64,000 nt of DNA from Albula goreensis (Eukaryota > Chordata > Actinopteri > Albuliformes > Albulidae): NCBI GenBank assembly GCA_022829145.1, contig CM040745.1, forward strand, positions 23,714,906 to 23,778,905, in the 5' to 3' direction. A model generated the notes under the pieces. It was not told the origin of the DNA, searched no databases, and saw only the letters and a list, made by a program, of their open reading frames with translations. The position numbers were made by a program, and so were the translations under genes. Within the stretch, counting starts at the first letter, position 1. Every line of letters begins with the position of its first letter. Below, one piece after another: positions 1 through 64,000 of this stretch.

Positions 1-3000
1 ATGCCTATGCTCAGCTGGTCTTGTGCAAAGCTAATGCTATCTTGGGCAGCTCCAAATGTCCTCTGTGTGAGGAATTTGAAATTCTCTCATCAGGCCACAG
101 ATATTGCCAGCTTCCTGTTTATTTCGATCACTTATTCAGGAGAAACAGACTTATAGTCCTCTTGTTGTGCTTTAGCTTCATTTTTAGACTAAAGCTTTTC
201 ATGTATAATGCCTATTATTTTAGTGTTAGACCTGTGAAAATATCTAAATTCTATCTATAGTTTTTCAGCACTAAAACTGCTTGTCTGAATAAAGATTAAA
301 TAGAAAATACATTTTTATGATTCAGTGAGGGCAAACATAAGAAACCAGGGTCACACACGTAAACTAGAAAACTTTAGTGATTGTGCTTCCTGTATTGTTA
401 TGCAACTCCCTCTGATCTGAAAGGAAGCGCTTGATTGTAAACTGCCTCTTGAGACAACTAGGAGTGGACCCACATAGTTGGGCTAACTCCCAAGGCTGCA
501 GAGAGGGGTGATGGAAATGTTGAAACAAAGAAACCTAGAAAAAGACAACACTTTTCAACTCTCTCACTCTCACATGCACTCTGATAACACAAACAGTACA
601 CAATCCTGGTGCAATATGTAGACATGTTATTTTACAGGCTGCAGCATTCTGGGGACTGAAGTTACACCAGATTGGAAAACGTAAGCATATGACTGCACAG
701 GCCTGAAAGGCCATTGAAATGCATTGTGCAATGACATTCACTGAAGTCTTTTAAAATGTGGTGGATACATGATCCTGTGTCTCTTTAACAGGGGCAGCCT
801 GCCCAGAATGAGGAATGTTGTTCTTATCTTTGACTCTCTGCCTGATTCGTTCCACTACTTGGCATGATATTTATGGTGAGGGTCATCCAGGCTGAAAGAA
901 GCCTCACAGTGTAAGAGATCTTATCCTCCACCCCCACCCCCACACCCTCATCCCTCCCCCACCCCCTTTTTATGCTACCTACTAATCAATTTACAGTGGT
1001 TTGCAATAGAAACTGCAAAAAAACACAAGAAACAATCAGAGGTATTGAACCCAGGACATCTCTAAATTTCAAATTAAATATTTTATCATTTAAACAAAAG
1101 ACTTATCGTCAATAACCATTACACAAACCTCTCACATCAGACTCTCTCCCTTCCCGTTCTCTAGAAACCTTTTGAAACAAAACATTTCTCTACACGTTTC
1201 TCTACACATATCCCCACTACTACAGGAAGCTCCAATACATCTCCATCTCCGCATGACACCAGTGGCACTACTCAAATTACACTACATTTATAGTGGTACA
1301 AGATTCATTCCAGCACTATCAACTGGGAAAGAAAATTAACTGATCTGTGACTTAACAAGATATGAATTCAATTCAAAATACTAATCGGTTGTGCTCCAGG
1401 GGAACACACATGCTCTCTCACAAGGATTACTGCATCTTCCTTTCTCTCTTAACTGGACATACACATGTGGGGAAATGAGCTGAAGAAAAACAATGCAGAA
1501 AAAAAACTGTAGAATGAAGAGATGGTTTAAAATTGTTAATCCTAAAAGAATCCCCTTCATGTGGCAGTGAGAGGCTAAGATGGGATTCTGTCATTCTGTT
1601 TAGTGTTTAAGTGAGACAGAGAGGGTTTACATGCAATTGTGCTGATCTATGATAACTGCTGACCTCTGCTCACTCATATGACTCCAAAGTCCTCTAGCTG
1701 GACAATGCTGCATTGTGGATTTTAGGCCTTTTGCAGAAATGTCTGGTAATTCCCCAGTGTCTGTTCATCAGTATATAGGTAGTTACATGACAACGTGCAA
1801 TTTTAAATAAATTTTTTTATGTCTGTCTTTCGTATATTCAGGGATCTTTCCAAATGCTTTTTACTGTTCAATAAACCTATAAATAAACTGTTTTACATTT
1901 CTTGTAACAGTATTGTATGTATAAAGTACTATGCATGCTATATCAATTAATATCTGTAGAATCTGACCATTTGGGACATATCCTTTTAAGCCAATTTACT
2001 TTAAAAAAGTTCATCGTAAAGCTAAATTACACTTTGCTAATTGTAACTGTCTCCATCTTATGTTATTCATACATAGATGGAACATTACAAATGTGAATGT
2101 GAGAAAAGGATATTATTGTTTTTTCCAGTCTTATTCACAGCATACTGTATATATAAATTACATTTCTATACTATTCCTTTTCACTACCTTTCATTTGGTG
2201 AGAAGATTTTAATTCCAAAGTATGCGATATTGAGGACACCCATTGGTATGCAAATATTTTCCCATATGGATCTGAGGAAAAATCCTCAGAAATATGTCCT
2301 AATTTGTTTAATGTTATGTACAGCTATACTGGAAAACTGACAGCTTTGTTTTTGACTTGATGCAATCCTTATTAAATTGCACATTTCAGGTTTACTTGAT
2401 GTACACTGATCACAGATGTGTGGATATTTTCAGACATTGTGTGCAGTTATGCTGAGATCCACCTCCCGCATGTAAGGCAGGGAAATGACTGAGGTGCTGC
2501 TGTTATCTCAGCCACAAACTGCACAAAATGTTTTTCCACCAAGAAATGGTAGGAAACGATCACTTACATATGTTTTAACAGTAGAGGTATTAAATACGTC
2601 CTAAATGAAATCTGAAGGCGCTACTTATCATGTCCAGACTAATATTCCTGCCATTATTTCTAAACACATTTACCCTGTAAACACTGATTATAAGGTCAAC
2701 ATTTTGATATTACCTTTTGCCAACAATTAGTTTCAAATAGCAGAAATATGAGGATGTCTTGATTCTGCCAAAAAGTCCTCGGAACACCAAGGCCTGTTTA
2801 GAGTTTAAAAGCCATAGTGTCTGTAATATTCAGCTTCCACTTTTTTCTCCTAATGCATGCCCCAGCTCCCTGTTGCTCAGGCAAAACTTGGTGAGAACCA
2901 CTTAATTAAGATCTGTCTGAGTTCTCCACTTAATGACCTTTACAAATCCCTTTTAATGTGTGGGTTAAGTGCTTAAGAACAGCTCTCACATGGCAGGGCC

Positions 3001-6000
3001 TGGTGCTATGACAGAGGATTAATCTTCCTGACCATATGCAAGAAATCGTTTTCCATGTCTGACAGTGTTGACAATTCTCTTGGCATTTGACTCCTAACTT
3101 TATAAGGAGATCATTCTGATGTAGATGAAGTGTAATGTTATTAAAATAAATCTGAGAAATCAACATTGTGCATCATATGCAGAACTGTCAGACAGTCGAT
3201 GTTGGCTTTATTTTCTTGAAGCCATTTCCTGCACGCAATAAAAAACATGATATATTTATGACTGCTTTTACCTATGCTTCTACAGCTGCCAAGAAAAAAA
3301 AACTTACAGGTCTCTGTGTGTATTTTATCATCTCATGTAAACAGCAACTGTAGTCAATATAGCCCTAGTTTGTGTGCAGTGCAAGTCTTGATGTGGTTTC
3401 CATTTAAGTAAGCTGATTTTATACTATTCAAATTCTTCCATCTAATCTGGTTCCAAGGCTGGAGCTTAGCATTAGCCTTTCGCTGTAGATGGGCATACTG
3501 TATGTCTTTCCGTTTTAATTGTGGGTATCAGCTGTCTGTACCGCTAAGAACAATTCTGTTTCTTTAGCTACTCAAGCTGCTTTATTCTTTGGTCGATATT
3601 AGACTTTAAAACAGGACTACAGAGCACCGTAGATTTTAAACCTGACAACTTAATATGATTTAATGACTTAACATGAGTACTATTATCAGCTAGCAAACGT
3701 TGTAGTCAGGCACCCATTCTTCCAGAGACCCAGACCTAATCTCATTGTCATCAGCTCTATTTGTCTCCTGATACTGGCCTGGATTCTGTAAATTCTCCTC
3801 TGTATTTCTAAATGAAATGCAGGCGTTACTTCAATGCTAACAAGCCTTTCTTCTTTTTTTCCTTTTGAATTTCATGACCACTGAATTTGCCAGTCTATGA
3901 AAAACTCCTGTATTCCTGAAAAAAAGTTCCTGCATTTTGTCTCCTAATTTTATGCTGATTGCAGTGTTTTTCTTGCTAATGTTCTTCTTTATTACAGGAC
4001 TAATGATAGAAAACCAAGATGTAAGAATTTCAATATTTATTTTGTAATTGTAGCAATAGGTATGGAGGGCCAACAGTCAAGTGAGTGGGTGGGACTTATG
4101 TCAATATTTATTTCTGATACCATGTTAGGAGAACCAGACTGGTACAATGTATTACTGGTACCTGCAATCCTGATGCAGCAAAACCATCACCACCACTTCT
4201 ATTTGCAATAGCCCATCATAGAGCCGCATCCTGCGCAAGGATGTTTGGAGGAAAATCATTAACTAAAGTTTCACTTCCTCTAAATAAAGAAAAGAAACAA
4301 TAAAATATTTGGCCCTGCAATTCTGCATGTAATCCTTAAGGACATAAAACATGAATTTCACATACGGTTCTATAATCTGCTGACCCCAGACGAGAGTGAT
4401 GCGGTGGGGGTGGCATTTGTTGTGCTTGATGGTAAGCACCATTTGGCTCCTTCCCACTTCACATACTCCCACTTGTTACACCATGCAGGAGGCAATGTGA
4501 CATGTAGTTCTGAGCCAGTTAGAGCACCCCCACTGAAATGGGCTCTGGCACATTCCACAATGTAATAGGAAACATGCAATAGGAAATGTGTTTTTCTGAA
4601 AGTCTCAAAATTTGTGATGATGTTGGAATCCTATCAAGGGGTGCTAGCTTTATGTCTTATAACCTACTTATTTTATTGCAGGACTAGCAATGAATATATA
4701 AAATACATATACGATACATATACATATTTATAGGCCCGCAATAAAGCTCTCTCTGGTAATAGTCATAGCAGTGCCTGAGTATCCGAGGTCTGAGGATTGC
4801 TCAGTAACATTGATGACTTTGCAGATATTTGTATTTTTGTGGTGATGGATTGATGTTTCAAACTTAAAACAGATTAGCAAATGCATTTCCAGCATTTAGT
4901 GTTGGCATCTAAACACTATATATATGCACATTTAGGATATGTGATGAATTTCTATAAAAAAAAATCATTTAATCACACTTCAAAAGGTATTTTTGAATTG
5001 TGGAATAGTTCCTAGAAGGAATTGTTTATACCAGTTTTAGTGATCCTAGTGCTTCTCTAGAGAAAAACATGTACCTATGTACATAAAAAGGATAAATGCA
5101 ACAACAAGCAATGTCTAGCCTCTTCTACACAATTACAACAGGATTACTGTCCCCTGTTGTCAAGAGATTCTTCCTTTTGGCACTTCTGGCTCCAAGGTTA
5201 ATAGAGCTGCAAATATCAACAAATCATTTCCCTGCAGTGTCCATTAAAACTGTGCACTGCCAATACATTCCAGGGTTTCAGATGTGAGCAGGGAAAAAGT
5301 CCTTTGACAGGAACTGTTCACTGAAAACAATTTCAAAGATATATCAAGTGCTGGTATGGAGTGGCTTTGGTTCAAATGTGCATGTGAATGGCTACAATAT
5401 CAGATTAGAATAATAGAAATTTAAGTTATAGTAAATTTTGCAGGAGAATCAATGTGTTGAACATTTGTCAGATTTTTACTCACATATGCTGTCAAAAAAG
5501 ATGACAACAAACATTTTAATAAGAAATTTCAAATATTAGTGCTGTGTTTTACATATCAAATAGTAATTAAACAAACATCAAATGCCAAAAAAAGAAGATC
5601 AGACCAATAATCTTTGAAGTAAGGCTGTTGCTGGTGACTTTTGGAAGATATAAGCAATATCTTGAGGAAGGAGCCAAAACAGCCCACACAGTGGCAAACC
5701 GATTTTCCTCAGCCTGTAGCTGATCCCCATGCAAGCCATGCAATGACATCACATGTGCAAAAATCTGTCATACAAGCAAACACAAGCACTGGTGTGTCCT
5801 GCGCCGTTAAATCACTTGACACCAGGGGCCCAATCAGACATACACCAAGCATCTCTCCTCAGAAGAGCCTAGTAATTATGATTAATAAACGTTTTTTGAA
5901 AAATAAGGAGAGAAGAAGGGTGTTTGAGCTAAAGTAATACCGCTTCTGGAAGCCTAACCTCACCTCTGCTACTCATTGTGTGTGAAATACAATATATTTT

Positions 6001-8856
6001 CTCTGCTTTTGTGGCTGGGTCAATCATGCTCAGTTGGTCCCTGCAGTTAGGGACCTCAAAGGCTTTCCTGGCTATCATATTTCTAAACCTTAAATCTGGA
6101 GCCTGACTTCCATATATCTATGACCATTATCTATCAATTAATGTGTCTCCATCATAGGGGTCCATAGCCCTGCCAGCAGCCTGACCATGCTGTGAACTCT
6201 TGCATTCCTAAAAAAACATAGCCACCCCAGCTCTGTAATTTGTCATGTTGGGAGGCTGACAGTAAAAGGTCAGCTACTTCCACTGCTGCAAGCAAGAAAA
6301 AGATGAAAGTGGAAAGTGAACATTCAGACAATGAGTATTATTAAACTCTTTATTTGTCTAAGACTGTAAAGATACACACAACTTTCATCAACTCTATACC
6401 AACAATCCATCTGTCTACCTGTCTGTCTATCCAACAGTAGGAGCAACAAAGACATCATATGTGAACATCATATATCGTACAGTCATTTCATCTTTTGTTG
6501 ACCACACAGATCTTTTTACCTTAATGTCAATTTTCCCTCTCTGCTGATTTCTAAATACCTAATAGAGAAGGTGATGTGTACAGTGTTACTGTATTTGTCT
6601 CATCTCCTTTTAGTTTTATGGTTTAGGTTTTAGTGTTTTGGGTTTTCTGTGTTATCTCAGTTTACCCTTTCTTTCCTGTCCCTGTTTTGCCAAGTTCAAA
6701 AAGAGCTCTAAAATGCATTGATTGCATTGGGGATAATACAGTGGAAAAGGGACCCTTATCTTCATTCATTCGATGTAAAAAGATGTGGACCTTTCAGGAA
6801 TCCTGTTGCTGTTTTGGAAGCACTGCTATTCCCACCCATCTTCACCACTGCATGGTGGGATTTGGCTCTGTCAAATGAAACACCTCTTAGCTCACTTCCT
6901 GACATTTATGTGACAGCTGAGAAGATTGAGCAATTGGTAATTTAGACATTAGCACACTGGAATCAATTTATTTCTGACTGGTTTTGATTTCTGGCTGGGT
7001 GGAGGGGGAAACAGAAGCTTGTGTATTGTTGGCAAATGGTTGAATTCCTGTCAGTAGGCCCCCCTTCCAGCCCTTCACCCTGGCATGATTTAACTCGGTT
7101 CCTGACTTCCTGCTATTATTCAGCTTCCGAGTCACAACACAGCCAGAGCCTGGTGCCTTGACACTGCAGGGTCAACATTAACGATTCCTGTGGCTCATCT
7201 TTGCTTCATGAACAATTAACCCATTGCATTTGCACACACTGAGCTGTAACTTACTGAAATAACATTGCCAGGCGAACAAACAGGCTGCTCATACCCTGGA
7301 GGTTTAAAAAAGGCAGAGGTTTCAAAACACAATGTGGCATTACCTCAGTGTATCGCTTGACTGTGGGCCTTGGAAAAAGATATGTATGCACTTGGGAAAA
7401 ACACAATGTGGAGTCTCTTGTCACCTAATTCAAAACACACAGCTGAGCGTAGATGGCAGTTCTTTAATAGAAGTTCAGTATTTTAGAATCAAGGGAAAAC
7501 ATTCAGAACATTGACAAATTAGTGACTGTGATATATAAATGTTTGGGCCCCTTTGACAGCACATTCACTACAACAATGCAATCCCAACAGCTATCTTTTG
7601 TTGGCTGCATTGATATGATTGATTTCTCAATCAGAATTACACATCATTGCTTATTGGTGTTTCTTTGTTGAATTCCTTGGGTAATGACAGCAGGAGTACC
7701 CTTGTATACCACTTTGATGATGGAGAAATAAAACACCACATCATAATCATAGAATGGTCCTTTGTGAGTAATAGAGAATATAGTGTACCCTGAGTCCTAA
7801 CAGGCTTTTGGAAATATTGTTGATATGTGGGAACATTTCTTTTTGGTATAATAACTGAGTGACCAAAATCTATAAAACAAGATTGACTATAATTTGACAA
7901 ATGAGTTAACTGAAAATCATATACTGTATATTAAAAGTATGAAATAGATATTTGCTGACACTGATCTGTATGGCACAATAATGAAAGCTGTCTTTCTCCC
8001 AGACTAACCCACAAATACACCAATTTCCCCAAATCCCCCTGACCTGCTCTAGACATCCTTTGAATTCAAGGCCATTATTAGTAAAGGCCAATGGGATCTG
8101 TGTTTATGCTAGGGAAAATGGCTGTTGTAAAGCATTGCTCTTAACTGGCCAAATGTTATAGAATGGCTCTCCCCACTGCAAAGGACGGCCTCACAGCATT
8201 GGACTTAAACCATGCCACAATGTCAAAGCAAAGCAGGCTTTTCCAGCTAAGTTGACCTTCACATGAATTATTCCCGGTTATAATTTGTCCTTCTTAAGTG
8301 TTCTTGCACTCTTTCTGCAGTTGGGAATTTATAAATTCATAAGGTTAAGGGACCACGCTGTGGCACACTTAAAGATGAAATAATACCAGTGCCATTAACA
8401 ATTCCACTCTGAAAAGGCAGCATCTAATTAAAGCTGCTGAGCTGCACACCTCAAGAGTCATATTCCCATGTTGCACCAGACAAGTGCTCCTCTTTCTGAC
8501 CAGTTCATAACCAAAGCAACGGTTTCACATTGCTTATGAATGGAGCTCCCATTAGTCTCCATTATACACACACTACACAGTTAACCTACATGGCCTGTTT
8601 CCATCAGTAAATATATAGTCTCAAGCCCATCTTCACCTTTGAAAAGGGAAGTTGCATTGGGTGAGAATGGTATCGTATTTTATATTAACTATGCAGTGTA
8701 CGTCAACGATTGATTAGGCATGCATTTCTGTCTCTATCTAATGCTTCACCAATAAAAGATAAAACAGCTGATCATTGTTTTCAGTAAATCACAACCCTGG
8801 AAACTGACTGGGCTTACCTCACCTCATAGTATCATTCTGATCTGTTACTCTCTGAT
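1..8856. other. non-coding flank beyond the 3' end of mtx2
   Basis: No gene is supported: open frames are short, lack known domains and lack plausible splice partners. Candidate conserved blocks are 6980-7300 and 8140-8560, which are high-complexity and free of simple repeats. In other vertebrates this side of HoxD is a gene desert with long-range Hoxd enhancers, which fits. Confidence 0.5.
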
Positions 8857-9776
8857 CTCTAACCTGTGCCTGTGATGGTGTTCCACAGGGGCCTCTAACC
8901 TGTGCCTGTGATGGTGTTCCACAGAGGCCTCTAACCTGTGCCTGCGATGGTGTTCCACAGGGGCCTCTAACCTGTGCCTGCACTGGTGTTCCACAGGGGC
9001 CTCTAACCTGTGCCTGCGATGGTGTTCCATAGGGGCCTCTAACCTGTGCCTGTGATGGTGTTCCACAGGGGCCTCTAACCTGTGCCTGCGATGGTGTTCC
9101 ATAGGGGCCTCTAACCTGTGCCTGTGATGGTGTTCCACAGGGCCTCTAACCTGTGCCTGCGATGGTGTTCCATAGGGGCCTCTAACCTGTGCCTGTGATG
9201 GTGTTCCACAGGGGCCTCTAACCTGTGCCTGCACTGGTGTTCCACAGAGGCCTCTAACCTGTGCCTGCGATGGTGTTCCACAGAGGCCTCTAACCTGTGC
9301 CTGCGATGGTGTTCCACAGGGGCCTCTAACCTGTGCCTGCGATGGTGTTCCACAGGGGCCTCTAACCTGTGCCTGTGATGGTGTTCCACAGGGGCCTCTA
9401 ACCTGTGCCTGCGATGGTGTTCCACAGGGGCCCCTAACCTGTGCCTGTGATGGTGTTCCACAGGGGCCTCTAACCTGTGCCTGTGATGGTGTTCCTCAGG
9501 GGCCTCTAACCTGTGCCTGCGATGGTGTTCCATAGGGGCCTCTAACCTGTGCCTGTGATGGTGTTCCACAGGGGCCTCTAACCTGTGCCTGTGTGTCCCA
9601 CAGGGGCCTCTAACCTGTGCCTGTGATGGTGTTCCATAGGGGCCTCTAACCTGTGCCTGTGATGGTGTTCCACAGGGGCCTCTAACCTGTGCCTGCGATG
9701 GTGTTCCATAGGGGCCTCTAACCTGTGCCTGTGATGGTGTTCCACAGGGGCCTCTAACCTGTGCCTTTGCTGGTGT
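8857..9776. repeat. 36-bp minisatellite, about 25 copies
   Basis: Tandem units of 36 bp beginning CTCTAACCTGTGCCTG, 25 full copies plus a partial one. One unit carries a 1-bp deletion (near 9139) and one lacks about 8 bp (near 9590). Units vary chiefly at TGCGATGG/TGTGATGG and CCACAG/CCATAG, and the two types often alternate, giving a partial 72-bp higher-order period. Because 36 is a multiple of three, long repetitive frames appear on the minus strand, but they are broken by the deletions and are not regarded as genes. Confidence 0.95.
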
Positions 9777-12700
9777 CTGCTTGTGTCACATGCATGCTTA
9801 TCAAACAAAGACAGAACAGTCTATATTTTCTAAACTGCATCTAACATTTTGAATGAGCAGCCAGCAGAGCAGAAATGGGACACATCTATTTATCCACACT
9901 GTGATATTCTTTCAGAATCATGCATGTACCGAGAGGTGTTCTCTTGAGTCTCCATTAATTGCCTGCCCATCCATCTACTGAAGATGTAGGTATGTCTGGG
10001 AAAATTGTAGCTGGTATGAGATTTCTCACCTGGTGCAATTCACTTTTCATCTCACCTCAATATTTCAATCAAAGCCTGCCACTCTGCCTGGACAAGTCTT
10101 CTGAAGAAATAGCTGGAAAGAAAGCCCCTGCCATATTACAAACTATTCCTTGCTGAAGACTGGAAAGTAAAATTAAACTCCTCTTAGTTTAATATTTTCC
10201 AGAGCAAATATTATGCTTCCACAATTTGGCAGGGGTGTGGTTGCAATAAAACATATTATCTGTTGCATTGGTCCATTATACCTAAGGGAGACTTAACACA
10301 TGTAACTGAAACATAACTGAATATCCTAAATGTGATTAATGTAAAGAAGCAGAAAAAAATTGCCCACATTTGGTAGCAGGAAGGGTGACAATCTCAAGCT
10401 TCACCCCAAACTTTGGGGATCCTAGACTGCAGTGCCACTGTGGGCAATATGACATTGAGTGCAGATGGAGGACATTGTTCCACAAGAGACCTCACAGTGC
10501 AGCCAGACCAGAAGGACCATAGTCATGTGCAGTGTGCAGGACGTTCAGCCATCCCATGGGCATTGCAGGCAGGAGAAGATCACAGCATTATGCCATTTTT
10601 GAGTACAGAACAAATAACACATATCATCAAATATGCAGAACCTCTGAGTTCTCTTTATTAAAGGGAAAGGTGGTAGGTGACCACAATTTGTAATAAAACC
10701 ATATGTTAGCTGTTATGAAAATGAAATGTGTATCACGATGATCCATCTTCATTAAGTTATTTCCCTCTCGCTTACCTAACTGGGAATATGTTTCAGGAGG
10801 TCAGAAGCTATTTTTTTCTGTTTCATGCTACCGTGTTTTTTACTATGGTATGCATTTAAATATAGCCCAGAGTCCCTGTGCAATGCAGCACAGACTAGGG
10901 GTGTGGCCTCATGCTGATTTGCTTCTGCTCAAGGATACACTGGGAGATTTTCCTTTCTGACCCCACTGAGCAGCACACTGAAGTCTGGCAAATGCAAATT
11001 GGCATGTTTAAGAGAACACTTATAGTAATTAGTGTTGTTTATTCAGATACCATGATGCATACAACTGGATAGCTGGAGGAATTACAGTCAGAGCCTGCAT
11101 GTGAACAAAAAATGTTTACATATGACAGGGAGATGCAGTTCACAGTAGTAATAATATTTAATACCAATCTGAATGATGAAAACAACTGTCTTGGCCATTG
11201 CAATGAAGTCAAATAATTATGTCACTAGATTATTAAATGATTTATGCATTTATGGATTGGTAGAGTCTTTGCAATTTAAAAATCCTTATATAAAATACAT
11301 GGCTGTCAGTTTAACAGACAATCAGGCTAAATGCTTTTTTCCCAGTGCCAATATTTGTTTAAATAGCTGGTCTGTAATCAGTCTTCAGTCCGTCAGTGAG
11401 GTTTACTTTCTCAGTGGGCTTCATGTCGCCTGAGCTGCAGGTATTTTCAGCAGCTGATTACCCTCAGACTGCAGGGCAGCTCCACCCCACCTTGAGCCAG
11501 CAGGTATGCTACTGAGAGCAGAGAGCAATATGCAACACAACAGAAACATGCAAAGGATAATCACCTCAGCAGGTATTGCCATATGGCACTTCCTGAGTTT
11601 TAATCAGGCTGCTTTATATGCATCTTGAAGTATGGAACCATTGAAAGGTTCCATACTACAATGAGAAAATGTGCAAATTCAATAATACATAAAAGACAGA
11701 CTATTTATTGATTCTAAGACTTAACTCCCTTGCTGGTTATCATGAACAATGCTCAAGGGGAAGATTGTTTTATTCTTTCGTTAATGAAAAGAGCAGTTCA
11801 TACTGCCGGATTGTAAGGTATGCATTAACAATGGTGCCCTTAGGCACTGCACCACCACAGCTTCTGAATTACTGGCCATCACTACTGCTTTAATGCACTG
11901 ATACTGATATGTCATGTTAGATTGTTCTGATATTACAGATAAATATGGCTTTAAAAATATGTATGTTTTATGTCTAGGTCAGACTTTAAAATTTGTGTAA
12001 TAGCAAAATGTAAATATACTGTGTTGTCATAAATTGCAGTCTGACATAAACTGTGACTGTGTCTTTAATTGCGGCCATGTCTATTTCAACACCCCTCTTT
12101 ATGTTTTGTTAAAATAGATTTTAAAAAACATTACATCCATGTTGAATGGAAAAGCACATTGTGAACATAAGCACTGTGTACAAAATATGAAAAACTCAGT
12201 TTTGTCTGCAGGACGGAGTGCTGCATGTTTTTTTCTTAGGCATGGCCTCTAACCATGCTATATTTTAATATATCCTTATTTATAAGAGACCTTTGGTCTA
12301 TGAAACGTGTGCTGCTGGGAACAATGTTACAGGGCAGAATTCATTTTCTTTCAAATAGATACACCCCTAGATTAAATGATGCACCTAAATGAGTCATATT
12401 AGCTGCATTATTATATGAACAGTGTGCTGTGCTTCAGAAGCCAGGAGATATTGTTGGTAAATGCCTGCAGATGTTTCCCAGTTTCCCAGTCTCACTGTGG
12501 ATTCGACACCCCTATAAATGGCAACAAATATGTTGAAAACCATTTTACTGTAGCACAAATTTATATTATAACATGGGTCGCTAAGCACCAAAAATGTGTT
12601 TCATTCTTAACCAAGTCACATGCAGTGTCTATGTTAAAGACAATTTTTAGGGATATGTTCACAGATTTTATATCATATCAGTCATAATCCACATGGAAGT

Positions 12701-15700
12701 AAATGCAGAGTCTAGAAAAAATATGGCAATTTTAAAATACTCTGCTTTGCAAACACACTGCCTTATGCCTGATATAATAGCTGTTACATCATCTTAAAAT
12801 AGGTGCCATTTTAAACATCCCTGAAAAACTGAAAAAACCTTGTTAAACTTGATATGCCTCACAAAGCTGGTCAAACAAATTATGGTTCCCTCAAATGAGG
12901 TAGGTTCATGGTTAGTGATAATCTTACTTAGTCTTTTACCATTGAAATACACTTGTTTAAAATTAATATAACCCATATTATTGAAGCTGTGTATGCATAA
13001 CAAAATGTTAAGGTATATAAGATACTGATATCTGATTGGTGAAAATATAGCAAAGGGAAAGATACTTTTTTCCGATTTGCGCCAAAGGCAGTTTTCCCAC
13101 TCTACTCCAGCTAGATTACATCCATTACATCAGCATGCAGTCTGACTGTCCAAGGGTATTCCTAAAACTAGACAAATGTTATATAAAAATACAAAAAGGA
13201 AATGTGCCAGGAGTACATTTTTTCAACTTCAGGATAGCTTACTGGTGATTTTTGGGGATGAGATGGAGCCGATAGCATTGTGGTCAGGGTACAGTGTCAG
13301 GAGTATCAAAGAGTTGGACAGCCAGCTGTTGGTGATGGTGAATGTGAACACTCTTCAATTATAACCAAAAGAATCCTTTAAAGGAATCCAGGGAAAAAAT
13401 AACTGGGAGAGTTAGGCAACTGTCATGGTTTGGTCCTAGGTCTGAACAAACGTTAATTTTTGTATTGTAACTTTTTTTTCCATTTATGTTCATTCAGCAG
13501 CCTGTGGATAAAGAGGGGGTCTACATTGAAACTGAAACCCTACATTGTTTGGTTTGTGAGACAAAATATATTTTTAATGCAATAGTAACACAATTCCCCT
13601 CTGCATGACTTCTAGCCTGCTTAATGAAGCTATTTAAGTGTTCTACTAATTCATAGTAAACAGTCAATGTGTGGCAAGCATTTTACCCTTGACATTCCAT
13701 TTAGGCAGAATTACTGTGTTGCTTTTGCATATAATTATTATCCGTAAAACCTGACCAGCTGTGTTACTGTTTGCATTGCTTTTGTCTAAAAACAATCAAA
13801 GCAATTTTATTGCCCTAAAAGTATGTTTTACATAAATAACAATAAGCTAATGTAACTAAATTACTCATAACATAATGTATATTTGCTGTGCACTGTGTGT
13901 CACTAGAGACTGTGCAGTAGATATTATCATGGTGTTGACTGTTAGTCCTGAAAACCCAGAGCAACAGAGAGGCTTTTCAGAAGACGTAAAACAGCAGTGG
14001 CACCATTCATATCCTCCACTGACATGCTGTTGATGGTTATTACAAGGACGGTGCCCTGCATGTGTCAAACAATTTGCAAATAATTGATGTCATCTTTTCC
14101 ACTGTTATTTCCGCAGAGGCCTTTAACAGTGTTGCCAATATTAAACCTCATGCACAGCAACAGCAGAAAGGAGTGAGACAGAGGGAGAGAGAGAAAAAAA
14201 GGAAAGAAAAACATGGTGTTAAAGTGCAGAGCTCAGCCTTTTACTGACCGAGGATGCACAGCCATCTGTGAGGAGACAAACGGTCGTATGGCTGTCATTT
14301 GTCCAACATCTTACGTTATGTGAAGGCTTTTCACTTGCCATGCCAACCTGCATGGCAGATGATGTATGTGTTTCTTGAGTCCTGTGATTACTAGCATGGA
14401 GCTGCAAAGAAATGCTCTTCACCTCATCAGTTCCACAGGCTGAGCGCCAAGGCATGTGAGGGATTCGCCACAAGATGGCTTCTGACACGCAGCACAACCA
14501 AGGCGTGCCCATGTGAATATTATACACTAGATCCAAGCTCTGCTGCTGGCTCTTTCCAGACCTGCGTCAATTTGGGCGGACGAAGGAAATTAAAATTTTA
14601 ATAGAGTGCCTAGCTACAGTAATTAAAATGAATTATTATATTTTTCCTATGTTTAAACAGCGGGGGTGGGGGGGGGGTTGAGTTGCTGGTTCTTAAATAT
14701 TATTTTTATGTTAAACAACAATACAACTGATATTCAAGTACTCTTGGAGAGCTTGTATTAATAAGGTGCTAAGTCTGATTCTCCCAAGAATACACAAATG
14801 GAGTAAAAGAGATACTGGAAATCGAAACAATCACACATTACATTTGGAACCAGGAAATGTTACTGGATATGAACATGTTTTTTGTGTGGGGGTGCATGCC
14901 CGCTGTGTGCATAAGCATGTGTGTGTTTGATTGTGTGGTTGTATGAGTGAGGAACTTGTATACATAGACTTTTATACCTAGTTGAGAGGTAGTGGCCACC
15001 ATGACTTTTGTTTTGGATAAATGTATCTTATGATGTCAAATGTGTATGTGCAGATGCATGCATACACAAATGTTGAAAGGTTATTATTCATTTCCTTTTC
15101 TGTATATTTTTTGTTTCATGAAAATGTTAAAAAGGAATGTTACTCCAACATTACTAGTGTGTATCAACAGTGCATCAATACAGAGACTGAGGGAAAATAG
15201 ATACATTTTTCACCTTGACCAGGAGAAATAATCCTATCATAATTATTGGTAAATAATTAGAAAATAATAAAGTAAATAATAAGTAAACAATAACATAAAG
15301 GTAGCTTTCCTACCCCACACTGTACATTGGTGACATTAGGGTCTGCTGAGAGAGACATGCTTTTACTTTAAGAAAGAAGCAGGTGTGTCTTTGCATCCAG
15401 GTAACAGAAGACATTCCTGTCCTGGCCTCTTTTGTCATACTCATAAATTTATGCTAATATGAGCCAGAATAATTTGACAGTGACATGAGATAAACTTGCA
15501 GAGTCCAGTTATGTGATTTGTGAACAAACCAATGTTCCGTTACTTCTTTTTTGAAACTGCAACTGTGGAGGTAATAATTCAAACCAGCTCATCAACTGAC
15601 CTATAACATAATACTGTATTTACGCTGTTGGCTTAGTGTAAATGAGGAAACACTATTCTCAATGATACAACAAAATAAAAACCTCTGGCACCCTGAGCTC

Positions 15701-17000
15701 TGTAGCCCTCTTTGGACAAATTTGACTAAATAATAAGCAACATTCTCTGTTCTACAGGGATTCATAAATCAGAGAAATGACCATAAACAGTGTTTATCTG
15801 CTTCACTTAATGTGGTACCTCTGGCCCACTGCCCCACTGGTGCAAAAATTATTATCTTCCAGCAGGTGATATATAATAGCCTGGGTCCTGATTAATACAG
15901 CACAACCAAGAAAGAAAAGGGGAAGGAAAAAACAGGACAACAAGAACAGAGCAAAGACTTCCTGGAGAACAAGTGGGTGATGATTGTTGTATGGATCACG
16001 GGAGTCTTACTCTGCATGAAATACAATAAGGGAAAGGATCACACAGCGCCTGCTCAAAAGCCCTCCACTGAGGCCTCATTAGGCACATCTCTCTCACGCT
16101 GTTCACTTTCCCCTTAGAGTCTCATTCTGGACAGATGGCTTAAGAAAGGCAAACCCCTGTATCGAGTTCCTGACTTAAGTCCTGGGACAGAGAGATGTAT
16201 TTGTAAAAAACCATATTCACTGCCTTTCTTTTGTGCCTTTGGACTTATACCTTTTCATGCCATTTTATATTATATGTACTTTTGGTATCCTTGATTGAAT
16301 ATGTTTAAGTTTCATTACCTGCAGTGCTAGCAAACAATTATGTTGCTACACTGTGCCAACATGAGATTTTGTGTCTGGTAAAGTGCATAAATGATTCAGT
16401 CAGATGACTAGCTTCTCTCAACTCTTGCATGCCACCCAACAATTGCTTATTTTAAATCTTATCACAGGCAGGTGAAAACATATTGATTTGCCTCTCCTAT
16501 TGAACTATCCCAATAGTGTGTGGCTGACTTTCACAAGAAATGAGACAATTATAAAAAAGGGTAACTTCCATTACTCAGTCCAGTCCAATATGAGGTCACC
16601 AGTATGCCTCATTACAAGTGACCTGAGGTTCAACTGACCACCAACCCAGACACCGATGGCCAAGGGAAGGCAGTTGATTCAGTTAATCTCCTAATGACTT
16701 CCATGACTGTGGAAAAATATTGTTCTTCTCTAATTGAGCTGTGTCTCAATCGCTCAAAGTGCCCAGAGCAGTCTAGCAGTTAAAAGACCTTCATTGATGA
16801 AACAGAAGCTGACCTGGACACTGGGGTCAGTTAGTGTCAAGCTACATGTGAACAGGCTAGCCCCAAACGATGAGCCCTAAACTGTTCAAATTAAGTCTTA
16901 AATACTCCAACACAGATAGAGGGATCAAGGATCCTCCATATCCTGCAGCAATTGATCTCAGTCAGAAGGCTGAACAAGACCAGCATAGAGATAGTTAATC
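9777..17000. other. non-coding flank, continued
   Basis: No gene seen. A perfect 11-bp stem-loop (AGTATGGAACC, 7-nt loop, reverse complement) is at 11629-11657. A high-complexity block at 14080-14640 ends in AT-rich homeodomain-type sites (AATTAAAATTTTAATAGAG). Confidence 0.45.
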
Positions 17001-17007
17001 AGGTGTT

Positions 17008-17013
17008 TTTATT
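17008..17013 (-). terminator. candidate mtx2 polyadenylation signal
   Basis: An AATAAA hexamer on the minus strand lies about 430 nt past the mtx2 stop codon. If used, the 3' UTR would include the ATT/AAT microsatellite at 17141-17250. The hexamer is short and the region AT-rich, so this is only the most plausible site seen. Confidence 0.25.
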
Positions 17014-17140
17014 TTGAGAATGAAGATCAGTGTCATCCTCACAAATATCACTTTCTTTACTTTCTTACTGTGGAGTGAAAATTGTAGATTTTGCTCAAAA
17101 GACACTGAAACGGTCTGTAAACTATATCAGAGAGAGTACA

Positions 17141-17250
17141 TTATTATTATTATTATTATTATTAATAATAATAATAATAATAACAATACTACTACTACTA
17201 CTACTACCACTAATAATAATAATAATAATAATAACAATAATAATAATAAT
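17141..17250. repeat. ATT/AAT/ACT trinucleotide microsatellite
   Basis: Compound trinucleotide tract, partly self-complementary, in the presumed 3' UTR of mtx2. Confidence 0.95.
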
Positions 17251-17443
17251 GGGATATGTTTCAACATTTTAATTTTTGTTGGCACTTTTCATTAAAATTT
17301 TCATACAGACAAAACAAGCACACAACGGAAAGACACTATGTAACAGCTGCGAAATTCACTACTTGAGCAGAATCAAAGCTGAATCCTATCTTAGAGGCTG
17401 GAAGGACTGGGGAATGTGGGAGAGCTTGGGGCTGACTGCAGGC

Positions 17444-20190
17444 TCAGATTGGTGAGGGGCCTTTGGAAACACGCGATGAAGAGCCTGCCAGACTCCCTCC
17501 CTCATGCTCTTCAAAGTAGGTGTGCTCTATCCGCCTGCAGAAGGACAGCAGATTGCTGTAGCTCTTGATCTTATCACTCAGCTCGTCGCTAGTCAGCTGG
17601 GTGGTGAGGATGGTGAACAGATGACCAAACACCAAGGCATCCAATTCAGTTGGTCTGGAAGAAGGGAAGATAACAGGCTTGACTTCCCCACTGCAGTTCA
17701 TCCCTGAACTAAGCACACCTGATTAAGGAAGGGTTGTTTGCTTACCCACTGTGCAGGTCATTTAAAGTTAACTAAGTTGTGCATTCATCACATAGTGTGG
17801 TGACTGCGCTGGTGGCAATGTTTAAAACAACACTAAAGCAAACCATGCACAGCCTCCACTAAAAGCAATTTGTATTACTGAATGCTCTGTTCACTCAAAA
17901 AAAAAACAGATAACAGTGATATTAATATATGAATAAATTCCCTCTTGAATCAGAAACGAGAAATGTGCTTGCATGCAGTCCAGCTGTAAAGCAAAGAGAG
18001 CAGGGTATCAACAACAGATCAATTCGGTGACTACACCTCTCATGAAAGGCAGAAAAAGAACAAAGTGTTTTCCTCCCTGAAGCTTCTGTGGCAAACAAAG
18101 TTCTCTTTTAAAAGGGATGGAATTCAAACTGGAAACTGACCCTCAAGGCGTTTCCACCTGCCAAGATGAGCGATACTGCTGAAATGCAAATTACAAAGAG
18201 GCCCAGAGACTTCCATTGCTTTTGTGGTGGGAGTCTTGTCAGAAGAAGCCAAAACAAAGGACAGTCTACACATGCCCCTGTCTCACCTGCACTACAGATC
18301 TCTTAGGTCATCCGGTGACATTTTGTGACCCAGCTCTGCCTGGTGATTGTCCCTCTTGTCTCAACAAAACCAGCTTTTTTGCATTAATGACCCTACACGC
18401 CTCACATAGAAAATGAAAACAAATGTCTGGGAGTGTAAAAACATGTAACCATGTCTTATCAAATAGGTAGGATTTCGGACAAAAAGACTGAGTGATATGT
18501 TACATCTACAAATGGGTCAAAAACGAAAGCATTTTCTGTAATAACATTTATGAAGTCAGTGGTGATTAGAATAATGTATTTAGAAAACATGTGAATGTAT
18601 TTATAGAAATATGTATCATAGATCAGAGTTTTTTCCATCTGCTAAGTGTTTCAATTCACATTTACAGTTGGAACAGTTACTGCAAGGTCATACAGTAATT
18701 TGAACACCTTAGGAAACTGAGTTTTCAAGGTTTGCACAAGCCATCAGAAATGTAGCATCAATTGCAGGAAGTAGTGTGTGACAGCTACACCTGATGAATA
18801 GTCACTGCTTATTTATAAACAAGAAGTGAAGCATTCAAAATGTCATTTATATGTATCTGAAAAGCATTCGGCAAAAGTTCCTTCAAAGGCATATTAAAAT
18901 ATTTGCAAAAGAAAAGAAAATGAACTAATTATAAATTCAATCACTTCAGATGGCAAAGATCAATTTAAACCTTGCACCATTTGGGTATGATTAGTTTGGC
19001 CTCCTGGAGGAACAGCATCACTATCTGAAACCTACTGTTTATTGAAGAAGTAGGGTTGTGTCCCCAGTCTCTGTGAGAGAGCTTGACAACACTGGCTAAC
19101 ATCTTCATAAACCTGGGAACAAGAACAGACAAACAGTACTTCATTACATGGGAGTATTGGCGTTTCGCTGTGCCCAATTCTGAAACCCATGATTGGAAGA
19201 GACACAGAATTTTCTAGGAAAGGCCAAACCTTGGAGTATCCTTAAGGCATGATAAAGCTGAAACTTGCAGACAGACGACAACTGTAACATACCTGCTCCA
19301 GAGTTTTGTCTGCCCAGCCAACGGCACTCATCTTGCGCCTGACCTCCCACTGCTTCTGATAGGCTAAGATGTGGTTCAAAGGCCAGGAGTAAGGGCTGCT
19401 GTACCTTGGCCTTGAAATCTACAAATGAAAAGGGCCCTGGATAATGCTATATACTGTAGACTGTTACATGCTTGCACACTATATGCAATTTCTGTGTAGT
19501 ACGACAACATTGAAAGTTCTGACCAAGCTAACAACTTTTTCAGTCAGGATATTGTAGAACTGCATCATTCTAAAATGGTCTTTCCTTTGTAAAGATTATG
19601 GATATTGTCCTTGCAATTATGATATAACAGGCTTGTATAAAGTCTCAGATGTATACAATAACAATTCAGAACTTGTATTTTACAACCATAACCGTTGCAG
19701 CCACTAAAACACAGAGTGATTTTCAGAATTTAATTTTAAAATATTTATTAAACATTATTTTTAATGAACATCAATAAACTTCATTTATTAAAATTAATCG
19801 ATGATGGCGATGTCTGCCTATTATGTTCATCAAACATGTTTATAAAGATTTAATAGCTGACATGCTTAAAATAAAGAAAAGATGATATTCCTATAACAAA
19901 CACACCCACAGTAATAAAATACACAATAATAATGGCAGAAAGGAAAAGTGGTAGGTGATGATGATCTATGCACAAGGGAAGTAAATGAACATAGCACGCC
20001 CAATGCAAAACCATGCAACATTTATGAGCCCAGAGCTATACGTTTAAGGAGAGCCCCTTTTCGGTAAAGCCTAATTAAGACAAATGCTGGGAAATTTCTC
20101 ACCTCCGCAGCTGTGTTCTCATCACACCACTGGATGTACAACTGCAGAGGGGAAAAAGAGGGACTGAGCATACATACACACGTATACGTG

Positions 20191-20222
<32 letters not shown>

Positions 20223-23200
20223 CACGCACACACTGAACAGAACTGAGTGTTTGGCACAGACACACACTGGAAAAAAAACCTGTGGGTTTTTATGCACATA
20301 GAACATAGCTGTGTGTGCACACACTGCACATACCAGGGTGTGTACACATAGATACACAGATACTACATAGAACTGAGCGGGCACACTCACGGTCACAGTC
20401 TGGAGCTCCGGGATATATATTTCTTATCATTACAGTCATTTACACACTGGTTACATGCTGTTCTCTAAGTAAATTACATCTGTTTTTAGACACTAACATC
20501 AAGACATAGCCAATAATTTCAGCTGGAACTCAGTAGCTCTCCATTTCTCAGATGAGGGCTCCCTCAAATGAAGTGATACTACATGCAGGAAAAGCAATTT
20601 AACAGTTCCTGTTTCTGTCAAGATCAAATAAAGTGAATCAATTCTTGGCAACAGAAAAGCCATAAAGACTTGTCAAGCACTCCTGTCTTCTGACATCTGG
20701 AGCCAGCGTTACCTCAGCTGTCAGCAGCATGTTATTCACCAGCTCCATGTATGCCTTCATCTCAGCCCTCTGGACTTCATCCAAGCCATCGCTGAGGGAG
20801 TGACCCTACAGCGAGGGGGAGACAGGCATGTGCAGCACAAGTTCCATTACTGCAGCTTCAATTCAGGCTGCAGATATGTAGGTGGTGACCTTATTGTAAG
20901 ACAGCATTTAATCATTCTACAATCTAATCAATAATAGGGAATGGGTGGGCACTCATGCTGAAGTTTACTCTGTTATTTCATGGTTCTACTCCAGTTTGAT
21001 GAAAGTAACACACAGAAGTAAAACAGTATGAAAAACATTTATATTTTTTTCTACAGCAGAATGTCGATTGCATCTAATTTTATGCCGGCTATGCCCACAG
21101 AGTGAGTGTGAGGCTTTAAACGACATACTTTACAAGAAATACTGAGCCTTGTACTTGACAGATACAATATGTACCTGTTTGCTTTCTTAGGAAAATATAA
21201 ACGCAATGGCTGTGGAGTTACAATACATTCTTTTGGATAAGTTAGCAAATGGATGGAAGTCCCACTGGGTCAGAAGTGTGATGGTGTAAGATGTAGGTTC
21301 TGTGGCAAGATCACACAAGCACATGGTTACTTACCTTAGCCTTGGTGAACTGCACTATTGGTCCAAGTTCTGACACAACCTGATTTCCAACATGTATGAA
21401 AGGAACCTTACCTAGACAGAAACAGAGAGAGAGAGAAAAAAAAGCATGAAAGAGAAAGGGAGAGAGAGACAGGAAAGGGAGAGGCAGACAGTGACCAAGG
21501 GAAGCGGTAGCTTAACTTGCTTATAAAGCTGTGCAGCTAGAGGTGGAAGATTGCGCATAAAAGAAATCTATTGTGGTCACTCAGCCTTAGAGCACACAGA
21601 AATTAAATTGTGTCAAAGGACTTTTTATATACTGCCACAGAGTCTGAGACAGAACAACCATAGGGCCTCTGCGACAGACAGGAAGCACAGCAGGCTTTTT
21701 GTTTGTGCCAAGAAACTTTAGTTTTACAGCCTTCTCTGAGGAAAAAGCTATAATGCCAAAATGTACATTAAAAAAATCTTTCCACAAAATAAATTTTAAA
21801 AAATTCACTATCCACATTATGCAGAGTGAAAAGGTCCCCCAAGGAAGCAGCCCTTTGCAGAGTATTTGCGCTATTTACACAGTGATTAAGCTCTCTCATT
21901 GTAAAGTAGTTATAAAGTGCACCCTGCCGTTGCCTTCAGTCTGTAAGTCTAAATCTCCTCACCTTCTCCATTAAGACACATCTTGCCTGTTGCTCTAGAG
22001 CCTGAGATTGCCCCAGTCAATCAGTTAACTAAATCTCTAAAGCCACAAATCTATTTTCTGCAGAGCTGAAATTAATAACATTCTTTCAAGGCCTGTGAAA
22101 GATAGCCTATTACGTGTGAGGGCTGGAAAACAGGAGACAGCAACATGCCCATATTTTCTAAGAGGAAATTAAATCGACTTCTAATTTGATCCTGAATGTA
22201 GCATTATGAAATTGCTATTTCCAAATTGTGGACATTTGGCCAAAGCTATTTATGTACCAGCAGTCACATTAAATTACTAAAAACCCATACAGGACCTCAC
22301 GTGTGTACATAGAAAGAGCACTTATGAAAAAGGGAAAGAAAAAGGTGCATCTGATGCGATGAATATGGTTTGCACTTTGTTTCTTGTCAGTATGTGGAAG
22401 ACAATTTGCACATAGACATCTGTATTTGACAGCCATGAAATTCAGGATATAGCCATAAGAAGTTTTGTGAAATCGATCCAAATCGATATAGCATGCAGGC
22501 AAAAGTCATACAAAAATGGATGGGGAAGCAGTGTGGTTTTATACATGTGAGCTGCATTGGGCACAGGAAGCACAGTGCAGATCTTAATATGTGGACACTG
22601 CTGATCAGCCTCGTTCACCAAGAGTTCACTTCAACAGCAGGTTCTGTCATGGGCCTTTTGAACAGATCTATTCTGCCCTATCTGTCTAGCAACCTCAGGG
22701 TAATGGATGAGGTGCATGTTTTAGAAAAGGCCTAATCTGGATTCATACCATGAAGTGAATTACAAAAAAATGCAGGTTTCTTTAAATTAACCTCTGTCAG
22801 GGTTTGTCTGGTGGTCCTTAGCAACTGAGTATTCATGCAATATAGAATGGTCTATCTTACAAAAAGAGGCCTAAATTATGAAACACTGCCACTGCAATGA
22901 AAACATGTTGTCATTTACTGTTTTTTATTCTAAGCCTGAAATGGTTTGGCTTGCTAGTGTGTACTATAAAACACCACATATTCAATTTCCTCACTGCCTG
23001 CATACATCAATTATTCACAAGATGATAATCTTAGTCAGGCGTGGAAAAACCTCTCCCTCTCCACTCCACACCTATGCAGCTGAATTAAACAGAGACATAG
23101 CAATTCAGAAAATATCAAAGTGACAGAATTTCTTTATTTGGTGGGAGAATAACAGAGGCTTCACAACAAACACAGGAAGAAAAAAAGAGCCATAAACACA

Positions 23201-26200
23201 GATGCCTAAGTCAAACCATGGAGCTCTGAGGCAAGAACACAACCATAAAAAACTCTCCTTCACTATGGCTATCATAGTAGAATACAACGTACAGTCAATT
23301 TATAGTATGTTTGGTGATATCTAACAGGAGACAGTATTTATAGAATATAAATTTATACATTGAAAATGAATTCAAATTACAAATTATATCAATTTCAAAG
23401 GCTAAATGGAGTTTAGGCAGGTTAAAATTCCCACTTACCAATGGATACACAGCACAGTAAACATTATATAAATGGTAGTAATGTTTGTGGACGCTGCTCA
23501 GGAAATCCAGTTGGGTAAAATGAGCCTTTGTGAAATAATATTACTCAGACCCACATTAAATCAATTGCAAACTACAATTTTCATGTAATTCACCCAATAA
23601 CCCAAGGCTTAATGGATGTGTTGGGTAGCTACACTGTCACACCTCACTACCCCATTCTTGACAGGGCTGAGCTTGTAACAAATCACCCCCAACCAACAGA
23701 ATATTCTAAAGCTGTTCACATGCCTCCAGAACAACAAAAAACCCTCACAGCACCAGACGCTGCATTTAAATATTAATCAGGTTTACACATTAGTATGGCC
23801 TTGTTGGCAAATAAAGACTAACAACACTGATATGAGCACAGTGAACACACTGTGGTGTCGGTTACCTTGCCTGTAACCCTAGAAAGGCCTACATGAGTCT
23901 CTCTCAGCAGCAGCTAGTGGGGGTTTTAATGGTGGCGGGCTGGAGTTGTGATACCGTCATGCCTGTGGGGAGAACAGAAGACTCACCAGATGGGGACATG
24001 TACTCAGCATTGGCCCGACCAGAAACTTGGATGGGCAGATTGCACATACGTAAATATGCCTGGAGAGTAGGGAACAGATGAGTAGAGCACATTAGATTAG
24101 TAAAATTATATCTGCTCAGCATACCCAATTCTAGGAAATGAGAAATATGCATCACTGATTTTCTGTCCACCTGTGTAAAAATATGAGGATGGAATTGTAT
24201 AATAGCTGGTGCAACATGATGCAGTAAATACAGTTAGGAGAAATGTATGTGCAGGTAATTGTGACTCAAAAAGGGAGCTTTCATGTTTCAGAAGAATCAG
24301 TCTGTGCAGTTTGATATGTTTGTTCAACACTGATGAGGCTTTCAATGATGAACGCACATCAAAACGATGAGGTGGTAAGCTTTTAAAAAACCAAAAGCAA
24401 ACATGGTAATAATTTCAGAAAAGCCACATTACATGATGTTTAACTTTTTGGAAAAAAAAGTTATATATTATTTTTTACAGAAGCAAAAGAACAACCTACA
24501 TGGCACCTAAGGAAACCAAATGTGTCCAGATGGGTAGGGGTTGTGGGGGAGGGCACATTTAAAACTGTTCCTGTTCCAGTTCCAGTTCGGTTTTCTGCTA
24601 TTTATCACTATTTTCTTTGGCAAGCACAATGTTCCCAGAAGAATTATAGGACTGTACTGCAGAAGACAAACAATTTACTGGCACTTTGGCTCACTGAACA
24701 GCTATTCATTTCAAGCCCCTCATTCAGCCTGAACAAACATGTTTGTCAAGGCACTTGCCCAATATATTCAGAAATAGCTGCATAAAAAGGGTTAATGTGA
24801 AAATAGCCATTCTCCACCAGTATACAGATTAACTACTTGCTTTGGGCACTTTAAATAAATGTTAATTCATAAAACATTTCCTTTAAACTCCAAGACAAGT
24901 GACCTCTAAAAAGTAAATTTAATAAAATCCAGCCGATTTAAAAAGCCACACTTCTGTTCCCTTATTATATTCCTTTTATTTCCTTTTCAAACAGAGAGAA
25001 GTGAAGCCTAATGTTGGCAAGCCTCCCCACAGTAATTCCCTCCACAACTAGAGTGTAAATTAAGTGCTGGTCTGCGCTCTTTGCCTGGGGAGGACTGTGG
25101 GTCTGCAAGATACACAGGCCACATTACTCTGCCTCGGTACAGGGGAGCCGCCTGCTTGACAGCCTGAAGCCCTCCGTGGACACAGTGAGGACAGGGCCCG
25201 CTTCCACACAACCACCTCTGTATTCTCAGGGCAATTACATTATTCAAAGATAAATGCATTGTCAATTTTGTGTCTCCAAGCACTAGATATGTGCTCTGCT
25301 TTGCTCCTCTAGCAGCCAAAGGTTGCCTCTTCTCTGCTGGTCAGGAGACAAGAGAAAAATGGAATAAAATGTCTTCCTGTAACAAATATAATAATTTAAC
25401 CCTGCTTCTGATCAGTGCACATGCAGTGTACACTGCAATATGGACATAAACTTGTTTTATGTAGGTGTAGAAATGACTTGAAATTTTGCCTTATTATTAT
25501 TATCATTACTATACAAAAATAACATATAAAGATACTGTGTACCTATATTCATTTCATTGGGTAAGAAGGCCTATTGTTTGCAATATACAGAAGTGTTCGC
25601 CCATCTAATACGATTAGTAGTAAATCCTTATTGCTACCAAAAGCGTAGCAGCTGTTCTACCTTAAGAGCAATGGCTGCTGGTCTACATAGCTAACAATAC
25701 GGAAGGAGGTCTTCATGGTTGCAAAGGCCTTGCAATAAATACATTCCCTAAGTCAATGAGCCAAAGGGAGGATAAGTCAAAAATACAATAAAGAAATGCA
25801 ATAAAAACAAGATTTGCATGTATCTAAGGGTATCCAGCATTAGTTGCCTCACAGTCACTGTGCAGGCTGGTATGTCATTTGGTCTTGGCCTCATTCCTCT
25901 GGCCAGGAGTCCTGCAGGACCTTAGTATTTTCCAGTAAGTGAAGGTACTGGGCAGCAGGGCGTTCTCTACCTCAGTCATAATCAGGAATGCTGCGCATAA
26001 TCAGGTGTTTGTGTGCTGTACACAGCCCTCCTTTTGCAATACATATGCATCTCTGCTACTGGACCAGAGAGATAAAAGAAACAACAGATTGACACTGAAC
26101 TGTCAATAATTGATGGAGCATGTAGAACATGTATATACAAACAAATGCTCGAGATTTAATGACAACCTTAGAAGTTCTACCCTTTATAGATACTGATATG

Positions 26201-29200
26201 TATTCAATTTGCTGTAACAGGACCGACAAGGTTCACGCATGGTAAATATACAGATTTCTTGAAACAAGTAACGTCTTCACCTTCACACGGGTCCAAGTTT
26301 CCATTGTTATACTGCTGAGACCCTTGCCAGCATCTGACTTACTCAGTTGCACATATTAAAAGATATCCACTCTATGAACAAGACCATAGACTTTAAAAAA
26401 CAAAAGTACTGGATAATGCTGTTTGCACTATAATCCATTTTTCAAATGTAATGATTAGATGTTTTACTGAAATAATGTGTCAGAGATTACAAATGAAAAA
26501 TGCACTGGATCATTCTTTATTCCACAGACAGATTAAATTCCAAACCCCTTTACTGTAATAGGCACACTTGTAGCGTAACATAAATTAGAACCCTAATCAT
26601 ATTAGGTAGGTACTATTTTAAACAAAATAACAGATTCCTCAAAATCCATAGGTGTAATTTATAGCAAAGCCATGTTCATTTTCCAGAACAATCAATTTCA
26701 CCATGTAGCATAGGACTAATTTAATGTTGTAACGCAATTCTTCCTGGGAGTGCTGAAAGCCAGACATAGCTGTCATCACAGAGGATCTTGAAGATGAATG
26801 AATATGCAATTTATTCAGTCATAATTTCATATTGAAAATGCTATAAAGGGTGTCCGTGCAGGTATCAGCAAAGATGGAAGGGATTCTTAATATATCTTGG
26901 TCCAAAATATTATAGACAAGGCAGAGGTTGTTTATTACTCTGTTGCTGGATAATCAGTACATTGTCTTTAGGTAAGAAAAGAGGAGGTGAAAGCTGGTTT
27001 TGTTTTGTATTATTTAGGCATAATTTAGTTGCTACAAATGTATTTCTTATACAAACTTGCGGGAAGCTGTAATATTACATGCTAATCCAGTAACAAAGGG
27101 GTAATCAATTGTTTTTTTTTTTTATTATTTGGAAAAAGCTTGCCTCTCATGGTTGTTGAATGTGGAAGGAAATTGTCTTATCTCCTTCAATGTTTCATCA
27201 GTTTTCTGATATTTTTTCTATAAATAAAATACTACAATTAAGTTATCAAGAGTATGTTCTTACCAGATGTTCAAAACAATCTGTAATCAATGCATAAAAT
27301 GAGCAACTATGTAGACCCTTTTTTAAATTTAAAAGCAATGCTTTCTTTATTTTGGCTGTGGAAGGGTGCGAGGTCCTCTCCCTAAAAAGACCATATAAAC
27401 ATGCATTGCTTGTGGATAGCTACTGGAGTTACATATTTTCAAAGCTAGAGCAACATACTTTTAAAAAAGAAAAGAAAGATGTTTTTCTTTTACTGTATTA
27501 AAGCCCTACATGTTCTTACCTGGACAGCAAGTGAGGAGGCACAATCTGACAGAAGGATCTGGCCATCTGCAAAATAATTTAATACCATTCCCTGAGATAT
27601 GCTATGACAATGTAACAGGATGACTTGTGATCATTAGTTATGGGGGGCTAACTTCACACCATAGACCTATGCTTCAGTGGTAACTTAGGAAGACCTGCAT
27701 TTGTGCCTACTGCCAGCACATTTCTACCAATACTAAATGGTGACTGTTTTGTATAAAACCCTTTATACATGTATGCTGTAAACCTTGCCTCAGGCTGACA
27801 CTGGAAAGAAAGAGAAGTCTGCTATAGTAAAAAATGTATGGTTAGAGATCTGAAGTTGGTAACTATTAGTCTTCATTACTTTACAGTCTTCTGACAACTG
27901 TAACATGCTACTGAGCCCCAAATGGGGGCTAAAATGTGATCTTATGATATATGAAAAGCTGCTAACGTCTGCCCGAATCTTCCCACTCAGTTGTAATGGC
28001 ATCTTTTTTTTTTTTTTAAAGAAAGAGCTGTGCATTACTACAGAGCCTCGCAAATTTGCTGCTTCAGCTGTTGGCACAGTAAATCTACCTGGCTTCCCTG
28101 CTACTTCATCATCTCATTCTGCCAAACTGCATCCAGAGCAGGTCAATAACAGAGCAGAGAGGATCATAAAGCTACTTCCACATGGAATGACAAAAAACTG
28201 TTATCTTTGGAAATGTCGCTCATTAATAATCTCCCCTTAAAAATTAGAAAGAACTGTAAATATATAAGACAAAAATTTAACATTTAGAGGAGCTATTCAG
28301 TACATGCTCCTGCCATGTTTTGTAGAAAAATATACATATGACACAACATGATATTTGTGCTGGGCATCACATGCCCACGCTGTTAATTGCAGAATGAATG
28401 ACTTACCCTTCAGAGGTTGATACAGCGTTGCAGTTTCTGGCCACGGCTCTGCAGCTTCAGGAGACAAATGGCATACATAACTAAAGGTCACTTTGGTTGG
28501 TTTGTCAGTTGTAAAAATCTCACCATGACCTTGGAGCATATGTGTCCAGATCACTGCTGCTCACTGCGCTGTTCAACATAGTGCGTAAAACATGAACGAG
28601 TTTTCTTTATGATGCATATTCATGAGGAACCCAAGGACAAAGGCACTATGGTCAGCTAAAATATAATTATGTTACATTTAAAAAATGTATGTGCCGGCTA
28701 CGGGGAAAGGCTACAACAACTACAGCTACAAATGAAGTCATTCACATAATAATTTCAACTGAATAGTTATGTTATTTGCAAAATACACATGGCATGCAAA
28801 AATGCAACAAACATAATTCACCTAAGATGTTAAACTCTAATCCACCTAACCACGTTCTAGTACCAAACTAGAGTCTAGTTCCAAAGTAAGTGTAATTCAA
28901 AGCCACCATATGCAAACATGCAACTTTCCACAGCTTAGACTGGCATCTCTTCACAATAAACAAAGTAACAAACAAAACTAAACAAAGCTAAATAAAGGCA
29001 ATGTTCACAGTGTTAAAACAATGTAATTTTAATATGGACAAAACAGCTATAGAAGGCTGATTGCTGTTCGACTTAAAGACGATCGGCAAAACCAGAGGGT
29101 TGTGCTGTCCTTGCTAAGTGTACACCTCAGGTGGCAAAAAAGGCTGCAAGGGCAAGTTAGTAAAAGTTAATAGAACAGTTAGATAGCTACGTAACATTGT

Positions 29201-29517
29201 GACATTTGATAGTAAACCATCTTGCCACTACTTCAACTTGAAAGGTTACAAGACGAAAAATGCATGTCATAACAATTCCCGTTACAATACATATGGAGTC
29301 GCAAACAAAAACCTTAGTTTTACATTACTGCTGCGATTTCAATACATATTTTCCGGAATGCTTCAACTTATTAGCTAGCTAGCTAGCTACACTAGCATCT
29401 GAAGATTGGGTACAGCTATGGTTACATCGAACGTTGTTCAAATGACAAGTATTTGAATTGTTAGGTTAGCTAGCTACCTGCTATGTGGGAAACGAATGCC
29501 TCTGCAGCAAGGGACAT
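17444..29517 (-). CDS. mtx2: metaxin 2, ten coding exons
   Basis: Metaxin 2 is a peripheral protein on the cytosolic face of the mitochondrial outer membrane that works with metaxin 1 and the SAM complex in beta-barrel protein import and assembly. Coding exons read on the minus strand: 29478-29517, 28407-28454, 27520-27566, 23987-24059, 21335-21411, 20713-20805, 20103-20141, 19293-19418, 19036-19112, 17444-17654. They sum to 831 nt (276 residues plus stop), and every junction is GT-AG and phase-consistent. Recognised blocks include [13 protein letters not shown], the thioredoxin/GST-N-like part with NLPIQV and [18 protein letters not shown], and the GST-C-like part with [35 protein letters not shown] and [13 protein letters not shown]. 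The order matches human MTX2 (263 residues) throughout; the C-terminus is about 13 residues longer. Exon 2 has two in-frame acceptors 6 nt apart; the upstream one restores the AAAEPW seen in human. The start is the first ATG and matches the family. Confidence 0.96.
17940..18420. promoter_or_regulatory. candidate conserved element in the last mtx2 intron
   Basis: High-complexity sequence in the intron between the last two coding exons, with an octamer-like TGCAAATTACAAAG (18185-18198) and TCACCTGC near 18282. It is not coding in any sensible frame. Conservation untested. Confidence 0.3.
20191..20216. repeat. (CA)n microsatellite in an mtx2 intron
   Basis: Uninterrupted CA repeat within a wider CA-rich stretch (about 20170-20400), between mtx2 coding exons 6 and 7 and close to exon 7. 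Confidence 0.9.
24990..25340. promoter_or_regulatory. candidate conserved element in mtx2 intron 3
   Basis: A GC-richer, high-complexity block in the intron between 27520 and 24059, followed by AATTACATTATTCAAAGATA (Tcf/Sox-like). The frames within it match no protein I know. Role as an enhancer is inferred from composition only. Confidence 0.3.
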
Positions 29518-29824
29518 GGCGACAGACGACAAAAATCAATTTAGCACTGATTTGCAGAACACAAGCTAGGAACGTTTCTTTCCAGCAAATGCACCTGCAC
29601 CGCTTACACACAAGGTTAACTGGACCGTAGACTGTCGAAGTCGTTTTCTCTTCGCATTTAAATCGCACTTCCCTCTGATTTGTTTAGAAATCCAGTGTGA
29701 CACATGTAAGCCAATAACAGATAACACGTTGTCTGCGAAGAGGAAAGCAATTCACCGTTGTTGAAAGACCTCCTGCAAATATGCACATGGTGGCAGGCTC
29801 CCGTTTAACGTTATGTGTTTCACA

Positions 29825-29870
29825 TTATCACTTCCGGGTAGCGGTTTGATTTCTTTATGACGTAGCTTTC
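29825..29870 (-). promoter_or_regulatory. mtx2: mtx2 core promoter region with ETS and CRE-like sites
   Basis: About 310-350 bp upstream of the mtx2 start codon there is a CTTCCGG site (29831-29837; ACCGGAAGT-type ETS/GABPA motif on the other strand) and a TGACGTA site (29858-29864; CREB/ATF-like). Such pairs are common in TATA-less promoters of nuclear genes for mitochondrial proteins. No TATA box is obvious. The transcription start is not determined, so the promoter assignment is inference from motif and position. Confidence 0.4.
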
Positions 29871-30429
29871 ATCGCACATTTAATGCGGACTGATAAGTTT
29901 GAGTTAGAGTCGCAGAGGGTAAAGTAACCGTCAGCAAAATGTTCAGTTGTAGCAGCATGTCCACTGTTTCTGAAGTAAAATTCTCATTGCTTGCCTACCG
30001 AGCTAATTAGCTAATCAGATGGTGGTTAGCAGCAATTAAATCTTCATATGTGCACGGATATATTATGCATTTTTGCCACCAGTTTTTATTATGGCCACCT
30101 TTTACATACACAGGGATTGTTATTCTTTCTGGACTGAGTATTTAAGCCTCTTACAACATTGGCGTTTTGATAAATGTTAATCGATCCAATTACCTTAGCC
30201 TAATTCAGTTAAGAGAAAATAAGCTACCTGTATTATGAATGGACATAATGCTATAAATTGATCAAATGTGCTTTGAAGGGGAAGTGCTAATTGTTTTCAA
30301 CTCCTATTGTTAAATACGCTACCATATTTGCTAGATATTCAGTTTAAACTAGCAAATAAAAACACATTGGATGATGTTGAAGATATTATCCATAAAATCA
30401 ACCAAAATTACTGTGCTGTGTTAACATCT

Positions 30430-30500
30430 AGGAATGGCTAACCTTGGTCCTGGAGAACCACATAGGGTGCTGTCAGTCATTGTTACTCAACATTTAGTTC
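30430..30500 (+). repeat. dispersed fish repeat fragment
   Basis: CCTTGGTCCTGGAGAACCAC resembles the start of a widespread fish interspersed repeat. A related stretch in inverse orientation (TGGCCCTCCAGAACCAGGC) lies at 32371-32389. Family name not determined. Confidence 0.35.
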
Positions 30501-31235
30501 AAATGAAAGCAGTTTTTGTCAGATGTTCACATGGAATAGAATAGGGCTTAGGATCACAAATCAAGGTAGCTCACTGTTTGAGAATGGATGCTCATATTGT
30601 GTCAACCAGGACGGCAGCAATTTACTGGGTCTCCAGAGTTCTTCATCAGTGCAATAGGCCTAGGTCCCTCCCCACCTGTAATGGTTGTTCCATTATTTTC
30701 CATTTCCACTGGGATTCTTCTTTGGCCCAGCACAGACTGCGTAGTGTCTCTCCTCCAATTATTTACCTCTCTTCACATGTATATAACTCTCCACTGGATC
30801 CACAAGCTTATTGCTCTCTGGAAGCTACCCTTTTCATTATACAAGACGCAGAAAATGGCCCGTCGCCACCTTTTCTAAAATTGTAAGTTTGCTAGGGTCT
30901 GACGTCACTGGTCCCTTGCCAGTCTTATGACATCATACATCACACATAACAAGACATCTGAAGCTGACTGTGATTAAGGCAAGCGAGATTGTTGTATCTC
31001 TTGACTATTAGAGATGTGAACTTCCCTCTTATGTATTTAAACACCAAATTTGCAATGCTTGTGGTGCTATCAGAAAAGATAAGAGGGACCATGGCTGAGG
31101 GCACAAAGACTCCTTTGCACCTCTTAGTGCAGCATTTCAGTACCTTATATTTTAACCTAAGGACAGTGGTACAATGAATTGGGTTTGGCTCTTGCATGAA
31201 GTTGTATGCATGGTGACTTTTGATATATGTGTGAT

Positions 31236-31342
<107 letters not shown>

Positions 31343-32089
31343 GGTCAATCACATTAAGGTTGACACATTATATATATTGGACATTTATTTCTTAAGTGAT
31401 GGTGCCAAATGAGAAAACCTTCATGCTTTGAACAGTACTGAAATATTGTCTCTGTGTCAAAGAGAGCAAGCTCAAACTTAATACAGCACCTCAAAGTTAA
31501 TACTGCTAGTTTATTTCTTAAAAGTTAATGTCTGTTTTTGAACAGAGGAGCAGTGCAGTTTAAATTTAAAGATGCTCATCTCCAGCAATATTAGACAATA
31601 ACAGACAATACAATATTAAACCTTTCCAGATGATACAGATTTTATTCATGTAGTATTCATTTCAATATTTCGGCATTTCCATGGATTTCACCTCTATTAC
31701 TTTGGATAATTCCATTGACAGTTGTTTGACAAAGAACGTTTGTGTTTTACAGTTATATGAAACATATTTAATACACTGGGGCCCTATGGAAAGACAGTCT
31801 TAGTGCATCTTAATTTGTGTTTAAACAGTGGACTGAAAATTGACATTACTAGCATAATTATTTTTAATGAGGAAAAAATGCACCCTTCTCCTAATTTTGA
31901 TCTAAATCAAAATTTAGGCTTGTCTGTTGCATCTAAACCTACCTTTTTGACTTCCAGGAAATCAGTGGACAATGTTTCAAATTGATCCAATCACTATCAT
32001 ACAAGATGAGTTAATATATAATTAATATGTAATTAATTATTATGTATGTGAGTCATTTCTGTCTATCTTTTTAATTCTATGTACTTACA

Positions 32090-32200
32090 GCGGTGTAGTA
32101 TACTGTATTGTTTAGGGAGTTTGGTTTATAGTCCCATGGTTGCAGGTTCATTTCCCAGGAAGGCTGCAGTCAGCAAGGTACTGTGAAAAGTAGAACAGGA
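32090..32200 (+). mobile_element. degenerate tRNA-type SINE head
   Basis: CAGCGGTGTAGTATACTG followed by a region with B-box-like GGTTCATTTCC (32146-32156) and CAGCAAGGTACTGTG resembles a common fish tRNA-derived SINE head. It is well diverged and without a clear tail. Confidence 0.45.
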
Positions 32201-32831
32201 ACCCAGTGTCATAAGCCAGTCTTGGAGTCCTGCAGTGCACAATGTTTAAGTGATTAAGTCACTAATTGGCTAAAGAGATAACACACTTTCTAAGTTTCTA
32301 AGGTCTAAATTGGTTATTGATTTCATAGGTCTGAATTGGTTGCTTAAACTGAAAACAAAAACATACAATGTGGCCCTCCAGAACCAGGCTAAGCTGTCTC
32401 TCGATGTGTGCCTCATACCTTATGTACCTTTTGTACCCCAGGGACAGCTGGCACCCTGATGCATGTGCTGTGGGAATGCCCTGAGCTGCACAGATGTTGA
32501 ACTCAGGTAATTAATGTGATTTATTTTTTTATTAGCAAGTACCACCCTCTGCATTCTTATTTTTCTCATTTTAATGATGTTTCTAAATATATGCTTACTA
32601 TGTATGTGTGTAAAAATGGCTAATGTTGCTGGTTTTGTTTCTACCTAAAGCACAGATTCAAGACCTGCACTTCTTTGATGAGTGTGGGGTTAAGCCTGAT
32701 TAATGTCCTTTAACATATTAAATGTTCCACTCACCTAAAATTAATATATATGGTTAAATCAGACTTTAATGAAATATATGGAGGGCCCATTGAACATGCT
32801 CATAAGTACATTAGGAAGTAGGCTGTTATGC

Positions 32832-32960
32832 TGCAGCCTTTAGTCTAAGGCTAAGATACATGACTGGACCTTTGAGGTGTGTGGTTCAAGCCCCCGTATT
32901 GCCCCAGTCTAGCAAGCACACCACTGCTGTTGGGCCCCTGAGCATGGCTTTGGTTAGCTT
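32832..32960 (+). mobile_element. second, older copy of the same SINE family
   Basis: Plus strand: head GCAGCCTTTAGTCTAAGGC, B box GGTTCAAGCCC at 32883-32893, then CTGTTGGGCCCCTGAGCA, all alignable with the minus-strand SINE at 56855-57078. The tail is lost, and a short inverted repeat follows at 32968-33006. Confidence 0.65.
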
Positions 32961-32967
32961 TATGAAC

Positions 32968-33006
32968 TTACCTTACAGGTGGCTTTTCAACCCACCTGTA
33001 AGGTAA
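32968..33006. repeat. short inverted repeat after SINE remnant
   Basis: CTTACCTTACAGGTGG and CCACCTGTAAGGTAATG form a stem of about 15 bp across a 7-10 nt loop, at the end of the older SINE copy. It may be part of that element or a separate fold-back fragment. Confidence 0.6.
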
Positions 33007-36000
33007 TGTAGAGCAGAACCCCATTAATGCAAAATTCAGTTACCTGGATATCCAAACAGGTATAGACCTGAAACTATTATTCTGGTTATATCTTATTCAT
33101 TTAAAACACTCTTGCAAGCATTAAATTGGAAGCCTTACTCATATTATTCAGACAAAAAAACTTGTATAGTCAAAATAATAATCTTACTTACAAAATAATA
33201 AACTTAAAAATAATAAACTCCAAAAAGCCATGGGCTTATTGCTAAAGAACAATATTTGAGAAAATTAACAAGATGGAAAAGATTTACTTTACCTGAATAT
33301 GATTACAGAGCTCAGTTTTCTGAGTCAAATGATTGGCTTGCCAACTAGGGTGCAAAACAGATGCAACTAAATAGAAAATGGTGATAAAATGAAATTCAAT
33401 AATTTCTGTCATAATCTGCATGTGTAGGAGAAAAGTGGCATTTTCTGCAGCATGATTACCAAAGATATACACTATCTCTGCAGACTGCAACAAAACACGT
33501 TTTTTAACTTGGACTGCAGCTTCCCCTTTAACAGATCCACGCTTAGCTCATACACTCATTTTTCTAACCAGCACTTTTCTTCATATAGATTTTGGTTTCT
33601 ATGGAATTTACAAACATTACAAATCTCCTTTTGTCATTATTCTGTATATGCCAGTTATGCTTCATTACATTTAATTTTTGTGAGTAAAAGACAACTCCTG
33701 GTTCCAAGGCATTTAGATTTCTGGGGTGTTTATTAAATAGCTACCATTCATTTTAATAACTATGACTTTAGGATTTGGGGAATGAGTTACCCTATATGTG
33801 TAAACGTAAACGAAGGACATATTTAAGCATGCAATTGTGCAAATATGTTAATGTCTTTAGAGACATCATGTATACATATGCATACTATTGGTGAGAAAAA
33901 AACTTCAAACATGAGATGTGTAACTCCTTTATGAAGTAGGGAAAGTTATATATTCAACATCTTAAAGGATTACACAGTTTTTTCATTGTGTATTAATGCT
34001 GCACTACACCTTTTATGTGATTTAAAAACTATGAATTCCATCAATGTTAATGAATAATCTAGTCCATCCGTCCCCTTTGTGAAATGAGTCCAGAGGTAGA
34101 TGAATCTGCTCTCTCTGAAAAACAAGTCATATAGGCCATATCAAGACCTTTTTCTGTGCTATTTTTCTCAGATTTCATTGAGCTGCAAGCTCTGTATAAG
34201 TTCTTTACTTTCAGACCACTAAATGTATATGCTAAAATTAAATTCATCCAGATACATTCACTGTTTAAGCAGAAAATGGGTTTGATTGGACATTCACTTG
34301 CACAGTCAATCCTTTGACCTGAAAACAAACAGCAACTTACAAATGTATTTACTAATAAGGATAGTTAATGATGATACATTACCAGATAGCACACAATCTA
34401 TTCACATAAAATAATCTGTTTCATATGTGCAGGGTTATCTCTATATGCAATACTCACTCATTCCTCATGCCTGGCAGATATTTTGAGGTGAAGTAAGGTG
34501 TTGATAAAGTCAAGTATCTGCAAAAAGCTGTTCTGATGAGTTTCATGGAGCACCTGATGTTATCCACCAAATGCTCGAATGACAATCCAGTGATTGGACA
34601 AAGTTTAGAACTAAACTGACAAAGTTTGGAGCTGTTCTTTGGTTGCAGATCAGATCTGAACAGGTCCCCATGACCATGGCACCAGATGTGCACAGAAAAG
34701 GTGCAATCAGTGATTGAACTATAAATAACAGAATGCTAACAGCCACAATCTTTTAATGGCCACTAACCTCCAAACTGTATCTCATCTTAGTATTTGTACT
34801 TTAGTGAAATACTTAATCTTTGAGTGTATATTTTGCAGTTTGCACAAAGAAAAGAGATGTTGTAAGCCAAACGTATTATGTTTTCCAAGGATTCACGGCA
34901 ACTGCAAAGCAAAATTCCTTACAGCCAATTTTTAAAAACATTTTTAATTATCAAGTATAACATCACTAGAGAAAATCAGTTTACTGTTTTTCATTTATGT
35001 AATGCCTGTTATGAATGTCAATATTACCAGTCCAATTTTATCTTGGTTGTTTTTAATGGACTTTGATGTACTATCTTACGAAAATAGCTTGACAACAAAT
35101 GTTGGTCTTGTAAAACAGACAAGGTCGCAAAACTACTGGACGTGATCACTCTTTCATCAGATGTATTTTGTCTTAACATAAAATTAGTTTGAATTTTATT
35201 ATATATGTAAAAAATAGCCAACATCCTCTCATTTCCTGCATTTTTTCTGCCTCATACACCATAACTCCCTGCAGTGTTGATCCAATTCAAATGATTATCA
35301 AAGCAGTGTAGACAAGCGAGGAACAAACGTAACATTTCATACGACAGAAATAATACGTTGGCCCATACTGTACTGTATGAACAGGCCCATGCTATACATT
35401 TCAAGTTATATTGATTTAGATTTGTGAAGCTCTGCAGTGAAATTCGATTATCACTAATGAAAATATATCGCTATTTAATGTATTAAAGAACCACAACCTG
35501 AAGCTGTAGTTTTCATGTTTTTATTTTGTATGTACCTGAATCCCTCATTGGCAAAGATTATTTGAAATTCTGAATATTGCCTCTTGCCTGCAACTGCTAA
35601 ATTCCAGCTTTAAGTGAGGCAGGTTTCATACAAAAAGCAAACGATCTGTGTTAGTAGGGTATCAAGATGTGGGCGTTGAAGAAACTGTTGCATTTTGCTG
35701 GTTCCTAAACTGAGAAGTTTCCAAAGTGACAGTCTACCAACAAATGTGCATATTGTTTGTTGCTGATTGTCTTTTATTATCTACACAGCAGGTTACTGAA
35801 AAGAACGATAACCGATATATAAGATATTTCTCATATATTTCTCATATAGCCTATCAGTTTTTTTTTAAGATGATACACGTGGTTAACGTTTTCGCTTTGG
35901 CGTCTGCCAAATTCAGTTCCAGTTGTTTTAGGCCTATTTAAAATATTTGGAAGAGTTAATTGGTGAACAACGTTTTGATAGTTAAATACATAAATAACAC

Positions 36001-36628
36001 ATATATAAATAAATAAGCTATATATAGGACACAATCTTAGCATAATTGAATATGTCCTTCATTCCAGATAGATTGTATTACTTTTGGCAGAGGGGAAATC
36101 TCAAGTTATTTCGCAAATATCGAATTTATCACTAGAAAATCGACTTGTTTTCCAGGGCATGGGTTGAAGGTTATGAATGTTGTCTACTCTTTTGGTGCAT
36201 GCATTGTGAAGATGAAAAAATACTTCCGCAATCGTCACCTGAAAATAATTGTGGCTACATTTAACTTTGTTGGTACGATTTATTTAATTGTAGGTCCAGC
36301 AAAGGTGTTTGCTTGAATGGTTGAAATATCTGTTATGGAAATACGCCTCATCCGCAAAGGGAATGTAATGCCGTCAATCTTGTCCCACACGTTGCACGTT
36401 ACTAGGAACAATAAAATCCAAGAATCACAGAACCAGTTGCGGTTTAATTAATGAACAATGTAAGAAAATCTGAATGTGGCAGTGGGTGGAAAAGACGTGG
36501 TGGATGTTCATTTATTGGTCTCATAATTTTTGTCGCACATATCCCGCAATGCCCACAATGACAGCGGGTTTCCTATGTATTTGTCGAAGTTTTGCCCCTC
36601 ATTTCGAGATCGGTGTCCACAGTTCAAA

Positions 36629-36673
36629 ATGGCATCGCTTTGTTCACAAGGAGGAGGATTCAGCGTCGAATCT
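36629..36673 (+). other. possible plus-strand first exon between hoxd3 and mtx2
   Basis: An ATG in fair context (CAAAATGG) opens 15 codons (MASLCSQGGGFSVES) that run directly into a strong donor GTAAGTGA. It is antisense to the Hox genes, in the interval where mammals have the antisense lncRNA HAGLR. No protein family is recognised and no second exon was identified, so coding status is doubtful. Confidence 0.2.
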
Positions 36674-38402
36674 GTAAGTGACCGGGGTTTGATTGATGAG
36701 CTTGAGAAGGCCTTACCAAGCGAAAGTAGGGGATGCAGAGTATTCCTTTAAGGACTACCCACTGTTGATTAAGCCGAAGAAGTCTCCATGTAGACATATT
36801 TAGAGAGTTACATGGATTTATAAATATGCGCTGTTTCTTTATTCAAATGTTTCTTTCGTCTGTATTACCAATGAGACTAAATGAGGACAAAGTTAGTTGG
36901 CCTATCAAATTGTTTTTGGACAAATCTCGGAAAACAAAAGTCTACAAATATGAAGCAAGCCTTTGCAAAATCCAAGAATCAATTTATATCTGAATTTTAT
37001 TGTGTTGGCTGTTACAAACAATAAATAAACAACATAAATACATATTTCCACTTTGTTACTGAAGTCACAATTCAGAGGAATCATATCACAACATATTTGC
37101 ATAGTAAACGAGGAAAAACTAATGGATGGGCGTACTGCTTTGTCACAATGATACCAAGTGTCGGGCAACAGACTGATTTCTTCAATTCGGTAGAATTTCA
37201 GGCAGTGTACAATTTTATGCAAGCAACGCAGCCTAAAGCCTTTTTTGAAATAAGCATGTGGAAGTCTAACTACTTGGTCATTGTTTTGTGCCAATCTGCA
37301 CATTCAGACCCAAACGGTGATTGTTCACTATCTTCGGTAACCCACATAAGGTCTGCATTGAACAAGTCATATGTTTGATTTAATTAGTTGAACTTCAAAT
37401 TTGTCATGTGTAATATAAATACAGCACATTTTTGAGACATGAAGAAAAGCACGCAGAAAGAAAAATAATCACATTCAAGCTGTTCCATGTGGTATCTGTT
37501 GATGTAAGCACATTTAAAAATGTCTAACTAAAATTTACATTTTATTTTTGATACTTCCGTCAACATATCCATGGATTGTTTAGTTGAGGAACTAATGAAT
37601 TACATTCGAAAATAACATGCTGCACAACAAAAATATATGCCCCAAAACATGTTAAAGTATGCTCTATTAAATTGTTTTAATTAATCAAATAAAAGGCCTA
37701 TAACTGTAAACTATTGTATAACGTCACATTTTACGTAAGCTTTGTAATTTGTCGGATTAATCCATAAAAAACTACAAACATCCGCCACTTTTACAAATGT
37801 TTCTGAGTATGTTTTAGCCCAAAAGGGAGAAATAACACCAAAGGGCTGACTGCAGTCTGGCTGCGTTACATAATTTCTACAGGTGTCCACATAAATAAAT
37901 GCTTTTAGGTCTTCGATAAATAAAACATACAAAATAGGTGTTTTCATATACCAGCATTCAAACAGATATCTGAAGTACAATACTGAGATAAAATCATTGG
38001 TTCTTCAGACAGAGACCAAAGCCAGACCAATGAAATAAAACAAAAAAGAAGGAACTGTTTTTCTCCCTTTCATTTAGAATTTATGTGCAAAACCGTCCCT
38101 ATAGTGGTGAGTCGGAAGTACTAACACGTCTTCAAAACTTACCTTCAAGTACAATGTAATCACATTTTCGGTCCTTATCTTAGCCATTGCACAGAAAATT
38201 AAAAAGCTGATATAATCCTTTTATGAACCTTCGTTATACAGAAAAGCAAACAATTGCTATTTGAAAAAAAAGATACAACAATAAGGAGGAACAGTAATAC
38301 CAATATATAATGATACTGGCTAGTACATATGACTCTTGGAACGCTTGAGACTTGAGGTAATAAAAAAGCGAGAACATCGCTTCTGTTCGACGACGGAATC
38401 CA

Positions 38403-40575
38403 CTACAAGTGCGTCAGTTTTGGCGCTTCCTGGACCCTTCCCTGAGATGTGTGGTGAGAAGTGAGGTCTGTGTATGTGGGATGAGGGTCACAGGGTCCAT
38501 GATGGTGGTTGCCCGGGATCTGCGCTGCACAGCTGTAGTCCACGCTGGCCGATGAGGGATGAGGGAGGTGGCCGAGGTTGAACATGGGGCCTGAGGCTGG
38601 CATGGAATCAACGAAATTCCCTCCAACATAAATGGGGCTGCCTTGCAAATTAGCGTTGGCAAAGCCACCGTTGCTTTGCATGCCGTGGTGCTCATACTCG
38701 GTGCCCGGATACCTTTTCTGTTGCGATATGCAGCCTCCTATTGGTGCAGTGTACGCAGCCAAGCCGTACATGTTTTGTTGTGGCTTTGCGAATGATGGAG
38801 GCGAGGGCGCATCGTAAGTGAGATTGTTTACGTTCGGGAGCTGCCCAGAATAACTTATGTGATTCGAACCACAAGATGGACTCCTGTCTGGGGAAAGGCC
38901 AATGGGAGAGTGCATTATCCCTTTAGCTTTTTGATCTTTTTTGTACTTCATTCTCCTGTTTTGAAACCAGATCTTTATTTGGCGTTCTGTGAGATTCAAC
39001 AAATTTGCCATCTCCACTCTGCGGGGACGACACAAATATCGATTGAAATGAAACTCCTTTTCAAGCTCGACTAGTTGGGCGCTGGTGTAGGCTGTTCGGA
39101 CCCTCTTAGAAGCCGGTCCTGGTGGGCTTTTCTCGTCACACGTTTCACCTGAAATGAGAAGTAGGACAGACCATAAAGGGGGCGATATAACTACTATATA
39201 TGGCTGGAATTACTTTGTTAGTGCAGTCACCGTTCTAGTAACTACACACCTCAATTTTATTGAACGTTGTCGAATTTTATTATACTTCAGTAAGCCTTGG
39301 TGGGAAGAAATTAGATACAGGCAAGCAATACATGAGTAGAAAATGCATGACATGTTGTATATACATAACATTTGCGAGCTTGCCACTTCTAAGACACTAA
39401 GAAAATGTAGGATAACAAAATACACACTCAAAGGGATTGTGCGACAACATTATTGAACAGACAAATAAAGTGTTTGTATTGAAGTGGAATTTAGAAATTC
39501 GCCATGCCGTGTTTGCTTTGTTTCCGCGTGCTTGGTATGTCCAGCTAAATTATCCTGTGTAGGCCTAACGCAGACACAGACCAACGCGTTGAGTATGTCG
39601 ATTTTCAAACCTCCTACCAAAAGTTCCACTGTAATTTCCTTAGCCCAACATTCCTCATTCAATTAAGGTGACTGCAGCTGCACTGAGTAGTCTATTTCAC
39701 AAACGTTTGGCGTGAAGTGGAGCAGTAACCGCAAATCCAGAGGATGAAACCAAGAGGCTTAGGTCCAACTCAATTCAGTGCAAATTGCCATTCATATCGA
39801 TGACCGATTATTTCAATTTGTCCAAGAAAAACAAAAAAACACTGTAATTTAAAAATTATGAAATTTCATTTGGACCTTCGTACAACTTTTACTCTTTGTA
39901 ACACATTTCTGATTATGTTTTGTTCTTGACACACCTTTCCGTTCATTTGCGTTTGGGTGAGCCTAACATTTCGGAACAATGTTTCACGTTTTGACAAATA
40001 GCCTATAAGCGGAGCCATGAACTCTCTCAATCCTGAACATTATGTAAACTTTGAGTTTCAAGAATTATTTTTGCTGAGCATGAATGATCATTCAATGAAA
40101 AACATGTAAGTTAGAACACGCGTGCAGAATTGCTCTTACCTGTGGTCGAACTGCTGTTGTTTTTCTGTTTTGAATTCTGTCGGGACTCCTTCATCCATGG
40201 GAATATTTGCTTTGTTATGACTGGCGTGGCAGTACTTGAAGCACTGTTTTGTGGGGACTTCTTTTTCTGGGATGTGCTACGTGAGTTTGGCGACGCTTGC
40301 AAAGGAGGTGCTTGTTGCTGCTTATCGTTGCTTGCTGCTTGGCTGTTAACCTGATTATTACTTGTTCGCATACAACTGCCATTTATATCACTGATCTTAT
40401 GTGTGGAAGGGCGAACAGTTGTTGTTTGTACTGGGCAAACTGGACCCTCAAACTCACCCTCAATGTTTGAGGGAGGATATGCCTGATGAGTAGAGCCATA
40501 CGTGTACGAATCGGATTTGGGGTAAGAGTATCCTCCAAACAATCCGGAATTTTCATAGTAAGCAGCTTTCTGCAT
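38403..40575 (-). CDS. hoxd3: homeobox protein Hox-D3, two coding exons
   Basis: A group 3 Hox transcription factor. Coding exon 1 is 40140-40575 and exon 2 is 38403-39148, with a 991-bp GT-AG intron (donor GTAAGA, acceptor TTTCAG); together 1182 nt, 393 residues. Exon 1 starts [16 protein letters not shown] and carries the PBX-contact motif IFPWMKE at residues 124-130. The homeodomain spans about residues 159-218 (38931-39110) with [11 protein letters not shown] and helix 3 [21 protein letters not shown]48, F49, N51 and R53 are intact. The C-terminal part has the group 3 signature ([46 protein letters not shown]) and ends EAPKLTHL as in human HOXD3. It is shorter than human HOXD3 (432), mostly in the linker of exon 1. 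Assignment to D rather than A or B rests on linkage to mtx2 and the hoxd8 remnant and on the close C-terminal match. Confidence 0.96.
38931..39110 (-). other. hoxd3: homeobox of hoxd3
   Basis: Sixty codons for the DNA-binding homeodomain, from [10 protein letters not shown] to the MKYKKDQ region. All positions usually needed for DNA contact in helix 3 are intact, so the protein should bind TAAT-type sites. The RPRRVEMA segment is typical of paralogue group 3. Confidence 0.95.
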
Positions 40576-40680
40576 TGTTAAGATTCAGATTGAGAAAGTC
40601 TGTATACCCTTATCCAATGGCATGGATTTTATGCTGTCATGTGATTGGAAGTCCCCACTTTTTCTTTTCTTCTTTTTGAC
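40576..40680 (-). other. hoxd3: hoxd3 5' UTR part of coding exon 1, with splice acceptor
   Basis: A pyrimidine-rich tract followed by TTTTTGCAG (cut after 40681) lies 105 nt upstream of the ATG on the minus strand. It indicates that the exon holding the start codon is preceded by at least one non-coding exon, as is common for vertebrate group 3 genes. The same segment holds a Meis-like CTGTCA (40634-40639), an E-box CATGTG (40638-40643) and an inverted CCAAT box (ATTGG, 40644-40648), so it could also act as a local promoter. Confidence 0.5.
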
Positions 40681-41120
40681 CTGCAAAAACAAAAGGAGAT
40701 CTTGTTATACTTTTAGCCCACCAGTATGGTATCAAATGGATGTGAAAGCTTTGCAGTGTGTTATGAAAATGGAGGACAGTCGCATTTTAATGGGAAATGT
40801 AACGTTAAATATAGTTTTAACAACCTAACTACATTACTGTGAAAAATGTCTGAAGGAACTAAGATAAACCAAAGAAAGTAAGATAAACGTTTAAAATGCA
40901 GGGAACCCTTAACAACGCCGACAACATATTTAATAAACTACAAAACATGCTAAAGTCAGTCAAAGTGGCCAAACGCATAATCATAAATTGACTTAAGTTA
41001 ATTCTTCTTCTTGTTTTTTTTATTGTTGTTGTTGCTGTTGTTGTTGTTGATACTGTTGTTATTATTATTTTTAATTCTGTAATATCTCCAATATGTTTGT
41101 ATTTTGTATGTGTGCGTGCA

Positions 41121-41226
<106 letters not shown>

Positions 41227-41728
41227 CCAGTTCCCACATCTTTTCCATTTCAAAGCCTTAGGCACAAAGTATGAGGTTAAAGAATAACTTCGGCCGAAGA
41301 AATTCCTTTTGCGCAAAATCGATCAAGTAAAAATGAACGAGTCAGCATTTGAGGCCACACATGATCCCTTTCACACCCAACACAGAACACATTTACTTCG
41401 AACTCACAACAGAATGGTTTATCTACATTGTTTTTCGTACAGTTATACTGGCATAAATTCGTAAGTCATCCTAGCTCAAGAAAAAAACCTAGTGTGTGAG
41501 AAAACAATTAACATTATTTTCTTAGTCTTCAGCTTTGAAATTATGAAAGATGACCATGCTCCTCATTAACTCGTGTCACATAATGGTAAAGGAAACTTTG
41601 TGGGGACTATATCATAGGCCTTGACGTAAAAGCATGGGGGTTTTCTTAATTCTGAATTAACTGACAACATTGGGCCACTGGCCACTATTTCCACCCAGTG
41701 TCAATAATCATACTGCCATGCCCCCCCC

Positions 41729-41755
41729 ACACACACACACACACACACACACACA
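41729..41755. repeat. (CA)n microsatellite
   Basis: Short CA run preceded by a poly-C stretch. Confidence 0.85.
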
Positions 41756-41798
41756 TAAGTAGAAAATCTGAAATCCCTCTCGCTCTCTTTGCCTCCCT

Positions 41799-41838
41799 CC
41801 CTCTCAGTACACTCCTTTTGCCGAGTATACTGAGAGGG
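41799..41838. repeat. 16-bp inverted repeat (stem-loop)
   Basis: CCCTCTCAGTACACTC (41799-41814) and GAGTATACTGAGAGGG (41823-41838) pair with one mismatch across an 8-nt loop. No function recognised. Confidence 0.7.
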
Positions 41839-41980
41839 AAATGCTGAACCTCAGCTTCTATTGGTGAACAATAAGCCTCTTCTTCGTCTTCTAATTCCTA
41901 GTTGTCTTCTTTTTCTTCTTATTCGTCTGTCGTTCATTGTCATAAGATGCACATCTATATATTCCAGTGTTACTACAACA

Positions 41981-42012
41981 ACTACTACTACTACTAATAA
42001 TAATAATAATAA
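41981..42012. repeat. ACT/AAT trinucleotide repeat
   Basis: Short compound trinucleotide tract. Confidence 0.85.
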
Positions 42013-42937
42013 CTATGCACCATATGTTACACTTTATTTATTTGTGTCAACAAATTTTCTTAACATAACAGGGTGAAAAAAAATTGCGATTGTGAGTGGT
42101 CAGGCCAGTACAGTAACAAGCACCAAAGATCGCACAGAGCATATCAATGCAGCTGTCATTGAGGACTGTTGCAGAATTTATGGCTGCCTTGCTATGGTCG
42201 TAAACGCCTTGGAAAGGAATGAAAAGAAAAACACTTCTCAGAACTTGCCACCCTCAGAAGTGTAAAACAGTCCAAGCGTAGGAGGATGGCCAGCAAAGGA
42301 ATTCCCTACTCCGCAACTTCTCTTGCAAGAATTGAAGTGGCGATTATAAAACGAGCTCTCATCGTCCAAACCACTTCTGATGCTGTCGATTGCCGTTTAC
42401 ACAAATGCGAAGAAAACACCAATATTAACAACGAAGAGGATTTTTTGTCTTGTTGCAAACGTGGGACGTTTTAAATTGAATTTCGAGGGGATTACGGAAT
42501 CACCAAATTTTCTTCTACTCGTCCTTTTTTCACTCTGACAATATTTTGTTTAATATCCCGTTCTGTAATTATGCGAGTGATGTTTTCAAAGTAGTCTGGT
42601 AATATATTCTTGCTGTTGCGGCATAACCTGTTACAAGTTATATCTTAGATTCTGGTGTAGGTATACCAGGTCGAACACTTTTAAAGGGATGTTTATAAAG
42701 ATTATACATGACAATGTACTTATTGTAAATATATGCTTATTATAAAATATACCCATTTTATTATTTTGAAAATAATACAAGCGTGTATTGTGCTGTTACA
42801 TTTGGTACTTAAGTCTGAGACAACAAAATGCATATCTTTCATCACTTGTGTCCATATTTGTATAAAAACAACTGAAATAAAAAAATCACTATTCGTCAAA
42901 TATGTTCTGTGCTCATTTAAAGACAGATATATCTTAC

Positions 42938-43003
42938 CGTCTCTTGTGTTGTTACGGGCATTTATTTTCCTCTTCACGGGTTCTTCATTACAGTCACCCA
43001 GAT
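42938..43003 (-). other. candidate upstream leader exon of hoxd3
   Basis: A 66-nt block is bounded on the minus strand by an acceptor-like TTTTAG and a strong donor GTAAGAT. Joined to the acceptor at 40680, the one open frame in the block (reading ...NEEPVKRKINARNN...) reaches a stop before the hoxd3 ATG, so it would be leader sequence rather than an N-terminal extension. No known domain is seen. Support is from splice signals and position only; transcript data would be needed. Confidence 0.35.
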
Positions 43004-44792
43004 CTAAAACATGGAAAAATTAATTTACCAGACAGGACTTAAATGTGTGTTTGTGCTCTGTCGTTACTCATGCATTTTGTTCTAACCATATATGTGTGAG
43101 GTGAACGTAAGATTTAGTTAATTTTTACATAAGAAAGCATCTGTTTATTTCATATTTTATTTTAAGAAGGCAATGAAATACATGTATACCCTTTTCTCCA
43201 TGCCTTAATCAGGTCCCAACTCTCTTAACTTTAATCATTAACCCTGCTGCTTCATTCCTGACGTGTGTTAAAGTTACATACATTTAAATATTTGCATTAA
43301 GCTAGTAGTTTATTTTTATTCGCATGGTCACTACTTATCCCTTTATATATTATTAGATAATAGAAAGATACATTATCATGGATTCTAGTTAAGCAGTTAC
43401 CGTTATGGAACAAATGATCACAAATAGAACTATACCCAAAAGACAGCTGGCTAAAATATTTAGCAGTCATAAGCTTTTTGCGTGACCTTTGGCTCGTTCA
43501 GCAATAACTCACAGATTAATGAACAACGAACGGGAGGGCTTCAAGTAACCCAGAATGCAACCCATCGCAGAACTTGTCTTCAGTCTTTTTATTGCAAAAC
43601 GGGGCCTCGAAATTTGGGACACTTAAAAAAGAGAGAAACTTCTTACATTAGATGCAAAAATGTGATGAGTTGTTCGGATTGTTCTATGGCTATTGAAATA
43701 GATCGATTGAATGAAATAATATTGTGGCTGTGTCAATTTATTGTATTGTTATTTACATGGAAGCAAACATGAGTTGCAAGTAAGGGAATATAATTTTAGA
43801 TGAATTGGGACGATATCCCTACTGTGCATTTATTGGATCTATTATTTCTTTAGCATGATTCTCTATTCTGGTACAACAATGGCTTTCGCCTACGCATTGG
43901 TACGGTAAGTTGATATAGCCTATATAACAGCGCAATGGGTAGTTACTTGCGTAGCCTCACAAAACCGTTCAGGAAATGTCTCCGTGTCGATCCATTTTAT
44001 TTGTCTCGCTCCTTTTGTCTCTGTGTTAGATGCTGTCCCCAGCCATGTTTTTGTAAGTCGTTCTGGAAAATAGCTTCTGTTTGCTTAAATATAAATGTGA
44101 ATTAGAATATATTATTTGTATTTATAGTATTAATATCCAGACAACAGTAAAACTCTGGTAGACAGCAAGCGTGAAATAAAGTTGTATTTATAAGGATTTA
44201 TTCATTATTTCCCAAATTTTATAATTTTGTCAAAGATATTATCAGTAGTCATGAAAATTGTCCAACAAAATGAGTCATTCTGTTTGACTAACTAGATTCT
44301 GCTTGTTCATGTCATGGGCCTGAAACCTTTAGGCAAGTGATTTTTTTTTCTCTGAAAAAATGGACTTTTTGTTTTATTTCGTATTTTATTTTCCAAATCT
44401 TTCTCTAATCGGGCATCGCCAATTAATGGAGACTGTTTGTAGTAATGGTTTTTACAGTTTGACCTTGTAATTTAGACTACTCATACAACAATACATTTTG
44501 AAGCAAATTTAATCTGTAATTTTGGTAGTGTACGAAAATCAACGTAAGGCACAACTTTAAAATCATTTGGTGAACAGAGCTAGCTCTAAAACATTTATCT
44601 CAGTCGTGAACAATGAGAAATGTAGATTAAGCATATCCAACGATGCCAGCCGTACGGAAAGGACGATTGCATCTTAGCTTGTCTTTCATTTTTAAGTTGA
44701 CCTATAAATATTGAGTGGCAAATGGTCTTGTACATAGGACTTGAATCAGTCGGAGAACTAGACTAACTAGTAATAAGCACAACAGCAATACT

Positions 44793-44818
44793 GCTACTAC
44801 TACTACTACTACTACTAC

Positions 44819-44856
<38 letters not shown>
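44793..44856. repeat. (CTA)n(ATA)n microsatellite
   Basis: Trinucleotide tract in the hoxd3-hoxd4 interval. Confidence 0.9.
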
Positions 44857-44857
<1 letters not shown>

Positions 44858-45247
44858 ACTTTTAGGAGTTGTAAGTTTCGAATTAGGAGTTTAAATTGCA
44901 GTTGATTTAATTAAGATTTCATAAAGATCATGTCAACCTTCCCCTTACAAAATTATGTCACAAAGTGGGACTATCTAAAAAAAAAGCATTTTTAAAAGTA
45001 AGATATATATTTTTACATGGAAATTCAAACATTGCAAATCAAACAAACATCACCCACGGAATGTGATGATATCAATTTATATATCTACATATAACAATGA
45101 AAGTTTACATCGCATAAATCACACCCGACCATCCGCTGATGATAAGGCAACAAATTAATATGATTTACGATCTTAGTCGCATGTATGACAACATGAGAGG
45201 TTATTTTGGTTCCTTCTTCTTCCCTTTTTATTCCTTCTCATTTTAAT

Positions 45248-45354
45248 TTTTAATCAAATTAAATAGTAAGATCAGCTACATAACACTTACATTACAATAT
45301 ATATGTATAATGTAAGTGTTATGTAGCTGATCTTACTAATTAATTTGATTAAAA
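45248..45354. repeat. near-perfect 47-bp inverted repeat (hairpin)
   Basis: Left arm 45248-45294 and right arm 45308-45354 are reverse complements with a single mismatch; the loop is 13 nt. The arms contain GTAAGATCAGCTACATAACA. It could be a small fold-back transposon (MITE) or the product of a local inverted duplication. An (AT)n tract follows immediately. Confidence 0.9.
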
Positions 45355-45355
<1 letters not shown>

Positions 45356-45398
<43 letters not shown>

Positions 45399-45424
45399 AT
45401 ATATATATAGATATATATATATAC
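45356..45424. repeat. (AT)n microsatellite next to the inverted repeat
   Basis: AT run with a few C/G interruptions that are themselves palindromic; it adjoins the right arm of the 47-bp inverted repeat. Confidence 0.9.
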
Positions 45425-48400
45425 TTATATATATCATTACACATACTTGACATGTGTAATGTGTATACTACGTCTGCTGGTTGGTGCTGGTATGTCGAAT
45501 GTCTGCTTATTCAAAAATTTGCGAAATGTACTTGATGGGTATATCTGGAATGAAATCATTTTAAAAAATCACCCCTCTTTTAGCAGAATTAATCTTAATT
45601 CTCGAAATGTGTATTAAAGGTTGCATCTTTCAATTGCTTACCTGTGAATCAATTCATCATAAATCCCTGCTTCTCAGCCTTAATTTCTTCGCCTGCAGTC
45701 ACTAGGATATATCCTTCACCCTTTGTCTGCTGATAATACTGTCCTAAACCTGATCTTGCGGTTTTTCAGACATTTCCATATTCCAATGCAGACAGTATTC
45801 CCGGTAGAATGGAGACAGACTCACACTCAACTACCAATAAAAAACGAATACAGTTGATACCCTTTTAAAACATGGCTGGCTATCACCCACTCATTGATAA
45901 AAAGGTTACAGCATCAAGTCTAATTTTATTGTCATATTTAATTGTGGTGGTCGTTCGAAAACTCTTGACAAATAAACGCACCCCTTAAAATATAAGCATA
46001 TTTGTTCACGTGATCTTAATACCAGATTATCTATATTAAGGCTAGTCCTGCACACAAAGCCTTGCGTGGCAGTCAGTTTATAGGTGACTAAGTGAATGTG
46101 CACATGTGACTCTATCACATTTTCAAGGATCTCATTGACCCTTAAATGAAAATACAACATATCGTGGTTATCACAATTCATTATGTTTTGCACTTTTTCT
46201 GGATATCTTATACCAAAAAGGACTAATAGTAGCGAGATTGGGAGAGCATTTCTGATCCATGTTTGTATTTGTTATAAAATGTTGTTTCTTCCATATTAGG
46301 AGAAAAACTGCGATGATTCTAAAATATTGAACACATTTTAATTTTTTCAGAGTGACTGGTAATATTTGTATGAATTTCCAAATGGCATCTGTTGTAACAG
46401 CATTACACAATTACAAATGAAGATCTGAAGAAATTAATATTCCCGGAAGGTCGCATTTTTGTGGTTTTTCCATTCATTTTATCGATTAACATGGTAGATG
46501 AATGCTTTATTTCTGCAACAAAATTTCGTTTTCAATTGTGAAATTAGTTAAACCTGAAAATACTTATACAAAGATATATTTTGCAGTCCTTGCCGTAATC
46601 CTTATGCTTCTCTTCGACAGTGATGGGTATGGCATGGATTCAAAAGAAACACATCAGATTATTCCAAATCATACTTTGTCCTGCTGTACTTTCATATGTC
46701 AACAGAAAAGGTAAGAATACAGATGTGGACGTGTAAATAACATGAATGTCGGTTCAGTATGAAAAATGATGTTCCAAGAGAACAGTGACTTCCCAGCACT
46801 ATAGCCTAGACATCTTGTTTTTTTGTCCATCTATGAATTATGTTACATTTATTTCCAAACACGTTCTGAAAATAAATAGCATGAAAGTTAATTTCAACCC
46901 CAGTAGACAGTATGACTGAGAAAAACAAGAGAATCTTCATCAACTGCGGGAGCTTGATCGAGCGGGAATCTGTCTTTGGGAAAGGATGCAAGACTTCTCC
47001 CGTAGCAGCATATGTTCATTGGGCAATAAAAATGAAAGATTTACAGCCTACACAGGCCCCCCATCAGCCTCGCACCCTTTCAGGATTTACTGGGAATGAT
47101 TTAGACAAGAACAAGGCAGACAACTGTCAACCTGGAAGAGCTCCCCCTCTTTTTTTAAATGAAAATGTAATTATTATGTACTAAAAATGCTTTTATGTGG
47201 CTGCAATTTGAATTCGATGCTTCGCGATAACGTTTGACTCTAAAACTAAATTTGAGTTGGTACGATAATTAAGAAAAACTACAGATACAGGATATATGCT
47301 TGTACCGTTTTCTGTGTTTATTTCGTCGAATTATACATGCGTATTTATGTGTCAAATAAAAACGTAGGTCACAAAAATACAAAAATAATATGACATTGAA
47401 ATTGTTCTTGCATAGCTGTATTTTGTTAAATTAAGTTCTTGTCTTGCAGATAGGCATACACTCTCACCCTCTGAAACACTTTCATATCATTAATCCAAAA
47501 TATGACACAAAATATATTCAGCTGTTCACAGGTCTTGCAATAATCTAATGAGATTTCTAGAATCTGACTATAAATCAAAGGCCCTCGCATGAATCCAAGA
47601 AGAACAGGCAATAGTAGACCAACAAATACTCTTATGTTCTTCAAAGAACAATGTAAACATTGTAAAAATTCAAGAAACACCATTCATGCCATTGCGAGGT
47701 GCATGAAATATTAAACTCATATATACTTGCAAAAGCTTTAATCCCAAACAACGCTATTGTTTATTTACCTTCCATTTGATTTTGAAAAGAGGATTTCAGT
47801 GGAAAAGGGTCATCATATATTATAACCCATTCCAACTTCAAGCTGCCAAATGGAAGCCCAGGCATATGTATCAAAGGGCGCTATTTATCAAATTCGAGTC
47901 AGATAAGTTCAATTACGTCTTACTGAAAATGAAACTTAAACGTTTACCTACCAAGATTCCATTCGTTCAGATGGTATACGAAAGTGCTGGCTACAGTAGC
48001 GCAGGATACCAAACTGTTTGTTTATATTTTTCTTTGGATCTCTTCAGTTTTCAAGTCTGATAATAGTCCTTGCGATTAATGACGACGCTGTGCTTCCAGG
48101 GGACATACTGCATTAATTATTCAGAACATCACGTGGTTAAATAAAAATAAATAAATACAGCTTAAAGGAACTGTATTGTCCCCGAGTGATATCTTCGGAT
48201 GCAGGCAACGCAGTTAGATATACGTTAAAGTAGCTGTCTTGAAAGGAAAAGACAGGTTCTGCAAACAGCTGGATATCAAACATGGCCGATTGTGAGCTAT
48301 TGTGAGAGTAGTGGTGGTGTGTTCGGTGCAGTGTCATTGTAAGTGGCACTGGTTATGTCTTTCATTTATTTAACTCAGACCAGAACGACGTCCAAACCCA

Positions 48401-49699
48401 CTTTGGACCAAGTGCACTCAATCCATTGCAATTCGCACCTTCTCTGACGTAGAGTTATACAACATTTTACTTTCACGTTTTCTTACATTTTGGACAACAA
48501 AAATGGAAACATACCTGGCGGTTTAACGCTTTCCCTCGTACTGTCAAAAACAGGTTTGAAAATGAAAGCATATGAAATATAACCAACCACATAGTTGTGA
48601 CTAAGACAAACAAGTATCAAGGCCTTCTATAACAATAAAAACAGTACGAGTGATTCTGAGAAGAGATCAATTATTATCCGTATTGTTTGCATTCACAAAT
48701 ACTGGTGAGGAGCACCAGTAAAGCAATTTTGAAGTAGAAATACATGAGGTAAAAAGAAAAAATACATCTCAGCAATTTGAATGCATACATACATACACAA
48801 ATACATACAACACAATGTACAATCCACATAGGTTTCATACCTGTATGGCCTGACAAGTGTCATAATACCGTACGGGGGCGCACAATACAAACATGCGCGC
48901 ATACACACGCACGCGTGCGCGCGCACACACACGATGAGTTCCATGGTTTCATGGTGAAAGAAAAGTTGACTGTAGATCTGTGCAAAAGGTGTGAAATAAG
49001 TCTATGACAAATCTGAAATCTCAATAGGGAAGACGGAGAAAAATCGCACTTGAAAAACGATACTGCATGTCTTCCCTTACCAATTACTGGAGGTGCAAAC
49101 AAAGATAAAAATTAGTTGTTTCTCCAATTTTTCTTTTGTGCAGGCTACCACACCTGCATTATCTTATTTGAGCTCTCCAGTGACACAATGTAAATCTTCA
49201 GTGGTTATCCACAGATTTGTTAAGAAGTAGCCAGTTATTTATTATACACGATTTTGTAACATCAAATCACTAATAATAAATCAATAGTATTTACAAATAT
49301 TACATAAATACTATCGTGGTGTACGACACTATCTTGGCAAGAGGATAATATAGTTTGAAACATTAATGAACAAAGGAATATCTTCATTTGGAATACTTTT
49401 TTGGGTAAGATTTCTTACCTTGTTTTAATAACGGCGAATGATAAGACATACATATGTAACATTAAATGGGCAACACATTAATTAAATTTCTGTAACAGAG
49501 TCCCTATGGTACATGCAAGTAAAACGTTCATTAAAACAGTAGTACATAACGCCTGTTTACTGAAGAATGAGAAGCATTTTATAGGTAACCTAGTTTGTTG
49601 ATACCGATTTTAACCGTACAATGCACTCTGTTGAACGAAATTCATTTACAATAGCTGAATGCAAGTCGTGTCTGCACTACAAAAGACTGTTCGTCCTGC

Positions 49700-49720
49700 G
49701 GGTCAAGGGTCTAGAGGTCA
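49700..49720 (+). promoter_or_regulatory. cluster of nuclear-receptor half-sites 3' of hoxd4
   Basis: Three half-sites in a row: GGGTCA (49700-49705), a one-mismatch GGGTCT (49707-49712) and AGGTCA (49715-49720), giving DR1 and DR2 spacings. It lies 1.6 kb past the hoxd4 stop, where a retinoic-acid-dependent neural enhancer is known for Hoxd4 in mouse and zebrafish. Homology to that enhancer was not tested. Confidence 0.35.
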
Positions 49721-51285
49721 GCGCTTGCGGCTGAAAATGTGAAAATGTGTCCCCTACATGAACCTAGCTGGGTAGCTTTGTCGAACTTCAGTAAAAATAC
49801 CTTTTCAAAGTCTCAACGTGAAGACATCAATTACAAGACATCTTCACTTTGTGTGAACTATTTGTGAAAACAATTACAACAAAAATGCCAGAACTTCTAT
49901 AGACAAGAGTATATTTCTTTAATATCAGGACTTGAACTGATTTGCACATATGTTTTTGCACAGAAGTTACCCTTAGGGATGACGAGGAAGCAATTTTATT
50001 TCGAGACAGGCGTATGCTCACAATAGCTACGAGATTGATTCATTAGATAGATCAATATATCTAAGGTAAGGCTTGCAAATATGTTAATATTGTGTGTGTA
50101 TGTGTGTGTGTTACTTGTATTAAAAGTCCGGAACATATGTTCAACATAAAAAAGGAAATCAGAAATTGACAAAGAAATTCATGTTGATTCTCTCATTTAT
50201 TGTATGAAAATAATTCAGTCATTGATAAAAGTGCAAGAAAAGGCTCTTTGAAGAATAATTGTGTTTCTGTTGGTTTGTTCATTTTACAACACTTTATATG
50301 AATTCATAATTATATTAAATAAATAAAACGATAACACACATATGTTATACAAATATATTTAAATTGTACGAGGACCCTTACTCTTTGAAATGTCATAAAG
50401 AAGAAACAATTTTCAACATTTATTCTGTTTACAAACATGTCAATAAAACTTGTATAACTGAGTGTAAGTAAGCAAATACTGAGTCACCAAACAAAAGTTG
50501 CTTGTTCCCCAACATATTAAATATTCATCAAGAGTTTGAGTTAACGTTTTGAACTGCATGTATATTACACAGAAAAGTGAAGCGAATAAAATGATATACA
50601 CATCCACACATCAAAACACAGGCAAGTACGCTTTCGAACTTGCGTGTGAACAAACAAATGGCACATAAAAATAAACCAATGCTACATTAAACTGGTGTTT
50701 TTATATGTTTTGCCTAATTTATCATGTACAGTTTTATGCATGTAATCTTCTAAAAAAGATTTTAAAAATTAATGAAATGGCACAACAGTGGCAATTTCAT
50801 ATGCACGAAAAGCTTCATATTCCATAAATTGCTTATGTAATTTAAATTAACGTATCAATTAACAGTCAGCTACCCTAGATCAGTTCAAAAGTACGTGAAA
50901 TAAGAGGGTCTCAATAACCTTCTTTTAATAAAACAAAGATAACCTCTCATTTAGGGCGAACAACATTGCTTCAGGTGATTACTGCCATTTTAAAAAACCT
51001 ATGGAATACTGTGCTTTTATATCTTGCGATCTACTGTACCTCGTTGCAGCAGGTGACGATTCAGACATATCTTCACTGTCACCTAAGTGTTTTTATGGGT
51101 CGAAGATGATGGCGATTCAGTAAATCCTCTAGCTTCTGGAGACTGTATGCTGGTCAGGCTGGGTTCAGTTTCATATCAAATGCCAAGAAAAAATGGTCAT
51201 GAATGAAGACCATTGCGTTGTCACACGAAACATTGTTATTAAGTCAGTCGCTGTACATTTTAAGTGTGAGGGGTCTCCCCTCTTT

Positions 51286-52433
51286 TTACAATGATGTGAT
51301 ATCTGTCTGATTGTCCTTTTCAGCGTTTTGTAAATTCTGGTTAGGGGTCGTGGAGGATTTACCCTTTGTGTTTGGGAGCTTGTGGTCTTTTTTCCACTTC
51401 ATTCTTCTGTTTTGAAACCAAATTTTGATCTGTCGCTCGGAAAGGCAGAGAGTATGGGCGATTTCAATACGACGCCGCCTTGTCAGATACCTGTTAAAAT
51501 GAAATTCCTTTTCCAGTTCCAAAACCTGCTGTCTTGTGTATGCTGTCCGTGACCGTTTGGGCTCGGATCCCGTGTAATCCGGGTTCACTATGGGGAATAA
51601 TACACTCAAATTAACAAAGTGAGCAACACGTTAACAAAACATTCGCCGTTTTAAGGTGAAATCACATACGTTTTAAGTTTAGCATGAGATATACACATTC
51701 TATGAGAAATTAATGCAAATCAAATGTATACTTAAATGCATATTTTAAGGCCCAATGAAAATTTGCATATTAAAAAAGACGACATTTCTGTGAAAACAGT
51801 AAAATACAGCATAATCTTGAAAGCGATATACTTTCTCAGTTGCTCAGACAGTCGCAGTGCTAGGGGCCTATTTCCTGGGCAATAAAAATTTATGACTGGT
51901 GTAATTGGCAACCCCTTCAAAAGAGACCATAAATATTTCATGGAATGATTCGCAGGGAGGAAAAATAGTTTAGCTCAACTGGCCTAGAATGGTCTTGAGA
52001 TAGATGGGATGAAGTCGGTCTTACCCGTTGCAACGTGGACTTTCTTCATCCATGGGTAAACTATTGCTGGCTGCTTGGCGGGTATCCCGTTTTGGTTCTT
52101 TGTGTTTTGTTGCTGTCCGCAAGTCCGTGGTCCGGCCATTTGGACCGGAGGACGCGACTCAGTCTGAGCTGTAAAAGGGCTAGATTGGCTTGCTTGCTCC
52201 TGCACATGACCCCGCGGCTGCACAATAGAGCCCTGCACAGTGTTACAGCTGAAGGATTGTTCGGTGTAGTTTGGCCGTGAATAGACTACTGGATGCTGGA
52301 AATCTGCGTCCTGCGATGGACTATAATAGCCTGTGTCCTGGTCAGGTATATAGTTGTTCTGTGAATATTCCTCACATGGAGGAAATTTTGGATCCACATA
52401 CTTGGAGTTCACCATGTACGAACTCATGGCCAT
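51286..52433 (-). CDS. hoxd4: homeobox protein Hox-D4, two coding exons
   Basis: A group 4 (Deformed-type) Hox transcription factor. Exon 1 is 52025-52433 and exon 2 is 51286-51587, with a 437-bp GT-AG intron; 711 nt, 236 residues. The start [20 protein letters not shown] matches the conserved group 4 N-terminus. The hexapeptide YPWMKK is at residues 126-131. The homeodomain is about residues 146-205 (51382-51561): [40 protein letters not shown] and [20 protein letters not shown], with all key helix 3 residues present. The protein ends DNQTDITSL, like HOXD4, and lacks the serine-rich run of the human C-terminus. A splice acceptor 6 nt before the ATG suggests that some transcripts begin at a distal promoter. 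mir-10b lies about 1 kb upstream. Confidence 0.96.
51382..51561 (-). other. hoxd4: homeobox of hoxd4
   Basis: Sixty codons, residues about 146-205. The N-terminal arm [10 protein letters not shown] and [17 protein letters not shown] are diagnostic for paralogue group 4. Trp48, Phe49, Asn51 and Arg53 of helix 3 are intact. Confidence 0.95.
51855..51945. promoter_or_regulatory. hoxd4 intronic element with homeodomain and Cdx-like sites
   Basis: Inside the hoxd4 intron lies a block with GGGCAATAAAAATTTATGAC (51878-51897), a TAATTGG (51902-51908) and ACCATAAATATTT (51927-51939). Clustered ATTTATGG/CAATAAA sites in the intron of Antp-class Hox genes are known as HB1-type elements bound by homeodomain and Caudal/Cdx proteins. 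The match is to the general pattern, from memory, so function is inferred. Confidence 0.4.
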
Positions 52434-52438
52434 TAATT

Positions 52439-52442
52439 TCTG
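52439..52442 (-). other. hoxd4: splice acceptor directly before the hoxd4 start codon
   Basis: On the minus strand GTTTTCTACCTTCAG ends 6 nt before the hoxd4 ATG. It fits a leader exon spliced almost onto the start codon, a layout seen for several vertebrate Hox genes with distal promoters. Its likely partner donor is near 59717. Confidence 0.4.
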
Positions 52443-52509
52443 AAGGTAGAAAACACTAATTTTTCTCGAGTTGTCTTTTTTTTTCTCCTTCCATAAAGCC
52501 CTCCTACTT

Positions 52510-52560
52510 GCTGTCAACTGAATAAAGTTAGACACCCATGTGACCGAATTAGCCAATCGA
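52510..52560 (-). promoter_or_regulatory. hoxd4: hoxd4 proximal promoter motifs (CCAAT, E-box, Meis-like)
   Basis: About 80-125 nt upstream of the hoxd4 ATG are CCAAT on the plus strand (52553-52557), an E-box CATGTG (52537-52542) and CTGTCA (52511-52516). On the minus strand this reads GATTGGCTAATTCGGTCACATGG. NF-Y and USF sites of this kind are known in group 4 Hox promoters. A similar trio stands upstream of the hoxd3 ATG. Confidence 0.4.
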
Positions 52561-53106
52561 CGTAAAGGGAGTCTTTAAACGTATAAGTGAGCAACTATCA
52601 GCTTTATTCATAAACTTCGTTACGTATGTAAATGTAAAAGAAGAAACGGAGATGAACTATGGGTGAGGCACGATTAAATATAATGATTCATAAAAAATAT
52701 AATGAATTTAGGTTATTGTCAACTGTCAATCACATGGCTGAATTATGTAAATTATCTCACTTAAAACAGTAAAACAAGCAATAGTCGTATACATTTGTGG
52801 TTTGTACACGAATTATTCCTTTTTATTTAATCAATTTTATTCGATAGTTCTATATTTTGCACTTACGATAAATCAGGATAAATCAAACTGCAGACAAGGA
52901 GGTTTGCGAACAAGAAAAAAAATGTCAACAGAAACAATCGTTCCCTGGCATACAAAAAGCAGAGAATAAAGAACGGTACAATTGATGGGGACCGTCTTTG
53001 TCAAGAAGGGGGTCATCCAAAAGTTACAGGAATCTCATAATCTCAGACGCTCTGTTCCTTTGAAAGCGATCCAGACAATTTGGACACAAACTAATTCAGT
53101 CCAGCA

Positions 53107-53107
53107 C

Positions 53108-53181
<74 letters not shown>
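53107..53181. repeat. (AAT)n microsatellite beside mir-10b
   Basis: About 25 AAT units, 190 bp downstream of the mir-10b hairpin in its transcriptional direction. Confidence 0.95.
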
Positions 53182-53182
<1 letters not shown>

Positions 53183-53368
53183 AATTAGAAGGAAAGCAAT
53201 GTGAACTTTACACACATTCTCTGTCATTTTCACTCTCAGCGGTCTCCATAATAATAAAGGATATATACATTTAAATTTAGGGAAAGTTAATTTAAAATGA
53301 ACACAATTTTCACCAATGAACGAAATTCAGCAAAGACCTTGTCACAATTCGAAAAGGCAAGATATACT

Positions 53369-53467
53369 TGAAGTTTTTGCATCGACCATATACTCCCCTA
53401 AAATCGAATCTGTGACCGTGATTTTATCACACAAATTCGGTTCTACAGGGTATATATAGACGACGGA
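53369..53467 (-). ncRNA. mir10b: microRNA precursor mir-10b
   Basis: The minus strand encodes the miR-10 hairpin. The 5' arm mature miRNA is 53430-53452, with seed ACCCTGT and the A at mature position 12 (GTAGAACCG) that distinguishes miR-10b from miR-10a. The 3' arm (53392-53413) begins ACAGATTCGATTTTAGGGG and pairs with it across a short loop. The flanks match vertebrate mir-10b closely: CTATATA before the mature strand and ATATGGTCGATGCAAAAACT after the star strand. The position, just upstream of hoxd4 and between the group 4 and group 8 loci, is the conserved HoxD site. miR-10 represses Hox and other targets and is probably co-transcribed with hoxd4. Confidence 0.97.
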
Positions 53468-54341
53468 ATGTAAATAAATAAAAAATAATGCTAATTTAAA
53501 AAAGTGTTATGGAAATGTAGGCTATTCTTACATATTTGCATGCCATAAACTGTGGAATTATATGTCATAGTTACACCTAAGCTGAAATTTCTTGGTTTTC
53601 TTCCTGGTGTCGAGAAATACACAGCTATAAGTGAATTATCCTTTTAGCATATTGTTATTGTTCTGTTATACTTAAAGTTTTCGTTGTTTAACAACTAGGA
53701 AAACATGAATAAATAAAATAATTGGGACATGTGGAGAAGAAACATCCAAAATCATCAACTTCTTAGGTTGTGATGATTCCGTGAAAATAAAGTTAACTCT
53801 CCATGCACTGTTCATCTCTCCAAAAAGTATGGAGCGGATGCGTTTAAAGCAAAGACTGAAGGGTATGAGGTCACACTAAATCATTCAACACATCACAAAC
53901 TATTCATTATTTTTTTCGCAGCCGACAGCCAACCAAGTGTGGAACTTGGTATTTCTAATTTTATAAGTTCTATTAAGAAAAGCACAGAATACTTTAAATT
54001 TGGGCTACATGTGTTATATTTCTGGGATATAAAGAACTATTGACAAATCAGCAGGTAAAAATACGTCTTCATTGTAATTATTTAAAAAAATGGAAATAAA
54101 TTTCTAGGATTGCATGATTACATTAAATATCAATTGAAAGCAAAAAAAAAAAAAAAAACACATAGGCCTATATCCCGCAGGTCCATCTACTATATGTAAT
54201 TACATATAATAATTATTAATACATATGACATTCATAGCATTTTTTAGCTTTCCTTAGGTTTGAAATTGGGGGATGACGGCGAAACGTCATACTGAACAAA
54301 TAATCAAGAACGCTTCGAATTTTCATATTTGTTAGACAGTG

Positions 54342-54358
54342 TGACCTGCGTTTCACCC
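54342..54358 (-). promoter_or_regulatory. DR5 retinoic acid response element upstream of hoxd4
   Basis: On the minus strand: GGGTGA-AACGC-AGGTCA, two nuclear-receptor half-sites in direct repeat with 5-nt spacing. It is very close to the DR5 described upstream of mouse Hoxd4 (AGGTGA-AATGC-AGGTCA, from memory), and the location 1.9 kb upstream of the hoxd4 ATG agrees. RAR/RXR binding would link hoxd4 and mir-10b to retinoic acid. Confidence 0.65.
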
Positions 54359-54434
54359 TCAACACGCGCGACATGATCAGACGGGTCAAAGCCATGTTAC
54401 TGATGAATAGATCTAAACATCCTCTTTCTGGTCC

Positions 54435-54451
54435 TGACCCTTAGCTGAACG
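54435..54451 (-). promoter_or_regulatory. second DR5-like site near the hoxd4 RARE
   Basis: Minus strand CGTTCA-GCTAA-GGGTCA: direct repeat, 5-nt spacer, same orientation as the site at 54342-54358. The first half-site departs from the RGKTCA consensus at one base. A lone GGGTCAAAG lies between them at about 54384-54392. Confidence 0.45.
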
Positions 54452-54981
54452 AACGCTTTTTGTATGTTTTTTAACACACTATTTTAAAAATTCCTTCCTG
54501 TATTGGAATTCTTATTTTTAAAAAGAAATATGTTTTTTAACACCAAGAAACAGAGCGCAATCTCCGACAATTTACCATTCTCTTTCCATCAAAATTTGAA
54601 AGATAAAACCCATGATCGTTTCCGTTTGATTTAACACAGAACACTGAAATGGCAAAGCAGCATTTGATTATTATGTGAAGGCTAATTGTAAGGTAAGTAT
54701 ATGTTTGTATATCCCATCTCTCTTTTCCACTTAGTACTTACAGTGCTTACAGTGCATGTTATAAGAACAGCTGAACTAATAAATCTGCTTTTATAACTTG
54801 AAATATTTGATTCGTGGAAACAGGGGCATTTAGAATATGAAAATACGAGAATAATTCAATTTTTAAGACGAAAATTGGAAAATAGAAAAGCTCTTCGATA
54901 ATGCTTTAAAATGTAGGATGTGGGGGGCGCTGTGCGGCATATTCATTTTTAACTTTGGCAGCAAATGAAGGCCTACCCTGA

Positions 54982-54983
<2 letters not shown>

Positions 54984-55059
<76 letters not shown>
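54984..55059. repeat. (AT)n microsatellite
   Basis: About 38 AT units; direct repeat copy 1 follows. Confidence 0.95.
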
Positions 55060-55062
<3 letters not shown>

Positions 55063-55064
55063 AT

Positions 55065-55113
55065 GAAATATCCCTTTTTCCTTTGTAAAGATTTTAAGTC
55101 GATCATGGTCTCA
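55065..55113 (+). repeat. 49-bp direct repeat, copy 1
   Basis: Begins GAAATATCCCTTTTTCCTTT and ends GTCGATCATGGTCTCA. A copy with one mismatch occurs at 56355-56403. It follows directly on the (AT)n tract at 54984-55059. Confidence 0.9.
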
Positions 55114-55567
55114 TTAGTTTTCACATCAAATCCGCCAAAGCTATTATTTCATTTATACTCCACAATGAATTACCAGTATGTCTTTCAGGATTAAAAAATA
55201 ATCTAATTTTGGCTGAATTAGCAATGTGTAGCCCAAATCCAAATGCATATATCTGAGTATAAACGGGTATCTGAGTTACAGATTGTCGTTAAAACAAAAG
55301 AAATTGTCGACGGATAAATGATTTTCTATTAGAAGCCATGCCAAATTTATGTATTGTATATTTAATTATTTATTTGGAAACTATAAACGTTGACTTATTT
55401 CAAAATCGTTGTGAAATATTGTATATTTTCTTTTACGATGAAAATCTATACAATGGTATTGGACCACATTTTCTTAATTTCTCAACTTAATTGTTATTAA
55501 GATACAATAAAACATTAAATTGCTGAAAGCAAATTAAGCGAAATAAGCAAATTGCTGGGCTATATGT

Positions 55568-55571
<4 letters not shown>

Positions 55572-55616
<45 letters not shown>
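55572..55616. repeat. (CT)n microsatellite
   Basis: About 22 CT units; polypurine on the minus strand. Confidence 0.95.
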
Positions 55617-55617
<1 letters not shown>

Positions 55618-56354
55618 AACGATGATAAAAAAAAGTTACAGTTGTCTTGTAAAGATATTGGCACGGACCAGATGGCACCAAAATGCATCTTCTCCTATTC
55701 CTCACAGACATCCATTCGCGTAAACATAACTTACTTTGAAGAGCGCTGTAAAGGAAAGGGCTCCTGCAGACACACACAGCCATGATGCAAGAAAATCCAC
55801 AGATTAGTCCATGTGACCACCTATTCACAGATCGCACCGCTATTCGAAACCATCCGCACTTCCGTGCTAAAACACAATGTGAGTTATTTTTTGGCCTGTC
55901 TACTCGCTGGCCATAAAACAAAGTTTAATGAAATCACGTGTTCCCCAATAGCCATTCATGACACCGCTCTGGCACCATAAATAACTTTCAAAGTTACGCT
56001 TATTCAATAATGAGAGTTACACTGATGTCACAACAAAGTCTAAGCCGTGTGTATTTATTGCACACTCAGGCCCAGGTCCGATTTGGAGCCCTTGGCTCTA
56101 ACTGGCAAGCAAGCTTATTTCGAGTTTCACTTTTTTAGTAAGACTCCTATAACCGTCAGCTTAGGAGGAAGGATATATCATCACATAATGAAGGATATAT
56201 CACAACCATATTCATTCTCATTGTTGTGTTTTCATGAATGTAACTATAAATAAAAGTATATTTGCCTGTTGTGTGCATTGATTGCTTATGACTGTGTCAA
56301 TAACATGATAAATAGAGACTGTTTTGGTGATGTTTCTTTGAAGCTTTGTAAAAA

Positions 56355-56403
56355 GAAATATCCCTTTTTCCTTTTTAAAGATTTTAAGTCGATCATGGTC
56401 TCA
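56355..56403 (+). repeat. 49-bp direct repeat, copy 2
   Basis: Matches 55065-55113 at 48 of 49 positions (G/T difference in the CTTTGTAAAG/CTTTTTAAAG part). Flanks are unrelated, so the similarity stops sharply at both ends. Confidence 0.9.
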
Positions 56404-56854
56404 CGGTGGTAAACCTTTTGGAGTTTGCAGTCCCTGGTGAGAAAACATCCGTGACTGTTTTGGTGATCTCTTCCTGCAAATGCGGGGCAATAAAGCAATA
56501 AATACTCCAAGTGGGGTGCCTTTTATTTTAATCAGAGGCCAGCACTGATGGAAACAAAGAATGCTCTCAAATGGATGTTTTTACTCCATCTCTCGAATAC
56601 GGTAATAAACTTTTCCTTTTTAAAATATTTACTATTTTCCATGGTTGAGACCCAAAACGTAACCGAATATTTTACTTTAATCTAATTTCAATATTAAAGC
56701 TTAAATTGGCGTTTGGCATTTAGAAGGCTGCTATAAACCTAAACACGTTGTTGAGTTGCCTAATTTTAATTTTCCTAATGGACATGAAAGATTACTGGAC
56801 TTTTTTAAATAGATATATTTTCATGTACAGGTGGTATTTTAATTAAAACATATA

Positions 56855-57078
56855 TTACATTACATTACTGTCATTTAGCTGACGCTTTTATCCAAAGCGA
56901 CTTACAGTTGATTAGGCTAACCAAGGGCCAATCCCCCCTGGGAACAATGTGGGGTTAAGGGCCTTGCTCAGGGGCCCAACAGCAATGGTGTTCTTGCTGT
57001 GGCTGGACTGGGATTTGAACCACCAACCTCAGGGGTCCCAGTCATTTACCTTAGCCACTAGGCTATAGGCTGCCCCCC
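56855..57078 (-). mobile_element. tRNA-derived SINE with TGTAA-repeat tail
   Basis: On the minus strand the element starts with a tRNA-like head: A-box-like TAGCCTAGTGG and B box GGTTCAAATCC. It continues through a body containing GTTGGGCCCCTGAGCAAGG and ends with GTCGCTTTGGATAAAAGCG and a short (TGTAA)n tail. That tail type is the LINE-2-clade 3' end shared by eel UnaL2 and UnaSINE elements and by many fish SINEs. A 7-bp CATATAT flanks both sides (56849-56855 and 57079-57085), a likely target-site duplication, so the insertion is fairly intact. Confidence 0.8.
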
Positions 57079-59352
57079 CATATATGTTAAATGTGATTTA
57101 TCCCTCCAAAAAGCTTTGATGCAGAAAAATAGTAGGTCAGTTCCAATGCATCTGCATATTTTCGATATAGTCATATAAAATTAAATATGTACACATGCAA
57201 AGTAACACCAAATACTCACCATTATACATTGAGATAATGATTCTGTCTAAGAATGTATTTTAGCCTATATTAGTATATAGCGTTTCTTTCTTACTTTCTC
57301 ACATCCCAGTTTTCACTGTAGAACTACAACCAATTAGCAAAGCCAAAACCTATGTTTCCCAAAAGGAAAACTACGTAGAAGGTGAAACACGTGATTCAAT
57401 TGACCAGTTGTATCTCCAACGTGTGGCCTCCCGGTTAAATGACGCAAGAGGAAATCTTGTAAGACTGTTGTGCAACAGCGCCGTCTATTGAATAAAGGCA
57501 TTATTAAACTGTCAAGGATACTGCAAACACCCCTTGTATTCTTTTAATTTAAGGTCTGGCGCATCATGCTGTTCAATATTTTTAAGACTTATGAAAGACT
57601 ACATATGGATATTGTAATTTCAGGATTGCATAAATGTTTTAATTATATTTATCCCCTTGTATATGTACAGATTTGTAGCTCCTGCCACTGTTAAATTACA
57701 TAAGAGTGCAAATAATCCAGAATAATTTTATTCAGACTTTCCTACAATAAGACTTAATGTCCAAAAGTCATATTGCTGTTTTTAACCCTGTTCCAACACA
57801 TCATATGTCATATTGTTACTGATGCCACGTGATATCAAGTTAGTTATTCGTCCATATAAGGTGCATACAGGAGAATAACACATTCTATAAATCATATTAA
57901 AATATTTACACTGTGAAAAAGCCATCCAATTGCCATGGAAACTGTTGAATATATATGTTAGAACTTTTCATTTATTGTCACTCATATGCATGAAAAAATG
58001 TGTTTCTCAGGAGCTTGCCGTTTGTCCATTAGTTTGTACATACTGCAGAATAATCTGGATAGTTTAATTGTGTTGTATACATATTAAATAGTGGGGAATC
58101 AACTGTATGTAAAGAGACATTCAAACAAGACAGCAAATTCAACAAAATGTTTCATGTTTGTACCCTGAGCTTTGTCTTTGACTGAAGTGCTTTTTTTTAG
58201 AACCAGCATATCTACTAAACAATCATCTGAAGAAAATGAATGTAAAAACAAAATTCCCCTTCCTTGATGATTTACCATGGCTATTTAACCAGGGATAAAA
58301 TGACACAATGAGAGTTGATTAAAATATCTGGGACAGCACAGACCTAAGATTTACGTAATCCATTAACAAATGTTTACATTGCATCTTAGTTTGGAGTTTA
58401 TATCGTCTCATATTCATACATCTAGGCCTCATTGTAGCCCTGCCTATAGTCTCCCACACTCTTGCCGCATTGCAGTAAGGCTGTAAATACTTTCGCAGCT
58501 GCCTGCCAAGCAGTGGTGAAATATTGTCTTTGTTCCACAGCTCTCATCTACTAGCCAATGAAAAGAATTCTCTGAACTGCAGTTTACCAATATACAGCAA
58601 CTGATCGATTTACTCTAAAAGATCTATATTCAAACAATTTATTTTGATATTTACTTAAACATTCATCATCTTTGTCTTGATTAAATAATAGTTATGTTAT
58701 GCAGGTTCATCGTCAATGTCTGTATTCAGTGCCTATGTGCTACAGAAAATATGGCATACATATATTCGGGCATATAACAAGTATTGTGGTCTACTCCAAC
58801 CCGCACGCTGTAAATTCATATCATTTGAATGAGAAATACATCAGCATATATACGTCCATTCAGCCTCTGGAAATTCCACTTGTTGTACGCATGATAAAAC
58901 AAATAACAAATGATGATAACACATACTGGAAGTATTCCATTCTGATTTCAAACACAAAAGGTCACCTCAGTTGTCCCCTGAAAGATACTCACCAAGTAAT
59001 GATTTTCAAAAAAATATTGTCTAAAGAGGGCTGCAGTCTCAGTTTCCTTTCATTTGTAAACTCAACCGTCAAATGAGTATTTGTATCAATTTATGCCAAT
59101 TTTTGTGTCCATGGGAATAGGAATTGGTTTGTTAAATTTAAAACGACCACCGTGACCATATTATGACCCCCATTTGACTGTTTTGCTCATTACAATACTA
59201 ATACTAATACTAATACTACTAATAATAATAATTAGAAGAAAGCATAGGCAATAAATGCAATGCGGTGTTTACTACATAACACAAGTTTTTTCAGCTAAAT
59301 AACCGAGAGCTCTTCAGCAAGTATGACTTTATGTCAAGAAATCAGTCAACAG

Positions 59353-59464
<112 letters not shown>

Positions 59465-59717
59465 TTCATGTACGTTTGTAAAACACCCAACTTAAATGTT
59501 CTTCAAAAAACTCAAAATCGAGTTGCAAGCATGCATATGTTTATTGAATAGCACACCGTTAACAAACATTGACTGAAGAATGTCCACGCAAAAGCTATCA
59601 ATCTGCGGCAGCACTGTTCAGACTGTTGGAAGGAACAGTCGCTCGTGTACAGACAGATAAGAACCCCAAGTAGACAAAACTGTTAAGATGACAAATAATC
59701 TGATAAAATGGACTTAC

Positions 59718-59770
59718 CACTCTGTGCTGATTGAGATGGATAATCCATTTCTTCACGATTTCTATGAATT
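59718..59770 (-). other. candidate distal leader exon 3' end (hoxd4/mir-10b host)
   Basis: A strong donor GTAAGTCC on the minus strand follows ...AATCAGCACAGAGTG at 59718. Upstream of it (59850-60280) is a high-complexity block. With the acceptor 6 nt before the hoxd4 ATG, this would make a leader spliced over mir-10b, similar to the distal Hoxd4 promoter of mouse. The 5' limit of the exon is unknown. Confidence 0.3.
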
Positions 59771-59849
59771 CTCAATGCACTCAGTCAGACAGTTTCACAA
59801 GTATACTGAGTATTCATTGGTGGAGAGTATGAAATGCCAGTGCTCAGCC

Positions 59850-60280
59850 TTACATCTGTGAATATACAGGAACACAATTAAATCTATCGAAGCTCGATGA
59901 TCGACATCCGACTTCACACCTCTGTTGTGCCATCGACATTAAAACGGTAACACTGAGAGAGGAGACAGAAAGGATGGGATTGAGACGCTTTAGCAGCAGT
60001 ATGTAGTGAAAAAAATCGCTTGGGAAATCAGGAAAAGGGGCCATGAAGACGTTAGACTCTTGCACATGACCAGTGGCATCCAATGACAAGCGATAGTGGC
60101 TCATAAAAAGGTCTATTACCAAGTTGTAAATTGTCCTCAAACAAAAAGGAATTTAGGTTGCTGCAAAACCTCTCGGTTTTGCGCATAATGGTGAATGGCA
60201 TTCCCTTTCCAGAGTGAAAGAAAGTGAGCTCTAAAATGAAGAAAAATCCACGAGCAATGAAACACTTGTGAGCTCCATCC
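59850..60280. promoter_or_regulatory. probable conserved non-coding block upstream of mir-10b
   Basis: About 430 bp of high-complexity sequence without microsatellites, in a neighbourhood otherwise full of them. It includes a TTTATGAGCC (minus) cluster near 60095 and ends in a GC-richer part at 60170-60220. Open frames here are not recognised as protein. Position suggests a distal promoter or enhancer of hoxd4; conservation is not tested. Confidence 0.35.
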
Positions 60281-61811
60281 GATTACAACTTCCATACAAC
60301 CCAGTAACAGAAAAAATAAAAATAAAAATTCAGTTACTATTCGGCATTCAGTACTCTTTTACACCAATGTTTCATAAAGTGTTTGGATATAAATAAGGGA
60401 TTATCGTTAAAACTGTTTTGAATATGTCCTTCACTTCAGCCACGTCTAGCATTCCATCAGCAATATTTTTCAGGGTGGGCGGGTGGCGGTGTAAAGGTAG
60501 AGAAAAGTCTATATCGGTATTGATTGATCCAAATGTAATGTGTATTTATTTATCTGAAATTTTATTTGAGGAAAATTGGTAACGAAACTAGGGAAACAAA
60601 TTTTACTCAACAACATCACATTTTGAGGTCCATTAAAAACAAGAGTAAGTGTAGAGAAGATATAACGAGCAAATGTAGGCCTATATTGAAATATTAAAAT
60701 GCAGAAATAAAATCGGCATTTCAAGTTATTGAACTAACCTTCAATAAACGGGAGACTAACGATTAAATGTAAACCTGATAAAAGCTGAATCACAAGAAAA
60801 AGAAAAAATAGCAAATTCATTGCATTGATTATACAAAAATTATATATAGTGCATTTAAAATGAGACGTTCACTTTTTTCCAGAGGTGTATTATTGTAGAT
60901 GCGAATACTAAATGTGAATATTGAGATCACAATTAAAATTGTTATTAAATTGTTTTCACTTATTTTGTAGTCAACATGGTACATATGGTCTGTTGCAAGA
61001 TAAATACCGCTGTCTCTTATTCCTTCATTTACCTTACCAATCGATATGACGAATTAGCGTAAATATTACAGATTTCAAATGGAAATAGTTTTTATGGAGT
61101 TGTTGCACTCCGAAACACACCATTTCAAAGTAAAAATACACGGATACATTATATCTCTAAACAAGCACTTCTTCTCATTCAAATGATCCCATACTTATTT
61201 AACACCAAAATGCTATTTAATACAATCACGATAAAGTTAAACAAGGGACACAGCAGGTCAAACAATATTCACATACTAAACTAATTTTGTAGAATTAACG
61301 TCATTTATAGACTAAATGATACTCCGATTAAATTTTAAACAACATTTAGAAATCAGAATTTAAGAACCATAAAGAAAGTATCTACGTATCTACTTGTCGA
61401 ACAAATGTATTTAATGTAATTAAATTAAGTGTCTCGTGCATTTCTATTTAAATTACTTTAACATGTCAAAAAATTAAAATGTCTTTTTCTCACATGTAAT
61501 TATTTTTCTCTGTAACCAGGATGTACCTGCGTGTTGCTTTTCAATTTGATGACTTGGGAAACATCAAAATATGAATTCTTCATGAAATTCTGCGTTGTTT
61601 TTCAGTTTGGATTGCTTGATTGCTGGTGTTTTGTCACATTTACTAACACAACTGAGAAATTAAACAATGCCATATAAAAATCTTGCGTTGCTACTTGGAG
61701 TAATTAATAATAAATGCGGTTGGCCAAACTTCGGATTTGAGAGGGCAGCTTGATAAGAGGAATTGAAATTCGATTACGTGATTTGTAAGCAAACCTATAC
61801 TTGAAACAGTC

Positions 61812-62205
61812 TTGAGATCTTCTGCACGGAAACATCTGAGCGGGAGATGAGCTCTGATTTAAGTATTCTGGTTTCTCGCCAGCATTGCTACTGGACGATT
61901 TACAGTCAGAGTATTGTAGCAGCTCAGGCCCTTGCAGAGTCGTAAAGAGTTTCTGTCTTGGTAAATTATAGTTTGCGTAAAATTTAGAGCAGGCGCAATG
62001 ACACGTAATTTCGCATCGATTCGGCTGATAACTTGCATTTGGCAATGCTGCAGTGCGTTATGATAAAATTCTTCTACTTGAGATTTGTTGGACACTCGCC
62101 ACTGTATACAGCTCTCTATCGAATAACTGGCAACATGTTTGGCTATATACTGATTAGGCCTATTGAATCTATTAATGTGCACAGATTGACAGATTAAAAA
62201 CTTGG
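61812..62205 (-). pseudogene. hoxd8: decayed exon 1 of hoxd8
   Basis: Minus-strand translation gives a clear trace of Hox-D8: SKFYANYNLPRQKLFTT, then ELLQYSDCKSSSSNAGE and YLNQSSSPAQMFPCRRSQ, against human HOXD8 AKFYGYDNLQRQPIFTT, ELVQYPDCKSSSGNIGE and HLNQSSSPSQMFPWMRPQ. The PBX-contact motif FPWMRP has become FPCRRS without an indel. An upstream piece, QVEEFYHN (VQEFFHH in the family), lies in another frame, so a frameshift falls near 62045. Near 62195 a string resembling the SSYFVNPL codons is interrupted by a stop. No exon 2 homeobox is detectable downstream. The relics sit where hoxd8 belongs, upstream of mir-10b and hoxd4. The gene is non-functional as a Hox factor. Confidence 0.85.
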
Positions 62206-64000
62206 TATACAAGGTATCAACTGCACATATAACGAAAAGACAGATTTAGAAAATGAAATCATTCCACGATTACGTCTTATATACAAATTTTCATATTTGA
62301 CTTAATACGCATTACAAATAATACATGACATATTCTGATACATACTTGCATGTAATACTACTACTACTACTACCACTAATAATAATAATTTACATTTTTT
62401 ATTTAATAGAATGATATTCCTTCTGCATTTTAAGAAGAAGCAAAGGACGCATACAGATTTTTAAGGTTCATGAGGTTATCAAATAAATGAAACCGCGCCA
62501 GTTATTCATGTTACGCCTGTAGACAACCAAAACAATTTCCTTTCTTACTGCGTATCAAAATATTGATTATTTCACGATTTTCAGTGAGTTGCAGACCTAC
62601 ATCAATATTGATAACATGTTAAGCCTAATAATCACTTTCTGATAAATAAAATACGACAGATAAGACATAACTTGTACCACAATTGTCTTTCTAATATAAC
62701 AATTAGAAAACACTGGAGTGTTGGAGAGTGAGCAGATACGAGCAGATAGTCGTATTCAAAACCATTTTTGGTGATAATATTTAAACGTATTTGTTTCCAA
62801 AATCGATAGAAATAATAATGGCTCAAGGGATACAATGTTAATTTGTTCAATTTATTTATTTTTGTGACTCCTTGTTATAGTTAATTTGATTGGTGATTGC
62901 ATACTAGTTTGGATCATAAACAACTTTACAATCATTCGTATGAAAGCTTTCTGCAATAAAGCCTTGTTCGGCGTCTGTGCTAACAGATATATAAATAATT
63001 CGTTATATAACAGTTCCTCTTAGCTGACAGGTAAATTAATTAGTTTAAGACATACATTTACCTGAAAAGGGACTTCCTCATAATGCACGTGAATATTCAT
63101 GTATTTTGAAGTTAGAATATTATTGAATATTATCATTCGTTGTTTTAATGACAAAATGGCTGGAAACAGGCTACCATTTTTATCTTTCACAGAAATGACT
63201 ACCACTGCATACGTGTCTAGTAATGTCAAACATAGATCAGTCATCAATTATTTCAGGCCAGTCTAACAAAACAAGCCAAAAGCTCAAGACTACCTACTGA
63301 ACCCCATATCAACAGTTGGGAAACGCCACACAGCCTTCTATGGTACAGCAGCGCCCTCAGGTGATCATGTGGGCTAACGTTTATTGTCAAAGATCAGAGT
63401 CACAGTCAAGAGAGGCTGGTTCGAAATGTACGCCCAGTTCTAATTCTACTAATGTGTGGTAATGGCTATGCAGTCGTGAAGTTAAACAACCTTTCATATA
63501 AAGTTCACATTTAAATTTGACAGTGAAACACTTTACAACAGGTAATTTCAAAAAACAGTCACCGTAGATGGGGAAATAGTGTTGATGAATAAACGTGACT
63601 TTTGAGGCGGCTGATTTCCTATTTGGTGCACAGGCAGATAATTTATCGACCAGACACCCTGTACAAAACTGTCTGAATTTTTGTTTGTCAGCAACAGACA
63701 CGTGCACCCAAATAAGACGGTTTCAAAGACCCGTACAATTGCAGCCCTCATCTATAAACTCATTTAAACCAGACGTCTAGCCGTCTCTATGGCTTTATTG
63801 GACTGCATTTCTTCCTGCTTTAAACTAATTAGGCCCGTAGGTAGGCTAGAGCTTTGACAATATATCGGGAATCCATGCAACACCTTTCCCAGTCACAAAC
63901 ACATTTTCCCAGTATATGTTTGGGCTATGGATTCTATGTCGATACTAAAAATGATGAACGGTTCATTCAGTAAATAACACATTTAAATGTTGCTCTGGGA
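62206..64000. other. upstream flank of the hoxd8 remnant
   Basis: No gene is supported. A high-complexity block at 63310-63850 contains several homeodomain-type sites (TTTATTGGAC, AAACTAATTAGG) and may be a conserved element from the hoxd8-hoxd9 interval. hoxd9 itself, expected at still higher coordinates, is not in the window. Confidence 0.4.

Follow-up and report, generated by a model that had tools for sequence, protein, structure and literature searches.

Why does one part of a Hox coding exon remain readable in a copy that can no longer make a Hox protein? The question is raised by a relic on the minus strand of a HoxD cluster of Albula goreensis, within an analysed window of 64,000 nucleotides (C5:23714906-23778905). 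A sequence-only reading of this window had recognized the relic as exon 1 of hoxd8, and this identification held when the intact exon was used as a query against the A. goreensis assembly (932 Mb, 208 contigs), the one genome compared here. The search gave six matches (seven candidates were scored): the intact hoxd8 on C6, two hoxc8 genes, two hoxb8 genes and the relic. The latter aligns to query residues 55-138 at C5:23776717-23776974, which is 61812-62069 of the window, with 62% amino-acid identity over 84 residues and an E-value of 1.9e-23. In a DNA comparison of the two HoxD clusters, the block at 61775-62082 is 77.3% identical to intact hoxd8 over 309 bp (E 7e-62), and its portion at 62082-61812, read on the minus strand, aligns with the 3' part of the intact exon 1. 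We refer to this portion (61812-62082, minus strand, QVEEFYH ... MFPCRRSQ), which is defined by its similarity to the gene on C6 and by the codon model described below, as the preserved 3' half. The decayed 5' half occupies 62083-62228 of the same strand, starting from the aligned position of the start codon. The earlier count of about 130 recognizable codons was too generous, as about 90 are clear and the first 50 or so are only weakly traceable.

The assembly contains at least eight Hox clusters (on C3, C5, C6, C12, C14, C19, C20 and C22), as counted by reading the matches from 150 scored out of 560 homeobox candidates. Two of them are HoxD clusters, the one in the window and one on C6, with collinear similarity across d3, d4, mir-10, d9, d10, d11 and d12; the C6 cluster additionally carries d1, d8 and a match at the place of d13. 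The relic lies between d4/mir-10 and d9, collinear with the intact hoxd8 of C6. In the window, the mir-10 precursor is found at 53385-53459 (minus strand), upstream of hoxd4, and the 3' element of a UnaL2 LINE at 56865-56918 (minus strand). The intact gene has an exon 1 of 138 codons (C6:7224144-7223731), running from MSSYFVNP to FPWMRPQ, followed by a short intron and a homeobox exon at 7223480-7223199. Homology to hoxd8 at the syntenic position identifies the relic as hoxd8b, the pseudogenized genome-duplication partner (ohnolog) of the intact gene. Because an intact hoxd8 is present on the duplicate cluster, which was out of sight of the sequence-only reading, the gene itself is not lost in this fish. 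Only its duplicate is.

The eight clusters and the presence of d1 and d8 point to an elopomorph: hoxd8 and hoxd1 are reported to be retained solely outside clupeocephalans (PMC9774920), and the butterfly fish is described as having neither (PMC4166920). The homeobox matches are spread over contigs C1 to C25; a haploid number of 25 is given for tarpon, and likewise for arowana and zebrafish, compared to 19 for the Japanese eel (PMC9730501). The hoxd1 gene is also missing from the C5 cluster. A blastn search of window positions 20001-36600 with the C6 hoxd1 region as the query revealed no trace of an exon; it returned one 44-bp block at 29475-29518 and one 27-bp match at chance level. Neither match lies in an exon, and a hoxd1 remnant visible to blastn in this interval was rejected. 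Large blocks common to both HoxD clusters are found outside the mapped exons between d3 and d4 (42131-49864), the longest reaching 597 aligned bp with 78.6% identity at 47775-48369. A tandem repeat with 25.7 copies of a 36-bp unit (93% matches) occupies 8857-9776 within a locally G+C-rich stretch, the unit being a multiple of three bases in length. Elsewhere in the genome, hoxb8 on C19 has an open exon 1 and a single-base gap in an otherwise well-kept homeobox (C19:24512597-24512853); this gap could have arisen very recently or be a mistake of the assembly.

As assembled, the relic cannot make a Hox protein because it lacks an in-register start, an intact hexapeptide and a splice donor, and a homeobox is not detectable. 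A frameshift had been placed near 62045. A one-base shift is present in the assembly, but its position is different: the register is kept to 62057 and the other frame is followed from about 62054, so that both the alignment and the codon-model alignment put the one-base gap at 62050-62060 (minus strand). The proposed N-terminal stop is correct in one sense and incorrect in another. The ATG at 62228, which aligns with the start codon, runs into a TGA three codons on, but if one reads in register with the QVEEFYH codons, no stop is met as far back as 62245, nor is there an ATG. The decay of the hexapeptide from FPWMRP, as in intact hoxd8, to FPCRRS is as previously described (61815-61832, minus strand). 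Immediately beyond the exon end, AC has replaced the GT splice donor that follows CTCAAG in the intact gene (61809-61810, minus strand). Taken as they stand in the assembly, the lesions in frame, start, hexapeptide, donor and homeobox are those of a pseudogene. An open frame of 117 codons at 62057-61704 was considered as a candidate coding sequence and rejected, as its first ATG occurs just before the hexapeptide and omega, the ratio of nonsynonymous to synonymous change, is about 1.

The absence of a recognizable homeobox exon at the relic, also part of the sequence-only reading, was reproduced. In the interval where the exon is expected (60213-61774, minus strand), the best alignment scores 232, compared to a mean of 215 and a maximum of 259 for shuffled sequences (p 0.13). 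When the intact homeobox exon was randomly mutated to 0.3, 0.5, 0.66 and 1.0 substitutions per site, it scored 875, 513, 389 and 190, respectively. Because copies mutated to 1.0 substitutions per site score only 190, such a copy would be just as invisible in this interval, and the test does not distinguish deletion from very deep decay. We also looked for a complete hoxd8 homeobox elsewhere that could splice to the relic, a finding that would have reversed the diagnosis. Among the matches listed for a homeobox-exon query, hoxd8 of C6 has 100% identity and the next ones, two hoxc8 genes and one hoxb8 gene, have 76-84%. None of the 135 matches listed (150 of 232 candidates were scored) other than that on C6 is a hoxd8 homeobox, and a second one elsewhere in the assembly was rejected within the scope of this list. 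The only hoxd8 homeobox listed belongs to the intact gene, and the relic does not have the homeobox exon joined to exon 1 that makes a working Hox8 gene.

The time at which coding function was lost was approached by comparing the relic with working genes at the codon level. As two pairwise methods disagree on the omega between the relic and intact hoxd8 (0.35 by NG86, 0.84 by YN00), we used a likelihood model of 87 codons in six sequences with the hoxc8 and hoxb8 pairs as outgroups. Omega was estimated at 0.877 on the relic branch and 0.087 in the background (lnL -1225.10). Fixing the relic branch at 1 costs 0.01 log units (lnL -1225.11), whereas a single omega on all branches costs 9.0 (lnL -1234.09; 2dlnL 18.0). 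The profile for the relic branch has a 95% lower bound of 0.30 and is not bounded above by any value tested (up to 4) if no clock is imposed, and extends from about 0.4 to above 1.5 with a clock. A model with a free omega on both d8 branches (M3) hit a bound, with an omega of 4.48 on the near-zero intact branch, and was left out. The differences between the relic and intact hoxd8 are distributed over the three codon positions as 17, 10 and 20 in 80 codons. The third-position share is hence 43%, versus 50-67% in six working HoxD exon-1 pairs.

An omega of 0.88, which is not different from 1, is what a pseudogene that has lost coding constraint displays, and our best estimate is that most of the relic branch passed without such constraint. 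Even if omega were as low as its bound of 0.30, some 25% of the branch would be unconstrained, as follows arithmetically from the profile. These values argue against the fairly recent loss that had been suggested, although they do not date it closely. Recent gene conversion of the 3' half from intact hoxd8 was rejected, as the relic keeps codons that align with hoxc8 and hoxb8 at a place where intact hoxd8 has a two-codon gap.

The two halves of the exon have fared very differently. The 5' half is collinear with its counterpart and has nearly the same length (146 bp versus 148 bp in intact hoxd8). Its global score of 141 exceeds the maximum of 119 obtained with 3000 unrelated 146-bp pieces of the window (P 0.0003), with the limitation that the place had been chosen by the best local alignment before its global score was evaluated. 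In the local search, p is 0.045 when 1489 bp are covered and 0.005 when 318 bp are. Fitted over three indel rates, the distance from intact hoxd8 is 0.45-1.0 substitutions per site for the 5' half and 0.2 (the lowest tested) to 0.3 for the 3' half, and no tested distance fits both. The ratio of 5' to 3' scores is 0.34 for the relic against intact hoxd8. The hoxc8 and hoxb8 duplicate pairs give 0.88 and 1.09, respectively, and when the five other exon-1 copies are compared with one another, all ten values lie at 0.63-1.15. Against the two hoxc8 genes the relic gives 0.39 and 0.39; against the two hoxb8 genes it gives 0.84 and 0.64, which is inside the range of intact genes, in comparisons where all scores are low. 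The 3' half of the relic was scored six bases short at its end, which lowers the 3' score and works against the reported contrast. If a single dead gene decays neutrally, its two halves are expected to change at the same pace. Within the limits of a single genome, the codon model and the contrast between the halves support the proposal that part of the exon is better kept than plain decay predicts.

The rate of change of the preserved block is less informative. With omega set to 1, the relic branch is 0.165 substitutions per site long, and lengths of 0.25 (2dlnL 4.4) and 0.33 (2dlnL 13.4) are rejected. The pooled synonymous distance between the HoxD genes of C5 and C6 is 0.66 (0.62-0.69; 12 exons, 1607 codons), half of which amounts to 0.33 per branch if the branches are equal. 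However, a relic branch of 0.3-0.35 with an omega of about 0.5 fits equally well. The synonymous distance between the relic and intact hoxd8, 0.38 (0.23-0.62), does not fall below the value for d4 exon 1 (0.38) and is near that for d10 exon 1 (0.42). At fourfold-degenerate sites, 6 of 20 differ in the relic block versus 206 of 539 in the comparison, so that these sites alone reveal no slowness. The rate by itself does not decide among the readings.

The similar block does not stop at the exon boundary, but continues for 36 bp into the start of the former intron (61775-61810, minus strand, from the two-cluster comparison), where an exact 11-mer is found at 61785-61775. Tested as a whole, the intron is no better than shuffled sequences (p 0.88). 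Exact runs of at least 10 bases cover 117 bases compared to 75 expected (P 0.014), which represents mild clustering, and the longest run in the block, 16 bases, is ordinary (P 0.76). With its 77.3% identity over 309 bp, the block falls within the range of 25 collinear non-exon blocks (median 79.4%, nine of them at least 200 bp long) that were hand-picked from the 60 rows of the two-cluster comparison and some of which may belong to untranslated parts of exons. The selection left out every row that overlaps a mapped exon or mir-10, as well as non-orthologous homeobox matches and the relic itself. Two such collinear blocks outside the mapped exons flank the relic, at 63572-63889 upstream (77.1% identity to the C6 cluster) and at 59828-60212 downstream (80.7%).

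The explanation we favor, with a probability of about 0.5, is that the relic is an early-dead duplicate in which a putative regulatory element, now noncoding, has preserved the 3' half of exon 1 as an "exonic remnant" of the teleost genome duplication. Its derivation from a coding exon of a duplicated gene and its inability to code agree with this class. According to this model, hoxd8b would have lost its coding function early after the duplication, and most of it would then have decayed freely. The 3' half of exon 1, perhaps together with about 36 bp of the intron, would have remained under moderate purifying selection at the DNA level. Probably, a putative cis-regulatory element either shared its sequence with the coding exon or was recruited from that exon, and the element may still act on the neighboring HoxD genes (d4 and d9) from the d8 position. 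An absence of codon constraint, combined with slow change confined to one half, is the pattern expected if a regulatory element overlaps a former exon. Of the two alternatives offered by the sequence-only reading, the retention of part of the exon for another reason, such as regulatory sequence, is therefore the better supported, judging from sequence comparison. The constraint itself is suggested by a pairwise contrast within one genome and by distant paralogues, and the proposed regulatory action is an inference, as are its targets and age.

The contrast between the halves could also have arisen with no regulatory role at all, if the exon was truncated stepwise. The 5' half would have been the first to lose its role, perhaps because a new start arose, whereas coding would have continued for longer in the 3' half and the homeobox. 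The homeobox would then have disappeared, with neutral drift of the 3' half ever since. The lower bounds of omega on the relic branch (0.30 without a clock, about 0.4 with one) leave room for coding constraint on as much as about two thirds to three quarters of its length, but the best estimate is near 1. Moreover, this scenario requires the homeobox, normally the most conserved part, to be lost completely at a later time, and an exon half to persist that has no use once the homeobox is gone. We consider it unlikely, though a serious contender. Plain neutral decay of a middle-aged pseudogene, in which the homeobox was deleted and small indels scrambled the 5' half, has a somewhat smaller chance of being correct. 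From the relic to the next conserved blocks, C5 is indeed shorter than the intact cluster by about 540 bp downstream and 880 bp upstream, and the branch of 0.3-0.35 with an omega of about 0.5 would suit this explanation. What speaks against it is that the 5' half keeps its length and a detectable similarity, and that the two halves share no tested distance. Since the comparison covers one species, stepwise truncation and neutral decay both retain a share of the probability.

It is improbable that the remnant owes its retention to being transcribed, within a noncoding or antisense Hox RNA, and not to enhancer activity. Hox pseudogenes can be transcribed, as reported for eel psiHoxD3b (PMC3286462) and medaka psihoxa2b (PMC5831782), but the ancestral splice donor of the relic is gone. 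An assembly error that broke a working hoxd8b is the least credible explanation and a very remote one. The frameshift amounts to one base and on its own may be such an error, and the homeobox gap of hoxb8 on C19 may be an assembly slip of the same genome. However, the other lesions are independent of the frameshift: the homeobox is undetectable, the start, hexapeptide and donor are gone, and the 5' half has decayed.

Former exons kept after genome duplication have been published before, and the relic is a further case, located inside a Hox cluster and displaying a clear contrast within one exon. The exonic remnants of Dong et al. 2010, as summarized in PMC3342275, are likewise pieces of coding exons of duplicated genes that stayed conserved after coding loss. 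The relic differs in that it lies in a Hox cluster, is known from sequence and is conserved relative to the duplicate in the same genome only. The one exonic remnant tested by Dong et al. drove no consistent expression alone, according to the same summary (PMC3342275). The recycled regions described in De Novo Genesis of Enhancers in Vertebrates (PMC3206014) resemble the relic in being former exons of duplicated genes that have a broken frame and are retained in fish, and they did drive expression.

Hox duplicates in decay, or Hox remnants, are reported in eel (PMC3286462), butterfly fish (PMC4166920), medaka (PMC5831782) and caecilian (PMC4470032). Medaka psihoxa2b is, like the relic, a teleost Hox duplicate that turned into a pseudogene and kept part of its N-terminal coding sequence, but it is transcribed and has 138 N-terminal residues and the hexapeptide intact, whereas in the relic the 5' half and hexapeptide have decayed (PMC5831782). 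The caecilian psiHoxD12 remnant also marks a lost HoxD gene at its expected place, although in an amphibian (PMC4470032). In the passages of the literature that the search covered, no hoxd8 remnant is named in tarpons or eels. Three Hox pseudogenes are reported for the eel, psiHoxD3b among them (PMC3286462), and another of the three could be hoxd8b.

A further-reaching version of the favored explanation is that the 3' half of hoxd8 exon 1 is of dual use, encoding Hoxd8 and serving as a putative HoxD enhancer, and that the dead duplicate would expose the enhancer alone, kept for most of the time since the teleost duplication. There is a precedent for regulatory sequence in Hox coding exons in the enhancers of Hoxa2, which, unlike the relic, is a working gene (PMC3342275). 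In the recycled-region study, the matching exons of other vertebrates had no enhancer activity (PMC3206014), which speaks against assuming dual use, and we regard it as a tentative and rather doubtful extension.

In summary, the dead duplicate allows two layers of selection on a single exon to be told apart: selection on the protein has ceased, and the conservation that remains points to regulation. Should the 3' half prove active, it would reveal a hidden regulatory element that lies in the hoxd8 coding sequence or derives from it, and it would provide a clean test of why parts of a Hox cluster outlast their gene.
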